Shown here piece by piece: positions 1 to 64,000 of a stretch of 64,000 nucleotides of DNA; position 1 is the stretch's first letter; each line of letters opens with the position of its first letter. The stretch lies in contig NC_088871.1 of assembly GCF_032884065.1 (NCBI RefSeq), forward strand, positions 16,736,472 to 16,800,471. The letters are read 5' to 3'. The position numbers were made by a program, and so were the translations under genes. The notes under the pieces are model-generated. The model had not been told where the DNA came from. It made no database searches and saw only the letters and a list, made by a program, of their open reading frames with translations. The stretch is from Artemia franciscana (taxonomy: Eukaryota > Arthropoda > Branchiopoda > Anostraca > Artemiidae).

Positions 1-24
1 GTAGTAGTAGTTAAATACAACACA

Positions 25-30
25 TTTATT
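25..30 (-). terminator. Polyadenylation signal AATAAA of GTPBP6
   Basis: On the minus strand a canonical AATAAA lies 26 nt past the TAG stop at 57..59. The cleavage site would then fall near or just outside the left edge of the window. Confidence 0.6.
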
Positions 31-56
31 TACTAACCATAACGATAAAAAACGTA

Positions 57-201
57 CTAGCTTTTTAAAATTTGAATTTTTGGAAATAATTTTCGTAATT
101 TGCCAAGAGCTGCTTCATGAACTACAGCTTGCATTATTGCCATCTGAGGATCCAATTTGTCCTGGAAGACTCGTGTGATAGCGCATTCCTTGTTTAACCA
201 T
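57..201 (-). CDS. GTPBP6: GTPBP6 coding exon 8 (C-terminus and stop)
   Basis: Begins after acceptor tttcaag with the third base of a Gln codon and encodes WLNKECAITRVFQDK, then AVVHEAALGKLRKLFPK, ending ILKS and TAG. The WLyKEa start and the GKxRKLFP end are typical of GTPBP6. Position 57 is the end of the stop codon. Confidence 0.88.
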
Positions 202-3200
202 CTTGAAATAAAGAATAAAGTAAGCCAAGAAAAAATTAAAACAACCTTACACTTAGTTTGATCAAGTTTAGCCTATAATTAGTGATATGCATAAAAACCC
301 ACGGGTGAACAAAAAAAAGAGAAAAGATTAATCGGAATGTTTTCAGTAGCATGATCTTTGGCGCTGGAATTAATTAAAAAATACTAGATAATACAAAAGT
401 AGCAAGGTTGCATAGCTCGATGTTCTAGATAATTTGACTCTTCTAGAGCTAGTTGTTCCAAGATTAGTCCATGACCTCCCCGCTCTGAGGCCAAAAAATA
501 CAATTTCGTGGTATTGAAACTAACATTTGTTTTGGCAATGAGTTGTCTAGGTATTCATGAATAAACGGCGTTAAAATGAACATATCAGTTGAAATAAAAG
601 AGTTAGTCAAGTCGACACTTTTTCACCCTTGACGACTTTTCCTTTATCTTTTATGGTGTACCCGTTCCTCAATTGTAATATGGAGTAATTTTCACGAAGA
701 TCACACTTTACTAAAATAATGCAGATTTTCTTATGCAGAGGAATTCCAATGGGCAGATTAAAATTAATAAGTATAGCAATATATGAAATCAGCATAAAAA
801 GTAGAGATTTTAATGTATATATTGTAAAGAAAATTTGCACCTTTTTTTCCTTTTTTCTTTTAGCTTCAGTGCTATAACTGATCTGAAAATATTTCAGCAG
901 AATGATCGTTTTGCCATCGGACACGCATATTTATAGTTAATTATAATGTCTTTACGTGTACCCATAAATTAAAATTTTTAAGGCAAGCATTCATTTCGTC
1001 TGCAGGTGTCGATCTAGGAATAACAGGTAATGTTTGCCTGAAATCTCCCGCAAGTAATATTAATGTGCTGCCAAAGGGTTTGGAATCAGTCAAGAGCCTC
1101 GAGGGATTTTTTGTGTGCCATTGTGCACTCGTCCCGAACAATAAGTTTGCATTGCTGCAATACTTCACCCATCCCAGATGATTTGGAAATGTTGCACGTG
1201 GGAGTTCCTGTAGACTGCATATTCAGTGGCAATTTCAAAACGGAATGAGCAGTTCTTTCACCAAGCAGCAACGTTGCGGCTATTCCGGACGACGCAAGGG
1301 CCAACGCTATGTAATTTTTGGATCGAATTGATGACGTAAATTGGACATTCCTAATCTGGCCCTTTCTCTTTGAGCCGCAAGCCTGGTTTTGCGTTGCTCT
1401 GGTGTTTCCTCCTGATGTTCCCCTTTTTCCCCTTTTTGGTGACATTGTAGGATAATTATACACGCATTGTTTTTGTAACACAGCAACGCCTTCTCTTTGT
1501 ACTATCTCTATAAGCCGCAAGCCTGGTCTCGCGTCGCGAACATGACGTCATTTATATTTTTTTTTCCTTTTTTAGTTTTTTTTTTATTTTTTATTTGTTT
1601 AGTTTTTTTTTAATTTTAATTTCCAAAGAATTTTAATGAAAAACACACCATCACATTCAGCATATCAGAGAACCCTCCTGTAGAAGTTTCAAGCTCCTAT
1701 CTACAAAATTATGGAATTTCGTTTTTTTTTGTCAGAAGACCGATCACGGGTGCGTGTTTATTTCTTTTTCCAGGGGTGATCGTATCGACCCTAGAATGTC
1801 ATGAGTGGGCTCATTCTAAAGGGAATTAAAAGCTCTAGTGCTCCTTTTAAGTGACCAAAAAATTGGAGGGCACCTAGGCCCCCTCCCACGCTCATTTTTT
1901 CCCAAAGTCAACGGACCATAATTTTCGGATAGCCATTTTGTTCAGCATAGTCGAAAAACCCACTAACTATGTCTTTGGGGATGACTTACTCCCTCACAGT
2001 CCCTGGTGGAGGGGCTTCAAGTTACAAACTTTGACCAGTGTTTCCATATAGTAATGGTTATTGGGAAGTGTACAGGCGTTTTCAGGAGGATTTTTTGGTT
2101 GTGGGAGGGGTTGAGAAGAAGGGGATATTCTGAGGGAGCTAACTATGTCTAACTATGTAATACAGGATTTTCTAGCATTATTTAAAACAAAAACAGTGAA
2201 ACAATAAATATGAAAAAATTTTTTCAACTGAAAGTAAGGAGCAACATTAAAACTTGAAACGAACAAAAATTATTACGCATGTGAGGGGTTCATCTCCTCC
2301 TAAATACCTCGCTCTTTAGGTTAAAGTATCTTTTGTAATTTCAACTATTTATTCTACGGCCTTTGTGATTCAGGGGTCATTCTTAAAGAACTGGGACAAA
2401 ATTTAAGCTTTAATGTAAAGAGCGGGGTATTAACAAGGGGGAAAACACCCTCATATACGTAATGAAAATATACGAATATAGAAGCTCGTTATGTAAGTTA
2501 ATTCATAAGTTACGTTTTTTGTTTATAATAAAAACGTTCGTAAAAAAATTAAAATGTCTAGTTGCCTTTTTACGTCACCAAAAAATTGGAAGTCAACTGG
2601 GGTCTCCTCCCCACCTCTTTTTTCCCAAAATCGTCCGATCAAAACTAAGTGAAAGCCTTTTAGCAAAAAAAAATATGTAAATTTCGTTTTAATTATTCAT
2701 GTGCGGAGAGCCAAAATCAAAACATGCATTAATTTAAAAAGGTTCAGAAATTAAATAAAAAAAAACAAGTTTTTTTTAGCTGAAAGTAAGGAGCGACATT
2801 ACAACTTAAAACGAACGGAAATTACTCCATTTATGAAAGTGGTTGTTCCCTCCTCAACGTCTCGCTCTTTACGCTAAAGTTTGACCCTTTCTCAAAACTC
2901 TACTTTTTAAAACAATAAAAAAAACTTTAGTGTAAAGAACGGGGCGTTGAGGAGGGAACAGCCCCTTTCATATACGGAATAGTTTCTGTTAGTTTTAATT
3001 TTTAATGTCGCTCCTTACTTTCAGTTAAAAAAAAAAACTTGTTTTTTTTATTTAATAATCTTTATAAATTGTCGTCAAACAGATGAACACAAGTAGCAAA
3101 AAGATGCTTTCTGAGATCTTTTAAAAACTATTAAAAATTTCATACCTGTTTTAGACATTCTGTGCAAGAAAAATAAATGACAATAAACCAAAACACGTAA

Positions 3201-6200
3201 CAACAGACAAACATACAAACGGAAAGATCTATATTAAATACAGATTGTAGAGAGGAACATATACAATTTACAACGATACTCACTGATATGCTTCACTACC
3301 CGATGGAACACGAAACAGCTTGACAATTCTTCCTGTGCTGGACAATATTTTGTCTTGGAGAGAAGAGGTGATATCAATCAACCCTAGAAGAAGAACAAAA
3401 CTGGTATATCATATGTTAAGTTTAAAAAAAATGTTCGATTGGATTACTACAAACAGGTAAAACAAAATTGAAAAAAACTATGGCAAAAAAAATTGGCAAA
3501 TTAGCTTCTGCAATGTAAAGCAATGTCAGGACGTCAAAAAAAAAAAAGTTTAGTTCCAACTCATTCTGAACTTCCATGGTTGTCGATGGTTGTTCGTCCA
3601 TCATTAATTGATTAGCAAGAAAGAAAAGAAAAGTTTACTTAAACCCATAGTATTGTCTTCAAATGCTTGCACAGGCATACTGTGAGCTCCTGCAGCAGTT
3701 TATTGAGCTCGAAGAAAATTGTGATGTAGGTTTTTTACCCTTTAAATCCGACATTTATATGGGTAAAAAAATACCCACCGAGAAACAATGTTATAAAAAC
3801 ACGTAAAACTCAAGAACAAAGCATTTTTCTGCCATAGCAGTTGGCACACTAATTCACAAAGGATCGTCCTTGTCTACATCGTACCACAGGGAAAAGAGAT
3901 CTTTAACTAATATTACTTGAACATATTCCTGCAAAGGTGACTGATTTCTAACAAACTTATCGGAAATTAAGAGCTATTGTTCTATGAATACCATTTGTGG
4001 ATCAAGACCCGATGTGGCTACGATAGGAGAGGAAAAAATGGGGAATGTATTCTTGTCATCAGGGCAGCTAGCAGAGGGGAATCTAATGAAAAACGGTCGG
4101 AAGTAAAATCAAGCATCCTAAAACATGCTTCTGGAACCTAAATCTCTAAATCCATTTCATGATGATATATGCCAGAATGGGTTGTGAGAAATCATCCCAA
4201 TTTTACAGGGAATAATAATGTCCGACTTGGGCCTTTTGGAAGTTCCCAGCCAATCTGACCAATGTGGGAGATAGGATCCATAAATTGTTGTCGTCAGGAT
4301 ATTTACAAGAAGGGGTTTTCAGGCCTTAACAAAAATTGGTGTGAATTATGAGCTATGTCCTAGCTATTCAAGTTCGGAATCAACGCCCGATCTGACCTTA
4401 TGCGTCTTTGCAGACAAGGGGGAGGAGGGTCCAAAACTTCATTTAATGGTAAAAATACCAGAAAGTTTTGACACATCCAAATAATCTAGTATTAATGGTA
4501 ATGGGAGGAGGGAGAGTAGAGGCGTCAAAGTTTCTTTTTATAATCCTACTTACGAGACATGCTGGCCGGGCTTATTTAAAAACAAAATGGTCAAAAGACA
4601 TAGTTTTGTTGTTGAGTGTATCCACGATCGATCGCAATTCAGTTTGGAAGGTCTAGGCCTTTAACATTCGCATCCACAAGGATTGTAAATTGGATCTCAA
4701 TTCAATTTGTTACGAATAACCACTTAAAATTTTTGTGCCTTTAGAGGGTTTGAATCTAAAGTAATAGAACGTTCTTACTTACGTTGCTCTACAATTATAA
4801 CTGATGAGTGTATTGAAATAATTTACAGAGCCAGGGCAACAGACGTTATAACATATTTTGAATATTAATCATAACTAATTTTCTTATTCATATGAAGCTA
4901 CCGTAGAGAGAAGCTACCAGAAAGAGCTTCTGGCCATATGAACAATAAAAAAAAGAGAAAATGTGTGAAAAAATGATTTTTATTAGTTAGCAATGTGGGA
5001 TAAATCTTTAGCTTAGCTTCTAGAAACTAGACTAAAAAATGTGTATTTTTCTGTAGGGATATAATTATTTTTCTTCAGAAAAATATACGGTTACAAAGTA
5101 GAAAGTTGATTAGATCTACATTGATTGGCTATCTAATTAGTCCTAATAAAAGCATCTATTTAAGATAATATTTTTTAGTAGTAGAAAGAAAAAAAATACA
5201 GAAACATTACAAAACAAAAATAGTTAAATATTCAAAGAAAACCAAAATAAAAAAAAATACCTATTCCACGAGTAGCGCAAACGGGTATTCCATCTTCCGG
5301 TCGAATATTTAATTTCTCAATTTTCTCTTCAAGCTCTTCTTTTGATAGATTAGATGGGTCAACTCCAACTAATTTATCCACTTTATTTGCTACTAATATT
5401 ACGTTGTCCTTCAATTTTTGAGGTATGTTTAAAGAGGAAAGCGTACTATTAACTGTTTGAAATTGTAGCTCGGCCTCTGGGTGACTTATGTCCCTCACAT
5501 GGATAATAGCATCCTAAAAATAAATCAAATAATATATTCAACCATCTTTTATTTTAGGGAGATGTCTCAATACGTTTGAACAGAGAAATATAACGGGTTT
5601 TTACCATGAAAGCGAGCCAAGTATAAAGAGATACAAAAAAATATATATATATAGACTTCCAAGGTTAAGTGATCAGAGTTGAATTTCGTTCTTGTTCAGA
5701 GGATTGAGTTTCTGCAAAAACTAAAGCTATTTAGCATGACGATACTTGCTAAGACTAGGATATACGGTAGCTAAGATTTTAAGAGAAGAGAAGTGAGGTT
5801 TCAGGAAAGGGAGAAAATGCGTTAACTGGATCAGGTCAAGTTAGATAGCAAGTTAAGTAGTTACTTTGACTTCAAAGGAAAATATTTAAAGTTAATATAA
5901 CAGTTAAATGTAGTTCGGTGTCTTCTCAGGATCTAAAGTTAAGCAAGATTCGAGCACTAGGTAGTACTTGGTTTGGAATGAGAAGGAAAAACCCTCCAAT
6001 ACGGAGATTATCTAGAAGTCTTGCTTCTTTTTGATACTTGTAGATCTAAGAGGCCTAGACACGAGAGCAAGTTCAGTAATCAATTTAATGAGCTTCTATA
6101 AACTTTTACAAAGCTAAGTTGCTATTTGTTAATGCTGCATTGCTCATAAAAACATTTACAAAGTTTAACTAACTTTGTATTATGTTTTTATGTATACTGT

Positions 6201-9200
6201 AAATATCTGGTCAATAAATAATAAATTAAAAAGCAAATATCCAGACGAAAAGTTTTGATAATCCTTGAACTATTTTCTCTTAAAAATTTCGATTGACAAC
6301 CTATTTGATTAATTTTTATGCTCGTATTTTATTCTTTTTAATCGTGATTAATAGATTTTTACACACTTAAGGACACCATTTCATCAGAAAATAGGAAGGA
6401 AGAAAAGGCCTATACCCCGATATAGCGTCAATTATGTTACAAGAGCAAATTTTCGAATTTTCTGTACCATTTGAACCTTTGATCATTCGGAGATCTAACT
6501 CGCCAAGTCCATGAAAACATAGACAATGGGCAAAAGTCGAAAGAAGATAAACAGCTAGCATTAACTTTTATGCACAAATTACCTGCTCCATTGCTTCTTT
6601 TCTTGAGCACAAAGGATATTTTTAAGCACAATCAGTGAATATTCTTGACTTCTTGAGTGCGGACAAATCTGGTCCAATTGGCTTCCAAAGACCTATGCTT
6701 ATTGTTGGATGGCACAAACTCTATTGAGCATTTTTTATATTTAAAAAATTTAAATTTATTAATTAATTTTTAAAAATTAAAAATATTTAAAAAAAGGGTT
6801 ACTTTTAGGGAACATCTTTGTAAACGTAGAATATTAAAAGTAAATCGATTTCTAAAAAAATGAAACCTAAACAAAACCCAGAAAGTGGACTAGGTCAGAT
6901 TAGCTCCTGAAAAGCTATATCCTTTTTAGACAAAACCTCAAGGAAAAATAAACAATTCCTTTTCATTGAACAGTGGTATGTTAAGTGTGAAGACATAGGT
7001 AATATAGCATTAAGGGATTTAATAGCTTACTGCATTCAGCGCGTCTTCTAAGGTAGCAGAAAATGCTTCAATCAGTCTCATTGGAAGGTCAGTAAGAAAG
7101 CCTACTGTATCTACATAAATCGTCTGTAGGTTACAAGGCAGGTACCCAGCGTGAGCTGTGACATCAAGAGTAGCAAAGAGGCGATTTTCTGGTGTAATTT
7201 TATCGTCTCCAGTTAATGATCGGATCAGAGATGTTTTACCTATAAAAATGTGTCTTATATATACAGGAACGTAGTCATGGGATGGGGGCTGTGGGGTTGA
7301 ACCCCTCCCCCCACCCAGAGGTTTGGTATTGAAAATAATGTCCTAAATGCAACCAACAAATTGATATTTTGATGAATTTGAGTCTATACTGAATTTTGAA
7401 ATACAAATATTAAAAAAAATCAGCAATCTGCTGTTTTTAAAATCCTTATTTGAGTTAGAAAAAATTATCGCAACTTATGTTTTGGCCTGTAAGATTTGTT
7501 ACAGCAGAAACAATCTATTTATTTCTCACTTTCAAAGCCAATCAACTGTATTGCAACATCGCTTGTTTTTCGTCAAATAAACACATCTCTTGTATCTTAT
7601 TGTGGTTGGGCTTTTAAAAGTGAACTCAAGGGTGATTATATGAAAATAAACAAATATGATCGGTTTAATCCGTAGCGTTTCGTAATGCCTTCGAAACACA
7701 AATAAATTTTGCAGAAGTTCTGTTCATTCACCCCTCCATTCAGTCCTGTCGATAGGAATACAGAAGACATTAAAAGGCATTTCCTTTGAAATGTTTCTTC
7801 ATTTTGTAGTTATTAAAAAAACAAGTTTTTTTTAGCTGAAAGTAAGAATTAGCGTTAAGACGAACATAAATTGTTCAGTATAAGAAGGGGATGTCCTTCC
7901 TCAACCCTCGATTGTACGCTAAAGTTTTTTAATTTTTCAAAAAAAAAAAAACAGCATTTCATTCTAAATAAACAACCCTTGTGTTTCAGCAGTCGTTTCT
8001 GAAGGATCGGCCCAAAAAGTCAAACTTTATGTAAAGGGTGAAGGTTGAGGAATGAGCAGCCCCCCCCCTAATTAATAAAATAATTACTGTTTACTTTAAG
8101 TTTTAATGTCGCTCCTTCGTTTAAGTTGAAAAAACCGGTTTGTTATGCTTAATTTCTGATCATTTTTCAAATCATACCGGGAAAATCCGCCTCCCCTCTC
8201 CATGAAAAATTTCCTCCAGAACATCCCCCCCAAGAAAAATGCCCTCTATGGAAAATTTACTCGTTTTTAAATTAACCCCCTTTCCCAAAGATTTCTCCCC
8301 GAACAATTCCGTCCTCGCTGAAAATTGTTCTCTCCCATGGAAAGATCCCCCTTGAAAAATGTCTGTATATTTCCTAATGACAAATAATATATGTTAATAG
8401 CGGGTAAACTGCATAGTTTATAGCCCTTTCCCTTGTTTTTAAATTTCTGCTGGAAATTTTCCCCGGAAATTTGATTCTCCACAGAAACTTCTCCCCGCTG
8501 GAAATTTCCCCTCCCCCAAGAAAACAAGACCTTTTATCTATGCTGAATCAAAGGGTCGTCTCAAAATTTTATCAGATATCATTGAAGCAAAATATGGAGG
8601 GTAGGGATGCTACAGCAGATGCCGATTTAGCTGGTGCTTCAATCATGTAGATGATCCATAGTCTATTCTTATCAAAGCAAAGGACAATTTAGGAATAGAG
8701 TTTAAGCAGATTCTTCACCACTGCCAACCAATGACAGAAGACATAGGCTCAAAAACAACGCTTCTAGGGTAATCAAAAGAAGAAAAAAAAGTCTAGTTCC
8801 AACTCATTCTTTTTGGTTTACCAAACATAAAGACATGCTCTTCTGTGCTCATGCTGGCTAGAAAACCCCTTTCTTCAGAAGGTTTAAAGTGTTTCAAAAA
8901 GCTTCTCGAGTTTGATCAAAATGATTTACCCAGGATCGGGCAGAGCAGCTTAACAGCAGAATTAGAGTAGCCTCAAGCTTAAGTGCTGTGTAACCTAGCC
9001 CACAGAATGAAACTTTTCCAAAAATACAATAGACGTCCCAAATGCATGCGACAGTAGCTTTTTCCCCAATATGCATGTGCTACAGAAGATTTTATCTACA
9101 TTGCCAATTTCTACCAGCACGACTGAAAGAAGTTTTTCCACGTTAAGAAGAGTGAAAACATATCTAAGGAATTCAATGGCAGAGACTCAATTGAATGGCC

Positions 9201-12200
9201 TTATAAGTGCAAATATTTACAGAGATGTTTCCTGCAGAGCAGAAGAGGTGATAGATATTTTGGCAAAAAATGGATCAAGGAAACTAGATTAACTTGTATG
9301 AAACAAAATCCTTGTGCTTTTCCCATCTTGTAATATATTATTTATATTAAATGCGTTTTTACAGCAAAATAAAGTCCTTCTTTTGTATAAATTCCATAAA
9401 AGTGTTGGATATATAGTTTTGGATTCTCCATAGGTAGTTTTAATCCTTTGTGTGCAGAAAGCTGGTATCATCAATATCATTTGCGACAACTAGAATAGGC
9501 TCATAGCATTCCAAATAAAATAAAGAAACGAAGAAACAACTTCGGACATCTTTGAAGTTATCATTATGTTTACAATATTATTCTTTTCATCATGATGTGT
9601 AAAGCTCTATGGATTGTTTCACAGGAACTTCAAATTAATTTGGGAGTTTGTTCCAATATTTTGTTTCAAAGCTTTATGGTTGATCCTCCTCTTCGGAATA
9701 CTTTGAAGACACAATCCAAGAAACATCACCAGGAAATGTTCAACGAATTATCAATAAGACCACTGAGTCGGCTTGGGTAAATATCGGCACTATTTTACCC
9801 TGCCCTCACCATTTTGGCCAAGGCCAAAGTTAGAAGCAATTACTGCCTGAACTCAAGTGAAGAAACGCCCTGAGTTGTTTAGAGATTGATGTCTAAAATT
9901 TCAAACAAAACCTAGTCCTTGATTAGCGCTAGGTTAGGTGAATGATTAGGTGAAGAGATCGAAGGTTAGGTGAAAAAAATACCATCTCATCTATTATTAA
10001 CCTTTATTTTTTTTTTACTCTTTTTTCGGAAAAATATCCAACAGTTCGTGGTAACGAACTGTAGCAAGGAGCGACCCGGCTCAATGGTAAAGGAAAATTA
10101 AAAAATATAATTTTGATACTAATAAACACATCAAAAGAATTGGATTTTTATGCTGATTTTAAATATATAAGTTTTATCAAATCTAGTCTTACTTATCAAA
10201 AGTTACGAGCCTGAGAAAATTGGCCTTATTTTGGAAAATAGGAGAAAACACCCTCTAAAAGTCATTGAATTTTAACGAAAATCACACCATTGCATTCAGC
10301 ATATTAGAGAATCTTACTGTAGAATTTTCAAGCGCCTATCTACAAAAATACGGAATATAGTATTTTTTGCTAGAAGACCGATCACGGGCGCATGTTTATT
10401 TTTACTTTTTATCTTCGGGGGTGATCGTATCGACCCAGTGGTCCTAGAATGTTGCAAGAGGGCTCTCTCTGACAGAAATTAAAAGTTCTAGTGCCCTTTT
10501 TAAGTGACCAAAAAATTGGAGGGCACCCAGATCCCCTCCCATGCTATTTTTTTCCTAAAGTCAACGGATCAAAATTTTGAGATAGCCATTTTGTTCAGTA
10601 TAGTCGAAAATAACTATGTCTTTGGGGACGGCTCACTCCCTCGCAGTCCCTGGGGGAGGGGCTGCAAGTTATAAATTTTGACCAGTGTTTACATATAGTA
10701 ATGGTTATTGGGAAGTGTACAGACGGTTTTAGGTTTTTTTTCTTGGTTGGGGAGGGGGTTGAGGGGAGGGGTTACGTGGAAGGATCTTTCCATGGAGAAA
10801 TAAGTCATGTGAGAAGAGAATTTCCATGAAGTTTTTTAAGCGTTTCTAGCATTATTTAAATCAAAAATAATGAAAAAATAAATAAGAAAAGTTTTTTCAA
10901 CTGAAAGCAAGGAGCAGCATAAAAAAAACGAACAGAAAATATTACACATACGAGGGGTTCAACTCCTCCTAAATACCTGCTCTTTACGCTAAAGTATTTT
11001 TAGTAGTTTCCACTATTTATTCTACAGCCTTCGTGATTCAGGGGTCATTCTTAAAGAATTCGGACAAAATTTAAGCTTTAGTGTAAAGGGCAAGGTATTA
11101 AAGAGGGGACAAACCCCCTCATATACGTAATAAAATTATATAAATATAGAAGTTCGTTACGTAAGTTAATTCGTAAGTTACGTATATTTTTTTGTTAATA
11201 AAAACGTTCGTAAAAAAAATAAAGTTCTAGTTGCCTTTTTAAGTAACCAAAAGATTGAAGGGCAACTAAACCTCCTCCACCACCCGTTTTTTCTCAAAAT
11301 CATCCCATCAAAACTAAGAAAGCCATTTAGTGAAAAAAAAATTAATATGCAAATTTTGTTTTAAGTATTCATGTGCGGAGAACCAAAATCAAAACATGCG
11401 TTAATTCAAAAACGTTCAGAAATTAAATTAAAAAAAACAAGTTTTTTTTAGCTGAAACTAAGGAGCGATGTTAAAACTTAAAACGAACAGAAATTACTCC
11501 GTATAGGAAAGGGGCTGTTCCCTCCTGAACGCCCCGCTCTTTACGCTAAAGTTTTTTACTGTTCTAAAAAATAGATTTGCGAGAACGAGTCAAACTTTAG
11601 TGTAAAGAGGGGGCGTTCAGGAGGGAACAGCCCCTTTCATATACGGAGTAATTTTTGTTTGTTTTAAGTTTTAATGCCGCTTCTTATTTTCAGCTATAAA
11701 ACTCGTTTATTTATTTAATCGCATAAAGGTTAGGTTTTGATTCATAATTAATATTTTACAGTGCATCTTGGGCATAACGGTATTGGAGCTGCGAAAAAGC
11801 ATTTTAACTTATCTGGAATACTGACGCACTGCAGACATTTGGAGATAAAATAATGAAATATCTCCGTCTGAGCTGATCAACTCTGAGAAACCAGAGAGCC
11901 TTAAACAGTGCGTCAGACCTATGAAATCGAGAAAAAATAATATTATTTCACCTGTACCTGTAACAAGATAGAAGATTTAGGTCAAAATGAAGGGAAAAAT
12001 GAAAAAAGCGAAAAACTTAACAAAAAAAAAAAAAAAAACTGAAACGGAATCAACCAAATGCTAAAACAAATATTTTAAATGGATAAACAATGAGAGCAAA
12101 ATCAAGGCAAAAAATTTAAATGCACATTTTTACCGTTCAGTATTTACACTTATTCATCAGTACCTAGTCTGCCCTATGGCTATTCCATCGGCTGTTTTAT

Positions 12201-15200
12201 CGACACTTGGTAAAGGTAAGGGACGCAACACTAGACTATGATTCAATGATATGGCATCACATAATGGTGTGTCCTCATCAAAGTTCATATTTGTTGTGGC
12301 ATCAATAATGAAACAGGTCTTGCTTTTGTCATGTTTTTTTACCATTAAAATTTTTCAATCCTTTTCATTTTATTTCTCCTCTTTATTTTCTGTTGTACTT
12401 ATTAAATCAGGTATAGGAGTTCTCCATCCCTGCAATTGGTCCGAAAAACTCTATCCATCTAAAATAAACTGCTCCATTAACAATATTCCACAAAATAATT
12501 TGTGTGGGGTTGACAAAGCCCCCCAAAGCCTGGGGGTAAGCGTTGTAAGTTATGCCCTAGGGGCGAATAAGGTTTTTACGGAAGGGGTGGTCGTATAAAC
12601 TACGGAGGGGGCTCAAATGATTAGAAATTGAAATCTATAGTTCTCCTTTTAAGAGTCAACTTATACATCTTGACTATCTTAGTTTTATGACTATCTACCA
12701 TAGTTCTTCTGTCCTAGGAATAACGCATGGACGGATATTAGACAGACTTATCTATTAACAAATGAACTAACATCATTTTTATACAATCCTACTAATATGG
12801 AGGTTAATGCAAGATTTGTCACTCACTCAATCGGACTATCTTTCTTGGGCTTTTCTACAATTAGCCATGGCTTTATGCCCACAACTATTCAATTTTAATT
12901 TAAAATCAATACCAACTTATTAACGATGTTTTACTCCAAAAATCATGGGAACAGACCACTAGCCCTCCCTCCATAGCCCAGCCCCCCGCAAAAATAACAA
13001 CTTATTAACATTAGGTTATTCCAAAAATCAGGGGAGCTCAACCCTGGACCTCTCTTCATGGCCCAACCCCCTTCCCCCCAAAAAAGACAACTTACTAACG
13101 ACATTTTTTCCAAAACATGGGAGCTAACCCCTGGCCCTACCTTCATGGATCGATCCCCCCCGAAAAATATTAACAATATTTTATTCCAAAAAGCCTGGGA
13201 GCTCACTCCTGGCCCTTTCTCTATGGCCGATCCCCCCCCCCCCCCCAGTAAAAATAAAACTTATCATATTCCAAAAACAATGGAGTTGACTAACGATGAA
13301 CTTATTAGCAATATTTTATTCCAAAAATCATTGGAGCTTACCCTTGGCTCTCCCTTCATGGATCGACCCCCTCCCCCCCCCGAAAAAAAAATGTGAAGGT
13401 TGAGCACAGCCAATCCTATCCACCCCCTAGCATCAAACCTAACCCTCTAATATCCTCCCAATAGCAGCGCATGTGTATATATGTGTGTGTAGGTCCCTTT
13501 GCTTCATATACTGAGTGTATATGGTTATCATTTATACAAGTTTGTTCAGTTCATTGTCAATTATTCTTTAAGGTGATATAATGAAGACTGCCTTCAAATA
13601 ATGAAGGCAGCTAGGCTACAATGTTTCTACTGAAATTCATTATGATTTATTTGAATATGATGTAGAAATAGGATTCATTTGTATCGAAATATAGCCACCA
13701 ATCAAACTTCTTCTGAGTCAACAAATGAAATAGTCTAACGACTCTCTTTTTCGGAGTTATTTTTCTCGTTTCATTCAACCTTGCACGAATAAATCAAGTA
13801 TGATTTATCAGAGGCACGTATTCATGTTGCCTATAGTAAAGGTCATAAGGCTTCAACGTTTTGTTATTATTGATTGAAAAAAAATGCACAAAAAGAAGTT
13901 TTCAAAGAAAATTAAAGAGCCATATTGAACTCAGGACCAGCAGAAATTAATTCCCATTAAGGTTAAAACTCAAAACAACCAGAAATTACTGTTATAATTT
14001 AAATGAAACCCAAACGAACAGAAATGAAAATTAACGATCCTAGCAAACATAAAGATAACAGGTGCAAATATAAATGAATGAATAAATTTTAAATACCTTC
14101 AATATTGGGCTACGATCCCCCCCCCAGAGGTACTTCATATGCAACGGGTGGTGTTATAGCCTTCGGAGAGGGCTCATTCAATTGGAAATCAGAAGTTTTG
14201 GTACCATTTTTAAGAGTCAAATGTGATTGGAGAGCACATGCCCTTCCCCCTTCCACGCTATCTTTTCCCCAAATACATGCGATCAAAATTCTGAGATAGG
14301 CATCATGTCCAAAATAGTCCAAAGGTACAATAATTAAAATAATTATGCCTCGGGGGTTGACAAAACTGTTAGAACTTGCACTGCCCCCAGAGCAAAGGCT
14401 GTAAGTTATGCAAGCTGACATATTAGTTTGCATATTAAATTCCAGTTTTACTCATTTTAAAATTTATTTGTTCAGTTTTATAATACTACCTGTTATATGT
14501 TTGTTTTCTATGATTATTTATTTAATTTCTGTTCGTTTTGGATTCCATTTATTATTTAACAGTTATTATTATTTAAGAATTAACGACGCTTCTTGACTAC
14601 TATGGTCCCTGCGTCGGCCCTGCAGTGCATTCCTGCAGCGTGATCCGATCTCTGGGTCCCGTATTACGAAGCTAAGGTTTTAAGTTTGAATTTCAATGGG
14701 TGTTTGTATCTGCTGATCTTAACTTTGATATGGCCATTACTTCTTTTTTGAAAAACTTCTTTTCGGAAAGTTTTTTTTTTAATTAATCAATAAAAATGGA
14801 CGACCGACTAGTGACTGATCTTTATATAAGAAAATCCTTATATAAGCCAAAATTCTGATTGATCCTTATAAAAGCAAATATTATAATATGCTAATTACCA
14901 GCATTAATAAATAAATATGTAAACAAAATCGAAATATAATAAAACAATTTATTTTATATAATAAAATAAAAGTGAATAAATCTGCTTTATGAAATAGGAA
15001 AACAATTTGTTGGTGATTTATGTGCAATTCACGAAAGCCAAACACGAAAAAAGAAAAGGTTTTACCAGCGTTAGTGTATCCAACCACAGATATAACAGGA
15101 ATTTGTCGCTTTTCTCGATTGATCCGCACTCTTTGTCGTTGAGCCCTTAATGTTTCCAGTTGATCTTTGATTCTCCGTTCTCTGGCTGACAAAAGTCTTT

Positions 15201-18200
15201 TTCTAGTTTCAAAAAAAGTTTCCCCAGCACCCCCAATGGCGGATGTGGAGCCACCTAATCTGTCTCCACCTACAACTCCATCTTGAATATCCCGTAGTAA
15301 AGACCTGAAATGTAACAACACTATACAAGATATGGACACCATGATTTCAGCGGTAGCTGCAACGTAGTTAAGGTCAAAGCAGAGCCCATAGCAACCAAAA
15401 ATTAAAAACAAGTTTTGAAATCCTAACAAGTAAGAAAAAATGGCTATTTCGAGCTGGTTCAGGAATGGTAACTATTATCTTAATTAGTCTTAATAGTAAT
15501 GGTTTTTGAAACAAATTTAAGAGAATTGCCAAAAATAGCTTGAAACCTCTAAAGAGTGGGGTCAGATCAAAAAAATTGTTACATCTACGTATTTTTATAA
15601 TTACCAAAGCACAATATTTACATTCAAATGAATTTTTTGGATAAAAAACTGCATCTTCGTGTACAAAATGATGAATGACGTCATAATCACAGGTTGCAAC
15701 CATAAATGACGTTCTAGTAAAACCACAACGATAAAGTCAAATGCATCTTGGTCTTTACTATATACAGTTAAGAAAAAAACAAAAGCTTTTTCTTGTGTAC
15801 GATTTATAGTACAGAATAGTGCAATATTGCGGCTAAAGGGGGGAGGAGGGGAGGAGAGGAAGCAGCACTGTCTTTGTGTTGAAATATTGTTTTTAATGAA
15901 AGATGTTAATTTGTAAATGTTGAAGCTTAAATGCTTCTTCTCTCTTTGAATGAGCCCTTCGGAGAGGGCTCATTCAATTGGAAATCAGAAGTTTTGGTAC
16001 CCTTTTTAAGAGTCAAATGTGATTGGAGAGCACATGCCTCTCCAATCTAGGAATTAAATTCCTAGGAATTAAATTCCTAGTTTAACAATAAACCATCATA
16101 AAATGATTCTTAAGAGCTCATTTGATAGATAATTGGTTTTTTAAGCAACAAAGCACAATAAACCAAAACTGCGACTTCATATATAAGATGAAACGGATAT
16201 TTTAACAAGAGATGATATAATACACATATCTTTTGAATTCCCAACAGTGTTGTCATATTCCTCGTACTATTTTTCATGTTCGGCCAGGATAAAGGGAATA
16301 ACACTAAATAATGCATAATTTATTGACAAAAAGTTTTTTTGCATCCCTGACTAAGTGTTGATTCAATACCTTGCTCTTCAAGCTAAAGTTCAATCACTTT
16401 CCGAATATCCTAATCGAATTAAACGGCCCTTGTTTTTCAGGAGCCGTTCTTATAAAATTATCAATCATGCTTTAGCGTAAAGAGCGAGGTATTGAAAAAA
16501 AGAGGAAGGTAAACCCTTCATATATGGAATAATTTCTGTCAGTTCTGAGTTTTAATGTTGCCCGTTTCTGTTGAAAAAGCTTTTTTTTAATTTAATTCCT
16601 GATCGTATTTCAAATAATGCCGGTAAACCTGTCTTGCCCTCTAAGAAAAATTCCTTTCCCTCATGGGAAGCTCCTCCGTAAAAAGTTCTTTCCGCATAAA
16701 ATACACCCCTCCCCCTGTAAAATTCCCTCCAGAAAATTCCATACTAGCTGAAAATCACCCCAGAATATTGTCACGCATAAAATGGAGTTGCCAAAGAGAA
16801 AGTAAGACAATTAAAACGAACTTTGTATATGAATTCTGGAAAATTTCCCCCGAGTGAAATTTCCTCTGGAAAGGTCACCCCCAGAAACTTCCCTCCGAAC
16901 GGAAAATTCAACCTTTAGAAAATACATATCCCCCACAAAATATCTCCCTTCAAAAAATATCTGTATGCTTCTCAATAACCATTACTATGTGTAAAACAAT
17001 GGGCAAAGATCATTTGGCTTGTAGCCCTTCCCCAGAGGTTGTGGGGTTCAAGTCATCCTCAAAAGACATAGTTATTAGATCTTTCAACTACGCTCAATAA
17101 AATGGCTATCTCAAATGCTTATCAGACGAATTTGGAGAAAAGGGTATGGGAGGAGGGCTAGCTTCCTACAAATATTTTGGGCCACTTAAAAAGGGCACTA
17201 CAACTTTTTATTTTCGATCAAATGAGCTCTCTCCTGATGTTCTAGGATCACTGATTCAATACGATCACCCTAAAAGGAAAAAATAGAAAAAAAACACCCC
17301 TCCATGATTTTTCTTCTAGCAATAAATGCAAAATTCCTCATTTTTGTATATAGGAGCTTGAATTTTAAAGTAGGGTTCTCTAATACGCTGAATCCGATCA
17401 TTTGGTTTTCATTAAGATTTATTTAGGGGGTGTTTCCCCCCTAATCTAAAAACTAGGTAAATTTTCTCAGGCTTGTAGTCTTTGATGGGTATGACTAAAC
17501 TTAATGAAACTTACATACTTGGAGTCAGTATAATATCCTGATTCTTTCCATGACCAGAAACATAAGTGTTTAAAATCTGAGGTATTATTGCGAAATGAAC
17601 TCGATAAAATTGTCATCGAACTCAGCAAAAGGGTTCTAGGTTAATGTTCTAATGACTTTAGTTTGATTTTGCAACAGCTATTCAATCTATTTCCAGTTTG
17701 AGATTCTTTTCACGAATAATTAATGTCTCCCTGTGAGCCCTTCTATCAACTTTACTTGCAAATATTTACGTTAAATATTAAACAGTTCGTGGTAACAAAC
17801 TGTAGTAAGGAGCGACCCGGCTCAATAGTAACCAAAACTCTAAAAAATGTAATTTTGATACCAATAGTTACATCAAAAGAATCGCATTTTAATGCTGATT
17901 TTAAATATATAAGTTTCATCAAGATCAGTTATACCCATCAAAAGTTACGAGCCTGAGAAAATTTGCCTCATTTTAGAAAATAGGGGAGAAACACCCCCTA
18001 AAAGTCATACAATCTTAACGAAAATCACACCATCAGATTCAGCATATTATAGAACCATATTGTAGAAGTTTCAAGCTCCTATCTACAAAAATGTGGAATT
18101 TCGCATTTTTTGCCAAAATACAGATCACGGATGCGAGTTTATTTGTTTTTTTTACTTCTTTTTTTCAGGGATTATCATATCGACTAAGTGGTCCTAGAAT

Positions 18201-21200
18201 GTCACGAGAGGGCTCCTTCTAACGGAAATTAAAAGTTCTAGTGCCATTTTAAGTGACCGGAAAAATTGGAGGGCACCTAGGCCCCCTCCCACGCTCATTT
18301 TTCCCAAACGACACCGGATAAAAATTCTGAGACAGCCATTTTATTCACCATAGTCGAAAAACCTAATAACTATGTCTTTAGGGACGACTTACTCCCCCGC
18401 AGTCCCCGTGGGAGGGACTGCAAGTTACAAACGTTGACCTGTGTTTGCATATAGTAATGGTTACTGGGAAGTGTACAGACGTTTTCAGGGGGATTTATTT
18501 TGGATTAGGGGGGAGGGGGTTACGTGGGAGGATATTTCCATGGAGGAACTTCTCATGGGGGGAGAATTTCAATGAAGTGGGCGCATGATTTTCTAGCATT
18601 ATTTGAAAAAAACAATGAAAAAATAAATATGAAGAGTTTTTTCTACTGAAAGTAAGGAGTAGCATTAAAAGTTTCTTACTGTTTTAAAAAGTAGAGTTAA
18701 GAGAAAGAGTCAAACTTTAGCATAAAGAGCGGGGCGTTGATGAGGAAGCAGCCCCTTTCATATACGGAGTAATTTCTGTTCGTTTTAAGTTTTAATGTTG
18801 CTCCTTACTTTCATTTAAAAAAACTTTGTTTTTTTATTTTATTTCGAGAAGTTGCCATTCAAGCAAGGAAGAATCGCCATATGAAGCTGATTAAGGAATG
18901 GCAACTTTTATTTCGATTAATCTTTATGGTAAAAAATTTTTTTTACGAAAACAATTTTTATGCAAATTTCTAAAAGTAGCCTGAAACCCCTCAGAAGTGG
19001 TGTCGGATAAAAATGGAATCTTTAGAATCGTCATAAAAGAAAGCCTAATCTAGGAGAATACAATCCCCTACCTTGAGCAATAAGGGAAACAATCTTTCCG
19101 CACAGGAAGCAGCGATATCTTCTTTTTTCGTTTCCGCTAGAGGGAGACTGAAACATCATAAAAGGATGTTTAAGGGCTCATTTTAAAAGCCCAAGAGTAG
19201 ATGTCACGAATGAGTCGCCTACTGACGCGTCCAACAACTACAAAAAACATCGCCGCATTGCAAAGTAATACTCTGTGTTCTAATGAGAGGTAGCGCGTTG
19301 ATAAGGGTGCCGATGAAGAGGTAGCATGCATGTAACAAGTATTGGCACTTAATCACTAACCCAACGAATATGAAAACTGATTAGAGGAGACCTCATAGAA
19401 TTTGCCAGGAAAAACTAAATGAGCGCATAAAAATAATTAATTTACAAAACTTATAAATTGAAAATCCTCACCTCTCCCTGCAAAGACTCCCGTGACGAAA
19501 AAAAAAAGATTCTCTCTATTGCAAAGATGCATATAAGCATCCAGTCCCTTCTCTAACTTTTTTTCTGTTATTATGGGGCCATAAAGATTACACCTGCCAA
19601 TGAAACTGTTTCATGAATCTAATTTTGAACTACCTTCTTTGATCACTAATAATAACAACTCTAAAAATAATAATAAATTAGTCGATTAATCTACCTCCGA
19701 AAAAACAGCCAAAAACAGCGTTTTGGAAAGACATTCCGTTCTAGTGAGAGGTGGCACGATCCTAAGGGTGTCGACAAAAACATAGTAAGCCGGTAACAGA
19801 CAAATTACCTTAACCTTTGTTGTCCCTTCTTTAATAATGATACTATTTTAGTTCAAAAGTACAGGAAGTAAGCCATGCCCCGAGCAACTAAACATAAAAG
19901 AAAATAACTAAAGTAATTGTAAAAATATTAAACATTAAACAATATATTAAACAAAATAATTAATATTAAATAAAAAATAAATAAAATTAATATAAATAAT
20001 TATAAATAAAAAATTAAATAAAAATATTAAATAAAATATTAAACAAATAACCTTAAGTAAGGCACCTCAGCTAACGCAACTTGAAGTTTGGCCTCTTTCG
20101 TTTGAGCTCTTTCTTTGAAAATATGCAACACCAATGAAAAGCGATCGAATACCGGAACTTTGAAAGCTTGTTCCAATTCCCTTTAAAACATATAAAAGCA
20201 TATTATTCAGATTGTTCTTCAAATAATTCTTACTGGCCTAGCAAATCTCTATTCCAAAAAGATGGAAAAAGAAAGAAATTGAAGGAAACTGTGCATAAGC
20301 AACTTGCATCCAAACAATAATAAAACAGAGAAACAACGTTTTCGAATCGAGGAAGTTACTGTCAACCTTCAATGTATATAATTATGCCGAATTCAATTAC
20401 TTCAATATTTTTGCGCTGGATTCAAGCATTTTATAAAAACTTGCCCATTATTAAAGTTATCTTTCCTCGAAAATTTGACAATTTGGGCAATACTTTTAAG
20501 GAAGATTTTGCAATTATTTACGCTAAATTGAGGAATACATCGATATTTCTCTTAGCACATCTATTTTTGTACAGTAGTTCGATTTTTAGAAGTTAAAATT
20601 GAAAAACTGATGTTTATAAAAACAAAACAAAGTCGATCCACACAACATGAGCGAAAACTCTGATTGATATTTCTGAATTGGACGTGAAGAACCTCAATAG
20701 AATTTAGTCGTAATAGGTCAGAAGTCGAATTTTAGTCGTAATAGGTCAGAAGTCGAATTTTAGTCGTAATAGGTCAAGCTCGTTTATTGAATACTGGATG
20801 TCTTAAGCAATTAAATAAAAAAAAATTTGACTAAAAGTTAGGAGCAATATTAAAACTTAAAACAAACAAAAATTATCACGTATATGAGGGGGTTTCTCCC
20901 TCCTCGACACCTCGCTCTTTACGCTAAAGTTATTTAGTACTTTTAAATAGCTTCTTGTAGTTTTAATTAAACGAACCTTGTGTTTCAAGAGTCGTTCTTG
21001 AAGAAGTTGGCCAAAACTCAAACTTTAGCGTAAAGAGTGAGGTGCTAAGGAGGGGAGAATCTGCTCATATACATAATGATTTCTATTTGTTTAAAGTTTT
21101 AATGTTGCTCCTTACTTTCAGTTGAAAAACTTGTTTCTATAATTTATTTCTGATCGTTTTTCAAATAACGCCAGGGAATCTGGCACCTCCACCGAAAAAT

Positions 21201-24200
21201 CCCTCGTCCTCATAGATATATCCTCTAGACGATTCAATCCTGGTGAAAATTTATCCCGGGCAATTACCCTTCACATTATTAAGATTCAGGTTGACCCTGG
21301 CTCAATTTTTGGCACGGTCACTAAAAATAAATGTGATGAGACAGAATTTGAGAAAATCCTATGGACGTCTTTCTTGAGTTAAAGGCCAATTTGACAAGAA
21401 AACGCTTGGTCGGCTTTATAAACCGTTTTTGCTCCACATGTATTTTTTTCTGGTGCCATTATAGAAATTTTTTACCACGTCAGAACGTCAACAAATTCGA
21501 TATGTCTTTTTTAAATTTTGTAAGTGTTTTCTCCCTGTTCCTATTTGGTCTCATAACAGTTTTATCTCTAAACGTTATGGAGTTTTCAAGATATATGATA
21601 AGCCAGATGTATTAGAAGGCAGATTAAGACAGGGAAATGAATCAGTCGTAGATTTTTTTTGGGCTGTATTAATCGTTTTTGAGTCGTTGTAAGTGTCTGT
21701 GATGATAAATGTTTTTATTATCTATGTTTTTTTCTCCATACTCCTCTAAGTGCATTTTTGAATGTATAGAGGGTTCAAATATATTATTTAACTAGCTGTT
21801 GGGGTAGTTAGTTGGGGTAGTTAGTAGCTGTTGGGGTAGTTAACTAGCCCCCAACACCTAGTTGGTGGGGGCGCTTCGCGCCCCCCCAAGCCCCCCCGCG
21901 CGCGTAAGTCGTTACGCGCCATATTAGTTACGCGCCATTGTAGTTGTGTCCCTGTGTCCCACCTGTGAATATAGATAGATTTATATATGTGTTTCAAACT
22001 ACGTAAAAATTGCGAATATACAACATTCTTGGCTTTCCCATTGTCTGTCCATATACAAAGCCGTATGTACTAATAATGACGTCATATGCAAACGCTCTTT
22101 TTACAAACAAACAAACATGCATACACACAACTCGTTTTTATATAGATAGATAGATAGATAGATACAATACAAATTAACTACGTAAAACTTGTGAATATAC
22201 AACAGTCTTCGCTGTCCCATTGTCTGTGCGTATAAATAGATTGTCAGGTTTACCGACCCTCAAAGATGCAACATACAATTGTACATTGGTAAAGCAATCT
22301 GTATTAAGATCTATACCGCATTTTTCTAGTGATTGCCCTTGAGCTTTGTTGATGGTGGTTGCAAATGCTAATCGAATTGGGAATTGCAATCTTTTAAATT
22401 GAAAAAGCAGATCCGTTGGAATCATGGGAATGCGAGGAATAAGAACAGCCTCACCCTCATAAGGCCCTGTCAAGATTGTGGCATCTATTAGGTTTTCCAT
22501 TGTTTTTTTTTTTACGGCAAGTCGCGTGCCATTGCAAAGCTTTGGTGGGTTGATATTTCTTAAAAGTATTATTGGTACGCCTATTTTTAGTTGTAGCAGG
22601 TGTGGTGGACACCCTGAAGGATCTATGGAATTTAAAAATTCAGATGGATAATTAACCGCTTCATTTGGTTCCGAAATACAAATTAACTGCGTAAAACTTG
22701 CGAATATACAACATTCTTCACTGTCCAATTCTCGCTGCATATAAATAGATTATCAGGTTTACCGACCCTCGAACATGCAACGTACAATTGTCCATGGGAA
22801 AAACAATCAGTATTAAGATCAATACCACATTTTTCTAATGATTGACCTTGAGCTTTGTTAATGGTGATTGCAAATGCTAATCGAATTGGGAATTGCAATC
22901 TTTTAAATTGAAAAGGCAGATCTGTTGGAATCATGGGAATGCGAGGAATAAGAACAGCCTCACCCTCAAAAGGCCCTGTCAGGATTGTGGCCTCTATTAG
23001 GTTTTCCATTGTTTTTTTTACGACAAGTCGAGTGCCATTGCAAAGCTTTGGTGGGTTTATGTTACGTAACAATATTATTGGTACGCCTATTTTTAGTTGT
23101 AGCACGTGTGGTGGAAACCCTGAAAGATCTATGGAATTTAAAAATTCAGATGGATAATTAACCGCTTCATTTGGTTCCAAAACTGTGTCGACTGACTTGT
23201 AAAGGACTGCCTGGTCTTGAATCTTGGTCAAAACAATATTGTTGATTTCGTGGACGTCTATATTTTTGGGTGCGAGAATCGCTCTTTCACTTAGCCATTT
23301 ATTATTTTTATAATTTTTTAAAATATTCGGAAATACTTTTTCAATCAATTCATTTTTAGACGTCACTAAATTACAGAAATCAGCAGGTAGTTGTATACGT
23401 CCTGAAATTGAGTCTACTGGGAGCTTTCCGTTTCCCATTGCCAGCAATTGATCTGAAAATGTTTGACCAGAGTCATCGTTTTGCAATCGGACACGCATAT
23501 TTGTAGTTAATTTTAATGTTTTTACGTGTGCCCATAAATTAGAATTTTTCAGGCAAGCATTCATTTCGTCTGCAGGAGTTGATCTAGGTATTATAGGTAA
23601 TGTTTGCCTGAAATCTCCCGCAAGCAATATTAAGGTGCTGCCAAAGGGTTTCGACTTCCCTCGCAAATCTTTCAATCATTGATCCAGAGCCTCGAGCGAT
23701 TTTTTGTGTGCCATTGTGCACTCATCCCAAATAATAAGTCTGCATTGCTGCAATACTTTACCCATCCCAGATGATTTGGAAATATTGCATGTGGGAGTTT
23801 CTGTAGAATGCAAGTTCAGAGGCAATTTCAAAGCGGAATGAGCAGTTCTTCCACCAGGCAGCAATGTTGCGGCTATTCCGGACGACACAATTGCCAACGC
23901 TATATCATTTTTAGATCGAATTGATGCCAGAATCAGTTTTATCACAAACGTTTTACCAGTACCTCCTGGCGCATCCAAAAAGAAAATTTCTCCAACGTTG
24001 TTATCGACACAATGCATTATCGTATCATAAATGTCTTTTTGTTCCGACGTTAACTTGGAAATGTTATTTTGTACATACGACAATAGATCACTCGTACTGT
24101 AACTTTGTTCACGATCCAATTCTACACATGTCGAAACAGCAGCGATATGGTTAGGTGAAGGCATTCCCAAACCCTGAAGAGGTTTGTTTGCCATACTTAT

Positions 24201-27200
24201 GCAAAAGTCTTCTATAACAACTAAAGTGTAGTTATAAATTTCTGGTGTAAAATCAAAAGTCATGTCTGACGTCTCTAACTGTTTTCGATGAAGTATATCT
24301 TCGGACATTTTTGACTTATATTTTTCCCATAAATCTGTAGGAGCTGATGGAGAGCAAGTTGTTAAAATGATGCCAAACAATGCACGAATTTGACTTGGGG
24401 TTGACGTTTCGCACGCGTCATTGATGCAGTTATCCCAGTGTTGGTCATTCTCCAATAAATTCAGAGCTTGGCATGCACTACGGTAAGTGTCATGTATAGT
24501 ACCATTTACAGTCCTCAAATACTCAAAGGATGTCGGACCGGGTACATTCACCAAAAGCAGGCGTAGAAAGAAGCATTCATGTTGATTGGGGTGAACGGTG
24601 TAGAGTCTTCCTATCGTAGTATCTTTGAAGATGGTAGGTTGGCCGTCGACTGACTTACCCTGTTTTCGACGTTCAAATACTTTATTTTTAGTATTCCACG
24701 TGTAATACGAAGGCACTTCAGTATACAGCAGTTTTTTCGCAAAAGAATCATTTTTGCAAAGCGAAAAAAAAGCTGTTAATGTTGTATCCGGTGGATTCAG
24801 GACTCTTTGTTGCACGTTGGTTTCCGTGAAATAAACACGTTGACCATTCTGTAAATGTACCGCTAAGTGAACAACAGCTGGACTACGTTCATGTATCGGA
24901 AATGAAAGAATTCGCCAAACAGCTTCATTACTGCTTATGTATCTTCCAGCCTGATATTCTACGATTTCATCGAAATCTTTGATTTCGGACTGCAAGCCAA
25001 AAACTGCCATGTCACTGCCTTTGTTGACGTATTTACATATGTATTTGATTGCCTTTACGGAGTTATAGTATTCAACGTTTATGTGTGCATTAAATGTTTT
25101 TGATAATAAAGGGGAATATGGAACAACCCACTGGTTATCTACTTCGATGGTGGTACCGTTACGCTTCTTTATTATTGCTGTTTTACCGCCATCTTCAGTA
25201 GATCTTCTTCTATATTGTGGGTAACCATCATTGCCAGTAATTGTTTTGGGTACTAAAAGTCGAGGATATTGCTTTGTGCACCTTCCTTTGGCCATGCATG
25301 GTGAATTTTCGTTCAGTGCACCGCAAGGTCCATGTATCATATTTTTTACAATAATATCATGTAACCCCTTATCGACATTTTTATCAGGTATTTCAGCGGA
25401 AATCACATCATCAATTTCGTTTGAAGTAATTTTTTTATGTAGCCAGATTAGTATATGTGCGTGTGGCAAACCTCGTTTTTGCCATTCCACTGAGTACATC
25501 CAGCATCGCACTGACCCAAACACTTCATGTTTTACAAGGTAGTTTATCAGTGATTTCAACTTTTGCCGGAAGACACGTGCCGTAATGTCATGCCTATGAA
25601 CCGCCGATTGTCCTTGAAGTAAAAGCTGCAGTATCTCGTCCCAAGATTGATTACATGTAAATGTAATAAATAAATCTGGACGACCATAGAGACGAACATA
25701 CGCAATAGCATCTTGAGCATATTCATGCATATGACGGGGACTGCCAACATATGACGAAGGTAAAATTGTTAATCTTCCAACGTTTGTGGTATTACCGTCA
25801 TTTATAACTGCATCTCGCAAATGAATGTATTGTTCAGAGCGGAGCTTGGTCTGATTCAGGCGGATATATAGCAAACGTTCTGATTCAATTTTAACATACA
25901 TATCAACCATAAATTGGTGAAACAATTCACGGCATTTTAAAATATAATTTTCTTCATCCTGCCGAATCATTAGTCTATAGGAATAATAATGCATTGCACT
26001 GCATTTCTTATTCATTTCTTTGTTAGTGGCTGGATTCATCAATTTAATATTAAAGTGATAGCCGTCGGCTCCATCCCAAAAAATGATAGGATATTGTAGG
26101 GCATCGTAGCATCGATGAGTTTCAGCAATTCTTAACAACTGAGCGTTTCGCTTATGTAGAATAATATCTCGAGGTAAAAACTGATCACCGACCATAACGA
26201 TTGCCACTTCGTCGATAGTCGGAGCATTGTATCTACGCACATGTTGGCCAGGAGGCGTTTTGTCAGCGGAAATAACAATTTTATGAGTATCAGTAGGCAT
26301 CAAATCGATGGCTGTTTTGAACAGACGCACTAACTTATTATTTTCGTGGAAAAGATGTTGCAATTGGGAAACGATTGTCCTTTCAACGTTGGGAGAAATT
26401 TCGCAACGTGCATTCAATTCAGAATTTCTATCACTGATGAAGTACAATTGTAAAAATTTATGATTCTCGCCTGAGAATGGTAGAAGGGACCCTGCTTTAT
26501 GATAAATTTGCCCTTTTACTTTGAAAGTAGACATAAATTGATCTGGATTTTCGATTTGGGCTCCAAACGACGTCATTTGGAAACATGAGTTGTATTGTCT
26601 GATTTTTGACAAAAAACGCTTAGATTCTGACGTAGTTCCAGTAAGGAAAGTCTTCAATGGCTCTGGTGGTGCAGCCAATAGAGGAAGTTTAACTTTTCCT
26701 GAGGCGCAACACATTCCCATTGTTTCACCATTGAATTTCAAGGCCTTGCAATAGGGACAAATTTTAGACATTGTCCCGATTTGAACACATCTACTCAAGC
26801 TATAATCATCGACTGGGTTGTACCTGAATGCCAGGCGATAACTTTCAGATTGCTCTGATTCCTCGGCACGCTTTCTTTTCTTACTTTCTCTATCAGCAGC
26901 AAGCCTGTTTCCCTGCTGGTCTTTTGATTCCTCGGCACGCCTTCTTTTTTCACTTTCTCTTTTAGCAGCAAGTCTGCTTCTGCGTTGCTCTGGTAGTTCC
27001 TCGGCATGCTTTCTGTTCTTTCTTTCTCTATCAGCCTCAAGCCTGTTTCCCTGCTGGTCTTTTGATTCCTCGGCACGCCTTCTTTTTTCACTTTCTCTTT
27101 TAGCAGCAAGTCTGCTTCTGCGTTGCTCTAGTAGTTCCTCGGCACGCCTTCTTTTTTCACTTTCTCTTTTAGCAGCAAGTCTGCTTTCGCGTTGCTCTGG

Positions 27201-30200
27201 TAGTTCCTCGGCACGCTTTCTTTTCTGACTTTCTCTATCAGCAGCAAGTTTTTTGGCATAGACTCTTTGAGCATCTTCATCAGTCATTATAAACTTAAGC
27301 ATTAATAGAATTCTACGCGAACATACGTCTTATATAACTTGAATGACGTCACGCCTTCAAAGCAAAAATGATGGCAACTAATTTCATGACGTCAGCCGAA
27401 ACATGACGGCGAACATATGTCTTATATAACTTGAATGACAAAGTAGAAACAATAGGGAAAATCTTTTCGAGACAGTGGAAATCAGTTCTGTGAATATTTC
27501 GGCTCTATGTCCAAGGGCCGTCTTCAGCACAATACGAGAACAAGAGAGAAAATACGTATATATAAATAAACTTACATTAAATTGTGAGAATTAAAATTAA
27601 ATAATATTTTTTTAAACTTTTTAAAAACAGCCCTAGCATCCTTACTTCAACGAAGTTCAACCAGGACTGACAAAAAGAATGAAATGAGAATATAAGCTCA
27701 TTCAACCTAAAGAGAACAAAGTGATTAAATGCAATTTCTCAGAGCCAACCTTGCTTTTTTAGCAGCCTGTCTCAAAGGCCTTTTCGTAGCAGGTTCAATA
27801 CTATTATAAATCGGTTTAGTAAAATATTTTGTTAGATCATTTTTAATTAAATTGGGGTATAAAGAATTTAGTGAGTATTCCCCTAAGTCCCTGTTCAAAG
27901 AAATATTATTATTTATTTTGAGATTAATTTCGATTGATTCTCGAGCCACCTGTTTTATCCCCAAATCCTTACTGATGAGTGAAGATTTTTCAAAAAGTAT
28001 CGTGTGGGACGGATTATTAAATATATGCCCACCTAAAGCAGAATCAAAGGAGTCGTTGGAACTATTAGAGATTAATGATTTGTTTATGTCTTTTTTATGC
28101 TGTTGTAACCGTTTTTCTAGATTCTGATGGGTCCTGCCGACATAGTATTTTCCACAATCACTTTGGCGAGTAACTGGGGTCTTATCTTTACCGGAATTCA
28201 AGAAATTAATGATTTTAAAATTATTAGTAAAGACTACGTACAGATTATTTTTTGTGCAAATATTTTTTAATTTTGTTGTGATTTTTGGGATATACGGAAG
28301 ATAGACAATATTTGAGGGCTTATCAGTAGCCTCACATTGTGAAATATCTTCTTCGATTTTACAAGAATGTCGTTTTATTCTACGGTTAATTATTTTATTG
28401 ACAAAAGGAATGGGGTATCCATTACCAAAAAGAATATCTCTGATAAAGTTTATTTCTGCATTTATATACGAATCGGAGCAAATATTCAGGGCACGATCAA
28501 TGAGGGAGGTTACAACTGCTCTTTTAACTTGTGGGGGGTGATTTGAATTAAAGTGAAGATATCTATTTTTTTGTGTTGGCTTTCGATAGATAGTAAAATC
28601 CAGTTTATCAGCATTACGAATAATTAACACATCTAAAAACGGTAGTTTATTTTCAATTTCAACTTCTAGGGTGAACTGCAAATTTCGGTCATAAGTCTTA
28701 AGATGATCTAAGAAGCCCCGAAGTTCAGCTTCCCCATAATTCCAAAGTGAAATTACGTCATCCATATAACGACTCCAATAGACGTGTTTTAAAAAATAAG
28801 GTAACACTAATAACACTAAAAAGATAAGTGAAGCTTTCCACTCAGTCAATCTTTTCATTACCCAACGTCACCTTTTCATCTTCACTTATTCCTAGCCTGA
28901 GCGACTTAGTCTTCTTAATACTAATTTTCAAACCTATTTTAGCACCCTGAACTCGTAAAACCTCAAAAAGTTCATTCATTTTTCTCATACTGTCATCTAG
29001 GATGCTTAAATCATCAGCATAGTCCAAGTCCAGGAAAGTTATTCCTCCCCATTTGATCCCATGTTTTCTCATTGACTTCCCTGTCCTCCTTAAGTCAAAA
29101 TCCATCAAAATGATCCAAATAAAGGGGGATAGAACACAACTCTGCTTAACTCCTGATTTAATACAAAACCGGCTAGTAACCTCATTTCCTACCTGAATCG
29201 CAGCAGGGTTATTCTCGTACATAGCACTAATCACTTTAATGTATTTGTTTTGGTATACCATACAAGGATAAGACCTTCACTATAGCTCTTCTATCAACAG
29301 AATCGAACGCTTGCTCATAATCTATGAAACTCAGGACTAAAGATGCTTGATAACTCAGGCACTTCTGCCTGAAAATTAGGTCGACACATCCTCAACCTTT
29401 TCTAAAAACCGCACTGTTCTTATGACTGTGTCTACAGCATCTCTAAATCTAAAAGGTATCATACTACTAAGTAATTTGTTACCTACAGAGACCAGGCTTA
29501 TGCCTCAATAACCAAACTCACTCCTATCATCTTCCTTATACAGTGATTTAATTAGGGTTTTCCTAGAATCGCTAGGCACTTCCCTTTTTCATAAAACATA
29601 TTCAGAATCTTCAGTAACTTATTTCTAACCTCAGAGCCAACATATTTAAGAAACTCATTTACCACACTAATGGCACCTGGGTCCTTACATTTTTTTTTAT
29701 CCTTTTAGTACTGTCACTAATTCTTTTTCAAAAAACAAACCTTCCTTTACATCCAAGGTATCACTGACTTTTCATTTTCCTCTACATTTTTTCCTGCAAC
29801 TCTATCTCGTTTTAGTACATTCTGAAAATGTCCTGCCCATCTCCCTTTAACACTTTCTTTATTACTAATTGTGGCTCCGTTCCTATCTTTAACTGGGGCA
29901 AGTCAAGATCGACCACCCCCTCTAAGTTTATTAACATGACAGTACAATATTTTACTATTCTACCATCTAGCTGCATCTTCCAGATCCTCAGAAATCTTAT
30001 CCACTGGGTCCATATTTGGTCCTCCTTGGTTCATATTATAATGCTTTCCCTGCTTTCTTTACATTCATGTTGTTACATGATAAATATTGGTAGGCCTACT
30101 TACTAAGGAGTGTTGAGGTGAAAAGGAAAAAAGTTTGTTCTTGAAAGAGCTACACATTTTAGTAGAGACTGAATATTTGTGTCAATAGATTCTTTCAAAC

Positions 30201-33200
30201 AAATGTACTGCAAGTATTCAACAGCTTACCAAAGTAAATTCATTCATTATACTAAATTAGGATAAGGATAAAGATCCTTGAGATGCATTACTGGCACATG
30301 GGGTGTCGAATCGAAGTTTCAGTTGCTGGACCTTTTTTACAGGTCGCCCAACCTTGCTGAGGCGAAGATTGAACCGCGGGCCCGGCGATGCCAAGCAGAG
30401 CATCAATGCACTGTGCTACAACACGGTTAGAACTATTAAGAGATCAAAAAGAAGGCTTACTTTCTTTGGACACCGGTCAACTGTTCAATGCTGACAAAAA
30501 CTGCAGTAACTGACAAATTTCTTCTTATTGTTTTCTTCAGTTCCTCCAAGTTCCCTGTACCAAACAAAAGTCTCCTTTTAAACGTCTCTAGTGGAACGAC
30601 TATCTAAAAAAAAGAATACTACATGTACTCTCAGCTTCCAGTTAACTAGGCAGCTGGCTCTCACCACACAACAACAATGTCCCGTTAATAAATTATGTAT
30701 TGCAGATGACCCTTTTACACTGACATGTTCAATTGAAAACAAATTTATCACATAGGCCATTTCGCAGCAACAACAAAGGAAAAACTATATACAAATATGT
30801 ACAGAAACAATGTAGCACATGAGGCAAACACAGTAGCAGAATACGCACCAAAACAATATTAGGCACACAGCCTTCATGGTAAATAATAGATATTCACTAG
30901 AAAAAATGCTTGCCCTTAGTAGGAGTTGAACCCATTGCCTCCCATTAACTGGAAGACAACTATGACCACTGAGTTACAATGGCTTGCTAACATATTCTTT
31001 ATTGCAAATTAAGCTTTTAATTTAACTTTGCTATCGATAACAAGAAATTTCGGAATAAATTATACACAAGAAATTTTTGGTGATAAATGGAAAAATGCAT
31101 AAAAGTATATCAAAATTTGGCATTACAGATTCAACAGGCTATGTCTAATGACCCTAAAATACACAATAAGGCCTGCAATCTTCACAATGAATTATGGAAA
31201 TTTGATGTTGAGCTACAGCAGTCACCGACAAATTTTCTAAAGCAATCAGTACTTTAATGTCATTACTGATCATATCAATAAATTAAAAATAAATATATTA
31301 AACAACAAACTTTTAACAGCTCTGAAAAACCACATTCAAACAAGAGCTAAGGGCTCATATGGTACTTGTGACGAGGCAAGAAGAGCTAAGAGCCAAGAGC
31401 TCATATCGTATGAGCTCTAACAAAATTCTAAGAATCAATAGATTGATTTAAAAGGAAAATCAGAGGCTTAATGCCAGTCAGGATTTAAAACAAGAGCTCT
31501 GAGTCACGATGTCCTTCTAAATATCAAAATTCATAAAGATCCGATCACCCACTCGTAAGTTATAAATACCTAATTTTTCCTCTCCATTTAGCCCCCCCCC
31601 AGATGGTCGAATCTGGGAAAACGACTTTATCAAGTCAATTTGTGTAGCTTCCTGACACGCCTACCGATTTTCATCGTCCTAGCACGTCCAGAAGCACCAA
31701 ACTCGCCAAATCACTGAACCCCTCCCCCCAACTCCCCCAAAGAGAGCGAATCCGGTACGGTTACGTCAATCACGTATCAGGAACATTTGCTTACTCTATC
31801 CACCAAACTTCATCCCGGTTACTCCACTCCAAGTGTTTTCCAAGATTTCCCCTTCCAACTCCCCCCAATGTCAAAAGATCTGGTCAAGATTTGAAATAAG
31901 AGCTCTGAGACATGAATTCCTTCTAAATATCAAATTTCATTAAGATCCGACCACCTATTCGTAAGATAAAAATACCCCAATTTTCATGTTTTCCAAGAAT
32001 TCCTGTTTCCCCCTCCAATACCCCCAATGTCACAGGATCTGGTCGGAATTTAAAATTAGAGCTTTAAAGCACAAAATCTTTCTAAATATCAAATTTCATT
32101 AAGATCTGGTAACCTTTTCGTAAGTTACAAATACCTCATTTTTCCAAATTACCCCTTCCCCCCCAACTCCACCAATGAGAGCAGATCCGGTCCGGTTATG
32201 TCAGTCACGTATTTTAGACAGGTTTTTATTCTTCCCATCCAGTTTCATCCTGATCTCTCCGCTTTAAGTATTTTCTAAGATTTCCAGTCCCCCCCCCCCC
32301 CCCCAATGACGCTGGATCCGGTTGAGATTAAAATAAGAGATCTGAGTTACGAGGTCCTTCTAAATATGAAGTTTCATGGAGATCCGATCACACCTTCGTA
32401 AGTTAAAAATACGTCATTTTTTCTAATTTTTCAGAGTTACCCCCCCCCCAATAGAGCGAATCCGTTCCAATTATATAAATCACGTATCTAAGACTTCTGC
32501 TTATTTTTCCCACCAAGTTACATCCCGATCCCTCCAATCTAAGCGTTTTCCATGATATTAGTTTCCCCCACCGCAAACTCCCCCCCCCAATGTCACCAGA
32601 TCCGGTCTTGATTTAAAATAAGAGCTTTGAGACACGGTATCCTTCTAAATATCAAATTTCATTGAGATCTGATCACCTGTTCGTAAGTTAAAAATACCTA
32701 ATTTTTTCTAATATTTCAGAATTACCCCCCCCCCCCCCTCCAACTACCCCAAAGAGAGCAGATCCGTTCCGGTTATGTCAATCATGTATCTAGGACTTGT
32801 GCTTATTTTTCCCACCGATCCCTCCACTCTAAGTGTTTTCCAAGATTTTAGGTTTCCCCCTCCCAACTCCCCCCCAATGTCACCAGATCTGGTCGGGATC
32901 TAAAATAACAGCTGCCATAAAAAAAGGGTTTTTAAAGTAACAAAGGGAGAACGGACAGAAAGGATTTCGATAAAAATATCGATATTCTCTTTAGATTGCA
33001 GACCTAATTGGCATATTTCTTATCTCATAGTTGGGTTCACAAAAAAAAATTGTAAGAAAAACACTCACCCCATCAACAACTTTCCACTTCGATAGGGATT
33101 CAACAAGTCCTTTAGATTCTTCTAGCATTAATTCTGGCTTTGTATTTTGTTTTTTTCCTCTTCCCCATTTTATATATGGCTGCAAAACTAGAATTTGGTG

Positions 33201-33410
33201 TCCACTGTCTCCATGCATATAAAGCCTTTTTCTCAAGTCAATTACCTCATCTTCTTCTTTTTCTTCATCAATATCCTTTGTTAAACTACTTGAAACGTGA
33301 AAACACTTAAAAGACCAAATTTTTAAAGTTGTATGACATTTGAGAACAGCTTGTTTTTGGGTAAGTTTTGCGAAACTTCTATAGGTAAGATACTTGATAA
33401 TTGAGTTCAT
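57..33410 (-). CDS. GTPBP6: GTPBP6-like mitochondrial HflX-family GTPase (whole gene, 8 coding exons)
   Basis: Spliced coding sequence on the minus strand: 33410..33069, 30603..30461, 20180..20052, 15304..15066, 7239..7031, 5513..5261, 3383..3284, 201..57; 1560 nt, 519 aa plus stop. All introns are GT-AG and the phases join without a break. Homologues bind GTP and the large ribosomal subunit, acting in late mitochondrial ribosome assembly and recycling. Visible parts: a basic, hydroxylated N-terminus (about 1-45) that looks like a mitochondrial presequence; the HflX N-terminal domain (about 70-200, with VLQPYIKWGRGKK, FGTGNLEEL, VPVFDRF, ERAQTKEAKLQVALAE); a charged coiled-coil linker (about 235-272); the G domain with G1 GYTNAGKT (280-287), G3 DTVG (328-331), G4 NKVD (397-400); and a C-terminal tail ending KLRKLFP plus nine residues. 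Length is close to human GTPBP6 (516 aa). The open frame continues upstream of the ATG from a GTG at 33428, but 33410 is the first ATG. No lesion is seen; probably functional. Confidence 0.93.
885..1550 (-). mobile_element. Helitron fragment, internally deleted
   Basis: Reading on the minus strand, a short basic N-terminal-repeat remnant (CGSKRKGQ, next to 1550) runs directly into the helicase region: SSIRSKNYIALALASSGIAA, then CNISKSSGMGEVLQQC, DECTMAHKKSLEALD, GSTLILLAGDFRQTLP and ADEMNACLKN. It is clearly the same family as the element at 21792-27420, but everything between the N-terminus and Walker A is gone. Walker B also reads VRDE instead of IWDE. Frames change within the fragment, so it is dead. 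Confidence 0.85.
1605..3060 (+). repeat. Modular foldback repeat, copy 1 (body plus two palindromic modules)
   Basis: Body module 1605-2200 (shared with 10250-10880, 18010-18640 and, inverted, 47285-47880) followed by a degenerate palindrome (2215-2460), a linker (2460-2755) and a strong palindrome (2765-3055). In the last one, arms of about 125 bp that include ctttacgctaaag-type sequence are inverted copies of each other. No coding frame. Confidence 0.8.
3284..3383 (-). CDS. GTPBP6: GTPBP6 coding exon 7 (C-terminal domain)
   Basis: Encodes (G)LIDITSSLQDKILSSTGR, then IVKLFRVPSGSEAYQ. It matches the human pattern of a LxxxLdaAVLkATGRqiltLRVrlaG segment. Acceptor tcttctag, donor gtgagt. Too short for an ORF search, but phases fit both neighbours. 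Confidence 0.88.
3384..5260 (-). other. GTPBP6 intron 6
   Basis: 1.9 kb. No gene, clear mobile element or tandem array recognised. Short open frames here are not supported by motifs. Confidence 0.6.
5261..5513 (-). CDS. GTPBP6: GTPBP6 coding exon 6 (G4 and G5 region)
   Basis: Starts DAIIHVRDISHPEAELQ after acceptor tttttag. Contains the G4 motif as VANKVDKLVGVD and ends with PVCATRGIG, the G5-like region. Between them is an extra acidic helix (NLSKEELEEKIEKL). Donor gtattt, phase 1. Confidence 0.94.
5514..7030 (-). other. GTPBP6 intron 5
   Basis: 1.5 kb of AT-rich sequence with a short (TA)n run near 5641. Nothing else recognised. Confidence 0.6.
7031..7239 (-). CDS. GTPBP6: GTPBP6 coding exon 5 (rest of P-loop, switch regions)
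   Basis: Encodes (G)KTSLIRSLTGDDKITPENR, LFATLDVTAHAGYLP (G2 region), IYVDTVGFLTDLP (G3 DxxG) and LIEAFSATLEDALNA. Acceptor tttatag, donor gtaagc, phase 0 at the end. No frame lesion. Confidence 0.94.
7815..8540 (+). repeat. Foldback module plus C-rich tail module
   Basis: Inverted arms at 7815-7930 and 8018-8140 (tagctgaaagtaag against a reversed copy ending ctccttcgtttaag), followed at 8160-8540 by a tail of short phrases such as aaaattccc and cctccccat. The same arm-then-tail order occurs at 16330-16960 and 20812-21300. Confidence 0.7.
9030..9292 (+). pseudogene. hAT transposase C-terminal (dimerisation) remnant
   Basis: Frame ends with SFFPNMHVLQKILSTLPIS, then TTERSFSTLRRVKTYLRNSM and NGLISANIYRD. 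This is the characteristic hAT C-terminal signature (LPvStatAERSFStLrrIKtYLRstM...GLallnIhrD). Only the last 85 or so residues are preserved; no upstream catalytic domain or terminal inverted repeats were found. It lies inside intron 4 of GTPBP6 in the opposite orientation. Confidence 0.85.
10042..11710 (+). repeat. Modular foldback repeat, copy 2 (most complete)
   Basis: Starts with a hairpin (10042-10061, stem cagttcg/cgaactg) followed by gtagcaaggagcgacccggc. The body runs to about 10880, then palindrome 1 (10890-11125), a linker and palindrome 2 (11430-11710, arms about 120 bp with gttccctcct / aggagggaac near the centre). It has the same order of modules as copy 1, so this is one composite unit of about 1.67 kb. 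No protein is encoded. Confidence 0.82.
12490..12670 (+). repeat. Dispersed repeat fragment (ggctca family)
   Basis: Shares ggggttgacaaa, gtaagttatgcc and the ggagggggctca...ttttaagagtcaa segment with 14105-14420 and 15950-16050. Probably pieces of one further non-coding repeat. Confidence 0.55.
12925..13390 (+). repeat. Minisatellite, period about 86 bp
   Basis: Degenerate units begin with ttattccaaaaatca at about 12930, 13016, 13102, 13181 and 13267, with a shortened unit at 13316. Each unit also has a cctggccct...tcatgg phrase and a C-run. Overlapping open frames on both strands are by-products of the repeat. Confidence 0.8.
14105..14420 (+). repeat. Dispersed repeat fragment (ggctca family)
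   Basis: Contains ttcggagagggctcattcaa, nearly identical to 15955-16050, and a C-run near 14118. Overlapping open frames are not supported as genes. Confidence 0.55.
15066..15304 (-). CDS. GTPBP6: GTPBP6 coding exon 4 (linker and start of P-loop)
   Basis: Starts after acceptor tttcag and encodes SLLRDIQDGVVGGDRLGG, the GGxGE segment (IGGAGETFFETRKRLL), an Arg/Lys/Glu-rich linker likely to be helical, and PVISVVGYTNA. The donor gtaaaa splits the last P-loop glycine codon (G plus GT). The open frame runs on into the intron, but that extension is intron sequence. Confidence 0.93.
15950..16050 (+). repeat. Dispersed repeat fragment (ggctca family)
   Basis: About 100 bp almost identical to 14160-14245, including ggaaatcagaagttttggta, so the two are recent or conserved copies of one repeat. 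Confidence 0.6.
16330..17520. repeat. Mosaic of foldback, tail and inverted body modules
   Basis: A palindrome remnant (16330-16600, with gctttagcgtaaagagcgag), the C-rich tail module (16600-16960), then the body module in reverse orientation (16960-17520, with gacatagttattag and gatcaccc). The body here is inverted relative to copies 1 and 2. Confidence 0.7.
17783..18840 (+). repeat. Modular foldback repeat, copy 3
   Basis: Begins with the same hairpin head (17783-17802, one mismatch in the stem) and gtaaggagcgacccgg. The body is at 17810-18640, followed by one foldback module whose left arm is largely lost (18640-18840). Copies 2 and 3 agree on the 5' end, which supports a true element boundary at the hairpin. 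Confidence 0.8.
20052..20180 (-). CDS. GTPBP6: GTPBP6 coding exon 3 (HflX N-domain core)
   Basis: Encodes ELEQAFKVPVFDRFSLVLHI and then FKERAQTKEAKLQVALAEVPYL, the most recognisable part of the HflX N-terminal domain. The acceptor is ttttaaag. The donor is the weak gttatt, but the phase-2 junction to exon 4 (AG plus G, Arg) reads PYLRSLLRD exactly as the family requires. Confidence 0.92.
20706..20780 (+). repeat. 28-bp tandem repeat, about 2.6 units
   Basis: The unit tagtcgtaataggtcagaag plus tcgaattt is repeated exactly, then partly a third time. It abuts the left side of the foldback copy at 20812. Confidence 0.85.
20812..21300 (+). repeat. Foldback module plus tail module
   Basis: Inverted arms at 20825-20935 and 21020-21136 (acgctaaagtt and aactttagcgt near the centre), followed by a short C-rich tail module to about 21300. 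Confidence 0.7.
21792..21885 (-). other. Helitron 3' terminal hairpin and nested CTAG ends
   Basis: A GC stem (gggggcgc / gcgccccc, 21867-21885) is followed on the minus strand by CTAG at 21858, again at 21844, and finally at 21792, where it is followed by TTAA. Between them ggggtagtta is iterated (21800-21842). Hairpin then CTRR is the known 3' end of Helitrons. Confidence 0.8.
21993..22080 (-). repeat. Third partial copy of the Helitron coding end
   Basis: The minus strand reads WTDNGKAKNVVYSQFLRS, matching the last 18 residues of both upstream copies, about 100 bp beyond the second stop. It is separated from copy two by a (GATA)n run at 22142-22164. Confidence 0.8.
22174..22675 (-). pseudogene. 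Tandem second copy of the Helitron helicase C-terminus
   Basis: Starts immediately after the first copy's stop with EPNEAVNYPSEFLNSID and repeats the last 165 or so residues to YSQVLRS. Differences from the first copy (FTNVQLYVASLRVG instead of FSHGQLYVACSRVG) show it came from a diverged relative, not a very recent duplication. It has no start of its own and is not part of the main protein. Confidence 0.88.
22683..23675 (-). CDS. Helitron helicase C-terminal part (same frame, after the TGA)
   Basis: Directly continues the frame of the 1208-aa part: LKDLRGKSKPFGSTLILLAG, DFRQTLPIIPRST, the LKIGVPIILLRNI motif, FAITINKAQGQSLEKCGIDL (motif V) and GQLYVACSRVG (motif VI), 330 aa ending LRS. With the upstream part the full protein would be about 1539 aa, normal for a Helitron. 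There is no proper ATG after the TGA (the first codon is TTG), so this is not a separate gene. Confidence 0.9.
   Translation of the reverse strand: MKDLRGKSKPFGSTLILLAGDFRQTLPIIPRSTPADEMNACLKNSNLWAHVKTLKLTTNMRVRLQNDDSGQTFSDQLLAMGNGKLPVDSISGRIQLPADFCNLVTSKNELIEKVFPNILKNYKNNKWLSERAILAPKNIDVHEINNIVLTKIQDQAVLYKSVDTVLEPNEAVNYPSEFLNSIDLSGFPPHVLQLKIGVPIILLRNINPPKLCNGTRLVVKKTMENLIEATILTGPFEGEAVLIPRIPMIPTDLPFQFKRLQFPIRLAFAITINKAQGQSLEKCGIDLNTDCFSHGQLYVACSRVGKPDNLFICSENWTVKNVVYSQVLRS
23676..27302 (-). CDS. Helitron Rep-helicase, N-terminal 1208 aa (up to in-frame TGA)
   Basis: The protein cuts and joins single strands and unwinds DNA for rolling-circle transposition. In order: about six to seven tandem basic repeats of roughly 23 aa (RLAAKRESEKRRRAEE, residues 15-150); a Cys cluster CPYC...GMCC (182-199); the Helitron-like N domain (about 440-600); Rep motif DLFITFTCNQSW (543-554); HUH motif GLPHAHILIWL (611-621); the two-tyrosine motif YICKY (754-758); the helicase with Walker A APGGTGKT (1111-1118); and Walker B IIWDE (1190-1194). 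ATG at 27302 or 27287. It ends at TGA (23676-23678) right after SLEALDQ, in the middle of the helicase; the frame stays open beyond it. This single stop would remove helicase motifs III to VI unless it is read through. Confidence 0.93.
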   Translation of the reverse strand: MLKFIMTDEDAQRVYAKKLAADRESQKRKRAEELPEQRESRLAAKRESEKRRRAEELLEQRRSRLAAKRESEKRRRAEESKDQQGNRLEADRERKNRKHAEELPEQRRSRLAAKRESEKRRRAEESKDQQGNRLAADRESKKRKRAEESEQSESYRLAFRYNPVDDYSLSRCVQIGTMSKICPYCKALKFNGETMGMCCASGKVKLPLLAAPPEPLKTFLTGTTSESKRFLSKIRQYNSCFQMTSFGAQIENPDQFMSTFKVKGQIYHKAGSLLPFSGENHKFLQLYFISDRNSELNARCEISPNVERTIVSQLQHLFHENNKLVRLFKTAIDLMPTDTHKIVISADKTPPGQHVRRYNAPTIDEVAIVMVGDQFLPRDIILHKRNAQLLRIAETHRCYDALQYPIIFWDGADGYHFNIKLMNPATNKEMNKKCSAMHYYSYRLMIRQDEENYILKCRELFHQFMVDMYVKIESERLLYIRLNQTKLRSEQYIHLRDAVINDGNTTNVGRLTILPSSYVGSPRHMHEYAQDAIAYVRLYGRPDLFITFTCNQSWDEILQLLLQGQSAVHRHDITARVFRQKLKSLINYLVKHEVFGSVRCWMYSVEWQKRGLPHAHILIWLHKKITSNEIDDVISAEIPDKNVDKGLHDIIVKNMIHGPCGALNENSPCMAKGRCTKQYPRLLVPKTITGNDGYPQYRRRSTEDGGKTAIIKKRNGTTIEVDNQWVVPYSPLLSKTFNAHINVEYYNSVKAIKYICKYVNKGSDMAVFGLQSEIKDFDEIVEYQAGRYISSNEAVWRILSFPIHERSPAVVHLAVHLQNGQRVYFTETNVQQRVLNPPDTTLTAFFSLCKNDSFAKKLLYTEVPSYYTWNTKNKVFERRKQGKSVDGQPTIFKDTTIGRLYTVHPNQHECFFLRLLLVNVPGPTSFEYLRTVNGTIHDTYRSACQALNLLENDQHWDNCINDACETSTPSQIRALFGIILTTCSPSAPTDLWEKYKSKMSEDILHRKQLETSDMTFDFTPEIYNYTLVVIEDFCISMANKPLQGLGMPSPNHIAAVSTCVELDREQSYSTSDLLSYVQNNISKLTSEQKDIYDTIMHCVDNNVGEIFFLDAPGGTGKTFVIKLILASIRSKNDIALAIVSSGIAATLLPGGRTAHSALKLPLNLHSTETPTCNISKSSGMGKVLQQCRLIIWDECTMAHKKSLEALDQ
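27430..28800 (-). mobile_element. Penelope-like retroelement, 5'-truncated
   Basis: Minus-strand frame (28800 to 27725) begins at the reverse transcriptase catalytic motif (SRYMDDVISLW) and continues ENKLPFLDVLI, FTIYRKPTQKNRYLHFNS and HPPQVKRAVV, a classic Penelope-like sequence. The C-terminal part has a GIY-YIG-type endonuclease core (DCGKYYVGRTHQNLEKRLQQ, then H). The 5' half of the reverse transcriptase is missing. Its 3' flank (27500-27545) holds a phrase reading ggccgtcttcagcac, common in these elements. It sits directly downstream of an RTE-like LINE fragment, which it probably entered. Confidence 0.9.
28800..30085 (-). mobile_element. RTE-like LINE reverse transcriptase fragment
   Basis: Minus-strand pieces in order: GRWAGHFQNVL (near 29840), a palm region reading LSFIDYEQAFDSVDRRAIVK (near 29310), KSGVKQSCVLSPFIWIILMD, the catalytic FLDLDYADDLSILDD (near 29015) and LRLGISEDEKVTLGNEKID. 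At least three frame changes or stops; no endonuclease domain. The clade assignment (RTE-like) is tentative. A related piece lies at 37640-38345. Confidence 0.85.
30362..30425 (-). repeat. tRNA-like segment (SINE head or tRNA relic)
   Basis: The minus strand has an A-box-like tgtagcacagtgc (30408-30420) and a B-box ggttcaatcttc (30364-30375) at the proper spacing. No cloverleaf acceptor stem pairs well, so this is more likely the tRNA-derived head of a SINE than a working tRNA. It lies 36 nt past the donor site of GTPBP6 exon 2. Confidence 0.5.
30461..30603 (-). CDS. GTPBP6: GTPBP6 coding exon 2 (HflX N-domain)
   Basis: Found by hand; it is too short for an ORF search. Preceded by a T-rich acceptor (ttttttag) and followed by donor gtaagc. 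It enters in phase 0 and leaves in phase 2. Encodes IVVPLETFKRRLLFGTG, then NLEELKK and TAVFVSIEQLTGVQRK, the family's FGxGxLxEL and xVFVxxxxL motifs. The split Lys codon (AA plus G) joins exon 3 to give QRKELEQAF, as in homologues. Confidence 0.9.
30911..30986 (-). repeat. tRNA-like segment (SINE head or tRNA relic)
   Basis: The minus strand shows an A-box-like tgtaactcagtgg (30966-30978) and a perfect B-box ggttcaactcc (30922-30932). The two ends do not pair as an acceptor stem, so a functional tRNA is unlikely. Confidence 0.5.
31480..32920 (+). repeat. Degenerate tandem repeat, period about 285 bp
   Basis: The phrase ccttctaaatatcaaa and its flanks (aagagctctgag before, cgtaagttaaaaatac after) recur at about 31488, 31891, 32050, 32327, 32611 and 32899. 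Typical spacing is 277-288; the first interval is expanded to 403 and one is contracted to 159. C-runs (8 to 16 C) recur inside the units. No coding potential. Confidence 0.8.
33069..33410 (-). CDS. GTPBP6: GTPBP6 coding exon 1 (presequence and start of HflX N-domain)
   Basis: 114 codons, ending in phase 0 at the strong donor gtgagt. It encodes the likely mitochondrial presequence, an acidic stretch (KDIDEEKEEDE) and the conserved VLQPYIKWGRGKK and PELMLEESKGLVESL segments. It lies 57 nt downstream of the TMEM141 stop codon and in the same frame. A candidate acceptor (catttag) sits at 33428-33429, so a non-coding 5' exon is possible. Confidence 0.9.
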
Positions 33411-33467
33411 TATTCCTACTATCTTCACTAAATGATTTAAAACAGTTTTTTTTTCACAAGGATATCT

Positions 33468-33700
33468 CTAAAGGCTTGGTTTTTCCAGAGATATTTGCTT
33501 TTCTTCTTTTTGAAGAGGATTTAAATATGTATGTTTATTTTCTGTTGCCATCCAAGCAGCCTGACAGGATTGTGACCTTAAAGCTGTTACTTTATAGCCT
33601 GATACAACACCAATTGCAGCAGAAACAAGGGCATGAAATTTGGGATCGTAGGGAAGCCTGTGTCGAAACAAATGCTGAAATATCCAGGTTCCAGAAAAAA
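33468..33700 (-). CDS. TMEM141: TMEM141 last coding exon
   Basis: Acceptor gttttcag before 33700; encodes FSGTWIFQHLFRHRLPYD through to EKPSL and TAG. If the transcript continues past the stop, this exon runs without interruption into GTPBP6 exon 1, whose donor is at 33068. Confidence 0.86.
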
Positions 33701-36700
33701 CTGAAAACGAAAAATAACTTTGATATAATCAATTCTTTGCTTCATTTACTGCTTTCTAAATATATTTAAAAAAGCATCAAGTTTTAGTACTTTAGATCAA
33801 CTTGTTCTAGTTATTTTTTTTTCTGTGAAGATGTACTATGACATATTTGCTAGCAACGTGTACCTCTACTGCTAGTAATTCAGTGTGCAAGAATTAGTGC
33901 AAGTTTTAAAACAAAAGCAGATTGTCTGTAATGTATGCCGAGCTAAATGTCATAATCATGGCATTAGATTTCCTCATGGTTAATGAATATATGAATGTTA
34001 ATATTAAAAATATTATAATATATTCTGACTCTTTGTCAAGCCTTGAGCTGCTTTCTTCAGCTTCTCAATATAAGATGGATATTGACACGTTTCTTTGTCT
34101 TAGGATTATTGATATTCTCGCTTCAAAAGGTATTTTAACTCATCTCCAGTATATTCCAAGCCACTCGGGTAAAATAGGTAACCATAAGGCAGATGAAATA
34201 GCAAAAAATGCTTTAAATATTGACCAGCCAAGTGGGAGACCAATCCCCATTAGAGATATTTATCGCTGGAGACTTACAGAGGTACTGATAAATAATAAGA
34301 ATCCAACCCTATCTCCTTTCCCCAGTAAGCACCTTTCCAAGATTTACCATAGAATTCGGTCAGGTTCAAATGGGCTAAATTTTCAAGCATTTTCATATCA
34401 GATTCCTAATTCAGGTGGTGAAGTTCCCTCCTCCCCCCTTTGCAGGTCATGTAATCTTAATAATGAAACAATAGATCATTGCCTATTTGAATGTAATATG
34501 CTGACGTCTGCACAGTATACCCTGCAATGTAAAATGTTAGAATGCTTCAAACGCCACAAAATTCCACTAACAGCCAAGAATCTTGCTGACCATACTTGCA
34601 CACAGACCACAGAGCTCAATATATATTCTCTTATAATTCAGCTGCTAGCATGAAAAGATATACTACAAGAAATCTGAGCAGATACAAATTATATAAGACA
34701 AACCAGCTCCATAGCTCTGTCCATCTCACAGAGTGAGTCAAAAGGAAAAGGGCTGAATAGTATTGACTGAAAAGCCCCCGTCTGCTGAAAAAGAAGAAGA
34801 TTGTCCAAGAGTGTATCAGCAATATCTCAGGAACAACTTAGGTTATTAAATTGAAACTTTCAGGAAATGTTGAATAAACGAAAAAAACTATCTGCAAGCT
34901 ACTACTACTACAACTACTGCTACTATTATTACACATCTAGTACTACTACAACTACTAGTACTAAGACTGGTACTACTACGATTACCAGTACTATGACTAA
35001 TAATATAGTGACTATTCCTACTATGACGCTACTACAGCTACTTCTACAACTACTGATACTACAGCTATAACCACTATGGCTACGACTACTACAACTACTC
35101 CTACCACTACTAAAACTACTTATATTACAACTACATTACCTATAATCTAATGCGACAACTACAACTATGCCAACTAAAACTATGACTATTATAGCTACAA
35201 TTACAATGACTACTACTACAACTCTACTACCAATAAAACAACCAAATAAACCCCCAAAAACTATTTCAATTAAAAACTAACAGAAATTTAATTAAAAAAT
35301 TTTCTCCACAAAAGTAGCTTTTCAAAGAAAAGGAAAGAGCAATAGTAAGGTGAAGTCGAGCAGAAATAATATAAAATAGCAATTTAAGCGTAACGAACAT
35401 AAATCACTATTGACAAAGAGATGAAACCCAAAACAAACAGAAATTACAACAAATAATCAGATCAAATTTAAAACTGATAAAACAAACTACCACAAACAGG
35501 AGTAGGGCAAATGCGCCCTATGATTTTTAAATACCAGAACGTCATCTACACTTTACTGAAAACAAAAAACATTGTAGGCATTTCTTCTTTTATAATGTCA
35601 ATGAATCCACAATTGCTGAGAAACTCAGGAATGAATATCAGCATATATTAAACTCTCTCTCTCTCTACCAACTTTTTTAAAATCTCAGTCTTCACCTGTC
35701 TTTACAATCAAACCAAGTGATGATGTATCAATTCTCACTTATTACCAAGCAAGTGCCTGAAGATTGAAATACTGCATATGAGGATCTGGTTCACAAAAAA
35801 AGGCAGTAAGGCAAAAACTTAAAACCTGTCAACCTCACCTCAATTTTGCCCAGATACTTGAATATATTACTAAAGATGCCTTATTGACATCTCTTCCAGA
35901 TAAGTAGGTTTTCTTTGAGAGCAAACACAGACTCAACACTTCCAAGCTGGTTGAAATAAAAATCTTTAAGACTTAAAACTTTGTCGCATTGACGAAAGCT
36001 CCCTAGTCAGCCTTGTGTTACTTGACTTTCTCAAAGGATTTGACGAAGTTTCTCCACAAACCAATTCAGTGAGCCTAATCCCAATATTACCTTACCATAG
36101 AACCAAGATACTTTCAAATTCTTATGATGCGATAAATGGTCTCCCATTAGTGACTAAGATTAGACCAAAGTCAATCAGCAGATGAGGACAAAATCTTTGA
36201 TGTTGCTAATAAAATAACACTAAACATGAACTTAAACAATTCAACCCTGGTCCATAATGTGGCTTCTCTCATTTAACAGAGTCAAATGTCAACCCTATAT
36301 TGTGGAAGCAAAATCCTATGTACAGCTATAACTTCTTTGACTCCATGACTAGAAAAGCTTTTACAATAGCTCCACAAGATGAAGTAAGAGACAATGGAGT
36401 GATAGAAGACAGCATACTGAAGTTCTGACAGTAATCTTAAACATCAGAAAGGAGCAGAGTGAATAAAGCCCCAACAATCTTCATCAATTATATGAATCAC
36501 TGGCTAGGATCTATCAGAATTTTGGATCAGAATTATCAAGCCCCTTTTATTTTAGAGATATTCATAAAAAGACCAACCATTAAATGTGTTAGGTAGATAA
36601 ACTCCAAAATAAAATCCCGTTAGATGAGGCAATATGACACAAAAATAAGATAAATATCAACACACAAGTTAAGTTTTGCTTGAGAGACCAGTAAATATTT

Positions 36701-37462
36701 ACTATGAGACAATTCCAAAAATTGACAACTCCCTCCTGCACCAAAAGTGCCAAAAGGGAATTGTCTCATTTTTATCAAGTAAATAACCAAAATAAACTAT
36801 TGAAAACTGCAATAAGCCCTCAATCAATAGCTGGCTTTAAGCAGTGAATTAAAAAAGAATGAGACAATAGACCATGCAATTAGCAATAGGATACATACTT
36901 CTTCCAGTACTAGAAGTGGAAGTTATTGGCAACGCAGAATATCAACCAATCCAAAAGGAAACTTAGTTGCCACATGTGTAAGTTAAAGTAATGTTATTCA
37001 CGAATGATGCTTCAATGTAGGGAAGGGGGGGGGTAGTAAAAGCCAATATTTGGCTTATTATATCATGATACATTTAATAAAATAGCTTTAGTAAAGTGCC
37101 AATTGATCAAAAGTAAAAATCAGCAGTTCAAAACCAAAGATTGTTAAAGCCAGCTCTTGCACAAAATACACATAACTTAGAAGCAAATAATTGCTTTAAC
37201 AATTATTTTGAACATCAGATCAAAATTTAAAAAAAAAGTCAAACTGAGTTTATAATATATGCTATTTTTGGACTTCAAAACAGAGGAATGGTAAAGTTAG
37301 TCTATAAACATAGTAAATAATAATTAGAACAAAATTATGAAGTTTACCTATGGCACCAGCAGCAAGTCCAGAAAACAAGCTTCTTGACATACACTCAGTA
37401 TATGAACCAAAGCCAGGATAAATAGTTGAATACCTTTCTTTTAATTCTTTAACATCGTTCAT
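33468..37462 (-). CDS. TMEM141: TMEM141-like small membrane protein (2 coding exons)
   Basis: Coding exons 37462..37348 and 33700..33468 join in phase 1 (G plus TT, Val) to give 115 aa plus TAG; human TMEM141 is 108 aa. Matching features in order: a short polar N-terminus, YPGFGSYTECMSRSLFSG (human HPGLGEYAACQSHAFMKG), a first membrane helix (about 28-49), RHRLPYD, a second helix (about 60-76, ALVSAAIGVVSGY), then SQSCQAAW and a polar tail. No enzyme function is known for this family; human TMEM141 is reported at mitochondria. The 3.6-kb intron contains LINE remnants. The stop codon lies 57 nt before the GTPBP6 ATG, in frame, with no AATAAA between them. Start chosen at the ATG that aligns with insect and human N-termini. 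Confidence 0.88.
33922..34653 (+). mobile_element. Orphan LINE 3' end: RNase H and Cys/His tail
   Basis: One open frame of 243 aa starting in a RNase H fold (YAELNVIIMALDFL with the Glu, IIIYSDSLSSLELL with the Asp, YIPSHSGKIGNHKADEIAK with His and the final Asp) and ending with a CRSCNLNNETIDHCLFEC Cys/His tail typical of I-group LINEs. No reverse transcriptase precedes it, so it is a 5'-truncated insertion. The frame is unusually well kept for a dead piece. Confidence 0.85.
34899..35235 (+). repeat. Degenerate trinucleotide (ACT/CTA)n repeat
   Basis: About 340 bp dominated by act, cta and tac triplets with scattered substitutions. Open frames through it (runs of Thr or Tyr) are artefacts. 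Confidence 0.85.
35700..36950 (+). pseudogene. Decayed CR1-like LINE reverse transcriptase
   Basis: Scattered plus-strand matches in changing frames: VPEDWNTAYEDLVHKK, then PVNLTS, NTSKLVEIK, and a stretch resembling LLDFLKGFDEVSHK (near 36030), in the order of a CR1-like reverse transcriptase. Many stops; no open frame survives. Clade and right boundary are uncertain. Confidence 0.5.
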
Positions 37463-37489
37463 TATTTGATGCTTAGGAAGTTTTACAAC
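37348..37489 (-). CDS. TMEM141: TMEM141 exon with start codon
   Basis: Acceptor tttttttag precedes 37489, so 27 nt of 5' UTR on this exon imply at least one upstream non-coding exon that I cannot place. ATG at 37462; donor gtaaac after GGT GCC ATA G. Confidence 0.82.
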
Positions 37490-37639
37490 CTAAAAAAAGT
37501 TTGCAAAGAAATAGTAGTATAACATTAAGGTAAAATTAACCATGTTGAGTTTCATTTCTGATATGTGTCCTAAGGCAATCAGCATAGGCTACAGAAGAAT
37601 ATGGATCAAGTGGGAAGGTATGATTGTAAAAAACCTTGG

Positions 37640-38345
37640 ATTAAACAGATTATTTCTATTTCCTAGATTAAAGGTTAGCAAAATGAATGAATTCTTAGAT
37701 CTGAGGGTTCAGGGTGCAAAAACAGGCTTAAAAATTAATGTTAAGAGGAATAAGATGCTCAGACTAGGACTAAATGATGATGAATAGGTGATATCGAGTG
37801 ACAAGAAAATTGGCAGAGTAAATAGCTTCATTTACCTGAACAGTATTGTTAGCAAAATAGTGGATGCAATGAAGATGTAGAAAGTAGAATAGTTAAAAAA
37901 AAGGTAGGTGAGAATAGGATGATAAATCTGCATATGATCACTAGGATACTGGAAGCCAGTCATGATAGTGTTCAAGTATGGCTCTCAATCATGGGTACTT
38001 TGAATGGCTACAGAAGATTTGTAAGGTGTTTCCCAGAAGAATTTCCCAAGGGTAGTTTTAGGTACTTATTTGACTTACCCTATATTAAACAGTAAGCTGT
38101 AAAAAAATTTATTTTGATCCTGCTTTCTAGTGCTACAATAAAAGAAAGATTAAGGTGGCTAGGCCATACTTTATGAATGAAGGATGACAGATTGTGCTTT
38201 TTGGAAGTCTATCTGAGGCAAAACAAAAAGTAAGGAAGTTTGTAAGAATGGACTTAAAGGGAATGAAAATTTTACAGGACAGGGCAAGGAGTGAGGCTAT
38301 GAACAGATTAGGGTGGACAGGAGCATGCGCAGCAGTTTTGACCTT
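37640..38345 (+). pseudogene. RTE-like LINE C-terminal remnant
   Basis: Plus-strand match to the sequence at 28860-28960 (LRVQGAKTGLKINVKRNK, then LRLGLNDDE), followed in other frames by NSFIYLNSIVSK, KERLRWLGHTL-like and EAMNRLGW-like segments. It is decayed by several frame changes and lies just upstream (minus sense) of the TMEM141 start exon. Confidence 0.75.
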
Positions 38346-39350
38346 GTGCAGCTTAATGCTACAGTGAGCAGCTATACATTTGACCTAATTTTTGCACTTT
38401 CTCTTAATTTCTGGTTTATTCCCCCAAAACAAATGCACATATGGGCATATTTGTCAATAAGGCTTTTTGTCATAATTGTCTGAGGTAAGGGTTTTTGAGC
38501 AGTTCAAAATTATAGCCTACTTGCATTTAGAGAAATGGGATTCCCCTCCAGAATGTTGACGAACTTTGACTCAGGATATGTGTTTTGGCACACACAGAAA
38601 ATACATTTAGAAATGGATTGAATAAATAGGAAAATGATGTAGGCCTATATATATATATATATATACATTTTTAATCAGCACACTATTCTGCTGGTTTGAA
38701 CAATAGTATTCTGCAATCCTCCATTAAGTACAATCCCAAGTGAGATCTTAAAATTTTGACAGAAATACAAATTTCATATCTAAAATTATAAGTTTGGTAA
38801 GTTTAGCATTTGATTTAAGACATAATTGATGCAGGAGGCAACTCTGGGTTATTACTTAGGGTCTTATCCATAATTTTTACAATTGTTAGAATAAAATCTT
38901 GTCAATGCCTTATTCAGGTACATTTGTAGATAATGGCATACATCCTGTGTATTTTCTATCATCTGTGTATCTTTTTTAAACACATGTTTGCTTATGAAAT
39001 GTTGATTTTTTTTTGGAACAATTAAACTGATATGAAAAAAGTAGAAACATAAGAGGGTTTTGAGCATCATCATGCTTCAAGGGATTGAGGCTCTGAATTT
39101 AACAGATCTAGCATAACACAAATAGTTTATATCTGAGACACAATTTTGAAGGTTATGTTTGTTAAATTTTGGAAGAACATTGAAAGAAAATCTAATGGTA
39201 TATTTGTTTTTTAAATCTGATTTCTGCCCTTTAACAAGCCTCACATGATATAAGGCCCATCAGAGCTGTTCAAAGGGGGATGATCAGTGCAATCTCCCAG
39301 TCCCTATGGCTGGGAGTCCACAACTTTGATTGCTTATTTTTTGCTTATAT
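38346..39350. other. Non-coding stretch with a short (TA)n
   Basis: Nothing recognised apart from a (TA)n run at about 38647-38666. It could hold the TMEM141 promoter or 5' exon, but no signal is clear. Confidence 0.5.
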
Positions 39351-39351
39351 T

Positions 39352-39558
39352 TGAATCTATTTTGTAAAGTTTCACTTTTATAACACAACAATTTCTAAAG
39401 GAGATCAAAGGTTAGTACCCTCTAGAGAGGAGTGGAGGTAGGTACTTAAAATACCTTTCTATGTCATACTTTAGTCTGCAGATACATCCCTGACAGTTTC
39501 ACTTGCATAATCTAACCCCTTTCCAAGATAGAAAAAAAAACTTGGCTAGAATTTTACC
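39352..39558 (+). repeat. Dispersed CTCTAGAG repeat, forward copy
   Basis: Shares, in order, tttcacttttataacaca, atcaaaggt, ccctctagag, ggaggtaggtact, gtttcac and ctagaattttac with 41800-41975 and 49490-49693. Confidence 0.65.
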
Positions 39559-39609
39559 ATTTTCTGCATGTTATAGCCTAAAGCAACAATGGAATTATTA
39601 GATTGTTTT

Positions 39610-40410
39610 TTTCTATCTTGCATATAGAGTTATGTAACTATATTAACTATACAGATGTTAGTCCTGTATTGGTTGACAAAAATCACCCAAACTCTAGAGA
39701 AATGTCTACTAGCCTTTGAGAATTACTGTCTCTGATGATTGTTGCATGTCTGCTTGTACCACTGAGTCACCAACAAAAAATTCAAACCCACACCAATGCA
39801 ACCACACATCACAGAACTAATCAAGCATAGATGCCGGAACTTTCTTGGTCATGTACTATGCATGCCAGACAGTATACTACCACAGATGATGTTCTAATGG
39901 TATCCAGGGGGATCAAGATGCAGGGGCAAGCCAATGAATACTCTATGCTGGACATACACAAGAGACTAAGTGATATCAAATACTGCTATTGTACCAGACT
40001 GGGTCTATCTTGTATATATAATTAAATAACTATATTAACTATACAGATGTTAGTCCTGTATTGGTTGAAGAAACTCAACCAAACTCTAGAAAAATGTCTA
40101 CTAGCCTTTGAGGAATACTGTCTCTGATGATTATTGCATGTCTACTGATACCACAGACTCACCAAAAAACAAATTCAAACCCACACCATGCAACCATCCA
40201 TTGCAGAAGTAATGAAGTATAGATGTTGGTGCTTTCTTGGTCATGTACAATGCATGCCAGACAGTAGACTATCAAAGATGATGTTCTAATGGAATCCAGG
40301 GGACTCAAGATGCAGGGGCAAGCCAATGAATACTTTATGCTGGACACACAAAAGAGACTGAGTCATAATAAACACTGCTATTGTGCCAGACTGGGTGGAT
40401 GTATTAGCTG
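39610..40410 (+). repeat. Tandem duplication, unit 392 bp
   Basis: taactatattaactatacag begins at 39635 and again at 40027. The two units agree at most positions. Inside each, the plus strand reads CRNFLGHVLCMPDS-like sequence, resembling the extreme C-terminus of LINE reverse transcriptases, so the duplicated DNA is probably a LINE tail. Confidence 0.85.
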
Positions 40411-40589
40411 CCACCCAGCTTTGAGAAGAATGGTAGTCTCATTGATGCCCTATGTGCCCTGGATGGCATTAGAGGAACTAAGGAGTAAGATATTTTGGAT
40501 ATAGCCTAGAAGTTGTGGGTAGATAGGACCTGGTAGGCTACTTGTGTGTTGTATGCCTCAAGTTGTTCATTTAATTAGAATCTCTATCT

Positions 40590-41165
40590 TTGATGCTTAA
40601 TGCTAATGAAACATTACAAAATATGATGAAAATATAACACTTTAGAAACAAATTTGGGCTATAGGCCTATAATTGTAGCTTACATTGGGGGAGGGGTTGG
40701 GGAAATGTATAGGAGGTCTACATGCAAAATATGTTGGGTACAAATATTCTAAATACTATGAAATAAGAATTGTGGTAATTTTTCACATTCCATATTATTG
40801 ACTTACAAATAAAATGAACATACCACTTGATGCCTTTTTTATTTTCTTTATGAATATAATAATTGCTTCTATTACTAATTCAAATTTAAGCACTTTTTGA
40901 CCTAACCTAACTATAAATAGTTTTGGTGCTGAGAAAACATAGTATTATCTTCTCAAAGATGACCAAAAACACATACTTTAATAAAAAAATGTGGTGTCTA
41001 GGAAGAAGAAAACAGGGCAAATTTATGACAGTGCATATAATAGTGACTTAGCAATAAAGTGAACCACTTGAAGCCCTTTTTTATGTTCTTTAAAAATATA
41101 ATAATCACTTCTACCACAAATTCAAATTTAAGCACTTTTTAACCTAGCCTAACCCAACCTAACCT
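40590..41165. repeat. Dispersed repeats with aaatttgggctata and cctaacctaac phrases
   Basis: ctttagaaacaaatttgggc at 40640 recurs at about 60145. Two related blocks (40800-40920 and 41045-41165) both contain ttcaaatttaagcacttttt followed by cctaac-type repeats. No coding frame. Confidence 0.55.
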
Positions 41166-41354
41166 TATTATAAATAATTTTAGCACTGAGAAAATGTAGC
41201 ATTTTTTTTTTTCAAAAACAATGGAAAAAGATGGTGCTGAGAAAACATAGTATTATTTCATGGAAAACAAGTGATAACTCATATTTCAATTGAAAATTTG
41301 TCATTTCTAAGAGCTTAAAAAGTGCTTAAATTTGAATTTGCAGTAGAAGCAATT

Positions 41355-41975
41355 GTAAAATTTTTGTTGAGTGACTTCTTGCTATCTCAGAAAGGGGTCA
41401 GGTTAGAAAAATGAAACTTTCAGGGATGGGTCTACAGGGTAAAGTATATCCCAGGAAGGTATTTTAAAGTACCAACCTCCACTCCTTATCCCTCTAGAGA
41501 GCCCTGAGAGTTGCCTACATGACTATTGAAATTTTGACAAAACAACATTTTACTTTAATTTTCAGTTACCAGTTGCTTTTCTCTGCCTTTAGTTCTGAAA
41601 ATGAAATTCCTGTTATTTGAGTAGAATTCTGAGCCATATCAACATTTTTTTTCAAAATTTAGGAAATGTATTTGCATATCTATAAAACCTTATAAATTGC
41701 AATTGAGCAAAGTTGTGAAGCTGAAAACAATTTTGTTGTAGGCTACTTCATTCAAGCAGAAGATCTATTTTGCAAGGTTCCACTTTTATAACACACATAT
41801 TTTTGAAGGTCATCAAAGGTCAGGGCCCTCTAGAGGGAGAACAAGTGGAGGTAGGTACTTCAAAATACCTTCCCAGGACATACTTTAGCCTGTAGACCAA
41901 TCCCTGAAAGTTTCATTTTCCTAACCTAACCACTTACTGAGATAACAAGAAGTCAATCAACTAGAATTTTACTAA
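41355..41975. repeat. Inverted pair of CTCTAGAG repeats
   Basis: Left arm 41355-41505 and right arm 41825-41975 are reversed copies of each other (aagtgga/tccactt sides, CTCTAGAG core, gaaactttcaggga / tccctgaaagtttc). The 320-bp spacer is AT-rich. Resembles a foldback element of about 620 bp. Confidence 0.65.
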
Positions 41976-42251
41976 AGCAATTATTACATTTGCAAAGAAT
42001 ATAAGAAAAGGCATCAAGTGGTATGTTCAGTTTATTAGTCAGTTATATGAACTGTCATAATTTTTTGATCATTTGTCATTTTTAAGATTTGTCATTTCTG
42101 ATTGTTCCAATCAGAACCCAATACCTAGACAAATTTGATAAAATTGAAGTTCAGGGCTGTAGAGTATTTTTAAGTAAAAATATGACTGTTAATATATTCA
42201 ATGTGTATAACCCTCAAGGTGATTCTCCTCTAAAGATTGATACACAGCAAA

Positions 42252-44937
42252 ATGAAAATTAAAACAACAAAGCAGCATATTTCAATACTTCAGTGGAATG
42301 TAAGATCACTTTCAGAAAATAAGTTAAATGAACTTTTATCTTTTATGAATAAAAATTCCATTGATATTGCTTGCCTTCAAGAAACCCATTTGACTAATAA
42401 CCAACAAACAAAGTTTCCAGGATATACTATCCTGAGAAAGGATAGGTCTTCTCAGAGAAAAGGAGGTGGCGTAGCTATAATTTTAAATAATAATATTAAA
42501 TTTTGCGGTATTAATTTCCCAGATTTTTCAAATGATGTTGATGTTATTGGCATCAATGTTTGGATAAATAATACAAAAACATACATATTAAGTCTTTATA
42601 ACCCCAATGGCCAGACTACAGATGCCATGGATTTTTTCACTTATATTACTAATTCTAATATGCTAAAAAACATAATCATCTGCGGGGATTTTAATGCCCA
42701 CAGTCTTCTGTGGGGGGATAAGCCAGCAAATAAAGCTGGTAAGCTCATTGAAAGATTGATTTCAAATAATGCCGATTTAGCAATTGCTACCCCTCCTAAT
42801 CTAAATACATATTTTAACCCCAAAAGTGGTAAATTTTCAACTATTGACCTACAAATTGTTTCAATAAATATACTAAATAAAATTTATATTAAGAAAATTG
42901 AAAATCTATGCACTGACCATTTTGCAATAGTATCCTCTTTAAATGAACCAGCCAACATTCTCCCACATATCCCTAAATATGTCAACACCAAAGCAAATTG
43001 GACCATGTTTAGAAATAAGCTTAATGAAGATGTCCTAAGTTTAACCCAGAAATCTCATACCTCAGTTGTAACTGCTGACACGTGTGCTGAAGCTATGACA
43101 TCAATATTAACAAATGCAGCTAATCAAGCTATCCCCAGAACTTCACCTAGGAAAACCATCCCTAAACACACCCCTAAAGCATGGTGGACAAAAGATTGCC
43201 AAATTATGTGGAGAATAAAAAATGCAACTAGGAGAGCATACCTAAGAAAACCATCCCCTGACACATATTTAAGTAAATTACAAGCAGAGGCTAACCTCAA
43301 GAGAACAATAACTAATGCCAAATATAATTATTGGAATAATTTTGCAAATAATCTTTCCAGAGAAACATCTGAGCCAAGAATACATAGACTTATAAGCAAA
43401 ATCTGTGGGAAAAAAACATCCTCCAATCCTCTTATGTATGAACTAATACATGAGAATTCCCACTATGATAACGACACTGATAAGGCAAAATTATTTGCCT
43501 CCCTTTTCTCAAAAAAGCTAACATCAAAAAACCAAAATATCACCACACAAATCATGACAAATCCTATTTACCAGCCCCGACCAGGTTCAAAATATATAAA
43601 CCATCCCTTCTCGATACATGAATTGAATAATGCAATTCAGCATATCAAGGCCAATGCTACAAGTAGCTATGATAATATACACCCTATATGGATAAAGAAT
43701 CTTTCCCCTTTGTACAAACAGGAGCTCCTAAATTGCTATAACCATGCATGGACTACATCCACATTCCCTAATATCTGGAAATGTTCATCTCTCATACCAA
43801 TTTTAAAGAAAATTAAACCTAAACATGACCCTCAGTCATATAGACCCATAATGATTACCCCAGTGCTGGGAAAATTAATGGAGAAAATGATTTACCATCG
43901 GCTGCTTTGGTTTGTTGAGAAGAATAATCTGATACCTCATACTCAAACTGGCTTCAGGAAACACCACTCATCAACAGATGCTTTCATAGTGTTAACAAAT
44001 GCAATAAATGAATCCCTATCAAAAAATAATGTCTTAACTGCTGCATTCCTAGATTTTGAAGGAGCTTATGATAATGTTGACCACCAGATTCTATTAGTTA
44101 AACTTACAAACCTTGGACTACCCCCCAAACTTGTATCCTTCATAAAATCCTTTATAGAAGACCGAAGTTTCATTGTTTGTGTAGGTTCAGCCTCTTCACC
44201 CAAAACTCCAATAACCAAAGGCCTTCCACAGGGTGCAGTCCTGAGCTGCCTCCTATTTTCACTTTTTCTGTGGGACATGAACCTCCCACATACCAATCTA
44301 CAGTACGCTGACGATCTGGTATTATGGGCAACTGGCAATACCTTCGAGATTACGCATTCAAAGTTGCAAAATGCACTTTTCCAATTTGAAAAGTTCTCCC
44401 AAAAGTCCATTTTACCTACTGCACCCACAAAGTCAAAAATTATCCAATTCCACCATAAGCGAAATCATTATGACGCTAGGCTAACATTAAATGGAATACT
44501 TATCCCAGAGGACAATCAAATTAATTACCTAGGGCTCATACTTGACCAAAAACTAAATTTCCACCTCCACATCACAAACACAATAAAAAAAGTGCTATAG
44601 AAAAACAAGAATAATTAAAAGGCTACTGGCCACACCTTGGGGCTGTAATGAGAAAACACTAATCCAATTTTATAAATCATATATAAGACCCCATATTGAT
44701 TATGGCCTCATAGTGTATGGTGCTTGTGCTAAGACCCACATGCAAAAAATCGAAACGACACAAAATGATATAATTCGTCTTATATTTGGTCTTAGGAAAC
44801 CAACAAAAACTAAGTTTCTGCTTGCTGAGAGTGGACTATCACCAATAAATGAAAGAAGAAGCAATTTGGCAATTGTATCATCTTTTTTTAAACTATCACA
44901 GTATCCCCCCACCCTTACCACACCAGTCATAAAATGA
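42252..44937 (+). mobile_element. I-group-like LINE ORF2 (endonuclease plus RT), 3'-truncated
   Basis: ATG at 42252. Apurinic-type endonuclease at residues 1-230 (ISILQWNVRSLSENK, CLQETHL, SLYNPNG, IICGDFNAHSLLWGD, STIDLQI, TDHFAIV), a middle region, then reverse transcriptase: SLIPILKKIKPKHDPQSYRP, QTGFRKHHSSTDAF, AAFLDFEGAYDNVDH, GLPQGAVLSCLLFSLFLW, NLQYADDLVLW, INYLGLILD. The frame breaks once, near 44590 in an A-run; reading continues in another frame (SYIRPHIDYGLIVYGAC to PVIK) and stops at 44937. The RNase H domain expected next is absent. A short frame before the ATG (42087-42262, ending with a TAA that overlaps the ATG) may be the end of ORF1. Transposition would need the frame repaired and the 3' end, so it is dead. 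Confidence 0.9.
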
Positions 44938-47284
44938 GGAGATTAAACTGGAGGCTGTACAGTTTGTTTATTGTTTTATTTTTGAACAATGCCAACTGTT
45001 CGATGTGAGCTGGCCAACTCTGGAGCTACATGTTGAAATATCAGTTAATAAACGTGAATGATCTCCCTTTAAACTATAGCTATTAATCCTTTTGTGGGAC
45101 ATTCATTCAAGCTATTCATTTTGTATCACATATTGGTTCTATCAATAAATTCTTTCAAATTATTTCTCTATCACAACATTAGAAACTTATTATTAGAGGC
45201 TCCAACTGGAATTGCCGCTTCGTGCCTTTTCATTAAATTTCCAGATGGTTTTGAACTTTTTCCAATGACCTAAAATTATTTTTACATATCCATTGACGAA
45301 AGGATACTTTTTTTGTAAAAGAAGCGTTGCGCTGTAACTCGGTAGGCTAACTTCTTTGTTAAATATTCTGCAGTAAAATAATATGTGACATAATTGCAAA
45401 TAGTTGAAGGCTTCCCTCACCGTAAAAGTATTTCCAACGTAATAACAACACAGCACAATTATATTGAATAGCATTGACAGTTGAAGAGACTGAAGTCACT
45501 TTGATCATAATTCTATGCAACTGCGTTATAATTTTTTTTTGTTTCACCGAAAAAATTGCTGTTGAATGTTCTTTTCAAGTTTTAATTCTTTGTAAGATCA
45601 AGTGTCTTTCAGAAAATCCGTTAGATTAATGGTCTGTTCGAGTTTGAACGTAATGTTTCTCTCATATATTGTCTCAAAAGGATAGCGCCGATACTTTTGC
45701 TGTTCAACGCTGTCACTTTTACTATTCAGCAGTATGATACATAGAAGGTACAATATTAATGGAAGCCCAAGTGTCATAAAAACATGTCAATCATTATTTT
45801 TTTTTTTTTTACATAAAAAATATAGCTTAGTATTTTGTAAACTTAATAAGTATCTATCTTTTGTATAGAATTTTTTTAGTTTCTAGGAACTCGAAAGTAT
45901 AATTTAATTTTCAATAGTTTATTAAAACTTACTTATCCTGTTTCAGTGTTGACAGTATAAACATGCAATGATATTGCATAACAATTAAACTAATGGACCA
46001 GCTGGTAAAGGGCAACATTTTATAAAACAACATTCACAATAAAATTTTAGTATTAGTTTCCAAAGATATTTGAAAACTAATACTAAAAACGAACTAATGA
46101 AGTCTAAAATTCTCTCTTTTTCTGGTGTTTATACATATGTTATGCGAATATTTTTGCGCATGTTTAAGTAGCAGCAATTTATGTAAAATAAACGGTGAAT
46201 TGTAATACTTTGAAGTATAGTTGTGGCCAGTTTTACTTAGGATGTGCCTATTTTCATGAGTTAATTATCAGTATCTATATCCGTATCTGTATTTAAAGGT
46301 GTAGAAACTTCAATAGACTAAACAAACCATTAAGTTTGTGCAATCTATTCAATCTTTAGTATGGGACAAAAAACTCATTACGGTTTGGGCGGCGTGTCAA
46401 ACATTCTTCAGCTCTAAGAGGTTGGTGAAAATACCAACTTATTTGTGGTATTATTTGTTTATTCTAAGTTTGACCTGATTGTTTATTGTAATTTTTTTTT
46501 GTTTCATGTTTCGTATCTTTGTTTTTGTTAATATATGCTTGTAACTTAGTTTTGACATGTTATATACGTTAATTTACGGTCACTTTTAGTTAGCTCTTGA
46601 CTTTTTGACGAAAAATGTTGTTTTGGTTTAATAGTTTATATAGGATGGTGTCTGGCATAAGAGCTTGATTAGACTCTTTATATGCTACTGGTAATGTTGG
46701 CTTGTAAAATCAACTTTATTTATTTTAAAATGAATTATTATATGATTAGCAGTTCAGAAAAAGATGATTGATTATACTTCTTGAAAATATTTAGCTTCAA
46801 TTAGCAAAACAGGTCTTCTAAGGAAAGTTCCTTTGCTCGGAACCAAAGAATTCACATATTTTTTAGGAGATGCTCCGTAATAATTGCTTGAAGCTTTCCA
46901 TTTTTCAGACAAGAAAGAAACTTCAAAAGGTAGGAACCAAAATATTTGGCAAACTGCTTCCTTTAATCTTACTTCGCCTCTTTTTCCCCTAATCTTTTTC
47001 TCTTCCGACAGGCTTTTATCCTAATCACAGCATTATTTTTTCCTTTATGAGCTTAAAGTAATTTTTTACCGCGTGCGATTTAGGATTTATATTTTTGCAT
47101 AGCAACAATTGCTGATCCACGAGATACTTTTACAAGAGCAGAAAACTTTTTCATTCAGGAAAAAAAAGGTATAATTTATTACTATTTATTTTAGAAACTC
47201 CAGGATTTTCTAAGTTAGTCTGTAGACAGCAGACTACTCGTCGGGAAATACACTGGCCCAATAGAATCGATAAGCTTCTTTTTA
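44938..47284. other. Intergenic stretch, no gene recognised
   Basis: 2.3 kb of AT-rich sequence between the dead LINE and the repeat copy at 47285. The open frames are short and carry no known motif. It may include the upstream region of the plus-strand gene at 48146. Confidence 0.5.
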
Positions 47285-48085
47285 AATAATGTTAGAAAAT
47301 CCTGAGCTCCCTTTATGGAAATTTTCTTTCCTCATGATATATTCCTCCATGGAAAGATCCTCCCACGTAACCCCCTCCCCCGGCCCACTCCCATCCCAAT
47401 ACGAAAAAGTCCCCCTGAAAACGTCTCTACATTTCCTAATAACCATTACTATACGTAAACAATGGTCAAAGTTTGTAACTTGCAGCCCCTCCCCTGGGGA
47501 CTGTGGGGTTTTAAGTCGTCCCCGAAGACATAGTTATTAGGTTTTCGACTAAGCTGAACAGAAAGGCTATCTCAAAATTTTGATCCGCTTACTTCGGGGA
47601 AAAAATGTGCGTGCGAGGGGGCCTAGGTGCCCTCCATTTTTTTGTCACTTAAAAAGGGCACTAGAACTTTTAATTTTCGTTAGAAAGAGCCCTTTCGTAA
47701 CATTGTTGGACCACTGGGTCGATACGATCACCCTTGGGAAAAAACACAAACAAATAAACACACATCTGTGATCTGTCTTGTGGCAAAAAATACAAAATTC
47801 CACATTTTTGTAGATAGGAACTTAAAACTTCTACAACTGCAGGGTTCTGTGGTACGCTGAATCTGACGGTGTAATTTTCGTTAAGATTCTATGACTCGTA
47901 GGGGGTGTTTTCTCTTATTTTCTAAAATAAGGCCAATTTTCTCAGGCTAATAATTTTTGAGGGTAAGTTTAAACTTGATGAAACTTATATATTTAAAATC
48001 AGCATAAAAATGCTATTCTTTTGATGTAACTATTGTTATCAAAATTCCGGTTTTTATAGTTTCAGTTACTATTGAGCCGGGTCGC
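47285..48085 (-). repeat. Modular foldback repeat, copy 4 (body only, inverted)
   Basis: Reverse-oriented body module: the order ccatggaaag, agtcgtccccgaagacatag, cgatacgatcaccctt and gagccgggtcgc matches the reverse of copies 2 and 3. Its 5' side is cut at about 48085, inside the gagcgacccgg phrase, so the hairpin head is lost. It ends about 60 bp before the ATG at 48146. Confidence 0.8.
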
Positions 48086-48145
48086 AGCTAGAAACACTGT
48101 GGGAATGAATCATCACGTGACGATAATCAAAATAAAAACTTAAGA

Positions 48146-48300
48146 ATGGATAAGTTTTTTCTGTTTTTTCTAGCGTATTTGATAACATGCCCCAAAGCAT
48201 TTGCTGATGATGCCTCAAACGACACAAGAATATTTTACAATGGCACTGGAGAGGTATTTTTCAAAGCACAGGAACCATTGGTTTTGAAATTAAATAATGT
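48146..48300 (+). CDS. First exon of an unidentified signal-peptide protein (partial gene)
   Basis: ATG at 48146 opens 51 codons: MDKFFLFFLAYLITCPKAFA, then DDASNDTRIFYNGTG and EVFFKAQEPLVLKLNN, ending in phase 2 at a consensus donor gtaagt (48301). Residues 1-20 form a typical secretory signal peptide with a cleavage site after AFA. Two N-glycosylation sequons (NDT, NGT) follow, so this should be the lumenal or extracellular start of a secreted or membrane protein. I do not recognise the family. No following exon could be identified with confidence in the rest of the window. The 5' UTR lies between the ATG and a truncated repeat copy ending at about 48085. Confidence 0.62.
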
Positions 48301-48414
48301 GTAAGTAGCCTTGGCCTTCCTTTCGTTTAATGTAGACTATGCTTGTGCTGGGTATTATTCAATTTTCAGATTTGGGCCCTATGCTCATGCAGTTGCAGCA
48401 AAAGCTAAATAAGG

Positions 48415-48740
48415 TAAAATTCTAGACAAGCTACTTTTTGCTATCTTGGAAAATGATTATCTTAGGAAAAGTGAAACTTTCAGCAATGGATCTTCAGATT
48501 AAAGTGTGATGCAAGAAGGTATTTTGAAGTCCCTCTCCTTGTAAAATTCTAGTTTAGCTTACTTTTTACTATCTTCTAAAGGTGTTGGGTTAGGAAAATA
48601 AAACTTTAAGCAATAAATCCTGGGCCAAAAACATAGTCTAGTCTTAGAAAATATTGCCAAGCTTCCATGTTAACCCTCTTCTTGTTTTTAACAAGTCTTC
48701 TTGTTTTAAGCAGAAGATCTGTTGGTAAGTGTGTTAAACG
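48415..48740 (-). repeat. Dispersed CTCTAGAG-family repeat, reverse copies
   Basis: Two overlapping partial reverse copies (gtaaaattctag at 48415 and 48539, gaaactttcagc near 48475). The CTCTAGAG core itself is missing here. They lie in the first intron of the gene at 48146. Confidence 0.5.
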
Positions 48741-48829
48741 GAATGCACTCAAGAATTATGCTGAGCAAGTCTAACAGAAACCAGTTTCCCCTCCTGGATT
48801 GGTTATGATATGCTTATTTTTAGTGAGAA

Positions 48830-48837
<8 letters not shown>

Positions 48838-48915
<78 letters not shown>
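48838..48915 (+). repeat. (TA)n microsatellite
   Basis: About 78 bp of alternating ta with a single interruption (tac). The open frame through it (Ile-Tyr repeats) is an artefact. Confidence 0.95.
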
Positions 48916-48916
<1 letters not shown>

Positions 48917-49489
48917 CCTATTCTTTTATTAAATGTTTAATATATAGAGGTGGTTGGCAGCAGAGTAATTTGCTATGGGCAGGGGGCAACTGCTCCTTCT
49001 AGACCTTAGTTTACCCCCTCTAGACACCAGTTTGCCCCTCCAGCTGAAATTTAGTTTCTTCAAAAATATTGTCTAAACAAATATTAGCCTCCATAATTCA
49101 AGGTATCAACAGAAATAGATCAGTTTTCTTTAGTTTATATTTACCTTTATAATACTATAAAGCTCCTTATAGTACTATATAGTACCTTTTTGGTACCAAA
49201 TGGCTCATTTTTTAGTTTTTACAGTCATTTCCCCTTGATTTGGGAAAATTAGCTTCTACTTTGCCCCCCCCACTGTGATCTTGATAAAATAATGCCACTG
49301 GTGGTTAGGGGTTAGATTAGGTGTTTAATATAATGCTTTCTGCATGGCCTGCTTTCCACAAGTCTTTGTCATAGTTTCCACAATTTTGTTTTTTAAGTAT
49401 TACATTATCCAGATGTTTTGGTATATTTCATTAGGATTAACCTAACTTGACTTATTGAGTGCATTCTGTTTAAGAGACAAGTACTAATC

Positions 49490-49790
49490 TGTTTTGTAAG
49501 GTTTCCTTTGCATAGTACAAAGATTTTTAAAGGCCATTAAAGGTTACTGCCCTCTAGAGGGAGAAGAAGTTGAGGGACATACTTTTCTGGGACATATCTT
49601 GTCTGTAGACTCATTTTCATTTGTAGACTAAGTTTCATTTTCCAATTCTAACCCCTGTTCTGAGATAGCAAAAAGTAGTTAAACTAGAATTTTACATCTG
49701 CCTCCACTCTTTCTCCCTTTAGAGGGTACTGACCTTTAATAATCATTGTTTTGTAAAAGTGAAACCATGCTAAATAGATTTCTTGTTGAA
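49490..49790. repeat. Dispersed CTCTAGAG repeat, forward copy abutting a reverse copy
   Basis: Forward copy 49490-49693 (ccctctagagggagaag, ctagaattttac) is followed directly by a reverse piece 49693-49790 (cctccactctttctcccttt, aagtgaaacc), giving a near-palindromic pair. Confidence 0.6.
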
Positions 49791-50079
49791 ATGGAGGGTA
49801 CTTGTATATTGTCCAGAACACACTCAAGAACTGAAGTTAGGTAGATCATAATGCGTTTTTCTCACTAAGATTAAGCTAATTAAGAAAAGTATTTTAAGCT
49901 CCATATATTTGCTCAATCCAATTTTATAGGGTTTCATAGATCTGCAGATACATTTCCTAGATTTTGAAACAAAATCATAGTTATGGCCTAAATTTTAATC
50001 AAAGAGCAGGAATTGCATTTTCAGAACTAAAACCAGAGAAAAAAAAATGAAAATAGAGGTATAATGTTGTTTTATTCTA

Positions 50080-50285
50080 AATTTTAATAGGTGTAGACCT
50101 GTCAAGTAGATATATCTTTAAGACATAGAAATCAGTAGAGGGTTAACACAGTAGCTTGGCAATATATTTCTACAGTATTTTTTGGCCCTTGGTTCATTTC
50201 TGAAAGTTCAATTTTCCTAAACTACCCACATTCCAAGATAGTAAAAAGTAGCTTGTCTAAAATTTTACCCTATGTAAGTACTGGG
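50080..50285 (+). repeat. Dispersed CTCTAGAG-family repeat, partial forward copy
   Basis: Shares ctgaaagttcaattttccta and gatagtaaaaagtagct...aaaattttac with the other copies; the core is lost. Confidence 0.45.
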
Positions 50286-52465
50286 TGCAATCAAACAGAC
50301 CTTCTTTAACTGGTCACCTGCTCTCATGACAAAGATTTTCTTAGTCTTAATCTGCCCCAAAGTGGATTTTGGTATGTATATTGCCATCCCCTTTTCAAAA
50401 GAGGAGACCAGAAGGCACTAGAGTCTATATAAAGACATCCCACCAAGAGCATAAAAGACATGAAAGGCAGTGATTAGCCATAATCACTGGCAACAATGAG
50501 AGGCTTAAGCTTCTTACCCTCAGCTACAGAAGGAAAAGTAGTGATGTTATGATGGTGTAAAAGCTACCATGCTGAATTTTGCAAAATATGCTATTTGGGA
50601 TTGACTGACTACTACCAAGGAAAACTCCTTTTTCAGTATTTAACCTTAAGCAAAAGTTTGTTTTTAGCCTAGCCTATATACTTTGAATTATTCTACTTCA
50701 CAACACATGTCAACAGTTGTTTGAGATGATTTATTCTAACTTTCAGATCTGTCCAAAATTGGACAGCATGGTTTGCATTTAATTCAACCCTTATTCTACT
50801 CTTCCCCTTGCAGCTCATCAACCTCAACTCCTGTCATTCTAATCCCAGTTTAACTCAACTCTTGCTCAAATCAAAGCCATTCAGCTCAACCTTACACAAC
50901 TAGCTTTTAGAAAAATTTATCATAAGTTGTTCTTCACAGAAATTTATGAATAAATTTTAACCAGAATTGAGTAGGAGGTGATAAAATTAAACATGTGGTA
51001 GCAAGTTTGTGTAGGTTTTGACTGATTTACAAGCTGAAAGATGAACATACCATCTTATCTTCCATCCAATGTTATTTCTAAATATAATAATTGCTGCCAC
51101 ATACTTGCATCCCAAATCTCATCATGACTACATTAAGTCATAGGCTATAAACAAAACCATCCCATTAGTTTTTTTGGCAGGCTTATTATGGAACAGCTGT
51201 TGGCGAAAAATAAGTAGAGTAAAAAAGTAAAACAAACCAACAAAATAACTAACTTTTTATATAAGCTATAGTCTAGTGCTATGTCCTTAAATTATAATGA
51301 TATTAATTCCAGGAAATCTCTTAAATTTTTCAATGATTTTAGAGTGTTTGAAATACACAAAAGATGTTTTGTAAATATATGAATATATTTTGTCATCAGT
51401 AAAACATTAATGATGCTTTGCCCTTTAGAGATCTTAAGGGGGTAGTAGCCTTTCTCTTGTTTAGGGTTATTTCCCCTTGCTTTAAGTTTGACTTGATAAT
51501 TAATTTTATTTCTGTTTGTTTTTGAATTTATCCATTGATCCACAGAAGCCAGTTTATGTTATCTTTTTGCGTGATGTGGTTATTCATTTTATTGTGTTGC
51601 AAGAGCAACTCTTTGGTTTTGTCCCGTTTTTTTTTTCCTATGCTGCCAATGTCAGCTTATTCCTGGAAACTGGTAAGGGTCTAACCTGTGCGGTTTTTGT
51701 GGAAAGTGTGGACCTCAGGCTGGATTGATGAATATGGCATTACATTTCGGAAAGCTCTGCAGAACTCTTGCCTGGGACCAAAAAGGATGGTTTTTGCTTG
51801 TCCACAAGCCAGAGCCTATGGTGTGCGAAGTGAAGTGGAGTTATGTAGCCTATGTCAGAGAGGAGTATCTGAAGTTCTGCAGCCAAGCTTTTGTTTCATC
51901 AACCCATGTTTCTGCTTTCAAGTGGAAAGCTCTGTTCTAGCAGGCAAGCAGGTGGGCACTACTTTCAATTTGAATATGGGCTAAAATCTATAAGTGTTAA
52001 ATATATACGGCAGTTACCCGGCCCCACAGCCAATATATCTTCTTTGAGTGATAAATATAAAAATTTACAGAAGCAAAAAAGCAGCATTTTCCCACGAGTC
52101 CAAAAGTGCTGTGGTGATTTTGGCTGGGTTTATCATTTGTTTTTTCGGACTTGGGATTGAGGTAGAGAAATGTTATCAGACGTACCTCTTAAATTTTAAA
52201 AGTTTTGTCATTGCTAAAGAAATTAGAGCTTATCCTTTGCTCCTTTCTAAGTGGTGACATCAGAAAGTTGGCCTACAGCAAAAAAAAAAAAAATCAACTT
52301 TTGGACTAAGACAGACGGAATTTTTTTTTGACGGCAATCGAAAGCTCTTGATGAGCTGATCAAAGTATATGTCATCCGTTTTTTGATACAAAAATTCCTT
52401 CATGAAATATACTAGTTTGAAAGTTTCAAGGGGTTGACAACTTCAGTAGTAGGGTACACACTGAA
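50286..52465. other. Stretch without a recognised gene
   Basis: Several overlapping plus-strand frames at 51516-52257 share no conserved motif, lack clear splice borders, and use three frames at once; I do not call a gene. It would be intronic if the gene at 48146 continues to the right. Confidence 0.5.
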
Positions 52466-52469
52466 ACCA

Positions 52470-52765
52470 AAAATAAGCTGATACCAATTGTGAGACATGT
52501 AAGGGACTTGTAAGGAAAGGTCGGCTGTTAGCTCATAATCATTTTCGGTTGTGAGGGGTTTGCAAATTTTGCTATTTGGTGTACCTATTATTTGTTTCCA
52601 GTGTATTTAATGATAAGACCAAGTTGGTTCCAGTGGTAAGATATGTAAGGGACTTGTAAGTAATAATCGTCTGTTAGTCTACAATCATCTTTAGTGAAGA
52701 GGGGTTTGTAACTTTTGCTAGTTGGTGTAGCCTACCCATCTAGTTGGTGTAGCCTACCCATACTT
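52470..52765 (+). repeat. Tandem duplication of about 147 bp plus a 22-bp direct repeat
   Basis: gtaagggacttgtaag occurs at about 52499 and 52646 with matching flanks (ctgttag, gaggggttt). Immediately after, ctagttggtgtagcctaccc is repeated twice (about 52717 and 52739). Confidence 0.75.
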
Positions 52766-53160
52766 ACTGTAACCTAGAATTAAGTGTTTACGCAACGGGT
52801 ATAAACTATAACGTAAAACAACAAAGGCAGTTTCGTAATAATTAATAGAGTGTCGCCTATGGTATTTTGATCCTGAAAAGTTACAGTTAGCTTTATAATA
52901 CCAACTAGATTATATAAGATATTTTTCCAAGTCTTGATCCGTCACAATGTCTACAGTTGAAAAGGATAAAGTTCAGCTGGCTACAAAGTCAATTTAGTCC
53001 CTTCTTTTGATATTCTTTTGTTGTTGTTGTTTTTTCAACGCTGAGGAATAACCTTTAATCATGTGATTACTGATCACGTTCTTCTTTTAACATAACGTTT
53101 TAAAAGCTTCAATAGGCTGACAACTTCAGCGTTTAACTGACAGCAAAGAACCAAAACCAA

Positions 53161-53240
53161 AGTGTTGCTCTCGCAACACTTTATTCAGCGAAGCCGGACA
53201 AAGGTTGCTGCAACACTTCATGTTGCTCAGGCAACTTAGG
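53161..53240. repeat. Cluster of GTTGC/GCAAC hairpins
   Basis: agtgttgctctcgcaacact (53161-53180) is a perfect 8-bp stem with a 4-nt loop; ggttgctgcaacact and gttgctcaggcaac follow within 60 bp and can also fold. The function is not known to me. Confidence 0.65.
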
Positions 53241-54540
53241 TCTAGTTTATTCTTCATTTGGGCTTCATTTATTTATTCATGGTAATTTCTGTTTCTTTTG
53301 AGTTTAAATTATTATATAACACTATTTCTGTTTGTGTTAGGTTTTACTAAGGGCCTTCACTTTTCTTTGAATTTTTTTTTATATATTTTTTTTTAATTTA
53401 ATGACAGAAATTGGCTTTGATTTCATTGAACGTTGTTTTTTATGCACAACTGTATAAATCTATTAGTTAAAACACCCCTGCCTACCTGGCTTGGACAGAA
53501 CCTGGTCAGCAAGCCAGAAGACCAATGAACAAAGACCATTACATGGGGTCAAACTTGAGTTTATCAGGAGCAGGAGTGCAATAAGTTCCAAAGCAGCTAG
53601 AAACAGAATTTCAAAAGTTGGTGACACTTTAGCAGCATAACTTGTGTTTTGTCAGTGTTGCTTTGAGCAAAAAGTATTTTAGTATGGGAAATTTGCAGAA
53701 AAGTAACAAATTTAACTTGGTGTAGCTTGCATTTAGAAATGTCCATAGTTTTCTGAATCACAGTTAAAAATGTAAGCTAATTCAATGGCAAGCCATATAC
53801 TAACCATAAATATCATACTACATATCATGAAAAGAGAAATCACCAATGCAACAGCACAAACACAAAAAAAAGAAACAAAAAAGAGAGACAGAAGGAGAAA
53901 AGGAAGACTGTTTTCCTAAATTAGTGATTAATATAGACCAGCACTTGAATGAGGCCTTAACCCTACTCATCCATACAATCACATAGGTCAAACAGCATAG
54001 CCATACACAATCAACCATAAAGAATAATCCATGGACAGGCAGTCATGATATAAGTACTGTATCATATTTACTCTAATACTACTAGTGGTGCATAGTATTC
54101 AAAGTCTGAAGTACACTGTATATAGGTTACTGCTGCTACTTTATGGATGGAGTTGTACACTCCAATCCTATTGGTATTATAAAAATAATGCATAAGAAAC
54201 TGCATGCTTGATGCTCATTCAACTCAACTTTTTCTTTATTCAACTCAAAAAATACACAAACAATATTATGCCCCAACAGAGAGCAGAGCTCGTAAGGCTG
54301 GGACAGTGCAAAAACATAAGAAAAAGCATCAACATCTCATTGTAATAATGATTTCAAATTATAATACGGTAGAAGACACACAAAATAGAAAAAAAACTCA
54401 TAAAAGATAAGTAAATATATAAATATCGGGCAGGAGGGGCGTGGGAGGCCGTCCCAGACACAGGGACACAAAAAAAATACACAAATAAGAAGATCAAATA
54501 ATTTAAATTTAAAATTTAAATTTCCATCATCAATGGTGAA
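53241..54540. other. Stretch without a recognised gene
   Basis: Holds one dispersed repeat phrase (cttgtgttttgtcagtg near 53640, similar to 61150). The rest is AT-rich; 54421-54540 is probably the 3' non-coding tail of the LINE that follows on the minus strand. Confidence 0.45.
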
Positions 54541-54552
54541 TAATCAAAATTT

Positions 54553-57500
54553 TTAGCAAACAATCTTTAATATTTGCTTTTTTAAATTTAGCTGAGATTT
54601 TTGCTGAGACTTTTGGGATGGATCAAACAGAATTTTATCATTCAGCTTATGATTGTTAGCAATGAAGGGTATTTGGTATCTAATCGAAAACTTTGACCTT
54701 TCAGAGCTTACAAAAGGAATTTGATACATCCTAGACCTCCGACAGTCCGAACGAGGAAGTAAGATTAACAGAGATTTGTCATAGAAATAATTTTTAGAAT
54801 TTTGGATTTGAGAATGCCATATGGAAGTATTTAATGTTCGTATATCATTTAAATCTAACAAATTTAAGAAGAGGAATAATGTTTTAGTTTCCAAAACATT
54901 TTCAAGTTTTGAAGGTTGATGTAAGAAATTTCCAAGTATTCTTATTGCCCTATTTTGTAGTACTTGTAAGGGTTTTATATGCTTCCAAAATGTATTAAGA
55001 TATACAACTGAGCAATAATTCAAATAAGAAGTAATTAGAGAGTGGTAAATTATTTTTAAAATGGTAAAAGGAAAAATATTCTTCACACAGTACATCGACC
55101 CAATATTTTGAGCAAGTTTTAATCTTAAATACTCAATATGATTATGAAATCACAAAAGGGGATCAAGAAAAACTCCTAAATAACGATATGATTGGACCCT
55201 ACAAATTTTTTGATCACCAACCTGTAGCTCCTCACAAGAAATCTCTCGAGTGGAACGTTTTGAACGACCAAAAACCATAAAATTAGTTTTCTTAAAATTC
55301 GGTACTAGTTTATTAGAAACAAACCATCGATTAACTGAAGTAACACTTATAGTCAGATTTTCAATCAATGTCAATGAATCCCTAGCTTTAACTGTTATAG
55401 CTGTATCATCTGCAAATAGAACTGCATGGCTAATATTCTCATGCAAACCTCGGGGAAGATCATTAATATAGGTCAAAAATAAAAGTGGACCTAATACTGA
55501 GCCTTGGGGGACACCAATATCAGTAAGACTTTTTAAAATAGTCATTTTTCCACCGACATTTACTGTGATTTTGCGTCCGCATAGGTATAATTTAATAATT
55601 TGCAATCCTTCCCCTCTTATGCTGGAATTTATCATTTTGTCAAGAAGAATTTCATGATTTAAAGTGTCAAATGCTTTTTTTTATATCATAGAAAACAGTA
55701 GCCACATAGAAATCATCATCTAAACAATCATTTATTTCTAATAAAAGAGCTGCAACTGCTTGTTCTGTCGAACGGTTTGCCCTAAATCCAAATTGATATT
55801 TGGTAAAGAAATTTATTTTATCTAAATAGCTAGAAATCCTTTCTTTAAAAATTTTTTCAAACACTTTAGATAATGGCGATAAAATTGCAATTGGACGATA
55901 ATTACTTACATCAGATTTATCGCCTTGTTTATACAACGGAATTACTCGGGCAATTTTCCATCTACTAGGAAATATACCTGAATTGATACTCAAATTGAAA
56001 ATGTGGATAAGTGGTTCAAAAATAACTCCGGCAATACTCTTTAACAAATTTGTTGATAATTCATCATGTCCCACTGAATTACCATTTTTTATATTTTTGA
56101 TAATCTTATGAAATTCAGCAAAACTAACAGGGACCAGAAATATGCTCGTACATTCATTGGGAGGTAAATATTCTTTATGCGACCTGTAAGGGGACAAATC
56201 TATTCCTGCTGAAACAATCGCTTGACCAATACCAGCAAAATAATCACTAAACATATTAGCAACATCTTGCGGTTCTCTAACTTCTACACCATTTGTATTA
56301 ATTAATACCTCAGGATGTGATAGCTTTTTATTTTTTCAAAATTTTCTCCTTAATTAAATTCCAAGTTTTTCGAGGAGAATCAGAATTTTTAAATGAATTT
56401 TCATAATACACTCTTTCATTTTCTCTAAGAATCCTTACTAACAGATTCTTATAGTTTTTAAAACGTATTATATTTATTTCAGTGGGATACTTCATTTTAA
56501 TTTTATATAAGCGATTTTTTTCATTAATAGACCTCAAAAGCGATGCATTTACCCATGGTTTTCTTCGTGTATGCCTCTTTCCTTTCAGATTTCTATACGG
56601 GCAAAGTTTATCAAGCTTCTCAGTCAATATATTATAAAAGTTAACTAAGGATTGATCCGGATCCATTTCATCAATTACTGAACTCCACCCTTCATCACCG
56701 AGTGCTTCTTTCAATTTTAACAAATTTCTTTCCCCAAAGTCTCTTCGCTTTGTTGACTTCTTTTCATTATGCGGGAAATATCGCAAAAAATCAGCCATAA
56801 GTATGCAGTGATCAGATGAATCATCAGGAATGACATATGTACTAACAGCACTTTCAGGTGAAAAAATATTATCAATTAGTGAATATGACGTATCAGTTAT
56901 TCTGGATGGTACAAGACATACAGGATATAATCCATGAGATAGCGGACATTCTAAAAACTTCAAAGTGTTGCTATCCAGTCTGTTCTGATTAGAAGAAACA
57001 AGGTTCATTAAGTCAATATTAAAATCTCCCATAACTAGATAAGAAGTATTAAGACTAGCTAATTTATCCATGAATTTTTCAAAACAATTTCTAAACTCCA
57101 TCTGACTAGCTGACGGACTACGGTAAATAACTGCGATTAGAATCTTCTCATTATTTGGAAAAAAACATTCGACAACACAAGATTCAAATAACATTTCAAT
57201 ATTCATCGGCAAAAATTCTAGTCTTGCACGGGCTGGTATGTAACTTTTAATTAAGACACCAAGACCACCTTTCTTTTGAATACTCCTTTCAACATGAAAC
57301 AATTGATAACCATCAACATGAATACTTTCAATTGAAAACTCATCTAAAAAAGTTTCGCATAAACCGAATATGTCCGTATCTGATGTCGATAGAAAAGTGT
57401 CAATTGTATCCCTTGCAGTCCTCCAGCCCCGGCAATTCCAAAACGATATCCTCCTTGTTCTAGAATTTTTCTTTGCCAATCCATTCAAAAATAAATATTG

Positions 57501-57647
57501 ATTTTTTGGTATATCTAATATGCTGCTATTATCCTCATTATCACTAACTACAATATTTTGGAAAACTGAATGAAACAAAAGAGAATCTCGCTCAAATTCT
57601 TTTAACCTTGATGATGGAATTCCATCACTATCTCTATCCATTATCAA
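54553..57647 (-). pseudogene. LINE ORF2 (endonuclease, reverse transcriptase), disrupted
   Basis: Endonuclease in 57647-56328: ISFWNCRGWRTARDTIDTFL, LCETFLDEFS, GGLGVLIKSYIPAR, AVIYRSPS, LVMGDFNIDL, SLIDNIFS, SDHCILMADF. Reverse transcriptase in 56254-55667 (ARVIPLYKQGDKSDVSNYRP, KYQFGFRANRSTEQA, VATVFYDI) and 55635-55150 (DIGVPQGSVLGPLLFLTYIN, HAVLFADDTAIT, SYRYLGVFLD). The C-terminal region, 55095-54553, has SLITSYLNYCSVVY. Breaks: a frameshift near 56330, a frameshift in a T-run near 55678, and a TGA at about 55150 where a Trp is expected after DPLL. The FADDT and VPQGSVLGPLLF signatures place it with CR1/L2/Jockey rather than RTE. Confidence 0.9.
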
Positions 57648-58011
57648 ATATTACCACCATGTCAAGAATAACCACACCACGACCCATGCGCCCAACAAAC
57701 AAAAATAAAAGGTAACTCACACAGAAACAACTAAGAAAAGAAAAGAGAAATGTCTTCATTCTAAGACAAATTCTTTCAATATTCTACCGCTATTCATAAA
57801 GACCCCTGTGTGCTTCAGAAAAAGCATTAGAAAAACATAATAAAAATAGATGACTAAAGAGAAAGAATCGTAATAAATATATAGAGCAACAAAAATTAGT
57901 GAGAAGATAACTAAAAAACAAATAAATACGAGACAAAACATGATTAAACGGTTCCTACTTGTATATTTTAAAACATACTAACAGGGCGCTTTACTATTAG
58001 ACGATATGATT

Positions 58012-58896
58012 TTATCGCACTGAAACATCACTTGGAAAACTATGATGTAGGCCTACATGTCCTTGAACGTTTGGAAAGTCGTCAACCTCTGGTATGCTAT
58101 CACTAAATGAATATTTTGTAATTGAGCCGTCAGGTCTTTTCACAAACAAGTTTGTCTGAATCCCCTTTGATATCCATGCCTCATATCTAGGAATCTTCCG
58201 CAATTTATCCCGTTTCACTAAAATCAGCTTACGTATTTTACGAATTTCGGCTGGCACATCATCACTAATAAACAAGTTGCTATTATTTCCATGAAATGTC
58301 TTGTCCTTCAGCTTGCTGGAATTTTTAATAGAAAACTTGTCGTCTTTTTTATTTAGTGTCACCTTTAAGAATTTACGATTTCTGTCATATTGCGAGATTG
58401 TAAAATTTACTCCAGGCAATTCTAATCCATGGCGAACAACTTTTGTAAATAAAGCTTTAGCATTATCAATATCCTCACAAACTGCATTCCATATGATGAT
58501 ATTATTTTCTAACTTGGCGGCTTCCAATTTCACAATCCGACACATTGAATCTTCATTTTTTCTTTTTAATTTAATTAATTCATCGGTACAAATTTTTAAT
58601 TGCAAATTGAGGCAGTACGTATCATTTCCAATTTTTCCAATTTTCGATTCACTATTAACCATCTTATTTTTAAGAGCCGAATGTTCTTTATCCAGATTAT
58701 CGACCCTTGCAGTAAGAGTACCTAATTGATTGCATAAGCTGTCTAATTTATTGCCATTTTCTTTTACGATTTCAAGAATTTGCTTAAAATCTGCAGCTAG
58801 TATTGATATTTCCGGTTTCGAGCTAGAGCTATCATCTGAGGTGTCTAATGAAATATTCGTACCTTCTCGTTTCGGATTTTTCCTTTTACGTCCCAT
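58012..58896 (-). CDS. LINE ORF1 protein (coiled coil plus RRM-like domain)
   Basis: 294 aa from ATG at 58896, a single open frame. Residues 1-30 are basic with a Ser/Asp run (MGRKRKNPKREG, DTSDDSSSS); about 35-120 form a heptad-rich coiled coil (GTLTARVDNLDKEHSALKNK); about 128-215 look like the RNA-binding fold of LINE ORF1 proteins (NNIIIWNAVCED, ALFTKVVRHGLELPGV, RNRKFLKVTLNKKDDK); a basic C-terminal domain follows (IRKIRKLILVKRDKLRK, then GSITKY). It would bind element RNA and chaperone it. The only undamaged ORF of the element. Confidence 0.85.
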   Translation of the reverse strand: MGRKRKNPKREGTNISLDTSDDSSSSKPEISILAADFKQILEIVKENGNKLDSLCNQLGTLTARVDNLDKEHSALKNKMVNSESKIGKIGNDTYCLNLQLKICTDELIKLKRKNEDSMCRIVKLEAAKLENNIIIWNAVCEDIDNAKALFTKVVRHGLELPGVNFTISQYDRNRKFLKVTLNKKDDKFSIKNSSKLKDKTFHGNNSNLFISDDVPAEIRKIRKLILVKRDKLRKIPRYEAWISKGIQTNLFVKRPDGSITKYSFSDSIPEVDDFPNVQGHVGLHHSFPSDVSVR

Positions 58897-61800
58897 TGTA
58901 CATTAAATTGTACTAATATAATATTAATAAGTATTCACTGAATATCCAACAGTTCTTGAAATAATGTTTTCAGCATTGAATGAGTATCCAAAAGATCATG
59001 AAATAATATTTTTCACATAAATCCACACAGAGGTCTTAAAATGCATCTTACTCTGACGAGAGCATTGAATGAACTCAATGCTCTCATTGAACTCATTGAT
59101 TACTATACTACAACTATAAAAAGCACCATTTGATTTTCTGGTAGAAAAATATTGATTAGCAGTCCGGCAGTCACATGCATTATGAAGCTATGATATTAGT
59201 TTTTCCCTAATTTAATCCCAAAATAAACAGAGAATTGCTGCTACAGTGTAGGGTGGCTGTTTTAGCCTACTAATCTTCCACATTCCAGCTATCTCATTAC
59301 CTACTTGAATTGTGTGTACACTGTGATAGTTATCAGCCCTTCTAAGGTTCATTTAACTGACAAATAAACAGTTTTGAGAGAATTTGCACAATTGTGCAAG
59401 ATTTGGACAAATGTTCACTTTCAGTGGAAAAGAAATGGAGTAAATAAAAACTTATCTTCAAGGACAAAGTATAAAAACAACATAAAAATATATTCTCAAA
59501 TAGCAACATTGAAATTCAATGAGCTTTTAGTTTGAACAGGTTTTAAAAAGTAGAAGTATGAGAAGAGATAATCTGTTCTTGCAGAAGAGAAAAGTTTTGA
59601 ATGGCAAATCTAATTCTTCCACAATTCTTTTTAATTCTATTGTCTCTTGTCTCAGTATTAGCCTTCATACAGGGTTAATAATTGCTGAAGTATTAGAAGT
59701 CGTGAAGGTAGACCTTGGTATTGACAAAATTCCAAAATCCTAATTTGAGAAGAATGTCTATTCTGCAAAATTTCATTCACTTATTTAACAACTTCCTAGA
59801 CCGTAAAAAAAAATTCTAGACTGCAGTTGAACCACTCAATCTAGAATGGACGCCTGCCATAAATGTTGCAGGGGGAGGGCACCAGAACATCAATGGTGAG
59901 GGGAGAAGGATGAGGGAAGTATATTTGAAGATAAGAGGTTATATGCCAAATAAAATTCTCAAGGAAAAAAGAAAAGTACTTAATTTTCTATACTAAATGA
60001 AGCAAAATTCAAAAAAAATTAAATGGTAAAGATTCCTGGCCAAATTTCAGTTCCTTTAATTAGCACCTGTGTTTTATACTGCCAACACTCAAGAAGTGAA
60101 GTTAGGTTAATCCTAATGAAATATACCAACACATAATGAAAATATAATACTTTAGAAACAAATTTGGGCTATACATTTTCACATTAGGGGGTGGGGATGT
60201 TGTTAACCTGACCTAAACGAACCTAACCCTAACCTACTGATTAATGTGCAAATATATAGTGCAAATTGTATAACTCAAATGTATTATCTCACCCGCCATT
60301 TGTTTTCCACTGAGCATAAGCTAATTGTTTGTTAGTGCAGACAGATAAAAGCGTTTTGTTCTCAGGCTTTACACAGTGTAAACTTGAGTGTTGGTGGTAT
60401 AATGTATCAGTACCCTTTAGTCTATCATGCATTCAATTATTATGTATTTTCAAGATCAATGTGTTATGCCCAAAACCTACAGTATAAAGAAACAAGACTT
60501 GAACTAAATATCTCCAAATTTATCACAGAATCCCCTCCCCTCCCCCTCTCTGCATAGCTTTCCCTTTTCATTTTAGAATAATTTTTCAATCTAGCTCTCT
60601 TATATTTTCAAGCTTTGAAAATTAAACAGAACAGCAAAAGAAAATAAAATTTAAACTCAAAGTTGAGCCGCCTAATGTAAACATCTTTGCATCAATGCTC
60701 AGAATTACACTGAATGTTAACATGTTCAAATGAAATCCTGTGCCACAGGTCACAAGAGAATCTTTGATGAACTGGTATAGTCTTTTAAACACTATGCTTT
60801 TACAAGCATAGGAAGAAAGGTCAGTAATTCAATGATCTATGCCTTGTTTTTGATGTGTAGTAAATAATTGGGACAAAAACTTGGAAAGTAGTGAAAAAGT
60901 AATGTCAAGCTAAGTTTATTTGTAGTTACTCGGGATGGGTTGTCACTAGTGATAAATCACTAGAGGTGACAACCCTGAACGAAAAGGTTAGTTTTAGGGA
61001 ACTGATTTTTTGGGCAATTCCCTAAAAAAAACAGGGATAGTGGAAGTACAGATATCTTCAGACAAAATCTACCAACAAATGTTACTAGACCATGAAAACT
61101 GCCAAGTAGCATTGTTACTATGCCGCACAACCTTTGGAACAGCAGAGCAGCACTTGTGTTTTGACAGCTTTTTCTTGAGCAAAAATTGTTTTTATATTTT
61201 CAAAAATAGTATTTTCAGGCAAAATCTGCCAACAAATTTGAAAACTGCCAAGTAATATTGCTACTCTGCTACCCAACTTTTTGCATGGCAGATTTAGAAC
61301 AAGATACATGGGGTTAACTTGCTTAGAGCTGAGTTAAATGAATGTTGTGTTGAATGAAGGTTCAGATGAATTGAGTTAGTTTCAGGAGTTTGAGTTGAAT
61401 GATGGTTGGGAAGGCTGGGGTTCTGGTGCACAAGGGTTGAGTTGTCATGAAAATGGGCTAAAATTTCCAAGATTATGCTCTAGGTGAAAATGTGTGCTTG
61501 GGATTAGGCTTCATTATTAATATCAGCAAATTCAAAACAGCTAAAATATTGCAGAAAATTGACATTATTATTAAGGAAATTGAAACAAATCCATTGATAT
61601 AAAAAAACATTTTTAGGTGATATAATAGAGTTTTATGGTGATTTATCTGTTTAGATTATGATTACAGTAGCTGTCCAACTACTTGGTCCAACTTGTTTTT
61701 GTAGATTTAAGGTTTTTTGTATCAATTTGCAATTTGTAAGTTGAGCATGCAATTTGATGTGCCTATCAATTCTTGTTCTAAGCATCATTCAGTGCTACTG

Positions 61801-64000
61801 TTTCAAATTCCAACTTAAAATGTTAAGGTTACTGACCAGCAGGAGTAAGAAAGAAAAATAATATATTATTTGATTTCCTATTTAATGTTCTATGTTAATA
61901 TAGTAATCGTTGCTGTACATCCCAGCTCCCTCCCTCCAAACGGGACCAGACTTAGTCTAAGTCTATATATGAAAGTTTGATGATTCTATGGGTTTGGCAC
62001 TATTATATGCACTTACATCTAATTGTTTTTTTTTTTTTTTTATCAACAGTTAATCCATAATGGTAAATACAGCCAAATTGAAACCAGCAAACTTTTGTGT
62101 CTAGTTTAGGGCTATATTCTGCCCCTTTGAGTAGGGGAGGGGGGGACTGGGATTCTCAATTACAGCAGCAACGATCATAATATTAGGAAAGAACATTGAT
62201 GAAGGAATCAAATGGTATGCGTTTTTAAGGCGCCAAGCTGTATGGTTCCTTATGATTTTCAGTAATACATATGTTAAAACATTGGATATTGCTTCTCCTT
62301 CTTCTTTACACTATCTTGAATTTCTTGACTGCGTTTTTTGAGCTATTGACAATGTTCAAAAGCAACAATTGATAATTACAGAGTTAGTTATTGGCCAAGA
62401 AGGAGAGTTTGGCTCCTGTGTGCTATCATTAAACTTAGGCTATTCAGACTTAGATATCCCCTTATTTCTACCTGTCTCCTGGCCAGTATGGTGACAACCT
62501 AAATATGTAGAACTTAAAGTCTGATATTGAAAAGTTACATTGTGTAGCTAAAGAGGATGGTATTGTAGTGCTTGTGTCTTATAAATAGTTTGGGTTTCAA
62601 GTGATATCATGCACCATTCATCAGTAAACATTAACTGATTATCCTCCCAAAGTTGCATTAGAAAATCAACCTATTAACTTTATCCTTCAGTGAATCTCCT
62701 TGTTTTGTGCATAGAGCCTAAGTGAAATATACAGCAACAGATAAAAACTATTAATTGGTCTGTACGAGCATATATTTTGTGCTAGAATGCTAGAGCTCTG
62801 GTGTATGCCTTTAAAATACATATGCTTCCTTGCAATGTAAGAGCTATTCCCCAAATAGAGAACATTATAGAAGAGGTACATTGCTTGTAAACATATCTTT
62901 GATAAATACTATGTAACATCAGCCTGGAATACTCTCATGTCTAATTTTCCAGGTTGAGACAGTTGCTGTTTATATAGCTAAGATTTTGTAGTTACTCTAC
63001 CTTGGGTAATAACTCCAGTACAGCAAAGTCCTCATCTGTTATTTTAAGATAAATCAAAGAATTTAAGTACAGAAATGTAAGATATACTGAATAGAAACTA
63101 ATTGTCGGAAATATATAAGGAATTTGTTTTGATGTCTCAGTTAAGGAACCTGTGACAGATACAGCTGCCTGTGTCTCAATTTTCATCTCAATATATCCTC
63201 TCTACATAAATAACTTTCTCAGTTCTTTCAGCTGAATTTTAGATTGTTAATTTAGCATCAGATGTCCCTATAAAGTATCCAGTCCAATCAAAGTGCATAC
63301 TCTTCTTGTTTCTTTCCCAAGCATCTATTCCTTTTCTGAGTAAGACTCATCAGACCACTGTTGATGCAAATATGACATATACATGATCATTTGTTCAGTT
63401 ATTTACGCTAGAAAAGTTATTTTTGAAAGCACTGCTAACAATTGTTTGGTCAAAGAAACTGAACAGGAAGATCATGAAACTGTTTGTTAGTAATAAGAGG
63501 AGCACGTCTCAGCATATCCTCAGGAATAAGAGAACAAAGTGGAACAAAACCATAGATTTAACAGCTTAAAAATAGTCCAGTAATGTGAATAAGTTTGGAT
63601 TAAATGGCAAATCTGAATGCCAATAATGTAGAAGATGTCCAGGAGACAACTTTCCTAATGAAGGGAAATGCAAGGGTTAGAGTAAGGAAACACTGCTTCC
63701 ACACAATGTCATCACTTTTTATCCCTAAGGAAAATCCAGTATTTTACTACCATCTAAAATAAGTGATGTTCTGTTTCGCTTTGGGCTCTGTCATTCTCTG
63801 CTTTGTTGAAATTGGTGCCAAAGTGAAGAAACTCTTGTTTGATTGCCAAAACCTAAAGGTGAATCAAGAATTTTTAAAATAGTTATACCGTTTAGAAAGG
63901 CTATAGAATCATCATAAACCATCAACTCTACATAAATCTTCTTATTCTTGATGTTTCGAAACTTGCAGCACAGGAAGGGTAGGGGAACATCATCTTATTC
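58897..64000. other. Repeat-bearing stretch, no host gene recognised
   Basis: Contains a repeat phrase at about 60130-60200 (shared with 40640), a partial tandem duplication at about 61059-61260 (gaaaactgccaagta twice), a poly-T tract near 62022 and a possibly decayed frame at 63290-63860. No exon with convincing homology was found on either strand. Confidence 0.5.
63290..63860 (-). other. Possible decayed coding sequence, unidentified
   Basis: One minus-strand frame reads FFTLAPISTKQRMTEPKAK, GFSLGIKSDDIVWKQCFLT, VVSWTSSTLLAFRFAI and EDMLRRAPLITNKQFHDLPV with only a few stops between. That is longer than expected for random AT-rich DNA, but I do not recognise the family; the plus strand is also partly open. 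Confidence 0.25.

Follow-up and report, generated by a model that had tools for sequence, protein, structure and literature searches.

The window analysed here is a stretch of 64,000 nt of the Artemia franciscana genome, and positions are counted along it unless another contig is named. Two genes lie one behind the other on its minus strand, TMEM141, which encodes a small membrane protein, and then GTPBP6, which encodes a mitochondrial ribosome factor (Table 1). TMEM141 is made up of two coding exons that together give a complete protein of 115 residues. The protein matches PF15110 over positions 2-91 of the 91 in the profile (E 1.2e-26, 93.5 bits with a cut-off of 27), and this whole-profile match supports the gene name chosen in the initial annotation. 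The intron between the two exons carries an RNase H frame on the plus strand (33910-34650; PF00075, E 7.3e-6, just over the cut-off) that is probably a LINE fragment, and about 200 nt of the intron are left between this frame and the last exon. No relative of TMEM141 was seen in the viral contigs that were scanned with it.

The model of GTPBP6 consists of exons 1-6, without the C-terminal exon(s) and the stop codon, and encodes 438 residues. A C-terminal piece, judged by eye, may lie at 272-60 on the minus strand. Three domains were found in order and all over the cut-off, PF13167 (GTP-bdg_N) at 95-183, PF16360 (GTP-bdg_M) at 186-268 and PF01926 (MMR_HSR1) at 276-398. When exons 1-6 were compared with solved relatives, human GTPBP6 was the best match (E 1.6e-99) with 336.8 bits versus 159.4 bits for the best other HflX chain, and thus the mitochondrial and not the bacterial member is the closest. 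The HflX-type domains and the closeness to the human protein uphold the name GTPBP6 as well. Genome-wide there are 17 HflX-family matches. Four of these are at the GTPBP6 locus, including the only three with E < 1e-7, and the remaining 13 cover profile positions 177-239 alone, around the GTPase motif. A query made of the two spliced genes gave five matches in the genome, every one an exon of the locus itself; a retrocopy was not found.

Intron 2 of GTPBP6 houses a large Helitron frame (Helitron_like_N, PIF1) at 23679-27329 and a 380-aa frame with a GIY-YIG domain at 27728-28867, both on the minus strand; the latter presumably comes from a Penelope-like element. LINE-type endonuclease and reverse transcriptase frames are found at 42234-44597 on the plus strand and at 55670-57650 on the minus strand.

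The first 45 residues of GTPBP6 contain 8 Lys or Arg residues and no Asp or Glu, a composition that suggests a mitochondrial-type leader. A mitochondrial role has been published for human GTPBP6 (PMC7736812), and TMEM141 appears as a table row in a review on mitochondria-derived vesicles (PMC10152607). The proposal in the initial annotation that both products are plausibly mitochondrial is thus reasonable for GTPBP6 and weak for TMEM141. No publication naming both genes was found among the CC0, CC BY and CC BY-SA papers in PMC.

Table 1. Positions of the features of the TMEM141-GTPBP6 locus in the window. A slash marks a splice boundary.
Feature	Position	Strand	Remarks
TMEM141 5' splice acceptor	37489..37491 (AG 37491-37490, exon base 37489)	minus	TTTGCAAACTTTTTTTAG/GTT, matrix score 9.4
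TMEM141 coding exon 1	37348..37462	minus	ATG at 37462; donor G/GTAAAC
TMEM141 intron	33701..37347	minus	3,647 nt
TMEM141 last coding exon	33468..33700	minus	PF15110 E 9e-14 for the exon's stop-to-stop frame alone; acceptor score 5.8 with this site excluded from the matrix
AATAAA in TMEM141 coding sequence	33534..33539	minus	63 nt before the stop codon
TMEM141-GTPBP6 gap	33411..33467	minus	57 nt, in frame
Initiator-like TCATTT, possible GTPBP6 start site	33430..33435 (A+1 at 33433)	minus	about 9% chance in 57 nt
Acceptor-like TTTAG, weak	33427..33429 (AG 33429-33428)	minus	score 3.8, 17 nt before the GTPBP6 ATG
GTPBP6 exon 1	33069..33410	minus	114 codons, then GTGAGT; human GTPBP6 7of2_C E 1.4e-4 for the exon alone
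First AATAAA past the TMEM141 stop (intron 1 of GTPBP6)	32225..32230	minus	
GTPBP6 exon 2	30461..30603	minus	
GTPBP6 exon 3	20052..20180	minus	TIGR03156 positions 81-124
GTPBP6 exon 4	15066..15304	minus	TIGR03156 positions 136-203
GTPBP6 exon 5	7031..7239	minus	TIGR03156 positions 201-269
GTPBP6 exon 6	5261..5513	minus	TIGR03156 positions 269-316

The junction and its transcript signals

The TAG that ends TMEM141 (33470-33468) and the ATG of GTPBP6 (33410) are separated by 57 nt, or 19 codons, on the same strand. The two genes have a common frame, and the gap is AT-rich and contains no in-frame stop; the stop-to-stop frames at the junction run from 33728 to 33468 and then from 33467 to 32991. 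The spacing, the one frame and the single TAG between the genes had been described in the initial annotation, and its coordinates hold. It had also described a continuous frame from 33700 to 33069. The end at 33069 and the single TAG stand, but the open frame has to be read from 33698, since the first two bases of the last TMEM141 exon belong to a split codon; a frame-1 translation of the minus strand from 33700 contains many stops.

The chance that such a gap is both in frame and open is about 0.033 when the gap is shuffled (1/3 x 0.099) and 0.109 when all 57-mers of the minus strand are taken (1/3 x 0.326). A shared frame that arises by chance in 3-11% of cases is unremarkable and is weak evidence, and the shared frame with its single TAG is probably a coincidence. 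It had been suggested that read-through of the TAG could produce a TMEM141-GTPBP6 fusion protein, and the frame is indeed open across the gap save for that codon. However, an open frame is found this often by chance, and in a fusion the basic leader of GTPBP6 would become internal, buried behind a membrane protein. The TAG is followed by an A, and we know of no leaky stop context of this kind. The fusion is extremely improbable and was rejected, given the 3-11% chance of a shared frame.

A hairpin over the TMEM141 stop (33456-33498, minus strand), with the stop codon in its stem, was also considered. The best of seven offsets was matched by 1.3% of 2,367 GC-matched 45-mers and by 4.1% of all 4,264. 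This was a post hoc candidate and was dropped; over the 121 nt surrounding the gap, folding is unremarkable (z -1.21).

The genome of A. franciscana is described as about 1.27 Gb long, with 21 chromosome-sized scaffolds and 26,923 genes (PMC11492255). With one gene per 47 kb and uniform placement, any given gene would have a junction of at most 57 nt with a probability of about 0.0012, which gives an expectation of about 33 such junctions in the whole genome before halving for same-strand pairs. Since some tens of tight junctions are expected, the spacing of TMEM141 and GTPBP6 is rare yet within chance.

Between 33760 and 32000 on the minus strand the only sense AATAAA are those at 33539, in the coding sequence of TMEM141, and at 32230, in intron 1 of GTPBP6, and there is no ATTAAA. 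The initial annotation was right that no AATAAA lies between the genes, and so a normal TMEM141 message probably contains GTPBP6 sequence. AAUAAA has been reported in only about half of copepod cDNAs (PMC4664967), and its absence is therefore weak evidence in a crustacean. Variant poly(A) signals past the TMEM141 stop include AATGAA (33411), AAGAAA (33265), TATAAA (33174) and AATACA (33146).

The view that coding sequence leaves no space for a promoter does not hold, as the GTPBP6 ATG is preceded, at a distance of 290 nt, by the end of the 3,647-nt TMEM141 intron. A promoter for GTPBP6 inside this intron is possible. The initiator consensus is TCAKTY, and the gap itself holds an initiator-like element (Table 1). 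It could be envisaged that there are two overlapping units that never give a dicistronic mRNA. TMEM141 would then be polyadenylated through a non-canonical signal in exon 1 of GTPBP6 or the AATAAA in its intron 1, and the promoter of GTPBP6 would be in the last exon or the intron of TMEM141. The variant signals in exon 1, the AATAAA at 32230 and the promoter space in the long intron are all consistent with this arrangement, which we consider quite unlikely.

Splice acceptors and spliced-leader trans-splicing

Splice acceptors were scored with a matrix built from the six acceptors of TMEM141 and GTPBP6 plus a generic prior from general knowledge. The acceptor found 27 nt ahead of the TMEM141 ATG is much stronger than the one in the gap (9.4 versus 3.8), and it suggests that TMEM141 probably has a 5' exon without coding sequence further upstream, or else an outron. 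The score of the gap acceptor compares with 2.2-9.3 for the six known acceptors when each was left out in turn. Among the 7,426 AG sites of the window, both strands counted, 12.9% reach or exceed it, and an acceptor as good as this one is held by 33% of the 57-nt windows on the minus strand and 36% of those on the plus strand. The TTTAG in the gap is no better than chance.

A shared promoter with alternative splicing has been considered, in which a non-coding 5' exon would join either 37489, for TMEM141, or the gap acceptor at 33427. The strong acceptor before the TMEM141 ATG and the acceptor-like TTTAG in the gap both fit such an exon, but the latter is equalled in a third of the windows on its own strand, and we find the scheme distinctly improbable.

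Another explanation is that Artemia uses spliced-leader trans-splicing and that TMEM141 and GTPBP6 would be one of its operons, whose polycistronic transcript is resolved by a leader trans-spliced to acceptors just before each ATG. To our knowledge, trans-splicing is not known in branchiopods. As in the spliced-leader operons of nematodes and others, the gap is short and an acceptor-like site precedes the second ATG; the sites are 27 nt (TMEM141) and 17 nt (GTPBP6) before the start codons. Trans-splicing is on record in copepods and amphipods, which favours such an operon, but operons are said to be unreported in these groups, which does not (PMC7986045).

Of 20 small-GTPase first exons, not all of them independent since some are paralogues whose upstream sequences are similar (L070, L087), 11 have a strong acceptor no more than 20 nt ahead of the ATG, versus 75 of 600 control windows, and this difference argues for a leader. 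The 20 first exons were taken from 38 stretches and their start codons were picked by eye. The other 18 stretches were left out for lack of the motif or of a clear start codon, or because the copy was retrocopy-like or uncertain, and further first-exon matches that resembled near-duplicates of the chosen ones were excluded from the set. However, ordinary 5'UTR introns account equally well for these acceptors, and the gap acceptor of GTPBP6 is weak.

A shallow look for a leader RNA gene with Rfam (gathering scores), covering a 5S stretch of 3.1 kb and five of 14 U2 stretches of 3.2 kb, gave only 5S, U1 and U2. In this respect, and in having a gap acceptor at chance level, the locus differs from spliced-leader operons. 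No clear common promoter motif was seen in the upstream regions of U1, U2 and U5 (three). Searches on Artemia trans-splicing and the Artemia genome returned nothing on trans-splicing in Artemia among titles and the starts of abstracts. A word search of the main text of an Artemia Iso-Seq paper (PMC8465105) gave no word beginning with fusion, polycistron, spliced leader or trans-splic.

The repeated RNA genes have features of their own. Several contigs carry tandem 5S rRNA genes with a unit length of about 8.2 kb, and a 5S-histone repeat is known for Artemia. Of the 12 5S loci, 7 have H2A and H2B motifs about 1.0-1.4 kb ahead of the 5S gene, one more has H3 motifs, and four are without these core-histone motifs. 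The spliceosomal RNAs U2 and U5 are in tandem arrays, with about 4.85 kb per unit on contig C16, and U1 is present in three of the five U2 stretches scanned.

Three intronless copies on one chromosome (L020, L021 and L022), which we take to be Rab11-like, have about 280 nt of sequence ahead of the ATG in common; the match of L020 has one internal TGA. That two intronless Rab11-like copies share some 280 nt and not a short leader argues against trans-splicing, although they may be copies of each other. We regard a spliced-leader operon at this locus as very improbable.

Comparison with known dicistronic pairs

FlyBase lists 159 dicistronic pairs in Drosophila, and in 45 of them both proteins apparently come from dicistronic transcripts only (PMC4528330). 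For fly loci whose transcripts are all polycistronic, stop-to-start distances of -34 to 319 nt are given, and the alternative messages of the 3' gene usually come from a downstream (or external) promoter (PMC4528330). The distance of 57 nt between TMEM141 and GTPBP6 falls inside this range. The two genes are also like the fly pairs in being on the same strand with a small upstream protein. They are unlike them in that TMEM141, with 115 aa, is outside the very small classes that are over-represented in the fly (PMC4528330), and in that the genome of Artemia is large and repeat-rich.

The two molybdopterin synthase 2 subunits are cited as a highly conserved dicistronic example (PMC4528330), and a MOCS2-type pair is present in the A. 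franciscana genome. In this pair a ThiS-family frame (PF02597, E 1.9e-6), by inference MoaD, is followed by MoaE (PF02391), with a gap of 184 nt in one copy (L095) and 174 nt in the other (L096). The copies are at 56.08 Mb and 56.29 Mb of contig C7, about 210 kb apart and on opposite strands. TMEM141 and GTPBP6 resemble the MOCS2 dicistron in being adjacent same-strand frames with a short gap. The products of MOCS2, however, are subunits of one enzyme, and we know of no link of this type between TMEM141 and GTPBP6.

Could the locus be an obligate dicistron, in which a single promoter ahead of TMEM141 gives a single mRNA and GTPBP6 is made by reinitiation or internal entry? A gap without AATAAA is consistent with a single message, and gaps of this size are within the range published for the polycistronic-only loci of the fly (PMC4528330). 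Five AUGs, including TMEM141's own, are met from the TMEM141 acceptor to the GTPBP6 AUG, and the first cistron has 115 codons. By general rules both reinitiation and leaky scanning would be inefficient in such a message, and the 121 nt around the gap show no unusual structure. An obligate dicistron is unlikely.

We favour with moderate confidence the explanation that TMEM141 and GTPBP6 form an overlapping head-to-tail pair, of a dicistronic kind that is familiar in Drosophila. By analogy with the fly gene pairs, their transcripts are probably shared or overlapping. The mechanism at the RNA level is read here from the sequence and may be as follows. The polymerase that transcribes TMEM141 would run on into GTPBP6, and TMEM141 messages would end within exon 1 or intron 1 of GTPBP6 or would be dicistronic with it. 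Most GTPBP6 protein would be translated from messages that have a 5' end of their own, which may lie inside the last exon of TMEM141, in the TMEM141 intron or in the gap. This explanation thus brings together two options of the initial annotation, a two-gene transcript and a GTPBP6 promoter within TMEM141. Upstream AUGs make downstream translation inefficient under the scanning rule, and because there are five of them a separate 5' end for GTPBP6 is favoured beside the read-through RNA. The single TAG in the shared frame would be a coincidence under this mechanism.

Because both genes share a frame, automatic annotation may fuse TMEM141 and GTPBP6 or trim one of them. Beyond the putative co-transcription and this caution for annotation, the arrangement is ordinary. 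If long reads confirm it, TMEM141 and GTPBP6 would be a compact co-transcribed pair that has persisted in a crustacean genome which is large and rich in repeats, and they would provide a clean locus for asking how the second protein is made.
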